Shown piece after piece: positions 1 through 64,000 of a stretch of 64,000 nucleotides of DNA (position 1 is the first letter of the stretch; every line of letters starts with the position of its first letter). The notes beneath the pieces were generated by a model. That model made no database searches, had not been told where the DNA came from, and saw only the letters and a list, made by a program, of their open reading frames with translations. The stretch is taken from assembly GCA_003116975.1 (NCBI GenBank), contig BGKB01000001.1, forward strand, positions 608,212-672,211. Direction: 5' to 3'. The stretch is from Aurantiochytrium sp. KH105 (Eukaryota > Sar > Bigyra > Thraustochytrida > Thraustochytriidae). A program made the translations under genes and the position numbers.

Positions 1-1686
1 GCGCTCCGCGTGCTCGTACTCAATCGTACGGGCACAACGTTTTCCCAGGTCCAGCGTCTCGACGAGGAAGGCGTCATCCCCGCGCTCGAGGAGCTCGTGC
101 TGGGCGACAATGATCTCGACACCCTTGATCCGCTCGCAAATGTAAAATCCGACACCGTCTCGCACCAGCGCGGCTCGTATGCAGAATGGGCCAAAGAGCA
201 GATCAAACTTGCCGACCGCTCTGGCTTCACACCCGAGTCCTTTGCCAAAGGCTTTGCCAGCCTTCGCAAAATTGACATTTCGCGCAACAAACTCGCCACC
301 TGGTCCGAGGTCTGGCGTCTCTCCCGCCTTCCCGCGCTGCGCCACATTAATGTCAGCGACAACCCTATCGACGAGATCTTCTTTGACCTGCCTGCCATGG
401 CCGCTCTCGCCGATCCCGCCGACGCTCCGCAGCCGAGCGGACCCGCCGTTGAAGCCGGCGATGGAGCGTCTGCTCGAAGGAACCCCGGCAAGGAAAATGA
501 GATGCAGCAGTCGCGTCTCAAGGCTGCCGAAGCCTTTCGCCGCAAACTCGACGGACTTGAAACCAACCAGACCGAGGATGCCGACCAAGAACAGTCGTGC
601 TGCGGCGCCGATGCTGAGGGCGACTGCGCGGCCGACACGAATGAGGCAGACTCGCCGTCCAGTCCCAACGACGGCGGCGAGGCTGAGCACAAGGCGGACG
701 AAGATGCCGACACCAAAAAGAAACCCAGCCGTTTTGTGAACGAGCTCGACATTGTCATGAGCAACGGCATGGTCATTCCCATGCAGGAAAAACGCGAGCG
801 CGCGCGTTACACTGAGGCACGCCTCTTTAAGGGCTCTGGCACACAAGGCGGTTCGCAGCCATTTCGCAGTCTTGAGACGCTGCTTCTCTGCAGGACACGC
901 ATTACCTCGTGGACCAGTGTCGATGCTCTCAACAAATTTCCCGCCATCAAGGAGGCGCGTCTGCAGGGTTCGCCTCTCATCGCTGCAGCAGGCAACGCCG
1001 GTGCTGCTCGTCAAACGGTCATTGCTCGCGTCAAGGGTTTCGTGCGTCTCAACGGGTCCGAGGTTTCGCCTCGTGAACGCTCCGACGCCGAGCGTCTTTA
1101 CCTCAAGCGTGTCGCCGCTGCGCTCACCTCACTCTCGGGGCCCGAGCGAGACGCAAAGCTTGCTGAACATCCCCGCTACGACGAACTCGTTGCAGAGCAT
1201 GGCGATCCGACCGAGGCGGCGCGTCGCGCAAAGGCGGCTCAGGAAGCGGACGGCTCGCTCGCGTCGAACAGTGCCAAAGTCACGATTAGCAGCTTTGATC
1301 CGCGCACCTGCACAGCTCCGCCCGTGACCAAGCGTCTCTTGCTAAGCATGTCAGTCAAGGAGCTCAAGCTTCTTTGCCAGCGTCTCTTCAAGGTCGATGT
1401 GGACCTGCAAAAGCTGTTTTACAGGGAAAAGAGCAAGGACTTCGGACACCCAGTCGCGCTCGACGAGGATGGTATGGCTATTGTTGACTTTGGCGTCAAG
1501 GCCGGAGGCGAAATCATCATGGAAGCTCGTGACCCCGAAAAGGAAAAGGCAGACGCGGACAAGCGCGCCGCGCAGGAATCACAGCGGATGAAGGATCAGG
1601 AAACGCGTGCTGCTCGCGAGGCTGCCATTAAGCGCGAGGAAATTGAGCGTCAAAAGCAGTCACTTCTTTCCTCTTCAACCGATTGA
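1..1686 (+). CDS. TBCE: Tubulin-folding cofactor E, 5'-partial
   Basis: The frame is open to the first base of the window, so the gene starts upstream; 561 residues are visible. Leucine-rich repeats come first (around LEELVLGDNDL, LRKIDISRNKL and LRHINVSDNPI). An acidic low-complexity insert follows, then further LRRs and the TBCE-type segment LNGSEVSPRERSDAERLYL after the last repeat. A ubiquitin-like domain lies at about residues 425-510, and the C-terminus is a charged helix (REAAIKREEIERQK). In the family an N-terminal CAP-Gly domain precedes the LRRs; here it would lie outside the window. TBCE works with the other tubulin cofactors in alpha-tubulin folding and alpha/beta heterodimer assembly in the cytosol. 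The acidic insert and the helical tail after the UBL domain appear additional to the usual form. The assignment rests on domain order and motif resemblance. Confidence 0.85.
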   Translation, partial: ALRVLVLNRTGTTFSQVQRLDEEGVIPALEELVLGDNDLDTLDPLANVKSDTVSHQRGSYAEWAKEQIKLADRSGFTPESFAKGFASLRKIDISRNKLATWSEVWRLSRLPALRHINVSDNPIDEIFFDLPAMAALADPADAPQPSGPAVEAGDGASARRNPGKENEMQQSRLKAAEAFRRKLDGLETNQTEDADQEQSCCGADAEGDCAADTNEADSPSSPNDGGEAEHKADEDADTKKKPSRFVNELDIVMSNGMVIPMQEKRERARYTEARLFKGSGTQGGSQPFRSLETLLLCRTRITSWTSVDALNKFPAIKEARLQGSPLIAAAGNAGAARQTVIARVKGFVRLNGSEVSPRERSDAERLYLKRVAAALTSLSGPERDAKLAEHPRYDELVAEHGDPTEAARRAKAAQEADGSLASNSAKVTISSFDPRTCTAPPVTKRLLLSMSVKELKLLCQRLFKVDVDLQKLFYREKSKDFGHPVALDEDGMAIVDFGVKAGGEIIMEARDPEKEKADADKRAAQESQRMKDQETRAAREAAIKREEIERQKQSLLSSSTD

Positions 1687-1954
1687 GGCTTTTTCCTGAA
1701 GAGAAAGAATGGAAACAAGACAGGCCTACGACCTCAGCGTCTTGACTGATTTTTTGTTTGTTTGTAAAAGCGAATACTACATGAAAGAGGAAAAAGAAAA
1801 AAGAAAAAGGTGATTGCTTGGGACTTCCTCCTCCTTCCAGTTTCGTGTGGTCCTTCCCAAACTCGCTTTCGGCATGTGCACTACCTCTGCGAGGAGCCTA
1901 CCACGTAAATAGATACACAAATAAGAAACTTTTTCGATTCACATGTCACTTTTG

Positions 1955-3361
1955 TCAGGGTTGCTGCTGGCCATCGAGTGCCACAACAAGGTCGGGCCTC
2001 GCTGCGCGAAAGTCATCGACCAAGGTCTTTCCATCACCGAGGTCATTTCCGCCGAGCTCGAGGGTGCGGAGCGTCGAGTTTTCCTGCAAAGGCGTCTTGA
2101 GTGCCTCAGCACCCTCGCGTGTGAGACCTACACCACCAATTCCAAGCGTCTCTAGCGTTGCATTCTCGCGAAGAAGGTCGGCGAGGATGGCCACGCCGTC
2201 ATTACCAAGGGCATTGCCCATGAGACGGAGCTCCTTGAGACTGACGCCTTGCAAAAGATCGCCGACAGCCGCACGAAAGTCCTCGTTGCCCGCGCCAGTC
2301 GGATCTTCGACCACGCTGACGCCAATACTTGTGAGGTTGAGTCGTTGCAGACGTGGCGCAGCGTCTGAATCGGTCTGCGAGCTTTTCGAAAGCGCAGCAC
2401 CAAAAGCAGCCAATCCCGACAACCCCATCTTGTTCGCACGAAGGTCCAGGTCGTCAAGCTGCGTGGCGCAAATCGAAGCCGTGGCAGAAGACACCTCCTT
2501 GATTTCGTTTCGCCCAACAGCCAGAATGCGGAGCGCATGAAAGCACGATCCCACGCGATCTGATGCTGCGATGATGGACGCAAAGCCTTCCGCGCCAAGT
2601 CCGCAGGCATCCACATGCAATTCGCGGACACTCGATAGAGAAGAGACCTCCGAGCTGCTCGCCGATGAGGCAGAGTGCTGGGCGTCGTCCTTGTCTTCCG
2701 CTGCTTCGTCGCCCACGAGGGCACGGGCGCCAGCGTCGCCAATCGCGGGATTGTCACTCAGAATGAGACGGAGAGATCCCTGAGCCGCTGAGGACCCTCG
2801 AAGGGCCTTGCCAAGCGCGCGGCATCCCTCGACGCCGAGGCCACTAGAATTGAGCTCGAGATTTCGCAAGAACAAAGGCCCATTGCGCAGACCCTGCGCA
2901 AGGGCTGCCACGCCTCCATCCCCAAGGTCATTGCGACCGAGGCGGAGATCTTGAAGCGCATGTGACGGCTGCGCAAGTACGCAACCAAGATGCGGCATGC
3001 CACCTGCTGTAAGAGACTTGAACTCGAGGTCGAGCGCTTCGAGCGTCGAATTCTCCCAGGCATCCAGGAGCGCGGCGAGCTCGGCATCCCCGAATTGGGC
3101 GCAACCGACGGAGAGTCGTTTGAGCGTGGAGTTTTGCCGCAGCGCCTGCCCCAAGCGTTTTGCCGCGTCCTCGGACACGCTATGTCCAGAGCACAGCAGC
3201 TCTTCGAGCGAGGAGTTCTCCGCGAGCGCGTCTGCAAGCGCGCACAGGCCGCTTTCGTCAACCTTGCGCATGCTCATGACCAGCAGGGCGGGGCCCGTCT
3301 CATTGGCGCGGAGTTTAGCGACGAGGTCGTCCACGCCGCGACGCTGCTGGCCCCACGCCAT
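1955..3361 (-). CDS. Ribonuclease-inhibitor-type leucine-rich repeat protein
   Basis: A 468-residue protein built almost entirely from RI-type LRRs of about 28 residues, with recurrent LxxLxLxxNxLGDxGxxALA signatures such as LRLGRNDLGDGGVAALA and LELGGNDLGDGKTLV. This is the repeat class of NLRC3-like and RanGAP-like proteins. No NACHT, CARD or other domain is attached and no signal peptide is seen, so a cytosolic binding scaffold is the most that can be said. The first in-frame ATG is at 3361 (MAWGQQRRGVDD); the frame is open a little further upstream but has no earlier ATG. The gene is convergent with TBCE (268 bp apart) and divergent from the TOG-domain gene, sharing a 417-bp promoter with a copy of the AAAAAGGGTTGCGC element. 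Confidence 0.85.
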   Translation of the reverse strand: MAWGQQRRGVDDLVAKLRANETGPALLVMSMRKVDESGLCALADALAENSSLEELLCSGHSVSEDAAKRLGQALRQNSTLKRLSVGCAQFGDAELAALLDAWENSTLEALDLEFKSLTAGGMPHLGCVLAQPSHALQDLRLGRNDLGDGGVAALAQGLRNGPLFLRNLELNSSGLGVEGCRALGKALRGSSAAQGSLRLILSDNPAIGDAGARALVGDEAAEDKDDAQHSASSASSSEVSSLSSVRELHVDACGLGAEGFASIIAASDRVGSCFHALRILAVGRNEIKEVSSATASICATQLDDLDLRANKMGLSGLAAFGAALSKSSQTDSDAAPRLQRLNLTSIGVSVVEDPTGAGNEDFRAAVGDLLQGVSLKELRLMGNALGNDGVAILADLLRENATLETLGIGGVGLTREGAEALKTPLQENSTLRTLELGGNDLGDGKTLVDDFRAARPDLVVALDGQQQP

Positions 3362-3778
3362 CTTTCCCTCCTGTCCGTCTTTGCAGTCCTCGTCCAAGGG
3401 TTCTCTGCAATCTGTGACTGGCCAAAAGCCCCTCGCGTAGAGGGCGGGGTCTTGCCTTGCTTGATGATCGATCGCACAGCCACTCGACGAGGGAAACAGA
3501 AAGAGTTGCGCTAAAAAGGGTTGCGCAATGTAAAGCGGGTTGCGGCGGCTTCTCGCTCGTCCTTAGGAAGCTCGCAACGGTTCTATTGCCAAGAAGGTGA
3601 ATAAGGACGCGGAGCCCGACGCGACCATGAAGAGCAGAGCCGCCTGCTGCGCTGCGCAAGCTATAGCTAGACAGCCCTGTCCACTTTAGCACTGTGCTCT
3701 GCTGCGGCTTCGGCTGCGAGCTTCTTTTCAGGTGCAGGGGCTCGCGCGATCGGATGTTTGGCGCGCAAGAGCAGGTCC
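3362..3778. promoter_or_regulatory. Divergent promoter between LRR-RI and CLASP-like genes
   Basis: A 417-bp intergenic stretch between two divergent start codons. It holds the 14-mer AAAAAGGGTTGCGC and a second partial copy, GCGGGTTGCGG, 20 bp downstream. No convincing TATA box and no credible ORF was seen. Confidence 0.5.
3513..3526 (+). promoter_or_regulatory. Shared 14-mer promoter element AAAAAGGGTTGCGC
   Basis: An exact match to two copies in the methyltransferase/UPRT divergent promoter. The GGGTTGCGC core starts 261 bp upstream of the chosen ATG of the CLASP-like gene. Its function as a promoter element is inferred from recurrence and position only. Confidence 0.5.
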
Positions 3779-5833
3779 ATGACGCGGGGCGCCACACGCG
3801 GCGAGAAGGAAAATTGCCATGGGATCATACCGTCGTCGCAAGACGAGGAAATAGCATCGCCAAAGGGATGGTCCCCGCGCGCAAGTGAGATGATGCCTAC
3901 TAACACCAGTGTGGAGACGGATCTTCTTCCCTTTAAAGGCGATGAGGCAACAGAGGAAGCCTTGGCACACGCTGCGCGTTCTTGCGTTGCACTTTTGCGC
4001 AACAAGGATGATTGGGAACGCCAAGCCACAGGGCTCCAACTCATGCAAAGATTGGCAGTCTTTTCGCCAGAGACACTTGCAGCAGATCCGAGCTTGTACA
4101 AGACCCTTCTCGGATGGGTAGTACGCAGCGTTAGCTCGCTGCGATCAGCGTTGTCTAAAAGAGCAGCCCAAACATTGTCGGAGCTCTTTGCCCGCTTGGG
4201 CCCCAAGCTCAACGCGCCTCTCACCGACCTTCTCATTCCCGCGCTCATGAAGCGCGCCTCTGACAATACGAGTGGCTTTATTCGCCAGCATGCGCGCGCT
4301 GCATTGCACTCCTTTTGCACAAAGTGCGGGTCGCGAGATGTGGTACGGCAACTTGTAATTTTTATCCAGAGCTCAAACGCTAGCTTACGAGAGATCGCTC
4401 TCTTGGCAATCCATGACTGCCTCGCTGCCAGTGATCAGAATCACGTCCACCGAGATACCTTAAATGACGATGCCATGCGAGCAGTCCTCCAGGATCCCAA
4501 TCCGCGCGTTCGCAAGGCCGCGGCGCAGGTGCAAAACTTGCTTGCCAACGGGGGGTACAAGAGCAACGACACGCCTTCTGCACTATTGGACGCCAGCGAG
4601 TCCCGGCGTCTCGACGGCGCGTCCTTGTCGGCGCGAACGTCAACACGGGGTACCAAGCCATCTTTTCTCCCTGTTCTCAATAACCATCGTCGAGTTCCAG
4701 ACCCTTCCTTGACTTCAGACATGAGCGGGCCGCGAGTAGAGGCGGCTCCCGAGCTCCCGGCTCTAGGTCTGCCGAGCAAGCCAAGCAGTCCTCATCGTCG
4801 AGGTCGCACGCGTGGCAGTCCCGAGCGGAGTCGAACACGGGGAAGTCCTAGTCGATCAAGACGGATGCCATCGTCACCGTCCAAGCCAGAACCGGCAACA
4901 CGGATACCAAGTCTTCAGACGAACGATCTTGCCGATCAAAATAACATTTCCATGGAGACGTGGCGGAGACGTCGGGCTACGAAATTGCGGCAGCCAACGA
5001 GAAGGCAGACGAGAGTCGCGTCTTCACCAACGCATAGCAGAGCGTCACGCTTGCGACCTCGCAGACCGCAAACACAGGCCCCTTCTAAAATGACAAGCCC
5101 CTCGCCGACGACCCATGTGCATGCTGAGCAGGAAAGACCAATTATTGAACCCATCGAGAGGGTTCACGAAGACAAGCAAGACGTGCATTCTGAACGTGGG
5201 GTGAGGACTACGAACGATTTTGCATCAACGGATCGGGATGGCATGGCGCCGTACCAGTTCGACTATGGCGTGGTGGACGGCTCGGCCGAGGTCTCAGCGC
5301 ACGTTCCGCGTCCAGCGCCACAGAATTCAGTGCATCGCGCCGTGGAGGCGGCGGTGCGCCCCGTGACTTTGCGAGGAATCGTCACCCCTGAACACGTGCA
5401 GCGCGCACGGGATGCGAGTGATGACATTTGGGCACCTGTCCCGGAAACAGAGGAGCCGAGCTACGGAGGCGCCAGATCTGCGAAGGGTCATGAGAGAGCA
5501 AACGTAGATGATTCATCGACATGGCAGCAGACTGAGCAGCAAGAAGTAGCTCTGTGGCAAGAAATTGCTGGCTTGGACCAGCGGCTTGCTGCAGTACGCA
5601 CGCGAGCGCGTCTACGACAAGCGCGCATCAAGACTGGAATCGATGCCATGCCGGCAGACTTGGGTTTGTCGCCGGCAGGCGCGGCTATTTACGCAAACGC
5701 AGTTGCCGAAGCCCCAGCGTATGACGTCTCTACGGATCGCAGCAAAGTTCTAAGCCTTCCAAAGTTGCCGAAAAAAATTGGTGCGGAAACGCACGTCAGG
5801 CACCAGGGGCGTGGTCATTGGAAACCAGCCTAA
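3779..5833 (+). CDS. CLASP/TOG-domain microtubule-associated protein
   Basis: A 684-residue protein. Residues about 53-260 form a HEAT-repeat TOG domain of CLASP type: the stretches DDWERQATGLQLMQRL, SLRSALSKRAAQTLSELFA and PRVRKAAAQVQNLL are the expected helices. It is followed by a long basic Ser/Pro/Arg-rich region with R-G-S-P repeats. That region contains T374-R-I-P377 in a basic context, which fits the [S/T]-x-I-P EB1-binding motif. A predicted coiled coil (EQQEVALWQEIAGLDQRLAAV) lies near the C-terminus. Family members bind tubulin and regulate microtubule dynamics at plus ends, the cortex or the axoneme. Only one TOG domain is present, where animal CLASPs and TOGARAMs have several. 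ATG 3779 is the first in frame; ATGs at 3890 and 3893 are reasonable alternatives because the TOG homology begins after them. Confidence 0.75.
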   Translation: MTRGATRGEKENCHGIIPSSQDEEIASPKGWSPRASEMMPTNTSVETDLLPFKGDEATEEALAHAARSCVALLRNKDDWERQATGLQLMQRLAVFSPETLAADPSLYKTLLGWVVRSVSSLRSALSKRAAQTLSELFARLGPKLNAPLTDLLIPALMKRASDNTSGFIRQHARAALHSFCTKCGSRDVVRQLVIFIQSSNASLREIALLAIHDCLAASDQNHVHRDTLNDDAMRAVLQDPNPRVRKAAAQVQNLLANGGYKSNDTPSALLDASESRRLDGASLSARTSTRGTKPSFLPVLNNHRRVPDPSLTSDMSGPRVEAAPELPALGLPSKPSSPHRRGRTRGSPERSRTRGSPSRSRRMPSSPSKPEPATRIPSLQTNDLADQNNISMETWRRRRATKLRQPTRRQTRVASSPTHSRASRLRPRRPQTQAPSKMTSPSPTTHVHAEQERPIIEPIERVHEDKQDVHSERGVRTTNDFASTDRDGMAPYQFDYGVVDGSAEVSAHVPRPAPQNSVHRAVEAAVRPVTLRGIVTPEHVQRARDASDDIWAPVPETEEPSYGGARSAKGHERANVDDSSTWQQTEQQEVALWQEIAGLDQRLAAVRTRARLRQARIKTGIDAMPADLGLSPAGAAIYANAVAEAPAYDVSTDRSKVLSLPKLPKKIGAETHVRHQGRGHWKPA

Positions 5834-6519
5834 CAGTAAGGGCATTGTGAGAAGCGAGGACGAGGAAAAATAAACATCAACGTCGAATCCTGAGCAGCCT
5901 CGATCCCAATGAGTCGCGAAGCTCGGTCTCTCGGTCTCGATCAATCTTTACGTGCACGTCGGACGCCTCGAGTGAGTTCTGACAAGTCTTAACTCCACCA
6001 CTTATTCTCTTTCTCCTCCTCTTTCTCCTCCTTCTCCTCCTCCTCCTCATGATGATGATGATCATCATCATCGTCACTGACATGACCGTCTGTTCGCGAG
6101 CTTCGTGCCGCAAGAAACGTTGCGCTCGAATGATGACGTCGAGCCCTCTCGGCGGTAATTCAGAGGACGCCCGAACTGGAACCGATTCGGAACGAGACGA
6201 GAACTGCGTCTTCCTCCTCCTTTTTTTTTTTTTTTTGATGTCTTCGGCATTCGGGACAAGCGTCAATGCGCTGAACTTGGGTCGCCGCAGCGACGTCTCG
6301 GCCGTTCGGGTCGGGCCGGGCGAAGACATTGTGCGAACTTGGGTATGATCTCCACGGAGCGAGAGCTTGACGCCAAACTCCTCCGGATGCAAAACCGCAA
6401 TCGAATCTCTTAGAAAATACAACAAGAGCCATCGTCGCAAGAAAAGGCAACGAGCCTCCCTGTACATCTGAAGAGCGAGCACAAACCCACGCACACACAC
6501 ACACACGAAGCAGAAGCAC
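5834..6519. other. Intergenic region with polypyrimidine tract and palindrome
   Basis: This 686-bp stretch upstream of the TauD-like gene holds a CTC-rich pyrimidine tract (about 6010-6048), a perfect 22-bp palindrome of GATGATGATG and its complement (6051-6072), a run of 16 T (6221-6236) and a short (AC)n tract just before the start codon at 6520. GTTGCGC at about 6119 is only a partial match to the recurring promoter core. Long ORFs on the minus strand here are arginine-rich low-complexity products of the CTC tract and are not accepted. Confidence 0.5.
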
Positions 6520-7581
6520 ATGATGGAAACGCCATTCCTCGAGGCGCAAGACGGAAGAGAGAAAATGACAACGCTGACGAGATCGTATTCTAGGACCACT
6601 CGTACGCTACTTGTCGGTATGCTGGTAATGCTCGGAGCTTTTGCTGCCATGTTCGCAAGGTCGCCGCTGCACAATTCGAAACTGCAAATTGTGCAAATGA
6701 GCAACAAGACCTTTGGAGCAGAGGTGTACGGTTTTGATGCCCCGACCATGGCCAGAGACGCAGAGATGATGGCAAAAGTACGGGCTGCGCTTGAAGAGCA
6801 TCTCGTTCTCCGCTTTCACAATGTGGCGCAGGATTTGACACCAGCCTTGCATGTTGACCTGGCCAAGCGCATCGGCCCTGTCGACCCTCAGGTCTCTGCA
6901 CCGCCAAAGTACTTGCTCAAGGGTGTCTTTAACAGTCCAGAACAAGTGAAGCGCGCGGCTGCACTTGGAGTCGATGCACATGCTCTGGGCGAGACAATGC
7001 GCAAAGCTGCCGAGGGGGCGCGCGAGCTACCTCGCGAGATTACGCGCATCGTCAAGGAGCCAAGCGATGTGGCAGCCTTCGGAGAGGGCTGGCATTCAGA
7101 TCTCACGTATCTGGCGACGCCGCCATTTGCGGCCGCTCTCGCGGCAAGAGAGCTTCCGTCCGTAGGTCTCGGAAACACAATGTTTCTCGACATGCGAGCG
7201 GCTTTTGATACGCTGCCAGAAGATCTGAAGGTGCGTGCGTCTGAGGCCTCGGCCAACCACACGGATGGACATCAGTCGTGGACAGTGCATCCTGCGGTGC
7301 GGGTGGACAATATGCATTCAAGGCCAAGTCTCTTTGTCAACAAAGCCTTTGCGCGGCACATGGTCCCGCGCAACGTCTCTTCGGATAGCCTGCTGACCTC
7401 CTTGCTCGCTCACGTCGACGCTTTACCTGAATTGGCGCCACAAGCGTTTCTGAATCTTACATGGACCGACGGACAGCTTTTGATGTGGGACAACCGCTTC
7501 ACGCAACACGCTGCTGTTGCAGATTATCACACCCGACGAGAAATGCATCGTGTTATTGTCTCGGGGAATGCTCCCTTTTGA
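6520..7581 (+). CDS. Membrane-anchored TauD/TfdA-family 2-oxoglutarate dioxygenase
   Basis: A 353-residue protein. Residues about 28-46 (LLVGMLVMLGAFAAMFA) form one hydrophobic segment after a basic N-terminus, a likely type II signal anchor. The rest is a TauD/TfdA fold. The iron facial triad is H192-x-D194 in WHSDLTY and H330 in WDNRFTQHAAVADY; the C-terminal RREMHRV supplies the arginine expected to hold 2-oxoglutarate. The family hydroxylates small substrates such as taurine, sulfonates and aromatic ethers with Fe(II), O2 and 2-oxoglutarate. The substrate cannot be read from the sequence. The membrane anchor is unusual for a family that is mostly soluble in bacteria. The start is the first of two adjacent ATGs; the second Met (6523) is equally possible. 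It is convergent with the TPR gene, 228 bp away. Confidence 0.88.
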   Translation: MMETPFLEAQDGREKMTTLTRSYSRTTRTLLVGMLVMLGAFAAMFARSPLHNSKLQIVQMSNKTFGAEVYGFDAPTMARDAEMMAKVRAALEEHLVLRFHNVAQDLTPALHVDLAKRIGPVDPQVSAPPKYLLKGVFNSPEQVKRAAALGVDAHALGETMRKAAEGARELPREITRIVKEPSDVAAFGEGWHSDLTYLATPPFAAALAARELPSVGLGNTMFLDMRAAFDTLPEDLKVRASEASANHTDGHQSWTVHPAVRVDNMHSRPSLFVNKAFARHMVPRNVSSDSLLTSLLAHVDALPELAPQAFLNLTWTDGQLLMWDNRFTQHAAVADYHTRREMHRVIVSGNAPF

Positions 7582-7809
7582 GTGAGAACAAGGCACCAAG
7601 CAAGCTACAATATTTCACCACGGAAAAGGAAATACAAAAGACGATGCAAAACCTGTAAATTTTACTACCATCATTGATTATCTTTCTTTCTTTTTCGTGT
7701 TTCTTGGCTCTGGATGAGGGAAGCCATGAGCAAGTACGAGTTGGCAGGGAAGAAAACTAGAAGGGAAGACCTGGACATTTTCTGAAAACGATAAATGAAA
7801 AACTCGCGA

Positions 7810-9516
7810 TCAAAAGGAGGAGTAGCCACCCTGCTGAAAGCCTAGTTCCTTTGCGCGCCTGCTCGCGCCAGCAGCGACCTCATCGTTGCCCATTGCAGCC
7901 AGGACGCGAGCGAAAAAGTTCCATGCGCAAGGGTCATTGGGATTGCGAAGGGTGCGCTGGCTCATCAAAGCGCGTGCTTCGCGCAGAGCAAGGAGATTCT
8001 CCTCACTACTGCCGGGCCGCACAACGTTTTGCTGCGATGGGTCTGCGGAACGCACATCAATGTTCGCAGCGCGAAGCGTGCACTCACAGTGAACAATGGC
8101 TAGAAGCTCTGCATCTGTGGCCCGTCCAAGTACAGCGGACCAATCGCCCTGAGTGAGCGACAAGGCCTTTGCGGCCTGCGCAAACTGACCATCGGCACGA
8201 AGCAAAAACGCTTCGCATACCGTGAGAAGAAGAGATGAATCCTTGCACATGGCTGTGAGGTCTGCGGCACGAGCACGGTCACCCTGACCAAGCGCCACGA
8301 GAACCTTGTGAAAGTGCAAGGAGGGGTCAGTGCGCGCCGTTTCGGGCGTAGCCTGTACCGCGTCGGGGACGCGTGCAATAATGTTGAAGCGATCTGTAAT
8401 GGAAGGCGAAGATGGGGCGTCCTTGCTCGCTTGAAAAAGTTTACGAAGGTCGAAACGGGGCATCTCTTGGTCGTGATGGAGGATCCACTCGTCATCGCCG
8501 CCAAGTACAAGAGAGCGCCAGAGAATGAGTGTTGCCTGGGGCCAGCTTTGTGGCCATGTTTCGGGGAAGGACAAGAGCGTATCCGTATGCTGTAATGCTG
8601 GGCGGAACTTTGCGCATTGTAAAGCAGCAATGGCCTGCGTGTAGTAGAACTCTCCGGCGAGGGATGAAACAGGACGGAGGCTGGCCTCAAAGACGTGTTC
8701 GAGCTCCCGCGTAAGACGAACGCATTCGCGAAAGCGGTAAGACTTTAGGAACCCGTGTGCCGTAGCCATTGCGGCCATACCCTGATTATACTCTGTAGCG
8801 AGTGCCTCGCCGGCAATGCGCTCTCCTTCGCCGAGAAATCCACAGGCAAAGAGCGCATTGGCGTGCAGGCCCTGAACGGCCGGAAAGCTTGGCAGTTCTG
8901 GAAGCCATTCTGACAAGGTGCGCTCAACACAGGCTAACGCGCGGTCCGTGTCTCCACGGCGCATGTAGATCTCCTGAAGCGAGCGGAGTGCGACAATGTT
9001 GAATGGATTTGTGAGGAGGCGGTCCTCGAAAATTTGGACCGCGCGAACGGCGTCGTTATCGCCCAGAGCGCGCGTCGCGGCCACGAGACAGACGGCATCT
9101 TCCGAGGGCTCTTCAGACACGATCGGGTCGTTGGCCAGGGCGTGCATTCTCGCGTCAAGGGCTGCGAGAGGTTCTTGCAGCTCGTCGCGGGTCGAGCGCC
9201 ACGGTTTCCGCTCAAAGAGTCGCGTGAGCCCCCAGAGCGCTTCGGCAGAGCCGCAGAGGATGGCTCCGCTGCGCACAAGCGCTTCGGCCTCGGTCGCGGG
9301 CTGCCCGTGTCCGCAACTAAAGGCTGCGGCGATGTCGCCAAAGGTCTCGGCATGCTTGAGCGCCGCGTAGTCGTCGCCGCCGACGGTGAGCTGCATGCCA
9401 CCGTACACGCAGGTTACCTTGGAGGCTGTGCTTGCGTGGGTGGCGAGCGCCCGCGCCCCGCGCGCGCCCGCCGTCTTGACCCTCTGCATCGCAATGGAGG
9501 CCCGCATTGTCCGCAT
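7810..9516 (-). CDS. TTC38: TTC38-like tetratricopeptide repeat protein, probably mitochondrial
   Basis: A 568-residue protein. The N-terminus (MRTMRASIAMQRVKTAGARG) is rich in Arg, Ala and Ser without acids, like a mitochondrial presequence. The body is helical TPR-like sequence that follows the TTC38 pattern: a block LLTNPFNIVALRSLQEIYM, then VQGLHANALFACGFLGEG and MAAMATAHGFLKSYRFRE, where TTC38 proteins carry the 'A.HA.AHV...G...EG' region. A final TPR (PCAWNFFARVLAAMGNDEVA) closes the protein. TTC38 has no settled biochemical role. The first ATG is 9516; a stop lies 14 codons upstream in the same frame. The gene lies head-to-tail with the SWEET array downstream on the minus strand. The family call is by eye and moderate. 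Confidence 0.65.
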   Translation of the reverse strand: MRTMRASIAMQRVKTAGARGARALATHASTASKVTCVYGGMQLTVGGDDYAALKHAETFGDIAAAFSCGHGQPATEAEALVRSGAILCGSAEALWGLTRLFERKPWRSTRDELQEPLAALDARMHALANDPIVSEEPSEDAVCLVAATRALGDNDAVRAVQIFEDRLLTNPFNIVALRSLQEIYMRRGDTDRALACVERTLSEWLPELPSFPAVQGLHANALFACGFLGEGERIAGEALATEYNQGMAAMATAHGFLKSYRFRECVRLTRELEHVFEASLRPVSSLAGEFYYTQAIAALQCAKFRPALQHTDTLLSFPETWPQSWPQATLILWRSLVLGGDDEWILHHDQEMPRFDLRKLFQASKDAPSSPSITDRFNIIARVPDAVQATPETARTDPSLHFHKVLVALGQGDRARAADLTAMCKDSSLLLTVCEAFLLRADGQFAQAAKALSLTQGDWSAVLGRATDAELLAIVHCECTLRAANIDVRSADPSQQNVVRPGSSEENLLALREARALMSQRTLRNPNDPCAWNFFARVLAAMGNDEVAAGASRRAKELGFQQGGYSSF

Positions 9517-9972
9517 CCAAGTGAATTTGGCATTTGCCAAAGCGTCTTCATGTCAGCAACGTTGTGTTAGGCCTAGCAACTCGAAAGGCAGATGGGCCTC
9601 TTGAAGAACGAATACGAATGCAAGCCAGGGGAGACTTTGAGCTTGGCCTACGAACAGAACCTACTCGATGATGGCTTTGCGTGAAGATTAACTTTAAAGC
9701 CGATGCAGAAACCAACTACTAGACTTTTCGCCACCATAATTTTGTGGAGGCCCCGCTTGAGGATGGATGGGCAATTGTCATTGAAGCGACACGATGGACG
9801 GAAAATGGGAGAAAAGAAAGAAGGCGAGAAAATCGTCCGATGGACAGCGAGCGACCAAATGATGGTGTCCGTCATCACGAGCGGACTTCAAATCTGGAAA
9901 GGAAATGTAAGTCAAAAGTCAAGACAAATTTGGGAGGTTATTTGTTCCACGATTAGTTCGGTGACAACAAAC
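9517..9972. other. Intergenic region, TPR gene to SWEET array
   Basis: 456 bp between the start of the TPR gene and the stop of the first SWEET gene, both on the minus strand. Purine-rich around 9800. No credible coding sequence or RNA gene is seen. Confidence 0.4.
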
Positions 9973-10803
9973 TCAAACGACGGCAAGCCTGGTGGATGCA
10001 AGTGCAGCGGTGGGGTCGATTTGCGGAGGAGGAGGAATGGTCGTGAATTCAGCCTGTAGCGGAGGCGGCAGTGCTCCATTCACAGGAGCAGTTTCAGTCC
10101 TCTTGAAAATGCGACCGCAGCACCAAGGGCCACGCAAGAACTCGCTATCGGGGCGCTGGCGACCGCGGCCGTAGAGGAGAACCAGGGTGGCCTGCATCAA
10201 GCCAAAGCTTAGACTGACAATGCCTGGCACAAAGACAAAGACGTTAAAGTCGAGCAGCGAGTAGAGAGACCACATGGTTCCCGAGACAATTTGCATGAAG
10301 AGGAAGCCTCTGTTGATGGACGACGCATCACGCTCGCGCAGCATGACACGCAGGTTGAGAAAGGGCGTTCCATAGAGCGCGAGAGAGGACACGAGGCTAG
10401 TTATGCCTGCAATTTGGGTGGCCAACGGCATGTTGAAGAGGCCAATCAGAATGTTGACGGCAACAATGACAAGTTGGGGATAGAGGAAAAGCTCGACTCT
10501 TCTGACCTGCTCGTCGCTGGGGGTGAGTTTGATGGCGCTGAGAAGATAAAAAATGCCGAGCACGGTGCCAATCATGGCCCCGGTGCAAAAGTATACATTT
10601 CCTTCCATGATGCCATAGGTCGCGACCATGACGGCCTGAGGAGTGGTCATGGCAAAGAGCACGGGATCGAGGCTGCCGAGGCGGCGTTTGCGTCTGCACT
10701 CGAGCACAGCGTACATGGGTCCAAAGTACATGAGCGAGGTGAGCACCATGCCGATGACGGGCGCGACCTCTTGCACGAAGACCTCGCCGCCTGGAGAAGT
10801 CAT
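9973..10803 (-). CDS. SWEET/MtN3 sugar transporter, copy 1
   Basis: A 276-residue seven-helix protein with two MtN3/saliva triple-helix repeats joined by a linker helix. The first repeat has GSLDPVLFAMTTPQ after helix 1 and ATYGIMEGN at its end. The second has DASSINRGFLFMQIVSGTMW and GIVSLSFGLMQATLVLLYG, the usual SWEET signature. SWEETs are bidirectional uniporters of mono- or disaccharides in plasma or vacuolar membranes. The C-terminal tail is short and proline-rich. The start ATG at 10803 leads straight into helix 1. This is the copy closest to the TPR gene, with a 676-bp promoter containing the inverted GGGTTGCGCA element. The substrate cannot be assigned. Confidence 0.92.
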   Translation of the reverse strand: MTSPGGEVFVQEVAPVIGMVLTSLMYFGPMYAVLECRRKRRLGSLDPVLFAMTTPQAVMVATYGIMEGNVYFCTGAMIGTVLGIFYLLSAIKLTPSDEQVRRVELFLYPQLVIVAVNILIGLFNMPLATQIAGITSLVSSLALYGTPFLNLRVMLRERDASSINRGFLFMQIVSGTMWSLYSLLDFNVFVFVPGIVSLSFGLMQATLVLLYGRGRQRPDSEFLRGPWCCGRIFKRTETAPVNGALPPPLQAEFTTIPPPPQIDPTAALASTRLAVV

Positions 10804-11479
10804 CTTCTTTCTACAATCTCGCGACCGGCGGCGTCCGCACTCGTCCTTGTCACTGTCGTCCTCGTTCCCGCCTCGTTACTATTTCAACTGCTGTTGCTTT
10901 TGCTGTTGCTACTGCTGCTACTGCTTCTGCGTACTGCCCGGCTGCCTGTCTGCTAGCCCGACTGCCGTTATCGAAGACGATTCCGTTTTGCTTCTGGTTC
11001 TCCGTTTCCGCTCTTCGTCACCAGTAGCACTTCTAGCACGACAGCGGGGCGATGCGGTGCGAATTCTGGGACGAAGCAGTCTGTGTTCGTAAACCGGGCT
11101 GGCCATCCAGTCAGTGGCAGCAAGTCGCCAGTTGTGCAAACGCTGTGTCGCTAGAACGTCACCACCTGCGAGCGCCCTTTCCGAAGACCTCGGAGTTGCT
11201 TGGCCCGCGAAATTGCGCAGGCGCGGGTTCGTGCCGTGAAAGCGGCCGGGTTGCGCAGTGCGGCAATGCGCAACCCAACCGCTGACGCACTGGCAACAAC
11301 CTTCCTGACATGTGAGTGAGCCAAGGGCTTGCCACGATGGCCATGTGGTGCAGGTGGCTGAACGCGGAAAAAGAGAACTTGTCAACGGAGAGATGAAAAC
11401 CAGAGGTATAGTATATAGTAGTAGTATTGACAGATTTATGGTTACAGAAAGGGGTGAGCCCGATTGATGTGATTGGTCT
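10804..11479. other. Spacer between SWEET copies 1 and 2
   Basis: 676 bp upstream of SWEET 1. It holds an imperfect CTG/TTG-rich tract (about 10880-10930) and the inverted pair GGGTTGCGCA...TGCGCAACCC at 11248-11276. A short TA-rich run (tatagtatatagtagtag) lies near the 3' end of SWEET 2. No gene is seen. Confidence 0.5.
11248..11276. promoter_or_regulatory. Inverted repeat of the GGGTTGCGC core upstream of SWEET 1
   Basis: GGGTTGCGCA at 11248-11257 and its exact complement TGCGCAACCC at 11267-11276, with a 9-base spacer, about 450 bp upstream of the SWEET 1 start. The core matches elements in three other promoters of the window. It could be a binding site for a dimeric factor; this is inferred. 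Confidence 0.45.
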
Positions 11480-12496
11480 TCATGAGTGGGCAGTCAAGAT
11501 TGGCACCTGCACGTTGTCGTCGTCGACAGTGTCAGGGCCACGCATGAGCAAATGGTCGTAGGCTACGGGGGTCTGGAAGTCGTGGTCATCGCCAATTTCG
11601 ACATCGTCACCAGTGTCTATTCCACTGAGCGAAATAGTGCGACCCACATACGAGGGTGCGAGCTTGACGCGGAAGGCCCTGCTCGTGGTGGGCGTAGAGG
11701 TGGTACTGCAGGCAGCTTCAGCAGCGGCGTTGTTCTCCAAAGCGATCGCTTCGTCTTGCTCGTCCTCCATGCGTGAATAGACGATGTGACCGAGAGCTTC
11801 GGGCGTCGTAATTTCGTCTGGGACGAGCAGAACAGAGCGAGGTTTGGGGAATACGATAACAAAGACGAGTTGGATGAGTCCAAAGGCGAGACTGACTACG
11901 CTATTGACGATGACGAAGATGTCAAAGACAAAGAGTGAATAGGTGGTCCAGAGTATTCCGGAGATGATTTGCATGGCGAGAAAGCCGCGATTGATGGAAG
12001 AGGCGTCGCGTGTGGCAAACATGACGCGGAGATTGAAGAAAGGAGTTCCGTAGAGCGCAGTAGACGAGATGAGACTGACGACGCCAGCTGCCTCGGTGGC
12101 GATGGCTTTATGGGAGATGCTTGTGACTACGACGGCGGCGATGGCGACAAACTGGACGAGGAGAAAGCGTTCCATCCGGCGCACTTGGGCTTCGTCCTTG
12201 ACAAGCCGCATGACTGTCATGAGGTAAAACATGCCGAGTACGACGCCGCCGATGGAGCCGAGGATGTAGTATGTTTCGCCCGAGAGGCTGCCATAGATGC
12301 ACCATAAGATGGACTGCGGTGTGGTGAGTGCAAAGAGCACCGGGTCGAGATTGCCTAGGGATCCTTTCCTTCGAGCCTTGAGCACGGCGTGCAAGGGTCC
12401 GAGATGCAAGAGCTCGGTCGCGACGACGCCTGCGCGAGGTGCGATTTGCGACACAAAGATGTCCGCCGCCGACCCGGCGACCATTGTCGCCACCAT
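11480..12496 (-). CDS. SWEET/MtN3 sugar transporter, copy 2
   Basis: A 338-residue, seven-helix SWEET. Helix 1 is followed by GSLGNLDPVLFALTTPQ; repeat two carries DASSINRGFLAMQIISGILW and DIFVIVNSVVSLAFGLIQL. After the last helix (VFVIVFPKPR) there is a tail of roughly 125 residues that is acidic (MEDEQDEAIA, DTGDDVEIGDDHD), presumably cytosolic and available for regulation or sorting. Start ATG 12496 (MVATMVAG); a second Met at residue 5 is possible. Its sequence resembles the other copies throughout the membrane part while the tail is unique. Confidence 0.92.
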   Translation of the reverse strand: MVATMVAGSAADIFVSQIAPRAGVVATELLHLGPLHAVLKARRKGSLGNLDPVLFALTTPQSILWCIYGSLSGETYYILGSIGGVVLGMFYLMTVMRLVKDEAQVRRMERFLLVQFVAIAAVVVTSISHKAIATEAAGVVSLISSTALYGTPFFNLRVMFATRDASSINRGFLAMQIISGILWTTYSLFVFDIFVIVNSVVSLAFGLIQLVFVIVFPKPRSVLLVPDEITTPEALGHIVYSRMEDEQDEAIALENNAAAEAACSTTSTPTTSRAFRVKLAPSYVGRTISLSGIDTGDDVEIGDDHDFQTPVAYDHLLMRGPDTVDDDNVQVPILTAHS

Positions 12497-14446
12497 GGCG
12501 CCTCTATCTTTTTCGCCTTGGGGCCTCGAGGGTTTGCTCTTTGGTGGTGCTTTGTTTTGACGTCAGGGCGGGCGCTAGCGTGGCGAGCCCAGGCCTGCGC
12601 GGCGCGGGCTCGGACACTTGCTCGCTCGCTAGCTCAGTCTCGGCTTTGCTTGGCTTTGCTTTGCTTTGCTTGGCTTGGCTTTGCTTTGCTTTGCGTGCTT
12701 GCTGGCTACCTCGGACCAGTGGCCGTGCGCGGCGAGGCGGCCCGAGGCGCGGACGAGACGCCGAGTTCCGCGCGGTTACCTTCTCGCCCGCCTCGCACGC
12801 AGCGCGGGCCGTGCGTCCGGGGCTGCTCTTCCCGCGCGGTTCTGCCTGCGCGAGCCCGCGGCTTCCCCCGCCGCTCTCGCTCTCTCGCCAGCCGCCGCGC
12901 GTGCCGCTGCCGCCGCGCGCTTCCCTGGTCTCTCGCCCTGCCTGGCCTGGCCTGGCCTGGCCTGGCCTTGCTTGCCTTGCGCGTCTGTCGCGCGGCGCGA
13001 GGCGTTGGAACTCGAATTTGAATTTGAACTTTAGAAAAGGGAGGGAGGGCGGAGGGAGGGAGGGAGGGAGGGAGGTGCTGTTCTGCCTGCATGTCCAGTT
13101 GGCTGCCTGGCTGGCGAGCGCTGCAGAGCAGAGCAGAGCAGCGCACCCGGCGGGTTCTCCTCTCGCGCTGGCCGGCCGCGGCAGGCGTAAGGTGCGACCG
13201 AAGCGAGATCGACCGGGCGATCGACGGAGATCGATTGGGCGAAGGCCGGGAGGACGGGCGGGCGGAGGCTGCGCCTGGCTGGCTGCATGCAGCTCGTCGG
13301 CTGCCTGGGGCCAGTGTTGGGCACCGCGGGGAACGCTGCGGGGCCATGGCGCAGGGTTACGCGCGACCGACGCGGCGCCTGTGTACGGCGGGTGGCGGAA
13401 CTGCGCGCGGAGACCTGTGAGCACAAGGTTACTCCCTTCGCCGCCAGCACACGCACCAGTACCTGCCTTGCCTGCACGTCCGGCCGACCTGACCGGGAAA
13501 AGGACGGCACCCGTCGCGCCGTCGCCGCCATACTGGCGCTGCGTGCGACACGGCCGCGAAGGCGCGTGCTGCCCGAGATCGACCTCCCTCCCTCCTTCCC
13601 TCCCTCCCTCCCTCCCTCCTTCCTCCTTGCTCCTATCCGTGCCTTTCTCACTCCGGCGCTGGCCACTGGCTGGCTGCATTACCAAACTGCGGCGGCCAAC
13701 GGACCCGGCTGAGCGTGTGCACGCGGCGCGGCGCTGGCGACTTCAAGCCGCCGCGCCGCGCGGCAGAAGCAAAAGCAAAAGCAAAAGCAGCAGACAGAAG
13801 CAGGCGCAAGGGAATCAACGGGGCCTTTGCTGGCAGAGAGACGGGAGGGAGGCAGGCAGGCCCCACAGCGGCGGGGCGGCGGCGTCAGGGGCCAGAAAAG
13901 CCGCCGCCTGCCCTCTCTCCTTTCCTTACTGTTAGTTATGCTAGGTCCTGACCGAGCCGAGCCTGGCTCGACGAGGGAAGCTGGCTAGCTCGCCGCGTCG
14001 GTCGACGGCAGGCAGGCAGGCCGCGCTTGAGAAACGGTCATTGGTGGCTGCTTGCTACCTCGCTTGCTTGCTTGCTTGCTTGCTTGCTTGCCTGGGCGGG
14101 AGGCGGCCGCACCGCTGGGGCCGGTGGCTCGGAGCTCTTGAACGCGGGCACGTAGCCGGTCACGGCGCGGTCTGCCAGAGTTTGCTTGCGACCCGAGCCG
14201 AGGATGACCCGGCCGGGGAAAGCGCGGCGGGCCCAAAGGAGAAGCTGGCTGCTTGAGAGCTGCTTGAGAGGTGGGTCCGTTGGAGGGCAGGCAGACGAAA
14301 AGGCTGTGGGGGGAAGGTAGTACATCCCACACAAGGGATGATGGATGGCACAATGGAATAGAAAGTCACATACAAGTGTTTTTCATTTACAGTTAGTATT
14401 ATTTTGTCAAGTCAAATTGTACAGAGCGCTCAGGAACGAGAGCTTC
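12497..14446. other. Low-complexity GC-rich spacer between SWEET copies 2 and 3
   Basis: 1.95 kb with dense simple repeats: TTTGC/TTGGC units (about 12643-12699), CCTGG units (12941-12980), GGGA units (13039-13075), CCCT units (13582-13624), AAAAGC units (about 13767-13790) and CTTG units (14062-14092). Long overlapping open frames exist on both strands but encode only Arg/Ala/Pro-rich low-complexity sequence and are not accepted as genes. Promoter sequence for SWEET 2 must lie at its left end. Confidence 0.55.
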
Positions 14447-15472
14447 TTAAACGAGGTCGAGGCTGCGCGAAAAGTCGCCCGAGGCAGGCGGGGCGGCGAC
14501 GTGGTCGTTCGCGGCGGCGGTGGAGGATGGCGCGCTCATCTCGAGAGGCGTCGAAAACGAGGGCATCTCCGGGGCGGTCGGGGCCTCGAAATACTCTTGG
14601 GGCACGCTAATCTCGGCCTTGGAAATGGCCTCGGCGGCATCTTCTCCGAGAGGTCCCGCGGCAGCAGCAGGAGCACCAGCAGCACCAGCAGCAGCGGGCT
14701 CCGTCACAGAGGCCGGTGTCTCCGTGGCCGACATGGACTCGGAGCTCTTGGAGCGGTAGCAAATCGGGGGCCGGTAGCAGCCCTCGACGGCGTTCATGAG
14801 CGGCATGTCCTGGGCCCCGGCCGGAAATTGGCCACGCGGCTTGCGGTAGACCACGACGAGGCTGAGCTGCACGATGCCAAAGAAGAGGCCCATGAGACTC
14901 GGGACGAGGACCCAAATGTCGAATTCAAAAAAGGTGTACGAGGTCCACATGGCGCCAGACACGAGCTGCATGAAGAGGAAGCCGCGGTTGATGGACGAGG
15001 CATCCTTGTTGATGACCATGTTACGGAGGTTCAAGAAGGGCGTCGCGTACAGCGAGATGGATGACAGCATGCTGTCAAGTCCCGCCGCCTGAGTTGCCAC
15101 CTCTTTGTCGTAGAAGCCAACAACACCGATGATGGAAATCACGAAGATTTGCACAAAGAGAAAAACCTCCATCTTGCGGCACTGCGACTTGCTAGGGGCG
15201 AGTTGCATGACGGTCATGAGGTAAAAGACGCCGACAAAGACGCCGCCGATGGACCCAAGAAAGTAGTAAATGTTGTTGAGGAGAGCGCCGTAGACCACCC
15301 AGATGACCGACTGGGGCAGCGTCATGGAGAAGAGCACCGGGTCGAGCGAGCCGAGACGGCCATTTCTGCGCGCCTCGAGCACCGCATACATGGGTCCGAG
15401 CACGAGGAGCTCGGTGATGATGACACCTGCCACGGGCGCGACTTGGCTCACGAATACATCGGCGCCGCTCAT
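14447..15472 (-). CDS. SWEET/MtN3 sugar transporter, copy 3
   Basis: A 341-residue SWEET. The membrane part has ARRNGRLGSLDPVLFSMTLP after helix 1, the linker region KMEVFLFVQIFVISIIGVV and the second repeat DASSINRGFLFMQLVSGAMW...LVPSLMGLFFGIVQLSLVVVY. The tail of about 130 residues is rich in Ala, Glu, Ser and Pro. It contains G-C-Y-R-P-P-I-C-Y-R, a motif found again in the tail of copy 5. Start ATG 15472 (MSGADVFVSQVAPVAG) aligns with the start of copy 4. Very similar in the membrane region to copy 4, suggesting one of the more recent duplications. Confidence 0.92.
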   Translation of the reverse strand: MSGADVFVSQVAPVAGVIITELLVLGPMYAVLEARRNGRLGSLDPVLFSMTLPQSVIWVVYGALLNNIYYFLGSIGGVFVGVFYLMTVMQLAPSKSQCRKMEVFLFVQIFVISIIGVVGFYDKEVATQAAGLDSMLSSISLYATPFLNLRNMVINKDASSINRGFLFMQLVSGAMWTSYTFFEFDIWVLVPSLMGLFFGIVQLSLVVVYRKPRGQFPAGAQDMPLMNAVEGCYRPPICYRSKSSESMSATETPASVTEPAAAGAAGAPAAAAGPLGEDAAEAISKAEISVPQEYFEAPTAPEMPSFSTPLEMSAPSSTAAANDHVAAPPASGDFSRSLDLV

Positions 15473-15813
15473 CGTTGCTTGCTAACTACGTTTGTTGTGT
15501 CTCTCCTTTGCGCCTTGGGGCTTTCTCCTCTTGCCTTGCCTTGCCTTGCCTTGTCTTGCCTTGTTCTGTTTTGGGTTGGCTCGTTGGGGTTTTGCTCGCG
15601 ACCCGGTTTGTGTTTGCTCGCGCGGCCACGATGGACGCGACTCAATCGATGGCAGCCAGTGACGGTGAGTGAGCCAGTCAGGCAGCCAGAGCAGGTTGCT
15701 TGCTCGTTTGCTCGTTCGATCCAACTTTTCGATGCGCAGGTGCTCTCTCTCCATCTCCACTGGGTTTGGGGAGAAAGGAAGAGGAAAGAGGAAGAGGAAA
15801 GAGGAAGGGGAAC

Positions 15814-15827
15814 GGGGGGGGGGGGGG
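15814..15827 (+). repeat. Homopolymer of 14 G
   Basis: An uninterrupted G run preceded by GGAAGA-type purine repeats; such tracts can form G-quadruplexes and are also prone to sequencing error. Confidence 0.9.
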
Positions 15828-16114
15828 TTGCTCATGCCATGCTCACGAGCAGTGTAGTGGCCCGGGCACCTGCCTGGCCGGTCGGCTGACCAACTGGTCG
15901 AACCCCGTCTCCGCGTCGTGTCCCTCGTGCGGTTCTGGGTTGAGCGGCCGTCGGCGGTGTGCCTCGGAAGCAGGCTCACTCGCGGCGGCCGTGTGCATCG
16001 CATCACATTGCATCGCTGGCGCGTAACGCACGGCGACCGCGCTTGACCGACTGATTGACCGATCGACTGATGCCATTTTTGGCCAAGAATGGCACGCCGA
16101 CTCGGCACCGTCGC

Positions 16115-16160
16115 GCAGAGCAGAGCAGAGCAGAGCAGAGCAGAGCAGAGCAGAGCAGAG
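16115..16160 (+). repeat. GCAGA pentanucleotide microsatellite, about 9 units
   Basis: Perfect tandem units without interruption in the spacer upstream of SWEET 3. No coding role is seen. Confidence 0.95.
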
Positions 16161-18448
16161 GCCACTGCGCGTACAGCCCCGGCGCGCGGCGGCGTGCCTT
16201 TCGGCAAACTCCGTGCAGTCCTGACCGCGGCCGCTCTTCACGTCGCGGCGCGTCGTTCTCTTGCAAAGGGCAAGACTTATCATGCCATGCTCTCTCTGCT
16301 GCTGCCCGGAGGCTCCTGCTGCCACTACTGTCTAATCGCCAAAGTTCTCGGGCGCCCTCTTTCTTCTTCTCATACCCTGCAGTTCGCCGTCAAAGCAGCG
16401 CCGCGGCCGGGATCTCGCGCGTGGCCCCGCGCGCGCGCGAGAGAGAGGTAGCTAGCTCTTCCTCGCCGGAGCCGGCTGGAGCTGGCGCAGGCTGCAGCTG
16501 CTGCTGCGAACGCGAGGCGAACGAGGCTGCGCGGCGAACGAAAGCCGCGAGGCGCTCGAGCGCGAGGAGGCGCGCTTCATCGTCGGTCGAAGTTGCCATT
16601 GGTGGCAGTGGCGTGAGCCAGAGCCGGAGCCGCTCGAAGCGCACACACCTGCGCGCACACACAGACGTGGCAGGCGGGCAGGCAGTTAGGCAGGAGTGAC
16701 AGGGCAGCGTGGACACACGAATACGCGCCAACAAAGAGGACCCGATTCCGAGGATGGCGCCGCGTTGCGCTGTGCTGTGCTGCGTTGCGCCGCACCGCGC
16801 CGCGACTTCAGTTGCGCCCGCGAGGCGGCGCAGAGGGCCAAGGCGTAGCCGCGCCCCGGCAGACCAGCGGCCTCGGCGCAGGGCGTGAGCACGCACGAAC
16901 GATCGAACGAACGAACGAACGAATGAACGGCACGGCGGGAATTCGGAGAGGCCGCAGGCTCACGGTGCGCCTCGCGTCATGCGCGCAGGGCGGCACGGCG
17001 CGACGTCTGCACTGCGCTGCGCCGCCCTGCGCGGGGCTGCGCGGCGGCGGCGCGCATGGCGGGCTCGAGCTCGAGGAGCGGGCGGCTCGCTGCGCCGCGT
17101 GGGCACGTACGCGTGAGGCGCGAGGCGCCGGCTCCGTGGGCGCCTTCGGGCCGGGGGCTCAGTGGGACGAATGGGTCTACGGTGCACCCCTCGCGCGCGC
17201 AAGTTCCAAGAGCGCCAAAGGCCGGGGCCGGGCGAAGAGAGCGCGCGCCCCGGGTTCCCGCGCGGCACTCTGGACCCATGCACGGCGCCGCAGTCTCGCC
17301 GGTTTGGCCGGCAAGGAAGTGGCGCGGGCGAGGAAAGGCCGCGGCGGCGAAACGCTGCGCAGGAACGACGGCGTGGAACTGGTCAGCAGGCGTGACAGAG
17401 GAGGGCGAGGGGCGAGGACGGGTCGACGGTGGATCGCTGGATCGACCGACCTGGCGGACCATCGTGGGCCGGGAATGGAGATGAAAGCTAGGCCTGCTGC
17501 ATACATTTCTTTCTTTACTCTTGAGAAGCGGCAAAAGCGGTGGGTGAGCGAGCGAGCGAGCGAGCGAGGCAGCGCGGGAGAAGGGAAGAGCCTGGGGAGA
17601 AGGCGTGGCAAAACTGCGCGGCCGTGAAAAGACTTGGCCGCGGCAAGAACGCGCAAGGAAGCAGGGAAGAAAGGTTCGTTCGCCGCGGGGAACCTGGGTG
17701 GGGACTGGCTGCTGACTGAGCATGACTGGATCGACAATAAATAACGCGTTGCATGCGTGCACCGCGCGCCGGCCGCGGCCGCGCGCGTGGGCGACGCAGC
17801 ATGAATTGCCGAGTCTGTGTCGCACTCCTCTCTGCCCCAAATTAACGAGCAAGCACTTTTTTAGACTTGCTGGTGGATCTTCCTCAAGAATGAGTGTTGA
17901 TTTTTTCGAGCTGCATGCATGCTTGAAAAGGAAAAAATAATGACCGCTTAAGTCCCGTTCAGTCCGGTCGACAAAGCGGGCAGTTTCTTTCCATTAGAAA
18001 AGTTCGCTGGCTGCTTTTCGTTCTTTCAACCCGTCATTATCGGTTGACTCCCCTGCTCGTTCTATGACATCTGAGCTGCCCTCTCCAAAAATAAGTGTTT
18101 CCCCTTTTATTCATCTCATTTATGTCATGCATTCTTTGCTCATTTCCATCAATCTGGCCTACTTGCAAACAAGAACTTTGCTCTTCCAAAGGCCCAACCA
18201 ATCAAAAATAGCCAATTGCAATAATTTGCGGACTGTTTAAACACAAAAAAGGAGTGGGTAGTCTCAGCGATCTAACTTGTGTATGCTTTACGATGACTCA
18301 TCAATCATACAGCGTTAACTTCCCTCGACTCTTGGCTTCACTGATCGTTCTCGAAAGAAACAAGCGCAAACAGCCAGCAAACGTTGAGAATAAATGCTTG
18401 TATTGGTTTGTTTCACTGTATAACACTTGTCTTTGCGTGAGCCGAGTC

Positions 18449-19384
18449 TTAGAGGATGACAATTGGACGCTGCTCTTGCGTGGAGTTCGTTGCAGGCGAC
18501 GTCGCAAAGACCGGGCTAGCGTGCATGGTCTCTACAGGATGCGGCATCCCTGGCGCCGGTCCTGGCATCGAGCCAAGATCAATTTCCACAGCGCGTCTGG
18601 CCTCCTCAGAAAATGAGCCTCGTTGCGGAGAGCGAGTGACGCGCACAGGGAGACAGCAGTCCTTGAGGAGAAGCGGAATGGCGCAAGGCTCGAGGCCGCA
18701 GATGTTGAGCCCGCTTCGTGTCTCGTCCGCCAGAAAAGACGAGCGGGGTTTCTTATACAGCAACACGAGGCCAAGCTGCACGATGCCAAAGCCCAAGCAT
18801 ACGAGACTCGGAATGAGGACCCAAAGGTCAAACTCAAAGATCGAGTACGCGCTCCACATGGTGCCCGAGAGAATTTGCATGGACAGAAATCCACGATTAA
18901 TCGATGAGGCATCCTTGTTCGCAACCATGGTGCGCAAGTTGAGAAAGGGTGTCGCATACAACGAAAAGGACGTTGCCAAACTAGCTACGCCGCCTGCCAC
19001 GAGCGCCGCCTCCTTGTTGAAAAAGCTCATGATTATGATTGCAGCGATGCAGACCAATTGCACGAGCAGAAAAACCTCCATGCGACGACATTGGGTCTGC
19101 GTTGGCCCCAACTGAAGAACCGTCATGAGATAGAAAACGCCGAGCACGACGCCTCCGATCGAACCAAGTACATAATGATAGTCATCGATGAGCGCGCCGT
19201 AGAGGCACCACGTGGCGGCTTGTGGCACTGTCATGGCAAAGAGCACCGGGTCAAGCGATCCGAGACGGCCGTTTCTGCGCGCCTCCAGAACAGCATACAT
19301 GGGACCAAAGTGCAAGAGCTCGGTGACGACGAGCCCCGCCACGGGCGCGACCTGCGTCGCAAAGTAGCTGCTGCCCTCGCTCAT
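18449..19384 (-). CDS. SWEET/MtN3 sugar transporter, copy 4
   Basis: A 311-residue SWEET with seven helices. Diagnostic stretches are EARRNGRLGSLDPVLFAMTV, DASSINRGFLSMQILSGTMW and LIPSLVCLGFGIVQLGLVLL. The frame extends upstream without an ATG, so the start is at 19384 (MSEGSSYFATQVAPVAG), matching copy 3. The tail of about 95 residues holds several cysteines (LLKDCCLPVRVTRSP) and a few Arg-Ser sites that could be phosphorylated. It lacks the exact GCYxPPxCYR motif of copies 3 and 5. Confidence 0.92.
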   Translation of the reverse strand: MSEGSSYFATQVAPVAGLVVTELLHFGPMYAVLEARRNGRLGSLDPVLFAMTVPQAATWCLYGALIDDYHYVLGSIGGVVLGVFYLMTVLQLGPTQTQCRRMEVFLLVQLVCIAAIIIMSFFNKEAALVAGGVASLATSFSLYATPFLNLRTMVANKDASSINRGFLSMQILSGTMWSAYSIFEFDLWVLIPSLVCLGFGIVQLGLVLLYKKPRSSFLADETRSGLNICGLEPCAIPLLLKDCCLPVRVTRSPQRGSFSEEARRAVEIDLGSMPGPAPGMPHPVETMHASPVFATSPATNSTQEQRPIVIL

Positions 19385-20888
19385 GATTCTCCCTTGTAAT
19401 TGACGCAACAACGTCGCCCGTGTATATGCTTATGAGATTGTGCAAAGCAGATCAAGTTGTTGGTCCTGGTTCAAGCGTAAGAGAAATGCGTGCGGCGGCA
19501 AGCAATGGTAAGCGTCCCTCTCCGGGTGGCGATCGATGATGGCAATGCCCAAGCGTCCTTCTTGAGGCTGCGAACAAGTCTGAGGGAGAAAAATCCAATC
19601 TTGCCACGATTTAATCGCCTTCGATTCTGCGTGTGTGTAGTACAAGAGGTTTACAGTGCTATGCAGCGTTGGTCGACAAACTCGATTCAGCCGAGATTGG
19701 AAATTGCTACCGTTTGCGCAGTGCCGCGAGCAGTGTGCGAGCAGTCGAAGCGAGCAAACAGGCCCACCAGCCCTCGACTCACTTCCCTTGACTCACCTTC
19801 ATGCGGCCCGCTAGAACCGTGTTCGCAGAACGAGGCACCTGGCTGGCTGGCTGGCTGGCTACATGCCACCGCAATTTCACTTTCGGCTGCTTTGCCAGCC
19901 AGCCGGTGCGACGCCCGTCGAGGCGGCGTTTCCGTCGCAGGCCAAGCGCGACGCACGTGCCAAGCCAAACCGCCACAGTTCCTGCATCCTCTGCTCGTAT
20001 TTGCTTGCTCGGCACCGCGTTGCTGCCGGTTCTATCTCGGAAAAGATCAGATCGGCTTTGCCTCGACGCGCACGAGGAGTCCCTCTTCTCACTTACTGTC
20101 AGTAATGTATGGAAGATGGAAGATTCGACCTCGGATGCCGCGGCCCTGCTCTTCACTCGTCAGGAGCCGCGCAGGTGCAAGCCTGGGGAGAGCAAAGCCA
20201 TCGAGCAAAGCGAGCAAGCGCAGACGCAGACACAAGTCTTGGCTTCGCCTAGAGGAAATCGCGGTCTGCAAACGGCCGCTGCCGGCGACACGTTCAAGTT
20301 GGTAGACGACACCAGGTCTGCGGACGTGAAGGCCACGCCCGCCTCGTTCTGCGTAGGAAACGATGAGGGAGGGGGTGGGGTGGCTCCGAATAAACGACCA
20401 GGTTGCAAAGATCACGGCGCGCACGTGCCGCTAGATCCGCACGTGACATCGCTCGCTACGCCATGTCACTGCCAAGAGAGAACGGAAAGGGGAACGGGGA
20501 TGATGAGAACTCGGGCGCCTTGGAGGAACCTTGATGAAGAAAAAGAAGAATGCAGCGCCGGCTACGGGCTCAGAGGCTGCACTGTTCCTGCTGCGTTTGC
20601 GCGATAGAGGTCGAATTGTTGGCGAATCGCTTCCGGTTGCGGCTTGCATCGATCGTGGGGCAGCCTTGCGGCTTGCAGGAATTTTCGCCCTTACCTTGGT
20701 CTCATGGGAATTCAATGAACGAACGACTCGCCTCGGTCCCGCCTGCCTACATTCACGATTAGCCAGCGAAGCGCTCAAATACAATACAAACTGGGTGTGT
20801 TTTAATTTTTACTCATCCAAGCGAGGAGGCACTTGCGAGGAGGACTTTTTGTCTCTTGCCTTGGTCTCATCAAAATCTAACTAACGAA
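19385..20888. other. Spacer between SWEET copies 4 and 5
   Basis: 1.5 kb upstream of SWEET 4, with GGCT tetranucleotide units (about 19840-19862) and otherwise mixed sequence. Two overlapping plus-strand open frames (19490-20305 and 19801-20607) have no recognisable domain and look non-coding. Confidence 0.45.
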
Positions 20889-22520
20889 CTACTCGCCTTG
20901 GTCTGCACCAGTAAAGCTAATGGCCTTGGCATCAATCATCTCCTCATAATCGTCATCGTCGTTGGTCTCAACCGTGGTCTGGATGTGCTCGCCACCACTG
21001 GGACAAGGAGAGAGCAAAGGGATCTCGGCAGGGGCCATGCTCTCGGCGGCACCAACAAAGACCTCGTTCGCAGCCTCATGGCACGTGGGGGAAGCCACGG
21101 CTACGGCCTCGGGCGCTACTTCACCTTCGTGCAGACCGGGTGTCGCAACACGCGCCACCTGATACTCTTGCTCGTGAGGATGAAAGGCCGCCTCAAGAGA
21201 CGCAGGCGCGTAGCCTTCAACGCGATCTCCCTGGTGTGAAGGCGACAAAGACATGGCACGCGGACGCAATGGCATGATTCCGAGGTCGCTGCTGCGAAAT
21301 CGTGTCGCGGGCGTCGGTGTTGCCGTCGCAATGTGGCTGCTCGCAGCTCGAAGCAAGACCCTCTGGCGACCAAAACGCTCGTTGGTCGTTTGCGGGAAGG
21401 CAGCGCCCGTAGTGAACGAAGCCTGCGGATCGGGCAAGGTCATCGAGGCAACCTCGCATTCCGTAGACATTGCTCCATGGCTCGCAGGTTCTGTGCATGC
21501 ACTTTGTCCGGGCGTTGTTCCTACATGCGCGCTGGCCATTGGCACGCTGAGCGCTGCAGGTGTAGCCTCGGTGTGCTCTGGAAAGGATGCCAATGGAGCT
21601 GCAATTCGCTCCAACGACATGGTCTCGGGCTGCGGCGCACAGTGTTCAGGCGTGCTCATTGGCAGCGCATTCTCGAGAGCAACTTGTTGCGTAGCATCGG
21701 TCGAGGTAGGCACTTGCAGAGGCGCAGATTCCTCGCGGTTGAGACGATAGCAAGTTGGGGGACTGTAGCATCCGCCGATGGGGCCCATCTCTTGTTGTCC
21801 AGGCAATGCATCCGCCGCTTGTTCTTCCTTGCGCACTCCAAAGGCCTCGACGTCGCTCGACTCCATTTCAGGCATCAACGTCGCGTTTCCTCGAAAGAGA
21901 ATGACCAAGAAGAGCTGCGCGAGGCCAAAAACAAGGCCCACGAGACTCGGTGTGAGCACAAAGACGTCAAAATCAAAGAACGAGTACAGGGTCCAGAGAA
22001 ATCCGCTGAGAATCTGCATGGCGAGGAAACCACGATTGATGGACGAGGCGTCTCGCGCAGCAATCATGCGACGAAGGTCGACAAGCGGCGTCGTGTAGAG
22101 GGCAAGCGAGGAGATCATGCTGTACATGCCTGCGGCTTCTGCTCCTGCTGATGGGGCAAAGAGCCCGAGGACGACAAGAGCGGCAGTGACGGAAAACTGC
22201 ACGACAAAGATGGTCTCCATGCGCCTCACTTGCGTGTCGGACGTGCACAGGCGAGCGCAAGTGATCAGATAGAATACCCCAATGATGATGCCTGCAATGG
22301 AGCCCAGCACCAAGTAGATGTTGCCGATCATGGCGCCGTAGACGGTCCACTGGAGCGCTTGGGGTGCGGTCACGGCAAAGAGGACCGGGTTGAGGCTGCC
22401 AAGATCACGCTTTTTGCGTGCCTTGAGCATAGCATACATGGGGCCCAAGTACAAGAGCTCCGTGGTGATGACGCCCAGGACGGGCGCGATTTGCAGAACA
22501 AAGACTTCTTGAAACCCCAT
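20889..22520 (-). CDS. SWEET/MtN3 sugar transporter with long C-terminal tail, copy 5
   Basis: A 543-residue protein: about 215 residues of SWEET membrane domain followed by a tail of more than 300 residues. Membrane signatures are KKRDLGSLNPVLFAVTAPQ, DASSINRGFLAMQILSGFLW and LTPSLVGLVFGLAQLFLVIL. The tail begins with an acidic stretch (MESSDVEAFGVRKEEQAAD) and carries G-C-Y-S-P-P-T-C-Y-R, matching copy 3. It continues as Ser/Thr/Pro/Ala-rich sequence with a basic patch (FGRQRVLLRAASSH) and ends acidic (NDDDDYEEMID). Usual SWEET length is 220-300 residues. ATG 22520 (MGFQEVFVLQ) is the first in frame. It is the outermost, most upstream member of the array. Confidence 0.9.
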   Translation of the reverse strand: MGFQEVFVLQIAPVLGVITTELLYLGPMYAMLKARKKRDLGSLNPVLFAVTAPQALQWTVYGAMIGNIYLVLGSIAGIIIGVFYLITCARLCTSDTQVRRMETIFVVQFSVTAALVVLGLFAPSAGAEAAGMYSMISSLALYTTPLVDLRRMIAARDASSINRGFLAMQILSGFLWTLYSFFDFDVFVLTPSLVGLVFGLAQLFLVILFRGNATLMPEMESSDVEAFGVRKEEQAADALPGQQEMGPIGGCYSPPTCYRLNREESAPLQVPTSTDATQQVALENALPMSTPEHCAPQPETMSLERIAAPLASFPEHTEATPAALSVPMASAHVGTTPGQSACTEPASHGAMSTECEVASMTLPDPQASFTTGAAFPQTTNERFGRQRVLLRAASSHIATATPTPATRFRSSDLGIMPLRPRAMSLSPSHQGDRVEGYAPASLEAAFHPHEQEYQVARVATPGLHEGEVAPEAVAVASPTCHEAANEVFVGAAESMAPAEIPLLSPCPSGGEHIQTTVETNDDDDYEEMIDAKAISFTGADQGE

Positions 22521-23826
22521 TGTCGCGGACAAGGCAGGCGGAGAGGCAACCGCTATGATCGCCAATGCATAAAAACGCTCGACGAGGCCTGTTTGGTTCT
22601 GGCTCTCGACGGAGTTCGAGTTTTGCTGGGACTCGCAGTCATCGTCGCGTGCGAATTCTCGACGCTCAGCCCCGCTGGCCCGTTGGATGGCCGGCCTTTC
22701 ATCGTATTGCTAGTAACTGCGATGCGACGGCCCTAAGGATCTAGCTAGCCAACAAGGTAGCAAGGTAGGTAGGTAGATGCGTGGCTGGCTACCATGGCTG
22801 CCTGTCGCTGTCTCGCGCTACTTTCCCGCTGGTTCTCCGAGGCGGCGAGACGCGTCTTTTCCGTGCGAGGTCCTCGCGCTGTCTTCTCCCGACCTCCGAC
22901 TTCACCTCCCCGCTGGCTGACTGTGAGCCACACAGTCTGCTGTCACACATGCACAAAAACTCACATCTCCGGTCTTCTGCCGCGGCACGCGCCGCGCGCC
23001 AAGAGCGCCGGCGCTGGAGGCCTCGCCGCGCGGGCTTGGCCGCCGCCGCGAGAGAACGGCGCGGAATGTGCGGGTGCAGGGGGACAGAGAAGGCTTGGTA
23101 GCGGAGCGGCCCTCCGAATGGTCGGCCACGTTGGTGCCTCGAGATTCGAAGACGAGAAAAGCACGAAAATGAGCGAGGTCTCCGATTGGCGTCTCGGGGA
23201 TTGACGAGGGCGGGGTCTCGGAGGGCGGGGTGGTCTGCAGCTGCAGCCGGCGGCGAGGGAGGGAGGGAGGGAGGGAGGAAGGTGTGCTGCAGTCGGGCGC
23301 TGTGACGACGGCGTCTGCAGCTGCTGCTGCTGCTGGCAGTGCAGCGGGATGGTGTCTGCGGCCGCAGGTGCCGAGAGCACCAACCGAATGAAACGAATCA
23401 TTGTGCGCGTCAGCGTCAGCGACGGCGCGGCGCGACCATCCATGTGTTTGTCAGGCGCAGGCGGTCGCTCTTTGATAAGTGACCACTGAGACTGAGACTG
23501 AGATTGCGAGCCGTGTGTGTTTTCCTCTCGCGAAGAGCTCTTTGCGGAGCTGGCCGAGGGCCTTCCCGTGACCCGGGAAGTGACTGGTAGCTGTGGCATC
23601 TGTGTTGGGAATAAAAACCTCCGCACCGGATCCGCAGCCGGTGCCGTTGGGAAACTGCCGCAGCCGTGCCGCTGCCGCAGTTTTCAGCCAACTCTCTCCG
23701 CAACCCGTATCGATGTGCCATTGACGCCATTCGTTCATCGACCACGATTGTTCTTTATAATCGGTTGACGTAAAGATGGAGCCCTTCTCGTGATGTAGAT
23801 TGAAACTAACAACTAAAGTTCGTTTC

Positions 23827-23852
23827 AAAACTAGTTCTCAATAACTAGTTTT
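23827..23852. repeat. Perfect 10-bp inverted repeat, 6-base loop
   Basis: AAAACTAGTT (23827-23836) and AACTAGTTTT (23843-23852) flank CTCAAT. It could form a hairpin; no adjacent gene explains it. Confidence 0.8.
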
Positions 23853-25338
23853 TGACGGGAGGACAACAAGTCATGACGTTACCATCACAACCAGCCGCCC
23901 GCGATGGCCCTATCCGCTGGCTGATTTGGCATCGATTATTTGCTTGCTCATCTACAGTTGGTGCTGATCGCGTGCACACGCACGCATTGACCTGAATCGG
24001 CATGCAAGGTGTTTGGGCTTGTCCCATTGGGCATCATGATTAACCTCCTCCGAAATTGACTTTTTCCCATCCTCGTGCCGTACCACTACAGACTCCTTTG
24101 GAAGCATACAGCCACACCAAGCACTGCAAGCTCGTCGCTACCTTTTATCGGTGGTACTCCAGCGAGTGGGCTCGTTGTGCTACGTTTTGGGACGCAATCC
24201 TGCACTTTAATCGGCAAATTCTGTAGTATAGTAGTATTTCTGGGACACCAACCAACCACACGAGAATAGTCTATTCCCCCTTTTCCTTTTTCTCAAACCA
24301 ACGTCAAGACCAAGAACAAGACCAAGACCAAGACCAGGAACGACACGAAAGTGGCGAAGTCAATGGAGCACGTGCGAAGTCACGTTATCGACCGATTGTG
24401 CAGACAGCCACTCATTCTCCGCCGGCTTCAGCGTCTGGCCCACGCGCCGCCGAGCCTCGTTTTAGCTCGTGCGGTGCGCTAGCGCACGCACATACGCACG
24501 GACGGGGCATTGCTTTATCCACTTCTTGGCACTCGTGTGCTCAAGGCGGCAAATTCGGAAATAATTGGCCCGACCAGATGGCAGGCCTTGCGACCGCGAT
24601 CTCGTCTTCCATGCTCGACCTGCACGTGGTGTGGACTTTGACTTGAACGCACGCTGCAGCGTCGCGAGGGTGATCGATCGCCCCGCTGGCCGAGGAGGGG
24701 GGAAATTGAGCAGCAGTAGCAACAAGGGCAGCAAAAGCAACCAGCGCTCTCAGCCGCGTCACCAAGGGCCAATACATTCGTGACGATGAGGCCTGCGTCC
24801 CGCGAGGGCACGCGGCGGCCTCCACGTCGCAGTCGCAGTCTTCGTCGCAGCCTTTAGTCGGCACCGGCGCCGCAAGGAGCGCAGCGCAGGGCAGCGCGAC
24901 GGCCCTGGCAGGTGTGTCCCGCTGGAAGCGCCGGCCGGGAGGGGGTGTGCGCGCGTGTCTCAGGTCCACGCCTCGCTCTCGCTGCCTCGCTCCCTCCCTC
25001 CCTCCGTCCCTCCCTCCCTGGCCGCCTCTCCCTCCCAGGCGGGCGGCGTCGTCGTTGCCTGCGACCCGCAGCAGCGGCGGCGGCGGTGGCGGCGGCCACA
25101 GGCGCGGCCAGCCCGGGCCCGAGCGCAGCGGCGCGGGCGACGCCCTTCGCCCTCGGCCGCGCGTCTGGCACCGTCGACGGAAGGCACCGAAGGAGGAGGA
25201 GGCTATGGCCAAGCAACTCGAAGCGCGCGGTCCGCAGCGGGAGGAGGTGAGGCGAGGCGAGGCAAGGCAAGGCGAGGCAAGGCGAGGCGCCGCGTGCACC
25301 CGACGGGAACTCACCGTCACAATGGGCACGCGCTCGGC

Positions 25339-25339
<1 letters not shown>

Positions 25340-25377
<38 letters not shown>

Positions 25378-25388
25378 CGTTGTTGTCG

Positions 25389-25441
<53 letters not shown>

Positions 25442-25450
25442 GTTGTTGTT
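25340..25450 (+). repeat. GTT trinucleotide microsatellite, 37 units
   Basis: 111 bp of GTT interrupted by three GTC units, about 200 bp upstream of the ABHD18 start codon. It translates as homopolymers in all frames and is treated as non-coding promoter-proximal repeat. Confidence 0.95.
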
Positions 25451-25652
25451 GAAATGAGGAAAAAAGTGTTCGCCCGAGATGAACGTGCCAGAGGCGGGCG
25501 GTGTGGAAGGAGGGAGAACAGACTGTTGCAGCGCGTGCAGCCCAGCACACTCGCGAGAAGGAGAACGGAGAACTTGCAGCCTGCCAGCCGGCAGGCAGAC
25601 AGGCAGAAGTTTCTCTCCGCAAGGAAAGAAAGCATACCTGGAATGTCCAGAG

Positions 25653-27086
25653 ATGGCGTCGCTGCAGAGTCTCCTCCTCGGCAAGCTGGACTACGTCTAT
25701 GTGACGGCCACGAGAAGAAGCAGGTTCTTCTCGCACGGCTGGGGCGAAGAATCGATCGAACAGGCCCATCGACTCGTCGAGACGCTTGAGAGGCAAGGGA
25801 CGGAAGAGACTTTTCCTGACATCGATCGTCTCATCCCCGCCAACGCTGATCAGGCTTCCAACGTTGACGAGGACATTGAGCCCGAAGACGACGGCGTTGA
25901 ATTCGCGCATGCAAGTGAGACTGATGCTTGCTCCATCTCGACGTCCAGTAGCGCCGGCAGCGACTCTAGCCCGGATCAAATGATGAAGGAGGGACACAAT
26001 GATGACGACAACGACGATGACGACGACGACGACGACGACGACAATAATGAAAGCAAAGGCAGTTATGAAGCTCAAACGTGGAGCTTCGTCTCGCCATGCG
26101 CAGATTTCCTTCCCAAGGAAAGCCAGACTGCACGCGTGCTTGTGGTTTCCCCCCCTCGCACAGTCCAAGCGCGAGGCGTACTCATCCTCGTTGCAGGCAC
26201 CGGTGAGGTCTCCTTTTGGCGACGCAAGAAATTTATTGCAAAGCCGCTTGCCGCAAAAGGCTTCGTCTCAATCATTCTTGAGAGTGTATTTTACGGTAGC
26301 CGCGCTCCTGTCACGCAAAAGAGGTACTTTTGGCGAACAGTCGGCGACTACCTTCTCCACATGCCCGTCACCGTTGTCGAGGTGGCGAAATTGGCCAAAT
26401 ATGCAAAGCAAACCTACCCCGGACTGCCCATTGGTCTCGTGGGTTCGAGTTTGGGAGGAAGCATGGCCGCGGGCGCTCTTCCTTCAGTCATGCGAGAGTT
26501 TCAAAGTCTTGACAAGGAAAGCCCCCAGGAGCAGCGAGGAAGACTGGAGGAGACACCGATCACACTGTGCACATTTCTGCCGCCGTCCCGGACTGCGTCA
26601 ATTCTCTCGAGCGCAATCGCTTACTTTATTGACTTTCGCGCACTTCAGCGCGACGGAGCTGGTCTCCGGACCATCAAGGAAGTCCGTGAGCGGATTCTCC
26701 ACCTGTGCGAGTCTCATCAGCTTGGCCGCTACTTTTCACTCTTACCCGAGAGCGAGTACAAGCGGACTGCCTTTACCTGTTTCCGGGGCCGTCATGATAA
26801 CTATGTCAGACCGAACGAGGTTGCACTCACGCATGGTATCATTGAGCCTCTTGTCTCGAGTGCTCGTCTCGTCGATGTCTCGGGTGGTCATGTGTGGAAT
26901 ATCATGCGTACGGGGAAAGTGGTCCCGCTTGCCGTCGAGGAAGCATTCTCGCGATCATGCGCAGATTACCCCAATCCAATGAAAACAATTCCCGTCTTTC
27001 ACGAGACGGGAAGCGATCTCACTGATGAAAATGAAAATTGCAATATGACGAATAGAGACTGCCCCGGCCCACTGTGTCAGGTCTAA
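25653..27086 (+). CDS. ABHD18: ABHD18-like alpha/beta hydrolase (DUF2048)
   Basis: A 477-residue protein. The ABHD18 hallmark VAGTGEVSFWRRKKFIAKPL followed by ESVFYGSRAP is present. The nucleophile elbow is G-S-S-L-G-G with S266, the acid is probably D382 in GRHDNYVRP and the base H413 in DVSGGHVWN, so the triad looks intact. The N-terminus SRFFSHGWG matches the family's 'F..GWG' start region. Residues about 117-132 form a poly-Asp/Asn tract (a GAC repeat around 26000-26045) not expected in the family, in a loop before the hydrolase core. The product is a predicted lipase-like serine hydrolase; substrate unknown. The frame is open upstream of 25653, but that stretch is low-complexity and the family homology starts just after MASLQSLLLGKL. 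Confidence 0.85.
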   Translation: MASLQSLLLGKLDYVYVTATRRSRFFSHGWGEESIEQAHRLVETLERQGTEETFPDIDRLIPANADQASNVDEDIEPEDDGVEFAHASETDACSISTSSSAGSDSSPDQMMKEGHNDDDNDDDDDDDDDDNNESKGSYEAQTWSFVSPCADFLPKESQTARVLVVSPPRTVQARGVLILVAGTGEVSFWRRKKFIAKPLAAKGFVSIILESVFYGSRAPVTQKRYFWRTVGDYLLHMPVTVVEVAKLAKYAKQTYPGLPIGLVGSSLGGSMAAGALPSVMREFQSLDKESPQEQRGRLEETPITLCTFLPPSRTASILSSAIAYFIDFRALQRDGAGLRTIKEVRERILHLCESHQLGRYFSLLPESEYKRTAFTCFRGRHDNYVRPNEVALTHGIIEPLVSSARLVDVSGGHVWNIMRTGKVVPLAVEEAFSRSCADYPNPMKTIPVFHETGSDLTDENENCNMTNRDCPGPLCQV

Positions 27087-27412
27087 GGAGGCGACCACGC
27101 AACCATTTGTGCTCAATCGTATACGATGGAGTGCAGGAAATCGTCTGGGAAATGTACGAAAGCTCCAGACCCAGATTAGCATTACGTAGAAAGAAACGGA
27201 ATAGTAAAGTTCAACAAATTTAGGCCTGCATTGCACAACAGCGAATGGATAAAAACATGCTTCAGTGAACAATCAAGAATGGTGTCCATGTCGCGCCTCT
27301 ACGATTCTTCGGTCCTTGTTAAGTTTCCGAGACAGACTGACATTGAAAAGAAGAAGCGTCAGTGTAGGTAGATAGATTCAGAGAAAAAAAATGGCGCAAC
27401 CAGGATGCGAGG
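27087..27412. other. Convergent 3' intergenic region
   Basis: 326 bp between the stops of ABHD18 and the LRR-NEL gene, AT-richer than its flanks. Only 3' UTR-type sequence is seen. Confidence 0.5.
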
Positions 27413-30400
27413 TCAAATGCACCTTGTAAGATTCTTGGTGAGATCCTCGTACGAGCGCGAGACGTTGTGAAGGTCGTGACCTGTGTCGACCCAATGACGG
27501 AGAAGCTCCTTTAAGCTCCAGATCGTCCTCGAGGGCAAAAGGCGAACGGGATCCGAAATGCGGGTCCCCATTAAGGTCTGCCACGAAAGCGAGATGCGTT
27601 TAAGGCTGTTGCGAGGCAAGGACTCGAGCGTGAGCGTGGCGCTCTGCTCGAGGCGGTCTTGGCGCTGCCACTCTTCCCAGTTCTGAAGCCACGCCTCAAA
27701 GTCTTCTTCCGAAACGTTGAGGGCGGCCTCAGCCGCAGCCTCGATGGCTTCATCGGGAATGCTGACATAATTCGGGAAGAGCATGTCCTCTGCAGAGACG
27801 GGAAGGTCGAGTCTCTCGCGAAGATCAATCTCAAAACGGAGATAGACGCAAACGTCATCGACAAAGGTAAGTTGGCCAATAAGCTCACGCACGTGCTCGT
27901 GAACAATTTCAAGACGCATGAGCCGCCGACCAAGGTCGCGGAGCGCCTGACGCTCGCCGCGCGCCTCCGCAACGAGAACCGTCTGCTTCATTTGGTTCAA
28001 GGCCCAGATGGGCTTGTCGCCGCAGGCGTCGCCGCTGTCCGCCATGCGAATGCAAAGACCCTCGCGCACGTCTTGGTCTGACGAGCTCACGAGAAGGTCA
28101 AAGACCTCGTAGACGCGCCGGAGAAGGCCCGGTCGCGTTGTTGTTTGCAGGCTAAACTCCTTGGAATAGAACAGCATGCGGAGAAACTCCTTGACGCCAT
28201 GAGCGTACGCTGATGGAACGGCCTCGACGACCATCGGTGCAGTGATACCGACATTCGATTCGTAAATGCGCCCAAAGCTATCGAGAAAGGTGTTGACAGC
28301 AGACTCGAGCGAAACAAAGTTCCCATCGTCGTCACGATCCCATGCAAGGTCTGGGTCCTCGCGAAGAGTCATGTCGGGTCCCGAGGTTTGTATGAATAGA
28401 AAGGCGTTGTCAAGCACGCCCAAGCGCTCGGTCTCGTCCGTATTCGTAGCTACACCGCTCCTGGTGAGGTCAATGTCGTGACGCCTGCCTTCTCCTTCAT
28501 GACCTTCGAGCCCCCACGAGTCGACACAAGAAGGTAAAGTTGTCAACGACGTGCACCACGTAAGGTCTAGCGTGTAGGCATGGAAATCCTGCGGGAGCTG
28601 CGACAAGCAAGGACTATTGGTGAGCACGAGCTTGTCGACGCGAAGGCCCTCGGGAAGCATAACAAAGTTTGGACAGTCTCGCAACGTGAGCGTCGATACC
28701 GTTGGGTCAAGGTTCGGGATCTCTTCGAGTCTCGAGCAGTATATAAAGTCGAGTCTCGTGGCGCAAAGTCCTGCTTCAATGTGGATGAAGTTGAAGCAAT
28801 CTTTGATTGTGATGTAGGCTTGCTCGAGTCCTTGGACCTGCGTGAGATTCTCGAAAGCTTTGCACCGTTCAATGCACAGGCTCGAAGTTTCCATTTCCTT
28901 GGGCAAGCTCGTGAACGCGGCGCACTCACGCACAGTAACACCTGAGGGCGCAGAGAGACCTTCGCCAAGGTCGGTGAACTTTTCGCATTGGGCGATTTCC
29001 AATACAGAATCTACCGAGAAGTTATTGGGTAGACCCTCGAAACTCTCGCACGAAAACACACTCAGGCTGCGCGTCTCCCCCATTTGAATTTCACGAAATC
29101 TTGAGCAATTCCGAATCGTGACGCTCGTGCTTGAGTCCACCTCGCACAAGCTTTCGAGTGAGGGGCAACTTGTTGCAACGAGCTCCCTCTTGACCAAAAT
29201 GCCACGGAGGGAAGAAAGCTCTTCACACGAAACAACCTCGAGCTTCTCCAACTCAAAATCGTCGGGGAGATCGAGCGAGTGAACCTTGCCACACCCCTCG
29301 AGAGTGAGATTTTCCACTTTGCATCTCGAAGACTCGTATGCGTCCGCGGGATGTGTAATGGAAAAGTGCGCAAGCTCTGGGAGACTCTTGAGTGTGAGCG
29401 TTGCGAATCGCTTTATCGTGATAATCTCGATGCTGTTCAGCATTGGGCAGGCGCTGATGGACCAATTTGCCAGGTTGCTCGTTTGTGTGTCCTGTGAAGA
29501 TTTGGCGGGGCCCCCGTCAGTGACAGATATCTCGCAGAGATTATTGCATGAACGAAGTTTGAGCAGATTGACCGTGCGAAGTGAGAGTGATGGCATGACT
29601 GAGCCAAAGATGTCAATGTCATCAGACTCGACATCGGGGACATCCTGGATTTTATCGCAATGCTTGATCTGGGATTGTTTGAACACGCGCGCAGGAGTTG
29701 AAGAGAGTTCGGGACAGTCGAAGGCCGAAAATTCGTCGGCAAAAGGGATGTCCAAATCGATGAGCGCAGGACAACTGTAGAGGTGGACCTTTAAGGCCCC
29801 CTCCAAGGCCGACAGCGCAACGAGCGCATCCATGCCGGACATAGTGATTGTGACAGAGGAGCCAAAGGTTACATTGAAGGCGGAGAGACGTGGACACATG
29901 AGCCAGGTGAAATGATATTTCACATTCGCATCACCAACGATCGTTTCGAGGCGCGGACAGAGCCGTGCTGACATGGAGGCCAGAGAGCCGTGCACACTCA
30001 TCTGTTCAAGGTCGTCGAGCTGCGAGATTGAAATTTCGGGAGTGACGTCGTTGCCATTGGCGGTGAGATCCACCTCACGCAGCGATGAGCACGCATGAAG
30101 CCGAATTTTATCACTGAAGGAGCGCACCTCGAGCACTTGGAGAGTCTCGACGAGCATCAGCTCGATCGAGGTGCAGCTATCGATGCTCAGATGAACGAGG
30201 TGTGACAGGGTGTCGAAGCCCAAGAGCGATTCGTATGAGCGCCGGTACCAGCATTCAATGTGCTCAAACTTCGCCGACTGAAGTGCCGAGCAGTTGTTGA
30301 GGTCGACGCGGCCCCCGCACGAGGTTTTTTCGCAGACCTTTAGCGCCGAGCACCCATCCAGAGCGAGATCCTGGCCAACAAAGATCCTGGAGGGAAGCTC

Positions 30401-31138
30401 GGTGAGAGACTCGCACGCATAAAGTAATAGATCGCCGTCGACCTGCTGCAGGGCACCGAGGCTTGACAAATTTGGGCAGTCGCTGAGATCGAGGCTGCCT
30501 TTGACGCAACTGAGAGCGTCACCCAGGGTCGCCAAGTTCGAGCACTCGCTGAGGTCGACGGAGCAGGGAAGATTGGCGACAGGAGGAGGCTCGCTGATGA
30601 GCGACATGGAGAGGTCCAGCCCAATGCTTCGAGTAAGCCACGCGGTGACTTCGATTTCGTCTTCGCACTGCTCGAGGCCTTTCAAATGTTTCTTCAGTTC
30701 TATGCCAGTCCAACTCCGGATCGTATTGAGCGGAGAGCCATCCTCGACGATTTTCACGAGTTGGTCGATGAGGTCTTCGCGCGGGGGATTGTCCGAGAGC
30801 ACGGGTCCCTCGCCCGCGGCAAGGGCTTGCGCGAGAAGTTCTCCCTGGCGCTGCAGGCTTGCATGCTCCGCCGCAGCAGCGCTACGCAGCACGCGCCGCG
30901 TCTTCTTCGCCGCGTCTTCCCGCGCGGCGAGCTCCGCGGCGTCTCCGCGCGCGGCTTCCACCCACTCGTCGAGGGCGCGCGCCACATCCTCGTCCAGGGC
31001 TGCGTTCTCCTCGTCGAGGGCGGCGAGATGCGCGGCCTCCTCCTCGGCTGCTCGTGCCGCGGCCTCGGCCGCTGCGGCTCGCGCGGCGCGGCGGCGACCC
31101 TCGCGCGGCCTGCACAGCAGCGCCGCCAGCCGCACCAT
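27413..31138 (-). CDS. Large LRR protein with C-terminal NEL-type E3 ubiquitin ligase domain
   Basis: A 1241-residue protein. Residues about 10-120 are an Ala/Glu/Arg-rich coiled coil. Residues about 190-880 are many degenerate LRRs of about 20-24 residues with a C-x-x-L-x-x-LP rhythm (LTLRDCPNFVMLPEGL, LDLTWCTSLTTLP). Residues about 905-1225 match the NEL fold of the IpaH/SspH/SlrP effector family: DACGDKPIWALNQMK supplies the catalytic C-x-D (C1039, D1041), followed by LGRRLMRLEIV, QLTFVDDVCVYLRF and EDFEAWLQNWEEW in the expected order. NEL enzymes form a thioester with ubiquitin and modify proteins bound by their LRRs. The frame has no ATG upstream of 31138. No intron, secretion signal or bacterial-style N-terminus is seen. 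In a eukaryotic context this suggests old gene transfer. Domain identity is by motif reading only. Confidence 0.8.
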   Translation of the reverse strand: MVRLAALLCRPREGRRRAARAAAAEAAARAAEEEAAHLAALDEENAALDEDVARALDEWVEAARGDAAELAAREDAAKKTRRVLRSAAAAEHASLQRQGELLAQALAAGEGPVLSDNPPREDLIDQLVKIVEDGSPLNTIRSWTGIELKKHLKGLEQCEDEIEVTAWLTRSIGLDLSMSLISEPPPVANLPCSVDLSECSNLATLGDALSCVKGSLDLSDCPNLSSLGALQQVDGDLLLYACESLTELPSRIFVGQDLALDGCSALKVCEKTSCGGRVDLNNCSALQSAKFEHIECWYRRSYESLLGFDTLSHLVHLSIDSCTSIELMLVETLQVLEVRSFSDKIRLHACSSLREVDLTANGNDVTPEISISQLDDLEQMSVHGSLASMSARLCPRLETIVGDANVKYHFTWLMCPRLSAFNVTFGSSVTITMSGMDALVALSALEGALKVHLYSCPALIDLDIPFADEFSAFDCPELSSTPARVFKQSQIKHCDKIQDVPDVESDDIDIFGSVMPSLSLRTVNLLKLRSCNNLCEISVTDGGPAKSSQDTQTSNLANWSISACPMLNSIEIITIKRFATLTLKSLPELAHFSITHPADAYESSRCKVENLTLEGCGKVHSLDLPDDFELEKLEVVSCEELSSLRGILVKRELVATSCPSLESLCEVDSSTSVTIRNCSRFREIQMGETRSLSVFSCESFEGLPNNFSVDSVLEIAQCEKFTDLGEGLSAPSGVTVRECAAFTSLPKEMETSSLCIERCKAFENLTQVQGLEQAYITIKDCFNFIHIEAGLCATRLDFIYCSRLEEIPNLDPTVSTLTLRDCPNFVMLPEGLRVDKLVLTNSPCLSQLPQDFHAYTLDLTWCTSLTTLPSCVDSWGLEGHEGEGRRHDIDLTRSGVATNTDETERLGVLDNAFLFIQTSGPDMTLREDPDLAWDRDDDGNFVSLESAVNTFLDSFGRIYESNVGITAPMVVEAVPSAYAHGVKEFLRMLFYSKEFSLQTTTRPGLLRRVYEVFDLLVSSSDQDVREGLCIRMADSGDACGDKPIWALNQMKQTVLVAEARGERQALRDLGRRLMRLEIVHEHVRELIGQLTFVDDVCVYLRFEIDLRERLDLPVSAEDMLFPNYVSIPDEAIEAAAEAALNVSEEDFEAWLQNWEEWQRQDRLEQSATLTLESLPRNSLKRISLSWQTLMGTRISDPVRLLPSRTIWSLKELLRHWVDTGHDLHNVSRSYEDLTKNLTRCI

Positions 31139-31675
31139 GGCGCTCGGGCGCGCTTGCTCGCTCGCTCGCTCGCTCGATCGATAGATCTCCAGCGCTCGGT
31201 TGTTTGCTTGTTTGCTTGCTCGCTCGCTTGCTTGTTTGTTTGTTTGTGGGGCCGGCCGCCGCGGCACGTGCTGACGCCCTGTTCTGGTGTGCTTGTAGAA
31301 GTATACTATGTATACATTAATGTAAGGTGACGCACGCGACGCTGCTGAGCTGGGCTGGCTTGCGCAGTGCGTTCCGCACCCCTAGCGCACTTGAGGGGCG
31401 GGGTTCGCAGGAAGGTGAGCCATGTGGAACACGAAGATAAAGCGAAGCAAGGCAAAGCAAGGCATCATGTGCTTTTTTCCCAAGAAGAAAGCAGCAGCGG
31501 CGCAGCGAGTGAATAGATCTGAATCGAAAGGAATGGAATGCCAGTGGAATGCAAGTTCGAGTGAAAAGAGCATTGGTAGTATACTACAACGAAAAGAACA
31601 TTTTGGTATACAATGAAAAGAGCATTGGTAGTACAATTTGTAGACCTAGAGAACCGCATGTTGAAGGGAAGTGAG
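31139..31675. other. Intergenic region upstream of LRR-NEL
   Basis: 537 bp. Directly upstream of the LRR-NEL start lie CTCG units (about 31155-31180) and TTGC/TTGT tetranucleotide units (about 31198-31250). Further along is an AT-rich patch (TATACTATGTATACATTA at about 31303) and a repeated 20-mer near the methyltransferase 3' end. No gene is seen. Confidence 0.5.
31562..31633. repeat. Two 20-bp direct repeats
   Basis: TGAAAAGAGCATTGGTAGTA occurs at 31562-31581 and again at 31614-31633, with a degenerate third copy between them. They sit in the 3' flank of the methyltransferase gene. Function unknown. Confidence 0.9.
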
Positions 31676-32638
31676 TCAGGAGGACGTTGGCGCGAGGCCG
31701 AGAGCTTCGAGCTCAACCTCGAGCTCAGGGCGCGTAAATTTGGGGAGAGCGGCCTGAACCTGTGCCCAAAGGATATCGTGAGCATCCTCGGTGGCGTCAG
31801 TTTCTTCAAGCGGGCGTCGAAAGACAATGAGCTTGACTTTTTTCACATTGACAAAGGCCTTGGGCCCGAGATCACGACCTCGCGCCAGCATTCTCGGGCG
31901 GAAAAGGTGCGTCTCTGCCACAATACCAAGCTCCTCGAGCTTGGCGATAAAGTCATCCGTGTTGCAGCGACAAGGGTCCGAAAGGATTCCAATGCCGCCA
32001 GGACGGAGCGCCTGGGCAAAGGCGCGAGCCACGGGCGCCACCGTACCCCGGTAAAAGAGGATATCTGACCCAATGACAAGATCAAACGCGCTCTGGGGGA
32101 CGGTCTCGGGCGCGTTCCAGTCAAGCTTGGCAAAGGTAATGTTGGAAAGCGCGTTTGCCGCGGCGCTCTTTTCGCAGACGCGAAGAGCATCGGGGACGAG
32201 ATCCGTCATGCGCACGGACGCCGTGCCAACGAGAGCGGCCGTAAGGCTGCACAGCCCGGACCCGCCTCCAATCTCGAGGACCTCGATGTCCTTGCCTGCG
32301 GCGGCCTCGGCGCTGAGGTCGAGGGCATTGACAAAGCTGGCGGTAAGCAGAGAGGTGCCCCAGAAGAACTCCCAAAGATCGCACTGCACGTCTGTGTGAG
32401 TCGCTCTGATCACTTTGTGACGTCACGCCTTCATCGTCGCGCGCATACGTACCTGTTTTTTCGCCTGCGAAAAGACGCCCGCCTTGGGGTCTCGCAGGTG
32501 CACGAGCTTGACAATTCGCGCGGGTTTCTGCGCCCTTTCCTCCCCCTCCTCCTCCTCCTCTGGCAGCCCGCCGGCCGCGAGCGGGACCTCGGACTCTGCG
32601 AGCTCCGGGAGCTCCATCTCCTCCTCCTCCTCCGCCAT
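31676..32638 (-). CDS. METTL21/MTF16-type protein methyltransferase, two exons
   Basis: Exon 1 is 32638-32453 (62 codons), exon 2 is 32383-31676; the mature product is 297 residues. The exon 2 frame has no usable ATG: a TGA lies just upstream of it in frame. Exon 1 opens with MAEEEEEMELPELAES and ends in QAKKQ at a strong donor; splicing in phase 0 gives KKQ-CDLWEFFWGTS. The 'LWEFFWGTSLLTASFV' start, SAM-binding VLEIGGGSGLCSL and the later FDLVIGSDILFY fit the methyltransferase-16 family, which methylates lysines on chaperones and elongation factors. The substrate is unknown. The acidic N-terminus is low complexity. It is divergent from UPRT, sharing a 454-bp promoter with three copies of the recurring 14-mer. 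Confidence 0.8.
32384..32452 (-). other. 69-bp spliceosomal intron
   Basis: Donor CAG|GTACGT at 32452 and acceptor GTGCAG| ending at 32384, read on the minus strand. It contains an in-frame TGA, and removal joins the two coding frames in phase 0. It is the only intron that could be supported in the window. Confidence 0.75.
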
Positions 32639-32749
32639 GGACGTTCTCGCGCACCCGCGTCTGCGCGCGCGCACGAGCGTAGTCTTGCCTGCCCGCCGGG
32701 AGGGGGCTTTTTCACTGCCGCCTGCTTCTTCGTCCTCGCGCAACCAGGT

Positions 32750-32763
32750 GCGCAACCCTTTTC
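32750..32763 (-). promoter_or_regulatory. 14-mer promoter element, one mismatch
   Basis: GAAAAGGGTTGCGC on the minus strand, 13 of 14 bases identical to the other copies. Confidence 0.45.
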
Positions 32764-32774
32764 CCGTCCGTCGA

Positions 32775-32788
32775 GCGCAACCCTTTTT
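32775..32788 (-). promoter_or_regulatory. 14-mer promoter element AAAAAGGGTTGCGC
   Basis: An exact copy on the minus strand about 140 bp upstream of the methyltransferase start codon. Confidence 0.5.
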
Positions 32789-32845
32789 GGCGTCCCCAAC
32801 TTTTGGCCGTCGGAACAAAAACTTTTCGGAGTCCAAAGCAGAGCA

Positions 32846-32859
32846 GCGCAACCCTTTTT
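32846..32859 (-). promoter_or_regulatory. 14-mer promoter element AAAAAGGGTTGCGC
   Basis: A second exact copy, 71 bp from the previous one and in the same orientation. Confidence 0.5.
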
Positions 32860-33092
32860 CCGATTCCAAGTCGAGCTTACCCTGTTAGCAGGCAGACTCG
32901 GATCATCGCCGGGAAGCGCGGAGCGCAGCGGCGAGGAGCGCGAGCAGGACGAAGGCGACGACGACGCCGAAGAGCAGCAGCAGCAGCAGCAGCGAGAGGC
33001 GCGGAAGCGGCCCGCTTCGTTTGCGCTTGCGCAGGCCAGGTGCCGGAGCGTGAAGGCGTTCGCTCGCCGGGGACCGGGAAGAGCGCACGAAG

Positions 33093-33920
33093 ATGCTGGC
33101 GCGGCGAGCCGCCAGCGGCGCCGCGCGGCTCGTGCGCGCGAGGAGGAGCGCCGGCGGCAGCGAGGGCGCGTGGCGAGCGAGGCCAGCGGCGACGGCAGCA
33201 GCGATGGCCGTAGCAGCGACGACAGCGACGATGGCGGAGAGACGCGAGGAAAACCGCGCGTGCGCAGCCGCCGCAGCCGCCGAGGTGCGCTGCCTCGCGG
33301 GCGAGGGCATGAAGAGCGTGGACGCCCTGCTGCTGCGTGTCCGAGACCGCGAAAGTAGCCAGGACCGCTTTATTTTCTACGTAGATCGCGCAATCAAGCT
33401 GGTCGTCGAAGTCGCTCTCGGAGAACTCGCCACCGAGAAGAAGACAGTGGTGACGCCCACCGGCGCGCAGGTTGACGGGTACGACTTTGCGCGACCTGTG
33501 GCGGCCGTCTCAATCTTGCGGTCAGGCGACGCCTTCATGCAGGCTTTTAACGCGTGCATGCCCGGGTCGCCCACCGGCAAGCTCTTGGTCGCCAAACACG
33601 CCGGGTCGGAACTTCAGGTGCTGTACTCCAAGCTACCCAAGAACCTTGCCTCGTGCAGCGTTCTTCTCATGGACCCGCTCTTGGCGACTGGGTCCACCAT
33701 GATCAAGAGTCTTCAGGTGCTCACGGGCGAGTACGGCGTTGACCCACAGCATATTACCGTGCTTTGTCTCATTAGCTGCCCCGCTGGCATCAAGAATGTG
33801 CAGGAGGCCTTTCCGCAGGTTCGCATTATAACCGCTGCCGTCGATGCAGGTCTCAACAAGGAGCATTTCATTTCGCCAGGCCTTGGCAGCTTTGGTGATC
33901 GTTACTTTGGCACGCGCTAG
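33093..33920 (+). CDS. UPRT: Uracil phosphoribosyltransferase
   Basis: A 275-residue protein. The core shows RPVAAVSILRSGDAFMQAF, VLYSKLP, the PRPP-binding loop MDPLLATGSTM (about 193-203), AAVDAGLN and the uracil-binding C-terminus SPGLGSFGDRYFGT (about 261-274). The enzyme makes UMP from uracil and PRPP in pyrimidine salvage. The first 35-70 residues are Arg/Ala-rich (MLARRAASGAARLVRARRSA) and lack acids at the start, which resembles a mitochondrial or other targeting presequence; Met38 or Met47 could start a cytosolic form. The loop has LLATGST where the family usually has MLATGGS, a conservative change, so activity is likely retained. Human UPRT is reported to lack residues needed for uracil use, so biochemical activity is not certain from homology alone. 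Confidence 0.88.
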   Translation: MLARRAASGAARLVRARRSAGGSEGAWRARPAATAAAMAVAATTATMAERREENRACAAAAAAEVRCLAGEGMKSVDALLLRVRDRESSQDRFIFYVDRAIKLVVEVALGELATEKKTVVTPTGAQVDGYDFARPVAAVSILRSGDAFMQAFNACMPGSPTGKLLVAKHAGSELQVLYSKLPKNLASCSVLLMDPLLATGSTMIKSLQVLTGEYGVDPQHITVLCLISCPAGIKNVQEAFPQVRIITAAVDAGLNKEHFISPGLGSFGDRYFGTR

Positions 33921-34701
33921 GCTCTCTTCAATTTCTTTTCTTTTCTTTATACACAACGGAAACGGGGCTTCTTTGGTGACGTGCCTGCCAGCCACAGCCA
34001 CGTAATGCAATTCCCTTTCTTCATTTGCCCTCTTTCCTGTTTCTCTTCTTTCTTCGTTTCGAGCGGTTGATTCCTGAAGAGGGTCATTGAAACGAAGACT
34101 GGAAAAGGATGGTTTTCTTTCCTTTTTTGAATCAAAACGAAAAATTGAAAAGACGAAAACATACACGTTGCTAATTTAGCGCTGAGTCTTGCCAATGGCT
34201 CTCTCCTTGATATGTCTCTCTTGAATGATCTTGAATCATTCACCGCTCGAGATAAGAGCGCGATATCTGCACACGACATTTTGTCCATAGCGCGAGCTGT
34301 CCACTTACAGTTAGATGGACCCGGGGACGCTCCGCATAGTAAGGCGATACTGAGCTACGCACTGCGCGAAAGAGGGGTGTCTCGTGCACCTACAGAGCGA
34401 TATCGAAGAAAGGCGCGCGCGTCGTTTCCACTTTTTTCACAGCTGAAAGTATCTTAAAAATGGTGGAATGAGGTTAAGCAAGAAGAGTCTTTTACAAGGG
34501 GCAGCGAAGCGCACCCGCGTGCACTCGCACATGTCCAATTTAAGGCTGAGATTAGAAAAAGAATGTCGTCATGGTTACGTCAGCAATGGCGTTCCTTGAA
34601 AGTCTGAGCTTGGGGATGAGCAAACAGGCAGCTCGACTTGCCTAGATTAGCCAAGCCAAGCCTAGCCTAGTCCAGTAGCCTAGCCTTGCCTTCTTCGCGG
34701 C
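33921..34701. other. Convergent intergenic region, UPRT to DUF4243 gene
   Basis: 781 bp. Contains an 8-bp inverted repeat TGAATGAT/ATCATTCA (34222-34242), an 81-codon plus-strand frame beginning at 34212 (MSLLNDLESFTARDKSAIS) with no recognised homology, and AGCCTA-like units near 34640-34685. The short frame is left unannotated because nothing else supports it. Confidence 0.45.
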
Positions 34702-35886
34702 TCAGAGAGATGATCGGAGGTTTGTGACAATCTGTGTCGCTTGCTTGTACAGCGCTGGTGAGCAATTTGCATCGCAAGAGAGCGCGCGCTCATACGCAAC
34801 GGCACCCAACTTGTACGCGTGTTCATCGAGATCCTTTTCCCGAAGAGCAGGCAAAAGATTCTCCCACGATTTTTCTCTGGCTTCGGCCTCATGCGGACAC
34901 GAAGAAGAAGGAAGCTGCGGAACGCCACATACTGCCATGACGGCAAGAAGCGTATTGGCAAGACATTGTTGAGCAAAAGCCGGGTCTACGAGATGCTCGA
35001 CCTGGTGCAATGCCCAGGAGCATGTGACTCCATGGAGAAGAATGAAACTGTAAACGGCTTTGCCGCTTTTCTTATCTTGCGCTTGCTCACGTGTCGTGTC
35101 AACAAAGACGCGGCAGAGCAGGTCCACGTACCATGCGATGCTGGGAACGAGGGGCAGGTCTTTGGAGAGCTCATGAAGGTCATCGATGGCGTAGAGACTG
35201 ATGATGCGAAGTTGGTTTTGCGGACGCGAGTTGCTAAAGTCATCGGCCTCGTGCGCTCGCTGCTTGAGAAGCTGAGGGATGGTGTCTTCGCTCCGCATGC
35301 GATCGCAGGCTCGAAGGAAGGCCGCTTCAAACTCTTGATAGCTCACAGCATGCATGTCATCTGCTTTTGCACCATTTGCGTTGTGTTGAGACTGAGGTCT
35401 TGCAAGCGGTAGGTACGAATGATGCATGTACGCCAATCCCTCGACGGTAGTCTGGTCGACCTGAGCACGGTATCCGTATCCGAGATGGATCATGTTATGC
35501 AAGAGGGCGCCGCAAATACCGGGTAAGAGACGATTGAGGTAGGCGCGGATGACGACGTCGCGACCCTTGCGGTCAACCTCGCGCTGGTAAAAGTCTCGAA
35601 GAGCAAAGAAGCGTTTGCGCGCCCCGACAAGGTCAGAGTCGAATTCTTCAAGGGGAGGAAGACCAAGCGCATCTTCCTCTTGTCGTGCTTCGCTAGCGTC
35701 GCGGAGCGGGGTAGAAGCTTCGTACTTGGCGACAAAATCCTCGATTCGGGCGTCTGGAGCGCCAAGGTGCTCGAGCGCGACAACGCCGTGCGCCAGATGA
35801 TTCGTCAAGACGCCCTTGTACTCAAAGTTCCAGTGTTGCGTGGACCAGATGGAGCCCAACTTTCGGGCAAGGCTCTGGCGCACCAT
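34702..35886 (-). CDS. Questin-oxidase-like protein (DUF4243)
   Basis: A 394-residue protein. The N-terminal signature HWNFEYKGVLTNHLAHGVVA with ALEHLGAP and FVAKYEAST matches the DUF4243/questin oxidase-like family (GedK type). The middle has LLPGICGALLHNMIHLGYGYR and LAYMHHSYLPL, the conserved His-rich helices; LHGVTCSWALHQ follows. In fungi GedK-type proteins act in anthraquinone metabolism as Baeyer-Villiger-type oxygenases without an obvious cofactor site; many family members are of unknown function. No biosynthetic cluster partners are seen next to it. Start ATG 35886 directly precedes the homology. It is divergent from bL20m. Confidence 0.8.
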   Translation of the reverse strand: MVRQSLARKLGSIWSTQHWNFEYKGVLTNHLAHGVVALEHLGAPDARIEDFVAKYEASTPLRDASEARQEEDALGLPPLEEFDSDLVGARKRFFALRDFYQREVDRKGRDVVIRAYLNRLLPGICGALLHNMIHLGYGYRAQVDQTTVEGLAYMHHSYLPLARPQSQHNANGAKADDMHAVSYQEFEAAFLRACDRMRSEDTIPQLLKQRAHEADDFSNSRPQNQLRIISLYAIDDLHELSKDLPLVPSIAWYVDLLCRVFVDTTREQAQDKKSGKAVYSFILLHGVTCSWALHQVEHLVDPAFAQQCLANTLLAVMAVCGVPQLPSSSCPHEAEAREKSWENLLPALREKDLDEHAYKLGAVAYERALSCDANCSPALYKQATQIVTNLRSSL

Positions 35887-36579
35887 GTCTTGCGCTCCTA
35901 GCCTACGTGCACCGTGCGCGCGTGCGCTTCACTGTCAGTCGTTTCTTGGTCTGGTATTCCGTGTTTGCGTGCAGTGCGAGCGAAAACCATCGCTGGGCCG
36001 AGATATGTAGTCGTTGTCGTCGTCGTCGTCAGCGGCCGCGGCTGCGGCCGCGGCGCAGGCGGCGGCGGCGATGCCGAAACGATGCACGCATATACTTGCA
36101 TAGAAGTTTTGTTCTCTCGCGTCCCTTTCCGCGTCCCGCGGAAGGTTTTGATCTTGCCGATCATCCATCACCCAATCTTGTCACTCTGAGTCATTTTCGG
36201 CCCGGCGCGATGACCAGATCTTGTCGCTCCACATGTGCTACGAATTCCTAACATCCTAAATACTACAAACGTTCTCAGTGTTCCACCAGCGGCCGGGCCG
36301 CCCCGGGAGCTGCTAAACGGGTTGCGCACACCGCGGCGCGGATGCATCGCGTGCGTGGCTGCCGCGCTCAGCCCGAAGGAGAAGGAGAGCAAGTAGAGGA
36401 GGAGCAGCAGCAGCAGCTGCAGAGCGCGAAGGAGCGGGCGGCGGAGAAAAGGCGCGGCGCGCGGAGAGGAGAGCAGGAGAGAGAGGACGGGGAGGAGGGC
36501 GGGCGGCTGCGCAGCTGCAGCTGCGGTCGCAGACGCAGGCGCAGGCGCGAAGGCTGTCTGAGAGGCAGACGGAGGCACC
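35887..36579. promoter_or_regulatory. Divergent promoter of DUF4243 gene and bL20m
   Basis: 693 bp with CGTC units and a GC-rich palindromic patch (about 36012-36070), a GGGTTGCGC element at 36319, and a purine/CAG-rich stretch before the bL20m start. No credible ORF. Confidence 0.5.
36319..36327 (+). promoter_or_regulatory. GGGTTGCGC element upstream of bL20m
   Basis: The core begins 261 bp upstream of the bL20m ATG, the same distance as the core in front of the CLASP-like gene, and in the same orientation. The AAAAA prefix is absent (TAAAC instead). Confidence 0.4.
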
Positions 36580-36909
36580 ATGACGTCCGGCAAGCTGGCC
36601 AAGTACTTGAAGATGGCCAAGGGCTACCGCGGCAAGGCCAAGAACTGCAAGCGCACGGTGTACAACCGCGTGGATAAGGCCTTGGAGCACAACTACAGGA
36701 ACCGCAAAGAGAAGAAGCGAGATGCTCGCACGCTGTGGATTCAGCAAGTGAACGCCGGCGTCGGCGAGCACGGCATGTCGTATTCCAACTTTGTTCACCA
36801 GCTCAACCAGTCCAAGGTGGAGCTCAACCGCAAGGTTCTCGCCGACATGGCCATCACCGAGCCCTTTTCCTTTCGCGCCATTGTTGAGCTTTGCAAGGCG
36901 AGCAAGTAA
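36580..36909 (+). CDS. MRPL20: Mitochondrial large-subunit ribosomal protein bL20
   Basis: A 109-residue bacterial-type L20. The family pattern is clear from near the start: AKGYRGKAKNCKRTVYNRVD, ALEHNYRNRKEKKRDARTLW, IQQVNAGVGEHGMSYSNFV and NRKVLADMAITEP. L20 is an early-assembling 23S rRNA binder. Being nuclear and without plastid-related neighbours, it is assigned to the mitochondrial ribosome. The protein starts almost directly with the rRNA-binding tail, so no cleavable presequence is visible; the basic N-terminus may serve for import. Bacterial L20 is about 117 residues, so length is normal. Confidence 0.92.
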   Translation: MTSGKLAKYLKMAKGYRGKAKNCKRTVYNRVDKALEHNYRNRKEKKRDARTLWIQQVNAGVGEHGMSYSNFVHQLNQSKVELNRKVLADMAITEPFSFRAIVELCKASK

Positions 36910-37434
36910 GCCACTCCAGCAAACAAGCAAGCAAGCCAAAATAAACAAGCAAACATGCAAAAAAAAGGGCAAGCTAGCTAGCCAACAAGGAAGCGCGCGA
37001 TGCCTCTTTACAAACCCCCCTGAACGATTGAAGCTATTCTCCTCTTTGGACATGACTTTCTTTTGTTTTTCTCTTGATGCTGATTTCAAAGAGAAAGATG
37101 GAGACTTTCTCTTGAAGACATCCGGACAAGCAGATCAACACTCATACATCGAGGGCGATACTTTTTCGGTGTAGACTTTGCATCTCCTCCGCTTTCTCTT
37201 GCCGGTCCAAAGACGGGTCCTGAGCGAGCTCGAGGCGTGGGGCCCTTTCTCGCTCTCACACGAGGATCAACTAGCATCGTTCTCAATCATAGTTTTGGTC
37301 GGCGCGCAAGAAAATAGAGTGCGCAAAGTCCAACAAAGGATACCGACAACGCGCTCTCGTGGGCGAGTCTTCCGTTATTTGTGATTAACAATATGATGGA
37401 CTTGCTTAATCATTGATGCTTTACGTACGTATGT
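36910..37434. other. Convergent intergenic region
   Basis: 525 bp between bL20m and the first PAN-like gene. Starts with AAGC/AACA-type units (about 36918-36957) and an A-run. Otherwise unremarkable 3' flanking sequence. Confidence 0.5.
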
Positions 37435-38202
37435 TTAGCAGTACTTCATGTAGCACTTCGCCTTGGAAGACGGCTTGTACGCGCCAATGTATCCGCGGTA
37501 CAGCTCGCAGCGACCCGCACCCTCCTCAAGATAGGTGTCCCACGGAAGGTTGTCAGGGTTGACGGGCTTGAACTCGTAGTACTTGCACCACTCGTAGCCC
37601 GTGCAGGCTTCGCGGCACTTGTCCTCCACGCACGGCTTGTTCTTGTTGCAGTACGTCTTGTAGTCTCCCAGACCGTACGGGTTGCCGTGGTAATCGTAGG
37701 CCTCACGGCAGTAGCCATTGCCCAGGAGTTTGTACTCGCACGTCGGTTCAGGCTCCGGTTTGGGGGGCGTAAAGCACTCGCTCTCGTCTGCAGTCTTGTA
37801 TGCTTCGTAGCACTCAACACCATGCTTGGCCTTGTAGGCGCCTACTTCGCCGCGATGCACCTCGCACGTCTTGCGATGGCTGCGGCTGTCGTACTCCCAG
37901 CCGGTGCAGTCTTCATATTCGTAGCAGAGCATGGCGCACTCGCTCTTCGACTCAATGTGCTTGTAGAGGTTGAAGGTTCCGGTTCCGACGGGCTCGCCGT
38001 AGTGGTCGACCTTTTCACGGCAAAAGCCGTCGCCGAGCTTCTTGAAGGCCAAGCAGATGGGCTTGTGCGGGTGCGAGGTGAGCCCGCGAGATTCTTGCAG
38101 AGTGGCCTGGGCCTTGGAGCGCAGACTGGTTGCCTCGCTCATGGTGGCGAGAACGGCCATGACGAGGACGAGAAGAATGCTGGCTCGCATGTTCATCTCC
38201 AT
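37435..38202 (-). CDS. Secreted cysteine-rich PAN-like protein, type A copy 1
   Basis: A 255-residue protein. MEMNMRASILLVLVMAVLAT is a clear signal peptide, likely cleaved near residue 25. The mature part has two related Cys-rich modules. Module 1 runs from CLAFKKLGDGFCREKVDHYG through CAMLCYEYEDCTGWEYD to CEVHRG. Module 2 runs from CEYKLLGNGYCREAYDYHG through CVEDKCREACTGYEWCKYY to CELYRG. The C..C....C.gy.y....C.lh layout resembles PAN/Apple domains, which bind carbohydrate or protein outside the cell. A Pro/Glu linker (PPKPEPEP) separates them. The frame extends upstream without ATG; 38202 matches the start of copy 2. Possibly a wall, glycan or adhesion protein. Confidence 0.85.
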   Translation of the reverse strand: MEMNMRASILLVLVMAVLATMSEATSLRSKAQATLQESRGLTSHPHKPICLAFKKLGDGFCREKVDHYGEPVGTGTFNLYKHIESKSECAMLCYEYEDCTGWEYDSRSHRKTCEVHRGEVGAYKAKHGVECYEAYKTADESECFTPPKPEPEPTCEYKLLGNGYCREAYDYHGNPYGLGDYKTYCNKNKPCVEDKCREACTGYEWCKYYEFKPVNPDNLPWDTYLEEGAGRCELYRGYIGAYKPSSKAKCYMKYC

Positions 38203-38915
38203 CGTTCTTTTGCTTGGGCTCTTTTCCTTTCCTTTGCTTTGCTTTGAGGTTCTGGTTCTGGTTCTGGTTGCTGGACGCGCCCCGCCCCCCTTGCGCACGA
38301 TGCCTCAAGTGTTACTTCACGACACTGGTGGCCAATCTTCGCTGACTGGCATAGTGGCTGGTTCGTCTGCTTTGCGAGTAGCAGTAGCTGGTGACCAACG
38401 CATGCCTTCGTTGGCCGATGTGATGAGATCTATACTGGCTTGACGTGCGCGTACGTGAAGTTACAGCCCGTGCATGCATGGTGGAGCCGAGCTGCACGAT
38501 GCACGCGAAGCCAACGCCCTGTGCATGCACGGCGGAGCCAAGTTTATACGATGCACACGGGGTCAACGCACGTGCCCTCGCGAACATGAGCTCGAAGGAG
38601 CGTCCGATGCGAAAAAGGGGGAAAGACAAAACTGTCTGGCTATCGCCTCCTAACAACCCAGTAGGAGGGTGCTAGTGTGTGAGCTGGCCGGTGTGTGCTG
38701 GGGTCCGGCTCTGCGATTTGGAACATGGTCGAGATAGAAAGGGAACGTAGCAAGCGGACGATGGTGCTCATCGGCCTCGAAAATCGCAAGATGCCAAGCA
38801 TCAGCAGAACGTAAACCACAAGCCTCAACAACAACCACAAGCCTCCACAAAGCCTTTAAAGCAAATCTCAACAATAGCAAGCTCATTCTTGGAAAGGAAA
38901 CTCAAAACAGTTAGA
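38203..38915. promoter_or_regulatory. Divergent promoter of PAN-like pair 1
   Basis: 713 bp, homologous to the promoter at 41108-41775 over its right-hand two thirds. Carries an additional 51-bp tandem duplication (38470-38571). The last 100 bases before the type B start are A/C-rich, with ACAACCACAAGCCTC units. Confidence 0.6.
38470..38571 (+). repeat. 51-bp tandem duplication in PAN pair promoter
   Basis: Two diverged copies begin GTGCATGCATGG (38470) and GTGCATGCACGG (38521). The corresponding promoter of pair 2 has a single copy near 41400-41450. Confidence 0.75.
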
Positions 38916-39647
38916 ATGCGCGCAAGTGCCCTCTTCGTTCTCGTCTTGGCCGTCCTCGGCGCCTCGGCCCAGGCTTCCAATGCCACAGAAGCCAAGACCA
39001 AGACCATCAAGCACGCACAGCCGACATGTCTCGCCTTTCGCAAACTCGGCAATGGCTTTTGCCGCGAGAGGTACGACGCGCACGGCAAGCCCGTCGGCAA
39101 GGGCGACTTTGAGCTCTACGAGCACGTTGCCACCAAGTCGGACTGCGCCGATCTCTGCTACGAGCAAGGCACTGCATGCACCGGCTACGAGTACAACGCA
39201 CACAAGGAGAAGTGCGAGATCCACCACGACTACGTCGGCGCCTACAAGAAGGCAGACGGCAACGAGTGCGTCCAGGCGTACATGACGTCCAACTGGAAAA
39301 AGTGCCACGTCAAGCCTCCTGTGGACCCTGCGCCCGAAGACGAATACGAGCTCGTCGGTCATGGCTTTTGCCGCGAAGAGTACGATCACTGGGGCTACCC
39401 GTACGGCAGCGGCGAGTACAAAACGGAGTGCAACGCCAAGAAGCCGTGCACCGAGTACGAGTGCCGCGAGGCGTGCTCGGACTATGACTGGTGCAAGTAC
39501 TACGAGTTTCAGGACATTGACCCAATGTACGTGCCGGAGGGCTCTTACATTGAGGACGGTCATGGGCGTTGCGAGCTGCACAAGGAGGACATGGACGCGT
39601 ACCAGGCGTCGTCGAAAGCCGTGTGCTACAGGAAGCGACAAGCTTAG
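38916..39647 (+). CDS. Secreted cysteine-rich PAN-like protein, type B copy 1
   Basis: A 243-residue protein. Signal peptide MRASALFVLVLAVLGASAQA, then NATEAKTKTIKHAQ and two Cys-rich modules. Module 1 has CLAFRKLGNGFCRERYDAHG, CADLCYEQGTACTGYEYN and CEIHHDYVGAYKKADGNEC. Module 2 has YELVGHGFCREEYDHWGYPY, CTEYECREACSDYDWCKYY and CELHKEDMDAY. The architecture is the same as type A, but the proteins are clearly different paralogues. The start is the ATG at 38916; the frame is open a short way upstream with no ATG. It ends in KRQA with no anchor, so the protein is probably released. Likely co-regulated with the adjacent type A gene through the shared promoter. Confidence 0.85.
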   Translation: MRASALFVLVLAVLGASAQASNATEAKTKTIKHAQPTCLAFRKLGNGFCRERYDAHGKPVGKGDFELYEHVATKSDCADLCYEQGTACTGYEYNAHKEKCEIHHDYVGAYKKADGNECVQAYMTSNWKKCHVKPPVDPAPEDEYELVGHGFCREEYDHWGYPYGSGEYKTECNAKKPCTEYECREACSDYDWCKYYEFQDIDPMYVPEGSYIEDGHGRCELHKEDMDAYQASSKAVCYRKRQA

Positions 39648-40339
39648 AGACTTGGGCTCTCACGAGGCATCAATGTAACTTTCAGGATAAGAACCAAACA
39701 ATGTACATACACTTCTTCTTTTGTTTTCCATTTTTCTTCGGGCGCTGATCGCGAAGACAACACACGGACGCCCGCGCGACATGGCTTGCAATCGAGAGCG
39801 TAGCATTTGAGATAGAGACATCCGCTCTTGCATGGCCACTGAATGCAGTAATGTTCGATCATGGGTCCGTGCTGGGCTGTTCGTCGTACGCGATCAGTTC
39901 GTTCTTGGCAAGAAAGAGATTTGTTCATGTGCAACATTTGTCATTCAAAGATACTTGTCTGCTGTGTAAGTCGCAACTCATGTCGCCACTTATGGACGAT
40001 TCAACAGGTGTAGATGACATCTGCATCCATGAGCGTTTGTCACGTGTAAGGCTATCATTCGCTCGCAGATATCTTGTTGGGCTTTCGCTTTGATCTGACT
40101 CGTCGCTCACAAACTTCTTCGCATGCTTGAAAAGCCTCTTTAGGTTTCCGATCTCCATGCATCAAGCCGCTGTGGATCTGAGTGAGGCGCCCCGTAATCT
40201 TGCGTTTATCGTACAGTCATCGACGATGGCCACAAGACCTCCTCTTCGAGGTCCCTTTACCCATGGTGATGTTCACCAATGTAGAAGTATGAAACGTATT
40301 TCGACTTTCTTTATGTACAATTCGTGTGTTAGGAAGACT
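39648..40339. other. Convergent intergenic region between PAN-like units
   Basis: 692 bp, AT-richer than the genes. No repeat units, RNA gene or plausible ORF recognised. It is the junction between the two duplicated units. Confidence 0.5.
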
Positions 40340-41107
40340 CTAGCAGTTCTTTGCGTAGCACTTTGCCTTGGAGGACGGCTTGTACGCGCCAATGTATCCG
40401 CGGTACAGCTCGCAGCGACCTGCACCCTCCTCAATGTGAGTACCCCACGGAAGGTTGTCAGGGTTGATCGGCTTGAACTCGTAGTACTTGCACCACTCGT
40501 AGCCCGTGCAGACTTCGCGGCACTTGTCCTCCACACACGGCTTGTCCTTGTTGCAGTACGTCTTGTAGTCTCCCAGGCCGTACGGGGTGCCGTCGTGATC
40601 ATAGGCCTCACGGCAGTAGCCGTGGCCAACAAGCTTGTACTCACAGGTCGGCTCGGGCTCCGGCCGGGGAGGCGTAAAGCACTCGCTCTTGTCTGCCGTC
40701 TTGTACGCTTCGTAACACTCGACGCCGTGCTTGGCCTTGGAGGCGCCCACTTCGCCGCGATGCACCTCGCACGTCTTGCGATGGCTACGGCTGTCGTATT
40801 CCCAGCCGGTGCAGTCTTCGTCTTCGTAGCAGAGCATGGCGCACTCGCTTTTGGACTCGATGTGCTTGTAGAGGTTGAAGGTTCCGGTTCCGACGGGGTT
40901 GCCGTAGTGATCGACCTTCTCACGGCAAAAGCCGTCGCCGAGCTTCTTGAAGGCCAAACAGATGGGCTTGTGTGGGTGCGAGGTGAGCTTGCGGGAGTCT
41001 TGCAAGGTGGTCTGGGCCTTGGAGCGCAGGCTGGCTGCTTCGCTCATGGTGGCGAGAACGGCCATGACGAGGACGAGAAGAATGCTGGCTCGCATGTTCA
41101 TCTCCAT
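40340..41107 (-). CDS. Secreted cysteine-rich PAN-like protein, type A copy 2
   Basis: A 255-residue protein of the same length as copy 1, starting MEMNMRASILLVLVMAVLAT. By manual alignment it differs at about 22 positions (roughly 91% identity). Changes include DHYGEPVG to DHYGNPVG, YEYEDC to YEDEDC and a more diverged C-terminus ending CYAKNC instead of CYMKYC. All cysteines are conserved. The first Met is fixed by an upstream stop-containing region, which supports the same start in copy 1. Role as for copy 1. Confidence 0.87.
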   Translation of the reverse strand: MEMNMRASILLVLVMAVLATMSEAASLRSKAQTTLQDSRKLTSHPHKPICLAFKKLGDGFCREKVDHYGNPVGTGTFNLYKHIESKSECAMLCYEDEDCTGWEYDSRSHRKTCEVHRGEVGASKAKHGVECYEAYKTADKSECFTPPRPEPEPTCEYKLVGHGYCREAYDHDGTPYGLGDYKTYCNKDKPCVEDKCREVCTGYEWCKYYEFKPINPDNLPWGTHIEEGAGRCELYRGYIGAYKPSSKAKCYAKNC

Positions 41108-41775
41108 CTTTCTGTTCCTTTTCCCTTTTGCTTTGCGGTGGTTTTGCTTTGTGTTTTTTGGCTTGAGGTTTGCTTTGAGGTTTGCTTTGAGGTTCTAGTT
41201 CTGGTTGTCGTCTGTCTCGCGATGGGCCTTCCAGCCCTCGCGCACGATGCCAGAGGTGTCACTTCACTTCACAGCACCGTCGACTGGCTCGTCGGCCTCT
41301 TCCTTTATTGGGAGCGAGTCGAGTAAGTGGTCACCAACGCATGACTTCGCTGGCCGATGTGATGAGACCAAACTTGCTGGCTGGCTGGAAGCCAGAGCCT
41401 GCGCATGGATGGCGGAGCCGAGCTCTTCGATGCACGCGAGGTCAACGCCCTGGCCCTTGCGTACATGAACTCGAAGGAGCGCCCGATGCGAAAAAGGGGG
41501 AAGGAAGACAGAGCTGTCTGGCTATCGCTACCTAGTAGCCCAGTAGGAGGGTGCTAGTGAGAGCTGGCCGGTGTGTGCCGGGGTCCGGCTCTGCAACTTG
41601 GAACATGGTCGAGAAAGAAAGGGAACGTAGCAAGCGGACGATGGGCTCATCAGTCTCAATAATTGCAAGCTGCCAAGCATCAGCAAAACGCAAACCACAA
41701 GCCTCAACAAAGCATTTAAAGCAAAGCCTCAGCAACAGCAAGTAGTTTCAAGAAAGAAACCGCAAAACAGAAAGA
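41108..41775. promoter_or_regulatory. Divergent promoter of PAN-like pair 2
   Basis: 668 bp. Near the type A start it has GTTTGCTTTGAG units; the right-hand part is closely similar to the pair 1 promoter, including GTGATGAGA, AAAAAGGGGGAA and GTAGGAGGGTGCTAGTG. Confidence 0.6.
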
Positions 41776-42507
41776 ATGCGCGCAAGTGCCCTCTTCGTCC
41801 TCGTCTTGGCCGTCCTCGGCGCCTCAGCCCAGGCCTCCAACGCCACAGAAGCCAAGACCAAGACCATCAAGCACGCACAACCAACATGCCTCGCCTTTCG
41901 CAAACTCGGCAATGGCTTTTGCCGCGAGAGGTACGACGCGCACGGCAAACCCGTCGGCAAGGGCGACTTTGAGCTCTACGAGCACGTTGCCACCAAGTCG
42001 GACTGCGCCGATCTCTGCTACGAGCAAGGCACTGCATGCACCGGCTACGAGTACAACGCACACAAGGAGAAGTGCGAGATCCACCACGACTACGTCGGCG
42101 CCTACAAGAAGGCAGACGGCAACGAGTGCGTCCAGGCGTACATGACGTCAGATTGGGAAAAGTGCCATGTCAAGCCTCCCGTCGACCCCGCGCCCGAAGA
42201 CGAATACGAGCTCGTCGGTCATGGCTTTTGCCGCGAAGAGTACGACCACTGGGGCTACCCGTACGGCAGCGGCGAGTACAAAACGGAGTGCAACGCCAAG
42301 AAGCCGTGCACCGAGTACGAGTGCCGCCAGGCGTGCTCGGACTATGACTGGTGCAAGTACTACGAGTTCCAGGACATTGACCCGATGTACGTGCCAGAGG
42401 GCTCTTACGTTGAGGACGGTCACGGGCGCTGCGAGCTGCACAAGGAGTATATTGGCGCGTACCAGGCGTCGTCGAAGGCTGTGTGCTACAGGAAGCGACA
42501 GGTTTAA
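41776..42507 (+). CDS. Secreted cysteine-rich PAN-like protein, type B copy 2
   Basis: A 243-residue protein. By manual alignment only about 8 residues differ from copy 1 (about 97% identity): SNWKKC becomes SDWEKC, CREAC becomes CRQAC, KEDMDAY becomes KEYIGAY and the last residue is V. The signal peptide is identical. KEYIGAY fits the homologous module-1 and type A pattern (YVGAY, YIGAY), so copy 2 probably keeps the ancestral state and copy 1 has drifted there. Convergent with the SET-domain gene, 166 bp downstream. Confidence 0.87.
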   Translation: MRASALFVLVLAVLGASAQASNATEAKTKTIKHAQPTCLAFRKLGNGFCRERYDAHGKPVGKGDFELYEHVATKSDCADLCYEQGTACTGYEYNAHKEKCEIHHDYVGAYKKADGNECVQAYMTSDWEKCHVKPPVDPAPEDEYELVGHGFCREEYDHWGYPYGSGEYKTECNAKKPCTEYECRQACSDYDWCKYYEFQDIDPMYVPEGSYVEDGHGRCELHKEYIGAYQASSKAVCYRKRQV

Positions 42508-42673
42508 TATCTGAGGCTCAAGTTGAGATAACCAAGCAATGTACATATCGTTTTTAAAATAACAAAGACCGAGCACAAGTAAGATGGCTTATGTACGTGT
42601 TTCATTTGCCAGTGAGCAGAGTTCTGATCTCTTCTCGTACCAGGCATTAAATTGGTGCGACTTTTGGGGCATA

Positions 42674-43300
42674 TCAGTCCTCAGCCGAAGGTTTGGGGAA
42701 ATCGTCGGGTTCGAGACTTGGAGCAGGGAGCACATAATCGACTTGCTCTTCGCCAAGACATTGAGAGTCCTGACCAGAGTCATTTACATTGTCTTGTCCG
42801 GCGTTCTCGAACCAAAGGTTCGCACCGTAGTATATGCACAGCTCCTCACCGGCCTCAATGTCTCTCGCGGCAAAGTACCTAATTTCATTTTCGTTCTCTT
42901 TGAGACGAAAGTCCACATTGGGTTGCTCCGAGTGATTGAAAAGACAGCCAATTCCGAGCGGAAGGTATTGCGCGCCGCTGCGCCCTGCGTAAAAGTAAGA
43001 GTCGAAGATGGTGAAGCGGCCATATTTTTCATATTCGTGCATAGGGCACAGGATGCAAGGACTTCGCTCGATTTCTTCGCCACGAGAGATTCGCCTCGCC
43101 GCCTCGACGCCACGCCCCTTGCCGCAAATCTCTTTGACGTGAAAGGCGTCCGAGCGCTGGAGCACATATTCGCGCTGTCCGTTTGTCATGTCGTCGCGCA
43201 TGTTTGCCTTGGCCTCATGGTGGCGCTGCAGCTGGTTGTCCTGTTCGTGCGAGACTACTTCGGGTCCGCACCCAGGGCCGCCGCTCGCGCGGCCCTTCAT
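42674..43300 (-). CDS. SET-domain protein, probable protein lysine methyltransferase
   Basis: A 208-residue protein. The SET landmarks are in order: GKGRGVEAARRISRGEEIER (SAM-binding GxG and first strand), GIGCLFNHSEQPNVDF (the FNHS pseudoknot motif) and RDIEAGEELCIYYG (catalytic Tyr region). No pre-SET, post-SET zinc or MYND cluster is seen, so it is of the short stand-alone class. The substrate may be histone or non-histone. The last ~45 residues are acidic and unstructured. The start ATG 43300 gives a Gly/Pro-rich N-terminus; Met35 (43198) is an alternative, and an upstream exon cannot be ruled out. Confidence 0.8.
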   Translation of the reverse strand: MKGRASGGPGCGPEVVSHEQDNQLQRHHEAKANMRDDMTNGQREYVLQRSDAFHVKEICGKGRGVEAARRISRGEEIERSPCILCPMHEYEKYGRFTIFDSYFYAGRSGAQYLPLGIGCLFNHSEQPNVDFRLKENENEIRYFAARDIEAGEELCIYYGANLWFENAGQDNVNDSGQDSQCLGEEQVDYVLPAPSLEPDDFPKPSAED

Positions 43301-43949
43301 CTATCCCTCTCGCGCGCGGACTCCTTTGCGCCAGCCGATTCCTCGCCGGGTGAATTGGGCTCCTGGTCTGCTGGTCCTGGTGAAACCAGGCTGCCGCAGG
43401 ACAAGGAGAGAGAGAGAAAGAGGGGCCGAGAGACTCACACCGCGGCGCCACCGAGTCGAGAGGAACAAAGGAAATGGCCCCCATCCATCCGTGCTAGGCG
43501 ATGTTTGCATGCACACGCACGCGCACGCAGTGCGTCATAGACGGGAGGGCCGAGGGCCGAGGGCCACGGCGCAGAGGACGGCGTTCTGTTGTGCCTGCGC
43601 GTCATTGATGTCGCCACGATGAGCAAGCAATGCGACCTGGACGCAAGGGGGGCATAATCGATGGAGCAGAAGTTACTGGGCGTTGTATAGATAGACAGAC
43701 GAAAGATTGATATATTTATGAGTGCCATGGCCCACGTGCGGCGCCGCGAAGGGAAAAAGCACGGTCGCGTATTCATTCACGCAAGTGGTGTCGCGGGCAG
43801 CAGCAGCAGCAAGAGCAGCAGTAGCAGCAAGGGCAGAAGGGAGAGAAGGCATCATTGCTGCAAATGCTTGAAGGGCAGCGAGCGGCTGGTGGTGGGTATC
43901 GTGTGAGGTGGCTCTGGTGTGTCGGCAGCGGAAGGCAGGAGCAGTCTCT
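43301..43949. other. Intergenic region, SET gene to peroxidase
   Basis: 649 bp holding the SET promoter (purine stretch GAGAGAGAGAAAGAGG near 43410, repeated GGGCCGA near 43548) and CAG/AGC-type units (about 43798-43835) in the 3' flank of the peroxidase gene. Confidence 0.45.
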
Positions 43950-45317
43950 TTACTCGCGAGGGCCAAAGAGGATGTAGCGGCGCCAGCCGTGGAACTTGCG
44001 GACGCCGTTCTCCTGGAGCTTGATCCAGGCCTTGGCAAAGTCCTTGGAAAAGGCTTCCTCATCGGCGGCGTACTTTTCGACGTACTTTTTGAACTTAGGA
44101 TCCTGCACAAGCGCAAGGTCCGTGGGCAGCATCATGAGCTCGGTGCTGGGATCCTCGTACTGCTCAGGGCCATTCCATGCGGCGCCCTTGTGCGTGGTCT
44201 TCTTGCTCCAGCGCTCCTCAAGCAAGAGGCGGAAGAACTCGTTGGAAAAGGTGGTCGGCGCGCGCGTCCAGGGACCCTCGTAGCCGCTTGCACCGGTGTG
44301 GCAGCGGCCGAGAGCGTGGGCGCCCGCGAGCGCGACAATCTCCTGATCGTTGAATCCCATGCGGTAAAAGATATCGCGAAGGTGCTCGGCAGGTGCGTCC
44401 TTGTGGTCGCGGCCGTCAGCGTCCGGGAGAAGGCCGTCGGGCTGAACGTCGTGGCCCTCGTCGTAGTCCTTGCGTCCGGGGCGCCAGTTGGGGAACTCGG
44501 GGCCGCCCATCTCCTCGATGGCGACGGTGCCGGCAAGGGACCAGAGATCACTGTAGGTGATGCCAGGGAACTGGGCCTTGACGGCCTCGAGGCGGGCGCG
44601 GCCCTTGTCGAGGCCGGCGTTGGCGCCCCAGCCGCCCTCTTCCTTGAAGCGCATCATGGCGCCCTCGCTGCCGCCCTTGCCGGTGTTCTTGTCGTAGGTG
44701 CCAGCGTTGTGCCAGGCGAGACGCACAAAGACGGGGCCGTAGCTTCCGTCATCGTGCTTTTCGTCGTCGAGCACCTCGCGAATGGCCTCCTTGACACGCT
44801 CGTAGTCGACGGGTTCCTTGGCGGCGGGCGTGGACTGAGCGTTGGGGACGCCAGCGGCCTCGGCCACGCGGCGCGCGGTCTCGGTCTGGGTCTGGGCCTC
44901 CTGCTCGGCGGCCTTGGTCTCGGCAGCGACCTCCTTCTCGAGGCGCTTGCCGAGGGACTCGACCTCGCTCTTGAGCTCGGAAACCTTGAGTTCGGCACCC
45001 TCGGCGGCGCCGCTGCCGGGGACGGTGGCGCCCTTGTCCATGCCGGTGGCCTTCATGATGTCGTCGCGGAAGTAGTACCCGGCGCCGGCGAGCACGGCCA
45101 CGAGGAGGAGGCCGCCACCGCCGCCGCCGCCACCGGACGGCGCGCCCTCGGGCGGGGGCGGGGGCGGGGACGCGGGGGCCGGCTTGGCGGCCGTGGGCGC
45201 GGGTCCGCCCTGCGGCGGCGGCGTCGTGTTCAGGCCGCGCCGCGCCTTGGCTCCGGGGCCGCGCCGGGCCGCCACGGCCCGGGCGTGCATGCGCGACCTC
45301 GCGAGCGTCGCGCGCAT
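43950..45317 (-). CDS. Membrane-anchored cytochrome c peroxidase-type class I peroxidase
   Basis: A 455-residue protein. The N-terminus is a basic mitochondrial presequence ([20 protein letters not shown]), then a Pro-rich stretch, a run of nine Gly and one hydrophobic helix ([14 protein letters not shown], about 70-83), then a coiled coil (about 108-155). The peroxidase domain follows from about 168. Haem-site residues are intact: distal R199, W202 and H203 in VRLAWHNAG; proximal H334 in [11 protein letters not shown]350 in GYEGPW (the radical Trp); and D400 in LPTD. The Arg used by ascorbate peroxidases to bind ascorbate is Ala here (GASGYEGPW), which favours cytochrome c as donor. Likely in the inner membrane facing the intermembrane space, removing H2O2. 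The frame is open upstream but low-complexity; ATG 45317 starts the presequence. Confidence 0.88.
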
Positions 45318-46273
45318 CTTCTCTCTCCCCTTTCCTTCTCCTCCTTCTCTCTCTCTCCTTCTTCTCGCCTCGCTCGCTCGCGGTCGCCTGGTACGATCTC
45401 TCTCGCGCGCGCGTTCGCGTTGCAGGTCTGCGCCGCCTCGAGCGCAGAAAGATACTCGGAGGCCGTGCAGCAAGCAGCAGCAGCACGCACACAACGAACA
45501 GAGCAACAGCAGGGAAGAAAGATCAGGATCCGCGGCCTAGGCCCCGGCTACCGCGATCGCTAGCAGTCAAGTGTGCGCGCTGTGCTGCCTGTCCGTGTCT
45601 GCAGCTGATTTTCTGCCTTTTGTTGCTGTTGCTCGCGTTGCAGTGCGACACCGTGACCGTGACCGTGATCAGCAGCAGCAGCGCAGACAGGAGAAAGAGC
45701 CGCGGCGAAGGGAAGAACCGGGCGGGAAACAGAGTCAGGAAACAGAATCGCGGCGGCGTTGGAGGCAGCGGAACCGGCAGGCCGACAGAACTGACGATGA
45801 CAGAACGGCCGCGATCGCGCAAACGGCGGCGCAAGGCAAAGGAAGGACGCGGAGAGGGTTGGATGAAGCTCAGGTAACGAGGAGAGAGGGAGGAGGGAGG
45901 AGGGAGGAGACCGGCTGCGGTTTGCGCGCGGTTAGGAGTGACTGGAGACAGCAAAGCGTGGAAAAGGATTGGCGAGGGGCAACAACCAAGCGAGGAAAGA
46001 GGTGGATCGATGTGGTTGTTTGTCGTCATCAGCAGCTGCAGCGTGCAATTATCCAAGTTCTAGGTCATGAAAATATCAAGTCACTGACCAAGCAGGTGGC
46101 TGGCCGGCCGACTTGGACGAAGCTCTTGGCAATACGAGCCCCAGGTGACAAGTAAGGAAAATGAAATCTTGGTGTGATGTGGTGAATAAAAGAGAATGTG
46201 GTCGCAGAGAGTCACGTTCTATCAGAATATGTGATGCGTGCGCGCAAAATCAGCGCTGCCATAGTTGGAAAGC
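45318..46273. other. Intergenic region, peroxidase promoter
   Basis: 956 bp. CT-rich and CTCG units lie just upstream of the peroxidase start (about 45340-45415), CAG and GACCGT units near 45650-45690, GGAGGGA units near 45885-45905. Right end is the 3' flank of the CCCH gene. No gene seen. Confidence 0.45.
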
Positions 46274-47672
46274 CTAGAGGGTTGTCTTGAATGCACCTTG
46301 AGGACGATGAAAGGCGTTCGCGTAGCCGCCAGCGCCCGCACCATAGGATCCAAAAAAGGAAAATGGCTCGGACGAAGGCACTTGTGCCTGCGCCTGCTGC
46401 ATGTGCGCTTGCTCAAGAGCAAACATGTGCGAGTTATCGTGGTAGTGTGCATGTTGCGCCTGAAGATGCTGCTGGGGTTGCTGCGGAGGGTAAAACATTT
46501 GTTGGTGTTGCTGATGTTGCGGCTGTTGCTGAGGTTGCTGGTGGCGCAAGATATGCTGGTGCTGGGGCTGTTGAATACTGTGGTCTTGGGGCTGCTCTGC
46601 GGATGCGCCAGGCTCGAAAAGAGTAGGGAGCGGGCGGAATACGGTCTCGGGCGAGGTGGTCGAGAATGACGAGTCGCAGGGCCCAAACTGACTGCCCGTG
46701 GGTGTGGAGCCACTGCAGGCCGTTTGGAGCGGGGACGGAGCCGAGCGACCCGCCAAGGTGGCGCTCGTGAGGCTCTCCGCGCTAGACATGCTGGAAATAC
46801 TCGAAGAGCTCATGCTGCCCGAGCGATCCAGTTGGATGGTGTTGGGCGGCGACGTGTCGAAGCGAAGATCACAAAACTGCGTGCTCAGATCGGGAAGACC
46901 GGCTCGCGAGAAGTTGACCAGTTCGTCGAGCTGCTGCATCTCGCCAAAAGGCGCCACCGCGGACACTGCGGACGTAGTGTTGACCGGCGCTGTGGCTGTA
47001 GAGGGCTGCGCAAAGCTTGGTTCATCACTGCTGGACTTGGATTCCTCGAACACGCTCGAAAATGCACTCGTGTAGTCGAACTCGTGCAGAGGGGCGCTCC
47101 GCGAGGTGCCCGGGGTCTGCGGCGGCGGCGGCGGGAATAGCGGCCCCGTCTCGCGGGAGAGCTGCTGCTGCGGCTGCTGCGGCTGCTGCTGCTGCTGCTG
47201 CTGCTGCTGTGTCATGGGAGGAGCGAAGTAGGAGCTGTATGCATCTTCGGAGGCACTCGATGCGCTGAGCCTTCGCTGCACGTCGTTTGATTGGAGTGTA
47301 AGAGACGGAAGCGCGGGAAATTGAGACTCGTGCTGCTGGGCCAACAAGGGGGAAAAGTTTGGCGAGAGAATGCGTGCGTCACTGTCGAGCGGAGAGCTAT
47401 CCTCGGCCTTGGCCTCGGTTTCCGATGAAAAGGAGGAAGAGTGCGGAAGCTTGGAAGAAGCTTGGTCCGTCGCTAGAGCACTTGGCGAGTTCATGTCGGG
47501 CTCGGGCGTTCCCGCGCTCCCGTTGTCGCTTTGGTTCGAGGACTGCGGCTTTTCATCCTTTTCCTCGCTTTGCGTGGGGCTCATCTCCTGCTTGGGTTTC
47601 GCCTGCGCTTGTGAGGCTGGCCCACCCGGAGGCGGAGATGGCGAATGCGTCGTGGGGGTGGCTTGTTGTTGT

Positions 47673-47712
<40 letters not shown>

Positions 47713-48079
47713 TGAGCTTGGCACGCCTCACGGCCCATTTTTCGAGCTCCACGGGGCCGTGTGCGAATTGGCACTTTTCAAAGTAGGGACAGCTCTGTGT
47801 CCGCATCCAGTTTTTGCACATTTTCGCCTTGTATCGAGCATTGTGTACAGGGCCCGTGGTCTTTTTCTTGGCGTTGTTCTTGGAGGTCTGCTGCTGTGGC
47901 GGCGGCGAAGGCGTCTGTTGCTGCTGCGGCTGCTGCTGGCTCTTTGTCTCGACACGAGCCTCGGGAGGATCTGCCTTGACGGGTCCCATCGCCTTTGCCT
48001 GCTGCTGGGCGCGAAGGTGATCTCCCGGAGGCCCATTGCGCCATGCGCCCCATGCGTTGGGCTTGGCCTGCTGCTGCAT
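46274..48079 (-). CDS. TTP-type CCCH zinc-finger protein, glutamine-rich
   Basis: A 601-residue protein with one CCCH finger: YKAKMCKNWMRTQSCPYFEK followed by CQFAHG, i.e. C88-x8-C97-x5-C103-x3-H107, preceded by the R/KYK lead-in seen in tristetraprolin/TIS11 proteins. TTP itself has two fingers; a second one is not present. The rest is low-complexity: poly-Gln tracts (CAG/CAA runs near 47674-47712 and 47180-47210), Ser/Pro-rich acidic regions and a Q/H-rich C-terminus. Such proteins bind AU-rich mRNA elements and recruit decay or translation factors; the Q-rich parts may drive condensate formation. The start ATG 48079 has an in-frame stop upstream. Confidence 0.85.
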
Positions 48080-48494
48080 CTTCTCGAGCGGGCGGTGCTG
48101 GACGGACTACGCCTCGCTTGCGAGGCGGGGGCTCTCGCTCCCGCTTCGACGGCTCTTGCCGGTTCTTGGTCTCGGTCTCGGCCTCGGTGTCTGCCTTACT
48201 TCTCCTGGTCCGGGTCCTGCCTGCTCGACAAGCAAAGCAGAGGAAAGGGGGACCCACCAACGGTGCTCTCGCGGGTCTCGGCCGGTCTCGCGCCCCGGGC
48301 GTCTGCGCGCGCGGGGCCGGGCCTGGCGCTGCCCGGCGCGCTCGCAGGCGCGCTCGCTCGCAGGCGCGGCGCGGCGCGGCGCGGCGCGCGCAGGCTCGCC
48401 GGGCGGCGGATGGATGCTGCGCGCGGTGGCCTCGACCCGAGCCGCGGCGAGGCGCAGCGTAGCGGCGCGAACCGCCTCGAGCCGCGCGGCGTGG

Positions 48495-48495
48495 N
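48495..48495. other. Undetermined base (N)
   Basis: The only ambiguous base in the window, inside very GC-rich sequence; probably a sequencing or assembly limit. It does not fall in an accepted gene. Confidence 0.95.
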
Positions 48496-49502
48496 GGCGG
48501 CGCTGGAAGCGGTCGGTTCTGTTCTGCCGCGGCGAGGCGGGCCGCTCGAATAACCTCCAAGGAGGCGCAATGCGCGCTCGAGGCCGCGAGCGAGCGAGCG
48601 AGCGCGTCTGCGAGCGCGGCGCGCGGGCGCGCGGGCGCGGAGAGACGCGCGCGCCGCCTGCGCGATGCCGGGCGCGGCGAGGAGGCGCGGAGCGAGCTCG
48701 AGGCGGCAGGACCTGTGCTGCTTGCTGCCGGGCCGGCGAGGATTCGTGACTGTCAAAGTGCCGAAACCACCTGAACAGAGGGTGCGCACAGGCAGGCAGG
48801 CAATAGTAACAGGCAGGCACGCAGGCAGGTACGCAGGCAGAGCAGGCCGACCCACGGCGAGGAATGCAAGAAAGGAGGAAAGAAAGAAAGGAGGAAAGGA
48901 GCGCCAAGAACGAAATGGCCGAGGAGGCGCGGCTCGCGGCGCTCGCGGACGCGCTCGAGGCGCGAGCCGGGCGGGCGAGCGCGGAAGGGCAAGAGGAGCG
49001 CAGCGAGGCGCCGAGACGCGCTTGGACGGCTGGACGGCTGGGGGGCTAAAGGCGCCGCGAAGCGAGGCGACGCGGCGAGAGCAAAAGATGCGTTACGATT
49101 TCGCAAAAAAAGAAATGACCGGGTCAATGAGCAGCATCAAGGAGGCCGTCAGTGAGACGACGGGGAGGGAGGGTCTCTCGAACGCACGCAGCCCAAAGCA
49201 TGGACGAGTCAAGCTAGGCTGGCTGGCTGGCTGGTTGGATGGATGGATGGATGGATACAAGGATGGAGCAAGAGGTGAAACGTGCAGCCAAGGAGCAGAG
49301 TGGCCACGATCGACGACGCATCCATAGATTTGCAAGTCTTGCCCGTCCCGCAGCGAAGGAAAAACCGCCACTTGGGTGCGCAGATAGTTTGGTCCGGAGG
49401 CTAGGCTTTGACACGCAAGGCTCGAGTGCGCGAGCCATGCTGCTTCAGCTGCAGCTTGACGTAGCGTTTCATTGTTGGTCAATTAAACCACCCTCGTGTG
49501 GG

Positions 49503-49558
49503 TCTCTCTCTCTCTCTCTCTCTCTCTCACGCAGGCTCGCTCGCTCGCTCGCTCGCTC
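49503..49558 (+). repeat. CT dinucleotide then CTCG tetranucleotide repeats
   Basis: A (CT)13 run at 49503-49528 is followed after 7 bases by GCTC/CTCG units to 49558, in the ALADIN upstream region. Confidence 0.9.
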
Positions 49559-50160
49559 TCTGCAGCCACGCCTGGGTACTAGGGCTTGGTAGGCTTTAGA
49601 GAGGTCAAATCGAAAGAAACTGCCGCTCTCATGGGCGGGCCTTGCTCCTGCATCTAGCTGCGCGAAATGAAAAATAAGAAGCAAAGGTGGCGAGGAGGAG
49701 CAGTCTTTGTTGCAAAGACGCCGCTGTCTGACTTAGTCTTATGCCATCGCTCCCTAGATCGCGTTTGCCAGCCGTCCAGATTGCACCGCAAACAACGGTC
49801 ATTTTCCATACATGTGCACAGACCTCCAGGCGTTTTTTTGGGTACAAATTCGCCAAAGCCAGGTGGCGTAGATTCGTGTGTGTGTGTGCGTGTGTGCCAC
49901 TTTTCGTTCACGGACATTGGCAGTGAGTTCTTGCGGCTGGCTACGGCTTTCGCCAAAAAGGGGCATACATGCACGACCGTATGTGCTGTAAACCTGTCAA
50001 GTTCGGGGTTGTCAAGCCTGCATTGGCCGAGGGCAACGCCCATGCAGCACCAACCGCTGGTCTGCAAGCAGCCCACTACAATAAAAATCCTTTGGTCAAG
50101 GCGACCGAGGAGCGGCGCCGACGCACTTGCGCGCGCGCGCGCGCGTGGCGGAGGAGACTG

Positions 50161-50210
50161 CGGTCGCGGTCGCGGTCGCGGTCGCGGTCGCGGACACGGA
50201 CACGGACACG
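50161..50210 (+). repeat. CGGTCG and CGGACA hexanucleotide repeats
   Basis: Five CGGTCG units followed by about three CGGACA units, ending 72 bp before the ALADIN start. Confidence 0.9.
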
Positions 50211-50281
50211 GAGGAGCGAGGAAATCCAGCGCGGAGCCAAAAGGCTGGGCGGCAGCAAAGCGCAAGCAGCAGAAGCGAAGC

Positions 50282-52144
50282 ATGGAGGAAACGTTGCGGC
50301 GCGCGCTGCAACGGCGCGGCGCACCGCGTGGCGCACGCGTCGAGGCTGGCGAAGGAGACTGGGCACTTGTTGCGGCGCCAGAAGAAGCGGGACTTGGGCC
50401 TCGAGGTGCTCGCGACTTTGACAGCTTGGACGAGGAGCTGCACAAGGTAGTGCACCTGCTCAGCGGCGTGCCTGGGTTCGCAGTGCCTGGCGCCAAGACA
50501 ACGCGACCCGAGGACGCAGGGGGGCGTCAGCACCATGGCGACGACAATGACGACGACCAGGACCGTATCTTTATCGAGCACGTTATTGCTGCGTTATCGA
50601 CGGCGTTCACGGCAGTGGCCAAGTTCGAGCAAGATCCCAACTTTCGTAAACGCGCCAATATCACCATGGAGGATTCTCTTGGCATGCGGAGCGAGGACGT
50701 TGTGAGCGGTTACCTTGCGCGGGATGCTGCTTGCTTGACACGTTTGCTGTATTTTGTAGCCGTAGACAGCGGGCTGCTAGACCCTCCTACTGCCTGTGAA
50801 GCGGACGCGACACTCCATCGCGCATGGGAAGCAAGGGACGCGGGGGGCGATGATTCGCGCCGTGAGACGCTGCCAGAAATCCCATCGTACTTTTTGGTGT
50901 GCGAACGTCGCGGAAATCGTGTGCGGCAATGGGCGAACTCGAGGATGCAGCTTGGACCTGCAGCATCTGCCGTTGCCGCCATTTTGGAAACGCTGGCACC
51001 TTCGCTCCTCGAGCAAGACTGGGTTCACGCGCTCTTGTCTGGAAGGCAGAGCGCCGACAATGGCAAATCAACCCAGGAGAATGACGGCAGCGAGCTCGCT
51101 GCAGCAACAGCAGCAGGCGAGGGCGCGCCGGTGGCTCGGCATGTTGCATGGCACCAGGAAGCATCTCAAGTGGCGATTATTTTGCAGGATGACAGCATGC
51201 GCGTTCTCGCCCTCGAGAACGGCGCATGGCACGACCATGCGCGGGGCGCGATCACACACGAGTTTCAGCACGGAGTCTCGTGTGTAGCATGGCAACCCAT
51301 GAGCAGCGACGGGATCGCACTTGGATGCGCAACGGGTGTCTGTCTTTGGACCTCGGAGCTGCAGTGGATGGTGCATCTTGCATCCGATGGCCTTGGTGTA
51401 GGCTCTTTGGCGTGGAGCCCGAATGGCCGCTCGCTGGCGTGCGGAAGCGCCCGTAGCGGAGACGTGGTGCTCTGGGACGTTGGAAGCCGTACGCATGCGC
51501 GTTTGCAGCGCCTGCGCGGCGTGACAGATCGCTTGTTGTGGTCGCCAAACGGGGCGTACCTTTATGCCGGCGCGCGTGGCCTCGGTTTTCGCGTGTGGGA
51601 GGCCAAGTCATGGGGGTGTGAGCTTTGGTCAGATTTTGCTCAAGAGGTGCAGGATGCGGCATGGTCAGGGGATGGCAAGACTTTGCTCGTTGCAACGGGG
51701 CCATCGCCCTCCGCCAAGATCGCAAAGGAGGATGAAAAGGCATCAGTCTTTGCCATCTCCTTTGTACACAGGCCTCCGGCCATTGGTGGCGTTCTCATTC
51801 CACTTGAACTGGACCTTTCGAGCTCGATTGGCCCTGCTGCGAGTCTCGGTCTTGGATCGGATCGTGTTCGCGTAGCAGGCATGGCCTGGAACGAATCGAG
51901 CGACCGTCTCGCCATTCGATTCGTCGACGCGCCCGCGGTGGCCTTGTACGCTGCCCGCTGGGACTCGCAGCTCGCGTTCTTCTTTTTAGGCTTTGTCTGG
52001 GGCCCGCCTGGCGCCATGCCGTGTGAACTTGCATTCAAATCTTCCTTTGCGCCGGGCGCGCTTCTTATGGTTAATTACAGGTGTTCTGACGGCTGCTCGG
52101 CGGTCCGTCTCGTGCCCCTGTACTTTGACAAGTCTCGATCCTAA
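50282..52144 (+). CDS. AAAS: Nucleoporin ALADIN, WD40 protein
   Basis: A 620-residue protein. An N-terminal helical region includes DRIFIEHVIAALSTAF and DSLGMRSEDVVSGYL, the latter matching the 'LRSEDLI' helix of ALADIN. WD40 blades follow: ARHVAWHQEASQVAIILQDD, SLAWSPNGRSLACGS, RLLWSPNGAYLYAG then GFRVWEAKSWGCELW. The C-terminal blade AFKSSFAPGALLMV...RLVPLYF is typical of AAAS. ALADIN sits at the nuclear pore via NDC1 and has roles in import and mitosis. ATG 50282 (MEETLRRALQRRG) is chosen because the open frame upstream is CG-repeat low complexity; with this start the length is near that of animal ALADIN (546). Convergent with the EF-hand gene. Confidence 0.85.
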   Translation: MEETLRRALQRRGAPRGARVEAGEGDWALVAAPEEAGLGPRGARDFDSLDEELHKVVHLLSGVPGFAVPGAKTTRPEDAGGRQHHGDDNDDDQDRIFIEHVIAALSTAFTAVAKFEQDPNFRKRANITMEDSLGMRSEDVVSGYLARDAACLTRLLYFVAVDSGLLDPPTACEADATLHRAWEARDAGGDDSRRETLPEIPSYFLVCERRGNRVRQWANSRMQLGPAASAVAAILETLAPSLLEQDWVHALLSGRQSADNGKSTQENDGSELAAATAAGEGAPVARHVAWHQEASQVAIILQDDSMRVLALENGAWHDHARGAITHEFQHGVSCVAWQPMSSDGIALGCATGVCLWTSELQWMVHLASDGLGVGSLAWSPNGRSLACGSARSGDVVLWDVGSRTHARLQRLRGVTDRLLWSPNGAYLYAGARGLGFRVWEAKSWGCELWSDFAQEVQDAAWSGDGKTLLVATGPSPSAKIAKEDEKASVFAISFVHRPPAIGGVLIPLELDLSSSIGPAASLGLGSDRVRVAGMAWNESSDRLAIRFVDAPAVALYAARWDSQLAFFFLGFVWGPPGAMPCELAFKSSFAPGALLMVNYRCSDGCSAVRLVPLYFDKSRS

Positions 52145-52684
52145 AGAATTGTTTCCTCTCTTTTTGTTCTCTCCTTTTGAAAGATTCCGAAGAAGCACCC
52201 CACGTCCTTTTCTTCACTTGCTATACCATTTGCAGAAAAACAAGGCAATGAGCATGCAAGGTCGAAAACGTGATGGAAAAAGAAGGAAAAGGATGAGTCG
52301 AAGAAGATTTTTAAAAAACATCAAATACAAAGCCAGCATTGAAGCCAGCAATGGGAAGAACAACAAAAAGCAACGAGACATCGTGCCTGCATCCACGAGC
52401 ACAGACACACACACTGACCCATTGCTTAAAAAACACAGAATTGCAATCGCGTACCTAGCCAGTCAAAACCGTAGTACCAAAAAGCAACGCTTTGGTCATG
52501 TACAGCGACCTCTTTTCACTTTTTTTTTTCCAAAGTCCTTGGGATTGAGCGCAAACATTGCGACTTCTGTCACTTTTCACAAAGAGATTGCTGCTTTTTA
52601 GCACATGCGCAACGTCCTTTTTACTTTTGCCAAGGTCGATCGCTCAAGACCTTGAACTAAAAGCGCAGCGACATTCTCAAAACC
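52145..52684. other. Convergent intergenic region
   Basis: 540 bp between ALADIN and EF-hand gene stops, A/T-rich with lysine-coding A-runs and a T-run near 52520. No independent gene supported. Confidence 0.5.
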
Positions 52685-53923
52685 TCAGTCAAGACCAAAC
52701 TCTGGAGGCGCCGCAACCTTTTCCTTTCGTTGGCGTTTGCGAAGCTGAAGGGCCGCTGCCTCGAGTAAATCAGAGAGCTCGTCAAAGATTGACATTGTGC
52801 TGGGACTCTTGGTTGCCCATTGGCGGAAAAGATCGAGCGAGAGCCCGACACCGCCCTCGGGGTCAAGACCGAGCGATTGCCACGCTGCATTGGCGAAAAA
52901 GGAATGATCGCCGCGGCGTAATGCCACCTTGAAGCGAATGAGCGGTCCGCCCTCGAGAATTTGCAAAACTTCACGCGTCGCTTCACGAAAGGCCTCCGTG
53001 AGTGATGCCCGCCGCTTGGCTGTGTTTTTGTGGTTTTCAAAGGCCTCAATGTGCGCGCGACAGTTTTCTCGGGTTCGCTGCGACACGTTGACCTGAGAAG
53101 GCGCATTCACTTCGAGAAAGGTGTTGTAAATGGTGCGAGCGTCGTCGACGGTGAGTAGGTATCCGCGTCGCGACCCCGAGGCCTCGAGGTCAGCCATGTA
53201 GCCAGAGGCTTCGAGAAAGCTGAGGAGCTCCTCGCAGTGCTCGCGCTGGACGTATGATTCAAAGGCTTCGTAGCCGCCCTCCATGCGCAAGAGGTTTGCC
53301 AACTTGCCGCCGATGAGGGAGGACATCATTTCATTGAACTCGCGCCGTGAGAGGGCCTCGTCTCGGTTGGTATCAAAGAGGCGGAAGGCAAGCTCGATGT
53401 GGTCCTTGACGGACCCGCGAAAGGTGATGAAGCCAAAGGCGACGGTGAACTCTTCGAGGCCTATTTCTCCGTCGGCGTCGGCGTCAAAGAGTTTGAAGAT
53501 CATGTCGAAGAGCTCCTCGTCAAAGGCGGTCCCATCCTGCCGAAAGTACTTGATGAACGCTGCGCGCGGGACGCGGCCGCCGCCGTCCTGCTCGTCCTGA
53601 GGGAGGACCTCGGTTCCCCGAAACTCGCGGAGGAGCACTTGGAAATGCTCTTCGAGGGTGACCTTGGTCTTGCGGCCGAGACTGCTCTGCTCCTGACGCA
53701 TCCAGTTGAGCTGGCGCCTGGTGACGGTCTTGTCGCCTGGCATCAGACTCCCGCGTCCCTCTTCCTCCCACTCCTCCTCAAAGTCCTCGAAGCCATCGTA
53801 GCTTTCGTCTTGGACGCGACTACTACTCGGGGCGACGCGGCTGTTGGTCCTGTCGGGCATGGCCTGCTGGCCGAGAGCCTTGTTCTTTGCGCCGGCGGCA
53901 GGCGCCGACATGCAGTCGCCCAT
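52685..53923 (-). CDS. EF-hand calcium-sensor protein with N-myristoylation-type start
   Basis: A 412-residue protein. MGDCMSAPAAG carries Gly2 and Cys4, fitting N-myristoylation plus palmitoylation and hence membrane targeting. Two EF-hand loops are readable: DADADGEIGLEE (147-158), fully canonical, and DTNRDEALSRRE (184-195), with an irregular sixth position (E instead of G). They are separated and preceded by helices as in neuronal calcium sensor and calcineurin B-like proteins. An acidic Glu-rich stretch (EDFEEEWEEEGRG) lies before them. The last ~170 residues are helical and basic with no known domain. The frame extends upstream by 250 codons of Arg-rich low complexity; ATG 53923 gives the lipidation motif and is preferred. 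Confidence 0.8.
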   Translation of the reverse strand: MGDCMSAPAAGAKNKALGQQAMPDRTNSRVAPSSSRVQDESYDGFEDFEEEWEEEGRGSLMPGDKTVTRRQLNWMRQEQSSLGRKTKVTLEEHFQVLLREFRGTEVLPQDEQDGGGRVPRAAFIKYFRQDGTAFDEELFDMIFKLFDADADGEIGLEEFTVAFGFITFRGSVKDHIELAFRLFDTNRDEALSRREFNEMMSSLIGGKLANLLRMEGGYEAFESYVQREHCEELLSFLEASGYMADLEASGSRRGYLLTVDDARTIYNTFLEVNAPSQVNVSQRTRENCRAHIEAFENHKNTAKRRASLTEAFREATREVLQILEGGPLIRFKVALRRGDHSFFANAAWQSLGLDPEGGVGLSLDLFRQWATKSPSTMSIFDELSDLLEAAALQLRKRQRKEKVAAPPEFGLD

Positions 53924-54090
53924 GGTTAACGCGACGATTCGCTCCTCGTCCCCGCGAGTTGCAGGATTGCGGCGGAGATTGCCGTGAAGACGGCTCGGCC
54001 CGACAGTTGCTTGCGCCAATGCCAGCCGCGCCGGCCAGCAGGCATGCGCCACTGCAGCGAGGTGGCACGAGGCCCCTCCCCCCCCTTTGA

Positions 54091-54130
54091 GTCGCGTCGC
54101 GTCGAGTCGAGTCGCGTCGCGTCGCGTCGA
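54091..54130 (+). repeat. GTCGC/GTCGA pentanucleotide repeat, 8 units
   Basis: Eight contiguous five-base units upstream of the EF-hand gene. Confidence 0.95.
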
Positions 54131-57100
54131 GCGAGCAAGCGTTTTCGGGCCTGTCTCGGAGCAGGTCGCGCGGCCCGCTTGCCCGGTCTCGTCCCGTCTC
54201 GTCCCGCTGTGAGTGGCTGTGCGCCTGTCTGGGCCGGGCCTGCGCCGGTCTTGACCGCCGCAGCGCCGGAGCGAGGGGAAGAGAGAGAGTTCGTTCGTAT
54301 TCTGGTCGATGGGTCGAGCGACCGTCCGAGCGAGCGATCGATCGTCCGAGCGAAGGAGATGGTGCGTCGGGCCTGCAGTGCAGCTAGCTGCCTGGAAAGG
54401 AGCGTGGCGTGCGTTTGATCGTAGATCTGGTTGTGTGTTTGTCTGGGCCGTGGCGGCTGGCTGGCTGGCTGGCGCGGCGGAGCGAGGCGAGGCGAGGCGG
54501 CGCATACCGCAGCAGCGGGGCGGCTCAGGGGGAGGAACTCGAAGGCCGGAGGAAGGAAGCAATGAAGGAAAGGAGACAGGAAGGAAGAGTGCGAGCAAGG
54601 AAGACAGACGCCGTGCCGGCGAAAACAGACCCCGCAGTTGGCCTCGTCTGTCTGTTTGCTTGTCGTAGGCCACTCTTCTTCGACGCTCCAGTCGCAGTCG
54701 CCACCGCGCCGAGCCGCGCCGAGCTGGCGGGCCGGACGGCCAAGGCGGCCAAGGCGGCCGGCCTGGCTGCCGTGCAGCTGGCTGCAGTGCAGCTGGCGGC
54801 TGGCTGGCCAGGTCGCTGTCGCTGTCGAGGCGCGCGGGACGAGTATGTCTGGAGAGGCGGCAGGCAAAATGAGGATAACGTCAACAGCCAGCTGCAGAAG
54901 ACAACATGCATGCAAGCATGCGTTTCAAGTCATTGCGCAGCGCGTGCATACCTCCCGCGCTGCCTGGCTGTGCGGAGCTGCTGCTGCTGCTGCCACTACT
55001 GCTGCTGCGCCCGGCCAGCCACCCTGGCCAGCCAGCTACAGCCACATGCCAAATGGCCAGCTGTAGCTGGGAGTCCGTATGCCTGAACACTGGTGGCGCG
55101 CAGCTGCCTGCGACGGATCCTGCCCTGCCCCGCCTCGCCTCGCCTCGCCTCTCCGCGCGCAGCGGCCGCCGACCGCGACGCCGACCGCGGCAGTGATGGC
55201 AGGCGAGCAGGAACGATCGACAGCGCGCAGGAACGATCGGCCGGCGGCTGTTTTGGGCGCAACAGGGCATGCGTGGCGCGACGTCTGGCTCCTGCCCGGG
55301 TCTTCCGCCCTGAGCAGCTGCAGCAGACAGGCGAAGAAAGAAAGAAACACAGCGCGCGCACTGCACGCGACGGGTGGCGAATCGAGGGACCGCGACGAGT
55401 GCGCCGCGCCGCCTGAGAGTGTTTGGTGAGCAGCACGCAGAAAGCAAAACGCAGCCGAAAGCAGAAAGCAGAAAGCAGAAAGCAAAGCACGTGCACGAGT
55501 GGGCGTACTCGCGGACGGAGGTGTGCGGCAGCCAGGCACGCGCACACGCGGCCAGCCAGGGAGCGACTGCGAGGAGCCGGGCGTCCGCGCGCGGACCTTC
55601 TGGGGCGCGCGGGAGACTCCCTCCGTCCGCGACGGCCGCTGGGCTCGCTGTCGCATGGTTGAGGTTGCTGTCGCTTGCGCAGGCCTGCGTGCGTGCGTGC
55701 GTGCGTGCGTTGAGGCGCGACAGCGAGCGCGGAGAGCGGGTTAGGGTCAAGGATTCTTGTCAATTCGAAGGCAGCAGCAGGGGGAGAACGAACTCCAGTG
55801 GCGGGCCGCACAGGTGAGGAAAGCAGCGGGAGAAGGCGGCGGCCTGGCCGCTGGCTCGAGAAAACACGAAGAAGGAAGGCAAGGCGGCGAGCGAGCGAAG
55901 TGTGGTCGGTTTCAAGTTCTTGACTGCCGAGGTTGGCTCCACCAAAGTGCGAGACCGCAGTGCATAGAGCCCTGTTCCCGCAGCTGGAAAGGGCCCGGCA
56001 GGCATGCAGGCAGGCAAGGGGAGGGGAGGCGAGGGCCCCGCAGCCGCTGCCCAGTTCCTCCCCACATCACGCCCCGCACGTCCAGGCTCCGGCGCGCCTG
56101 GGAACGCGTGCGACCATGGCGAACCCCGCCAAGGAAGGCGACAGCGACGGCGACGGCGACGGCGAAGGCGACGGCGAGGGCGCGAACGTGCATTGCAAGA
56201 GCAGCGGCAGGGGCCGCGCGGGGACGAGGAGCTGCTGCTGCTGCTGCTGCTGCAGGCTGCTGCCGGCTCCCGGCTGCTGGCTGCTCTGCGGCAGGGCGGC
56301 GGCGGAGGAGGGCGCCGCACGGGTGCTGGCGAGCCGGGGAGTCCCGGGCCGGAGGAAGGAAGGGGCGCAGGGGCCAGGGAGGGAGGGAAGCGCGCTTGAG
56401 CCATGGCCAGCCAGGCCAGGATGAGTTCCGTCCATGCCGCGTGAGGACGCATGCAGATGCGTGCACCATGTTTTTGTGCGTGCGTGCAGGACGGGGCGCG
56501 CTCAGGCTGCCGCTGCGCGAGGCAAAGGACGAGGAGGGAGATGCGTTGAAGCCAGAAACCGTCTTGCTCGGAGAGACTTGCTCGGAGACGAGACGCCGCG
56601 AGACAAAATTATACAACGACCAGAACGACACACTTGAAGAAGAATTTCTTGAGCATCTAACTGCTGCTGCTGGCCGGCCACGGCTGCCAGTGCAGCCTGC
56701 ACAGCGGCGCGGATGGCGACGGCGGCGGCGACGACGACGGCGGCGCGAGGGCCGCTCGGGCGAGCAGCAGCCTGTGCAGGCTGCAGCTGCGATCAGGCCG
56801 AGTGCAGAGGCGAACTTGAAATGGGCCGGGAGAACGAACGGCCAGGAAAGCAGCGCGTGCCAGGAAACAACGGCGGCACGCGCCTAATCTCTACCAACGC
56901 TCGGCCAACGCGGCCTCCCAATGACCGAGCACTTGAGGGATTGACAGGCCGCAAGCGAGCGAGCGGGCGGAGGAACGGGTGCTCTCGCGCCACTTGCCAC
57001 CCACCACTGACAGTGAGCGCCGCCCAGCCCATCCATTCCGCACGGACGCTGGGTATAACCCGCCGATAAAAAAAATATTGTGAAAAAAAATGTTCAAAGT

Positions 57101-57621
57101 CGGGGTCTCGCATGCAAACCCCATCGCCGATCCAACCTCTTTTTTTCTATAATAAAAAAAACCGTTGCATCGTCGCCGACAACGACGTCTAGTGCCAGTC
57201 GAAATCCTTTCTGTTACTTTATGCTTGGACGGACACGCACCAAAATTTAAAGAGGCAAAGTGGTCAATATTAGCTGACACGATGCTTATCATCATAGGTG
57301 CTTTTCGACGAACAGGTGGAAAGCTGCTCAACACGTCAAGCTTTGCCTCTCTGCGTCGAACTGGCGCAGCACGTCACGATAGTTTTCGATTCTAGCTCAA
57401 AGTCATTGAAATCTTTAAGATCTGGGCCCACGCAGCCGCTTCGTTATTTTCCTTTCTGCTTGGCGATGCACTTCGTGCTCATTGCGCACTTTCCTCTGCT
57501 TTTAAAGGCTAAAATTGCGTAGCTTTGATTTGACAAAGCTGGTACAGGCTGCGCGCTCGCGCTTTCCTGCAACATTAGCAACCAACTTCGAGGCGATCCT
57601 GAGAATGCACACAACTGGAGA

Positions 57622-57639
57622 ATCGGACTCGAGTCCGAT
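57622..57639. repeat. Perfect 18-bp palindrome
   Basis: ATCGGACTCGAGTCCGAT reads identically on both strands, in AT-richer gene-poor sequence. Function unknown. Confidence 0.9.
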
Positions 57640-59596
57640 CAACTACGGCACAGTGTCGGACGTTCGGGCCCGATGACGAGCTTGAACATCGCTTTCTATG
57701 TAGCCTCTGGTCGACCAAACGATCAGTTTCCACCGAGACCTCAGGACAAGAATGCAAGGACCAAATGGGTACTTCGGTCCGGCGTGTGGTGCACGAGCAG
57801 CTACACCACCTTGTTGACGGTAATTCGTCAGAGATCAGAAAAGAATAAAAAGATGAAGTTGAATTCACGTCAAAGAAATTCCGCTTCGTGGCTAGCACGA
57901 AACGTGAAAGTAGGTCGGAAGCTTCTCACGCTACTGTTTGCATTTAGCCTCAATATTTTTGATGTGTTTGGGTATGTTTCGATTCTGCCGGCATGCGCGA
58001 AGAGAAATATCCTGCAAAGCAAGAAGTGGAAGGACGCATGGCAGGTTCTGCGCAAAGGAGCGTTCTGTCCATGCCACCTCTATTCTTCAGCCAATTCCCG
58101 AGCAAAATGGTGCCTATGACAGCCGAGCGCAAGTCTTCGTGGAATGAGAGGCGCTTTCGCGCGTCGTGATGCTGGTCTGGTATGCGATTTGCGTGCCTTG
58201 CGCATGGACACACACAACCTCTGCTAAGCTCAAGATTACGCTTCACGTCGTCCTTGCTGTTTGATTCAGGCAACCTTAATCATCCTGACGACCATCTCTT
58301 TCAGCAAGCAAAACGCCTCGTCCGTGGTCGATGATGTATGCCCAGCGATTAGAGAAAATGTTTATCTTATCATGAGAATGCTGATGAAGCAAAGGTCAGC
58401 CTCCTTTAAGATTTGAATGCGCGCTTGGACATCCTTTATGCGCAATCGAGAGAAGGACCCGCATGGGCAAGATGAACTGTGTCGTGAACAACAAGCAAAC
58501 AATCAATGGCAGAAGAGCTTTTGGCATGATTGAGGCCTTTCCGCCGCTCCTCACAATGGCTTCCAGTAGGCAGAAAAATTGCTTGAATACGTGCAAATTC
58601 GACCTAAAATGACGCACAGATCATGATGATGATCGCGTTGCAAGACTGAAGACGCCGCGGAGACGCCGCGTCGCGCAGGCGGGCAGGCAGCCCTGATGCG
58701 CGTGCTTTGCGGACGCGCGTGCTTGGCGGGTGGTGTTGCAAACCTGCGGTGCCCATACGTGCGCAGGGGCGCACTCGTCACAGTCCTCGGCGCAGAGTCT
58801 CGCCGCTGAGAACAGCTAGGAGATCGAGCCAGCGAAGATGCGTGCGGGCGCTGGTGGCGCGAGCAAGGCGAGGCGCGGGGAGGCCAAGACGCAGCTGTAT
58901 CGATGGAGATGCGCATTCCGAGAAGGCTGCCTGGCGCTGCCCAACGACTTGAGTTTTGGATTGAACAGCAGCAAGCAAGAAAGAAAGACCACCGCAGCGT
59001 CCCGGACGCTGCGAAAAGCGCATACGGTGCGCGTCGCGTCAAGCCTGCAGTCTTGCTGTCTGCAACTTTATACTTTGTGGAAGTCGATGTTTGAGCCGAT
59101 GCTGGCAACCGAGCCGGTTCAGGTCAGTGAGTCGATGCGGCCACGATCGCTCGCTTTGCAATCATGGTGTCAAACGCGCAGCAAGCAAAAGGCCTACGCA
59201 CAGCGAGGAAACATTGCAAGGAGGACCGCCGTCATGCGCTGGGTCATGCATACTGTGCCCTTTGAAGCGTCCGTGCTGGACCAATGCCACATCGTCAAGC
59301 CTGTTGTCGCCTGCAATATTGCTCTGCCTTTTTTGGCATACTTGAGACAAATCAGTAGCGCCAAGGCGGAGTAGCCTCTTGCAATAGACGAGCGCCGGCC
59401 TCACTTTCGACTCTGGGAAACTATTCAGGCCAGCGCCGAAGTGTCAGTGAGCTATATCACGCTTACGGGTACGATAAGGCAAGGCCACTTTTTGTAGCAG
59501 TTGATGCGGTGGAATGAGAGGCAGAGCCGCGGCAGGGACGGAACTTGGAGCTGGCCGTGGCTAGATGGGTCAAGTTCAGTCGAAAATTCGAGGCGC

Positions 59597-60436
59597 TCAG
59601 AGCAAGTCGCAGTCGTTCCCATTTAGCCTCCGCGCGTCGTATCCTGAGTCATGATGCCGCAGAAATTCTTGCGCGCCTCTTTCATGCCAGCCAAAACTTC
59701 TTTGCGGCCCATTTCTTGAAGAAAAGGAAGGCACGCTGTTGGGAAATGGAAATGACGTGAGCAGACAGCAGCGCCACAGAAGTGGAGAAGTCAACTTGGC
59801 ACCCATGGGAAGTCTATTGTAGACTTGCCGTGCCGACAACCATCCAATCTCAGCAGCCATTAGTTCGTGCGACATTAAGGTAAGTCTAACATCGCTCAGA
59901 ACACGAACTAGCACAGCCAAAAGATTTGTGATCATCAAGCTCTTCACTACATCCTCGAGACGACATTTAAGATGGGGAGAAACATCGATCTTCACCACCA
60001 GACAAATTCGTCTCGGCAGAACCGAAACTCCCCAGACATTCCTAGCGTACTTAGGCATACTAGCAATCCATTTGAACCCATATATTTCATAACACGCTGG
60101 TTTGACGACGAAGCACACTTGACGATGACCTCTCGAAAAGGACGGTAGACGGAGGACTGCGTTGTCACTGTTGTCATGGCTAGGTAAATGTCGGCAGTCT
60201 CTGTAAGATGATCCTCGAGACAGTATCAATTGGAGGAGTTTCTCATCAGCAAAGAGTTCTTGAGGTGCGCTCTTCTCGCAATTACAGTTATGCCATCGGA
60301 GATTGGACCGCATGGCGCAATGCCATGCGGTCCACTCAGCGGGAGACGAAGTAGACTCGAGCTTGGGAATGTCACGAAGAAGGAAAGTGCGGAGGATGTT
60401 GGCCTCACCAGCAGGAACGGAGCTGGGAGAGAACAT
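59597..60436 (-). other. Unassigned 279-codon open frame, possible retroelement remnant
   Basis: From ATG 60436 the frame stays open for 279 codons. The first ~50 residues (MFSPSSVPAGEANILR, LRDIPKLESTSSPAEWTAW, HCAMRSNLRWHN) look protein-like and loosely resemble the N-terminus of Copia-type Gag proteins ('IPKL....W...M...L'). The rest (SFSRGHRQVCFVVKPACYEI and onward) shows no recognised domain. No zinc knuckle, integrase, reverse transcriptase, LTR or target-site duplication was found. It may be a chance frame or a decayed element. It contains the 13-bp inverted repeat at 60304-60334. Confidence 0.25.
60304..60334. repeat. Perfect 13-bp inverted repeat, 5-base loop
   Basis: TGGACCGCATGGC (60304-60316) and GCCATGCGGTCCA (60322-60334) flank GCAAT. 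A stable hairpin is possible on either strand. Confidence 0.9.
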
Positions 60437-61296
60437 GGTAAAGATGGTGAGAGAAGAAGGAAAGAAGGAGCAAAGAAAAGAAAGGAGGACGAAGAAGAAA
60501 AGAGGCAGAGAGACAGGGGATGAACGAAGAAGGCGCAGCAAGAATGGACTTGCACCCGGTTGCAGGGCGGAGTAATGACTCTCAATCTATTGATGGAGAT
60601 GAAGATGATTGACTTGCAAAGGCCTATTTTGGGATTGGTTTCGTCGGGTCGCACGCCGCGCGACCTTTGGTCGGTGGAGGCGCGCGCGAGGCGGTAGACC
60701 GGCCGTGACATTGAAGTTCGCCCAGCGTAGTCGTGCGTTTGATGGCCCCGTTTACGCTGGTTCGCATCATGCCTGCTTCCATGGATGTAGGATGGTGTTG
60801 GCGCGATTGCCGTGCGTGTCCAGCTGGACGCGTTTGGCTGCGGGCGCGCAGGCCGACTGTACGTACTGCGCGCGCGCGCGCGTAGCCAGGCCACGTGTTA
60901 GCTGGTCCGCGCGCCAGGCCGCACGTCGTGCATGCCGCGAACTTGGCGGTGCATGCCGCGGACTTGGCGAGCACATGAATCCTTCGGAACAACGCGCGGC
61001 CGGTTAGGCCCGACGCTTGTGACGTCCGAAATACTCGGCCAGTTAGGCTTGACAGTTGAGGATGAAAGACGCCTTGGGTGGCTGAATCTTGGCTGCCAAA
61101 ATTATGACGCCGTCGCCGCTTGTCTCGTCGCCCATTTACCGCTGCGTCGTATGCAAACAAAAAAGCCCGAGACGGTTAAAAAAAAAAGCAAAAGTTTATA
61201 AGAGAGATATTACTACTGCGTAGCAGTAAGTGATTAGAAGCAGTTAAGGTCAGTCGCCCACGCAGGCATGGCACACGGTAGCGCAAAGCCGCACGA
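60437..61296. other. Intergenic region before the NACHT-WD40 gene
   Basis: 860 bp. Purine-rich at its left end, then mixed. TTGGCGAGCACATGAAT-like text near 60965 follows two GCATGCCGCGAACTTGGCG-type near-repeats (about 60929 and 60953). An A-run at 61179-61188 probably belongs to the 3' flank of the NACHT gene. No gene seen. Confidence 0.45.
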
Positions 61297-63981
61297 TTAG
61301 GTTCCGGGTTCGATTCCTTGGACATGCAAGATGTGTACCTTCCCGCTAACGTCGCCAATAACGTAAACACTTCCCCCGCGAGCTGTTCGTGTGATGCGAT
61401 GATCTGCCGTGAAGCCTATGCCTTCGCTAAGCTTCACATGCGATCCGTTCTCAACATTCACCAAAGTCTCTGTTGCAGGTGTAGTCGATGCCTCCGCTTC
61501 ATCCGCGTTGAGTGCCTCGCCCATTCGAGCGTTCCTGTAAAGAGTCTCATCCCATGACTGTGATACGATGGTGTCGCCCTGTATCGCCACGCTGTAGACC
61601 GGACCAGAGTGCACCGTCAACACGTGCTGCTTCTCGTCCGACGTAGCGTTCCAGATGCGCACCGTCTTGTCAGCGGACCCACTGACGATGGTGTCGCCCT
61701 GTATCGCCACGCTCAAGACCCTTCCAGAGTGCCCCTTCAACACGTGCTGCTCCTCGCCCGACGTAGCGTTCCAGATGCGCACCGTGTTGTCATCGGACCC
61801 ACTGACGATGGTGTCGCCCTGTATCGCCACGCTGTTGACATAACCAGAGTGCCCCTTCAACACGTGCTGCTCCTCGCCCGACGTAGCGTTCCAGATGCGC
61901 ACCGTGTTGTCATCGGACCCACTGACGATGGTGTCGCCCTGTATCGCCACGCTCCAGACCGTTCCAGAGTGCCCCTTCAACACGTGCTGCTCCTCGCCCG
62001 ACGTAGCGTTCCAGATGCGCACCGTTCCATCATAGGACCCACTGACGATGGTGTCGCCCTGTATCGCCACGCTCCTGACCCAACCAGAGTGCCCCTTCAA
62101 CACGTGCAGCAAGGGGTCACGGGGATGAGCAAGGGTGACGCGAGTAGGCTCTAGCCATGGCTGATAAGGTATTTGCAGACTACGTACCAAGGGATCTTTC
62201 GAGTCGTGACCAAGACGCGCCAGAACTTGCGACGCAAGTTCGTTGGGATCGTAGCTGAGGCCATGTACTGCTTTGCTCAGGAAGCGGGGCGTATCACTTT
62301 CGGGCGCAAAGTAGATGTCGAGTTCGACGCAGTCGCGAATGAGGTTTCCGATTGTGGCGCGCCTTTGGGCTTCATCGTCACCGACAGAGATGGCGCTCTG
62401 TACCCATGCAAAGTCATTCAGGAGCTCGAAAGCCTCAGCGCGCCTGCCGCTCTTGACGAGGTGAAAGACGGCGTGACGGAGCGAAAAAAAGCCGTCCCGC
62501 GAGCTGCTGCAGTAGTCGGCTAAGGCAGTATGGCCATCGTCAATGTCCACGCCAAGATCTCCGCTCAGGTCGTCATCTAGCAGCCAGTCTGCCATCCGCT
62601 TGTGGATGAGCGCCACGCGACCATCGCCGCCCTGGTACAAGAGATTACGCGCGTCGCCAACGATCTTTTTCGTCTTCTTCTGGGATTTGTCAAGAATCAC
62701 GCTGAGTTGCTCGACGCTCAGCGGCTCGCGCGCTGCCACGATGGGAGTAAGCAGTGACTGATAAGCATCGTCACCGCCCATCTTGTCGCGGAGGCGCTCA
62801 AAGTACTCTTCGAACATGCCGCCAAGCCCATTGGGGATGGCATCTTTGTGAGAGATGTCCTGCAAGGTCAGCACTCCACCTTGTTTCTCCCCCTTCATCC
62901 GATTCAGGGTCTCGGGAAGGAAGCTCGCCCAGAGAAAGAGACCTCCGGATCGCTCGGAAAGAATCTTGGCGCAGGAAGCAACGTCCTTTTGCTCCAAGGT
63001 ATCTTTCATGTCGCACAGCAAATGCTCGATGTGCTTTTCGATGTCACGAAAATTCTCTTTGTCCTTGAGCTCCAGCACTTTCGAATCAAGGCTGTTGTTG
63101 GTGATGCCGCGCTGGATCTCGCCTTCGGGACGTGTGCTCACGACCAAGCTGAGCCATGCCGGCATCGCATCCTTCCACGTGCGAATGACCTTTCGCAAAA
63201 CATCGTCACTCTTGCTGCACTCGTCGAGGGCGTCGAGCACGACCACTTGTCGCATCTGGTCCGCGCCGAGCTTGTTTAAAGGATCGACCAGAATGGTCTG
63301 GAAAAGATCCGCCAGCGTGTTTTCGCGAAGACCCTCAAAGCTTACTTGATCGAGCGCTTCAGGGAAATGAGGCACGGTTTGACACAGTTGCCAAGCAATG
63401 CTTAGAATTGCTTCAGCAGGTGAAGCCGCGGTCCCATCATCGTGTCGAAAGAAATGGTACGCTGCAACAAAAATAGGCTGACGCTCTTTTTGGCTACGAC
63501 GCCACAGGCTACGTACACGTGACGACTTTCGGCGCGGCTCGGCGCGTTTATCAGCCTTGCTCTTTTCGACATCTTTGTCAGTTTTCAGAGCGCCTCCGCG
63601 GTGGCAAAGCTCGGCCATGATGACGCTTTTGCCGACGCCGCCGTCGCCCACAAGGATGAAGACGGCACTCTTTTTGTCGCTGTACCACTTGCAGAGCTCG
63701 TCGACGATCCAGCTCCGCGTGCCAAAGGTAAAGTTTTCCGCCTTGCCCGTAGCCCATGCCTCTGAGCTGCAAGGATTCAGGCGAGGATAGATGTCGCGCA
63801 TCAGAGGGGTGAGGTCCGATGAGGCCTCGGGGGTCGCGATGCGCATGCGAATGGCATTGGCGAGGCGTTCGACCGCCTCGTCCGAAAAGCTGCCATTCGA
63901 ACATTCAGAGAGATCCACCGGTGTTTGCCTTGTGAGCGCGAGCTGAAATCGCCCAGTCCACCCCGTTGCGTGCTTGGTCAT
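61297..63981 (-). CDS. NACHT-WD40 STAND NTPase with high-identity WD repeats (5' end may be outside)
   Basis: 894 residues from ATG 63981; the frame stays open to the window edge, so more N-terminus, including any effector domain, may be missing. FGTRSWIVDELCKWY leads into the P-loop GDGGVGKS (112-119); Walker B is VVVLDALDEC (246-255). A helical winged-helix-like region follows with STRPEGEIQRG as sensor and HKRMADWLLDD. From residue 626 come five 40-residue WD40 units, four near-identical (VLKGHSG.V.SVAIQGDTIV, SGS.D.TVRIWNATSGEEQ), the fifth decayed, then a degenerate C-terminal part. STAND proteins oligomerise on ligand binding; the WD40 propeller is the sensor. The layout matches fungal HET-E-type NLRs and animal NWD1. 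A full seven-blade propeller is not visible. Confidence 0.88.
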   Translation of the reverse strand: MTKHATGWTGRFQLALTRQTPVDLSECSNGSFSDEAVERLANAIRMRIATPEASSDLTPLMRDIYPRLNPCSSEAWATGKAENFTFGTRSWIVDELCKWYSDKKSAVFILVGDGGVGKSVIMAELCHRGGALKTDKDVEKSKADKRAEPRRKSSRVRSLWRRSQKERQPIFVAAYHFFRHDDGTAASPAEAILSIAWQLCQTVPHFPEALDQVSFEGLRENTLADLFQTILVDPLNKLGADQMRQVVVLDALDECSKSDDVLRKVIRTWKDAMPAWLSLVVSTRPEGEIQRGITNNSLDSKVLELKDKENFRDIEKHIEHLLCDMKDTLEQKDVASCAKILSERSGGLFLWASFLPETLNRMKGEKQGGVLTLQDISHKDAIPNGLGGMFEEYFERLRDKMGGDDAYQSLLTPIVAAREPLSVEQLSVILDKSQKKTKKIVGDARNLLYQGGDGRVALIHKRMADWLLDDDLSGDLGVDIDDGHTALADYCSSSRDGFFSLRHAVFHLVKSGRRAEAFELLNDFAWVQSAISVGDDEAQRRATIGNLIRDCVELDIYFAPESDTPRFLSKAVHGLSYDPNELASQVLARLGHDSKDPLVRSLQIPYQPWLEPTRVTLAHPRDPLLHVLKGHSGWVRSVAIQGDTIVSGSYDGTVRIWNATSGEEQHVLKGHSGTVWSVAIQGDTIVSGSDDNTVRIWNATSGEEQHVLKGHSGYVNSVAIQGDTIVSGSDDNTVRIWNATSGEEQHVLKGHSGRVLSVAIQGDTIVSGSADKTVRIWNATSDEKQHVLTVHSGPVYSVAIQGDTIVSQSWDETLYRNARMGEALNADEAEASTTPATETLVNVENGSHVKLSEGIGFTADHRITRTARGGSVYVIGDVSGKVHILHVQGIEPGT
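61561..62106 (-). repeat. 120-bp tandem repeats encoding WD40 units
   Basis: Units begin at 61561, 61681, 61801, 61921 and 62041 with an exact 120-bp period and no indel. The three central junctions are almost identical even at synonymous sites; differences fall in two short patches per unit. Confidence 0.95.
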
Positions 63982-64000
63982 GTCCTTTTCCAGCGCGGCA

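Follow-up and report, generated by a model that had tools for sequence, protein, structure and literature searches.

A multi-locus family of probable NEL-type ubiquitin ligase genes resident in the thraustochytrid Aurantiochytrium sp. KH105

The window, by which we mean the whole 64,000-nucleotide stretch of Aurantiochytrium sp. KH105 DNA analysed here, contains a gene for a leucine-rich repeat (LRR) protein that we consider, at a probability of roughly three in four, to be one of 16 NEL ubiquitin ligase loci native to this protist, descended most likely from a bacterial ancestor and then multiplied in the eukaryote. On sequence evidence, the family is probably both long-resident and active. 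A sequence-only reading of the window had proposed a resident LRR-NEL ligase in a protist; this proposal stands, and the 16 loci strengthen it.

The gene is an ATG frame whose 1241-residue translation is free of internal stops (Table 1), and the N-terminal region of the protein may form a coiled coil. Upstream of the NEL domain, where an LRR array had been claimed, 14 of the 20 spacings between LRR-like motifs measure 18–26 residues, while none of 100 shuffles gave more than one such spacing, and units between residues 611 and 857 are 19–22 residues long. Together with the Pfam LRR_EndoS match, this spacing gives the window protein the N-terminal LRR domain of NEL ligases, which we presume to be its substrate-binding part. 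Such spacing is not universal in the family: of 12 loci examined, some show it weakly or not at all, and one of them (L015) has 0 regular spacings.

Table 1 Features of the LRR-NEL gene in the window.
Feature	Position	Strand	Basis
LRR-NEL protein, 1241 aa	27413..31138	(-)	Single open frame from ATG
N-terminal Ala/Arg/Glu-rich region, about residues 1-110	30809..31138	(-)	Read from sequence; composition of residues 1-120
LRR array, approximately residues 190-905, boundaries placed by eye	28424..30571	(-)	Pfam LRR_EndoS 3.9e-9; motif spacing
NEL catalytic domain, residues 979-1159	27662..28204	(-)	PF14496 E 2.8e-26; PDB matches
Codon of C1039, predicted catalytic Cys	28022..28024	(-)	Aligned with Cys of IpaH C-x-D motif; 32/32 frames
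Codon of D1041, C-x-D motif, equivalent to Asp339 of IpaH9.8	28016..28018	(-)	32/32 frames
Codon of D1094	27857..27859	(-)	Aligned with Asp397 of IpaH9.8; Asp 30/32, Glu 2/32
Family-specific C-terminal tail, at position of bacterial E2-Ub-binding thumb	27416..27676	(-)	30/32 NEL frames match
U-box-like core of tail, residues 1189-1237 (LMGTRISDPVRLLPSRTIWSLKELLRHW...)	27428..27574	(-)	hhalign; suggestive only

The NEL domain itself, which had been recognised from motifs alone, was recovered by the profile search that was to check it (PF14496, 92.7 bits, the cut-off being 24 bits), and a significant NEL match, on which the claim hinged, was obtained with profiles and PDB sequences alike. The solved Shigella and Salmonella NELs are the best PDB matches of the window protein: a phmmer search at E up to 1 returned 13 sequences, 12 of which, with E values from 2.3e-13 to 8.1e-6, are IpaH, SlrP or SspH chains; the remaining one is an unrelated chain at E 0.46. 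Searching with a profile built from the 16 paralogues gave E values between 2e-26 and 4.7e-23 for 12 NEL chains of solved structure, with most of the domain covered. The window protein also matched the NCBIfam model IpaH_Shig (1.2e-14), but it is not an IpaH equivalog, because its 54 bits lie far below the curated cut-off of 550 bits. The described order of motifs was borne out, with C1039 and D1041 located in DACGDKPIW and followed by LGRRLM from residue 1069, FVDDVC at 1092 and WLQNWEEW at 1150. The catalytic residues of IpaH9.8 are given as C337, D339 and D397 in the portions of PMC11354881 and PMC7728815 available to us; the correspondence of D1094 with Asp397 was obtained by counting along the phmmer PDB alignment. 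AlphaFold2 models were of low confidence, with a mean pLDDT of 49.9 for the NEL domain plus tail with 8 Pseudomonas rows and 42.7 for the tail alone.

Across the 76 Mb genome we identified 32 NEL frames, all of which exceed the PF14496 cut-off and none of which contains an internal stop. These comprise 16 loci with two near-identical copies each (96.6–100% identity within pairs), apparently alleles, and each locus is 36–65% identical to its nearest other locus. The residues that mark the NEL family, the catalytic C-x-D and a second Asp, were found throughout: the Cys and first Asp are present in 32/32 frames, and the second Asp is present in 30 and replaced by Glu in 2. Pooled pN/pS between copies is 0.13 in the NEL domain plus tail and 0.24 upstream, the lower value indicating that purifying selection acts on the differences between copies. 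Two paralogous loci additionally carry a SPRY domain and one a SAM domain. In a phylogenetic tree, the 16 protist loci form one clade, separate from 25 bacterial NELs with support of 100/99. The sequence-only reading had missed the family, the fusions in its paralogues and the altered C-terminal module. Elsewhere, no telomere repeat array was seen in the first 600 bases at the contig starts of the pair C4/C55, and a search of the window with Rfam at the gathering threshold gave 0 matches. The same genome contains a match to an omega-3 PfaA-type synthase at 930 bits, which points tentatively to a thraustochytrid-like protist; the score is below the model cut-off of 1010 bits, and that model also gives some match in 11 of 14 control genomes, none of them over the cut-off.

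Gene transfer from bacteria is a plausible origin for the protist NEL. A bacterial donor was not found among the 25 bacterial NEL rows in the tree, the family-profile search of bacteria having covered the phylum of the Pseudomonas genome together with one pattern-based scan of genome contigs, and an IMG/VR scan for viral relatives yielded 6 stretches that matched the pattern, 0 of which were confirmed. Compared with the bacterial IpaH/SspH/SlrP ligases (PF14496), the protist proteins share the order of LRR followed by NEL, the C-x-D motif with a second Asp, and similarity over most of the domain; they differ in constituting a 16-locus eukaryotic family with its own conserved tail and without a recognisable thumb, and in the SPRY or SAM domains at three loci. 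Whereas the described NELs are Gram-negative and type III-injected, these genes lie on eukaryotic contigs, a difference of habitat and not of mechanism. NEL proteins of the Pseudomonas fluorescens and putida group (loci L038-L045) are 24–32% identical to the protist NEL core; their frames are at least 1592 aa long in 6/8 loci, where the locus edge ends them, and 636 and 330 aa in the other two, and the protist tail follows NEL in 0/8.

In the mechanism that we propose, the LRR array would bind a cellular protein or one from an intruder, and a ubiquitin-loaded E2 would dock on the C-terminal module; assisted in catalysis by D1041 and D1094, C1039 would then accept the ubiquitin and hand it on to a lysine of the LRR-bound protein. 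That the tail performs the E2 docking is a guess, because the helical thumb described for bacterial NELs is not recognisable in it.

The tail is specific to the family: 30 of the 32 NEL frames match it, with no further match anywhere in the genome at E up to 1, searches of the bacterial NELs examined did not detect it, and comparison of the tail with Pfam and PDB gave nothing credible. Using hhalign, we obtained a score of 21.8 between the tail and the U-box (P 8.8e-4, probability 23%); 300 column shuffles reached at most 15.8, and 8 NEL-core windows at most 12.8. Four UFD2-type boxes scored 25.4 (P 1.7e-4), and three U-box sets together spanned 21.7–25.4 at probabilities of only 21–49%. The resemblance of the tail to a U-box is suggestive only. 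Its core is co-linear with that of U-box E3/E4 proteins (UFD2/UBE4, plant PUB) in the DPV motif, the following turn and a helix with a conserved Trp; unlike these, it is without the second conserved Pro, and the Pfam U-box model matches 0/16 tails.

A quite credible alternative, though one we would place short of even odds, is that the tail represents no new module but the bacterial thumb, so diverged that it can no longer be recognised. Position agrees with this: the tail runs from about C+131 to C+202 relative to the catalytic Cys, compared with C+131 to C+205 in SspH1, whose thumb is placed at 623-697 and catalytic Cys at C492 in the available part of PMC12506513. When the paralogue profile is matched to IpaH, the alignment also extends about 20 residues into the tail region. 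Against it, similarity to the C-termini of bacterial NELs was undetectable by hhalign, with scores of only 8.8–10.9 for 24 rows and two subsets as opposed to 21.7–25.4 for the U-box alignments; the protist tails are somewhat richer in Pro and Gly (0.11 vs 0.07), and their conserved DPV motif is ill-suited to two long antiparallel helices. We tentatively entertain a different history, in which the eukaryote rebuilt a bacterial effector-type ligase by exchanging the thumb for a degenerate U-box and then spread it over 16 loci, many of them LRR-guided, for its own signalling or defence. In such a two-part ligase, a eukaryotic E2-docking box would feed a bacterial-type catalytic Cys.

The lack of a recognisable E2-binding thumb could also mean that the proteins are LRR adaptors that kept the NEL fold and lost ubiquitin transfer. 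We regard this as unlikely given that the catalytic Cys and Asp persist in 32/32 frames and the second Asp in 30/32, across loci at most 36–65% identical to their nearest other, and that the NEL domain and tail are more constrained than the upstream part. It is more doubtful still that the protist exports these proteins onto a host or prey in the manner of bacterial NEL effectors; the family is indeed expanded, and the copies diverge faster upstream of NEL than within it, but inspection by eye shows no signal peptide in the window protein, and three loci are fused to SAM or SPRY, domains that are mostly intracellular. Finally, contamination or an endosymbiont gene, which the otherwise Gram-negative description of NEL (in the part of PMC9320238 available) might suggest and which would have undone the original proposal, is rejected: the 76 Mb assembly has its 32 frames arranged as 16 allele-like pairs, the contigs that carry them range from 86 kb to 1.14 Mb where their length is shown, the window neighbours are eukaryotic (CLASP-, RGS-, SWEET- and Aladin-like genes), SPRY or SAM is fused at three loci, and the protist clade stands apart from the 25 bacterial rows.

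Our search of open-licence PMC full text uncovered no account of a NEL family in eukaryotes; InterPro may list eukaryotic entries. One paper lists PF14496 among its search models and goes no further (PMC7029713), and bacterial LRR-NEL proteins have been engineered for use in plants or mammalian cells, according to the portions of PMC12770821 and PMC12203931 at hand. The nearest eukaryotic parallel concerns Klebsormidium NLR genes, for which high homology to NEL is claimed of an LRR-type superfamily domain; this is likewise a claimed NEL-like domain in a eukaryote, but it is an LRR-type domain, and catalytic residues are not given in the part of the source available (PMC7145615).

Our results suggest that catalysis of the NEL type, described to date from bacterial effectors, operates in a eukaryote as well. 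A resident, selected and expanded eukaryotic family is at odds with the description of NEL from Gram-negative bacteria, and it makes testable now how a cell controls such a ligase, where the family originated, and whether NEL can operate with a different E2-docking part. If the ligase was indeed rebuilt with a U-box-like tail, NEL would join RING, HECT and RBR as a further class of E3 that some eukaryotes have as their own.

A Pfam search placed the bacterial-effector-type ubiquitin ligase (NEL) domain proposed in the sequence-only reading on residues 979-1159 of the window protein (PF14496, E 2.8e-26), with an LRR family upstream of it (E 3.9e-9). Chains of IpaH, SlrP and SspH, the closest solved structures, were 12 of the 13 PDB sequences listed up to E 1 in a sequence search. 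The long LRR array claimed for the same protein was likewise borne out: LRR-like motifs occur every 19-22 residues across residues 611-857, and 14 of 20 motif spacings upstream of NEL measured 18-26 residues, against at most one such spacing in each of 100 shuffles of that region. Long trinucleotide repeats lie at 24541-26168 of the window and correspond, by frame, to Thr, Val, Asn, Gln or Cys runs.

A NEL profile search of the genome identified 32 frames, all above the cut-off and none with internal stops, and matched none of 14 control genomes; when a divergent member served as query instead, the 34 rows obtained corresponded to these 32 genes, of which two were split. C1039 had been singled out as the cysteine of a C-x-D motif, and an alignment of all 32 frames agrees, with Cys at the position of the IpaH nucleophile and Asp at that of the motif aspartate throughout. 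The Asp397 position, found by counting along the printed alignment of the PDB sequence search, is Asp in 30 frames and Glu in two. Residue roles follow PMC11354881, and a C337A mutant is named in PMC7728815. When a profile of 16 paralogues was compared with solved NEL chains, 12 were matched (2e-26 to 4.7e-23).

The host of the gene is a eukaryote. Its residence in a eukaryotic genome, also part of the initial claim, holds on contig C1 (of an assembly of 76,034,492 bases in 367 contigs), where neighbours have matches such as CLASP, RGS and SWEET-type and the adjoining frames match ABHD18 and the Methyltransf_16 lysine methyltransferase (Pfam). Eight of ten further window frames scanned match above some family's cut-off; among these ten, frame 40157-41326 had no domain match and frame 7810-9516 a TPR match alone, under cut-off. 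Also present in the genome is a match to a PfaA-type omega-3 synthase model; at 930 bits it falls short of the model cut-off of 1010 bits (this model matched to some degree in 11 of 14 control genomes and exceeded its cut-off in none), and on both copies it adjoins a ketosynthase-region match on the opposite strand (contigs C72:305786-314912 and C155:166452-175544). As a lead, this arrangement fits that of thraustochytrid PUFA synthases.

Frames annotated in the window
Feature	Position	Strand	Basis
LRR-NEL gene	27413-31138	-	ATG to stop, 1241 residues
Nephrocystin-3-type (NPHP3) N-terminal NTPase domain + WD40 repeats; NLR-like (STAND) architecture	61297-63981	-	domain scan
LRR protein	1955-3361	-	domain scan: LRR_6, 66.6 bits; no second domain
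RGS + EF-hands			domain scan, above cut-off
WD40-type families			domain scan, above cut-off; Aladin (nuclear pore) scores highest at 168.2 bits, slightly under its own cut-off of 171.1
Peroxidase			domain scan, above cut-off
Questin oxidase			domain scan, above cut-off
SWEET-type transporter			domain scan, above cut-off
CLASP			domain scan, above cut-off

The 32 NEL frames fall into 16 pairs with 96.6-100% amino-acid identity within a pair, and the nearest other locus is 36-65% identical for each of the 16 loci. We interpret each pair as two alleles of one locus, with very recent duplication a formal possibility. Uncorrected pN/pS between the two copies was 0.00-0.50 across NEL and the family-specific C-terminal tail (pooled 0.13, 5104 codons) and 0.02-0.54 upstream of NEL (pooled 0.24, 11492 codons), where the upstream part was partial in five pairs, the window gene's included, and in L016/L020, which meet a locus edge. 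Two loci stand head to head, at 2981-5569 (-) and 6108-9101 (+) of stretch L009 with about 540 bases between open frames, and on the other copy at 774-3644 (-) and 4372-7014 (+) of L010 with about 730.

NEL was present in all 16 paralogue sequences scanned with Pfam, which cover 15 loci (one as both copies); the window gene, a sixteenth locus, was scanned separately. SPRY and LRRs accompany NEL in loci L011 and L024, and SAM in L016, where LRR_EndoS also scores 26.0 bits, short of the family cut-off of 27.9. Elsewhere NEL was the sole Pfam domain in the scanned sequence, which for L029, L032, L034 and L036 comprised 526-583 residues without N-termini; regular LRR-like spacing is seen in several of these NEL-alone loci (12 loci examined). 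The L011/L012 pair carries an insert of about 20 residues within NEL, directly before the VDD motif region.

Relatives were encoded at 8 of 91 pattern matches in the genome contig collection, all Pseudomonas with 24-32% identity. With no more than six candidates scored per genome, the paralogue profile matched at least 9 of 398 genomes in the phylum of one Pseudomonas relative, and a scan of IMG/VR for viral relatives yielded none confirmed. We built a midpoint-rooted tree, its bootstrap not fully settled, from 25 of 31 bacterial hits, leaving out two short pieces and four hits to places already represented, and keeping the identical bacterial pair L038 and L060. All 16 protist rows group together (support 100/99) on a long branch of 1.78 changes per column, and protist and bacterial labels require one change, against 12.8 in shuffles. 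This single clade supports one origin followed by expansion within the eukaryote lineage. We infer transfer from bacteria to the eukaryote because NEL is widespread in bacteria according to the literature, and not from the tree.

In SspH1, PMC12506513 places the catalytic Cys at 492 and the E2-ubiquitin-binding thumb, two long antiparallel helices plus a small helical segment, at 623-697. At the corresponding place (approximately residues 1170-1241), the protist protein instead has a different, conserved sequence with an invariant Trp and, in most members, DPV and TG-D-N motifs. Used as a protein query, this tail matched 30 of the 32 NEL genes, with no other genomic match up to E 1; the L017/L018 pair, which it missed, is the sole one whose tail lacks the DPV part. 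None of the matches of the tail profile to bacterial loci was credible: the best, at E 1.9, fell in a different frame, and those at E of about 2 within bacterial NEL frames lay upstream of NEL. The hhalign score against bacterial C-termini was 8.8 with 24 rows, 10.1 with 8 from Pseudomonas and 10.9 with 4 from short proteins.

The tail bears some likeness to U-boxes. An initial hhalign run with eight U-boxes scored 22.3; 60 shuffles peaked at 14.8, and reversing the alignment gave 9.2. An 11-sequence U-box alignment gave 21.8 (P 8.8e-4, probability 23%), four UFD2-type boxes 25.4 (P 1.7e-4, probability 49%) and the alignment without the UFD2-type boxes 21.7 (probability 21%), these P-values being somewhat flattering because the U-box was picked after the likeness was seen by eye. 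Halves of the tail alignment scored 19.0 and 24.9 in identical register; controls reached at most 15.8 in 300 column shuffles and 12.8 in eight NEL-core windows. Against U-box identity we count that the Pfam U-box matched none of 16 tails, that the best PDB match of the tail had E 0.94, and that structure models of NEL plus tail and of the tail alone were of low confidence and unusable. Given these outcomes and the by-eye choice, a U-box identity of the tail is therefore a lead and not a result.

A 2022 review describes the NEL family as specific to Gram-negative bacteria (PMC9320238). The one claim of a eukaryotic NEL among the papers we consulted concerns Klebsormidium NLR genes and rests on an LRR-type superfamily domain (PMC7145615); NEL entries from eukaryotes may already exist in public domain databases. 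By analogy with the known chemistry of the family, an E2 would most likely pass ubiquitin to C1039, from which it would most likely go to a lysine of the LRR-bound protein, and the position of the tail, together with its U-box likeness, suggests that it may be the E2-docking part.
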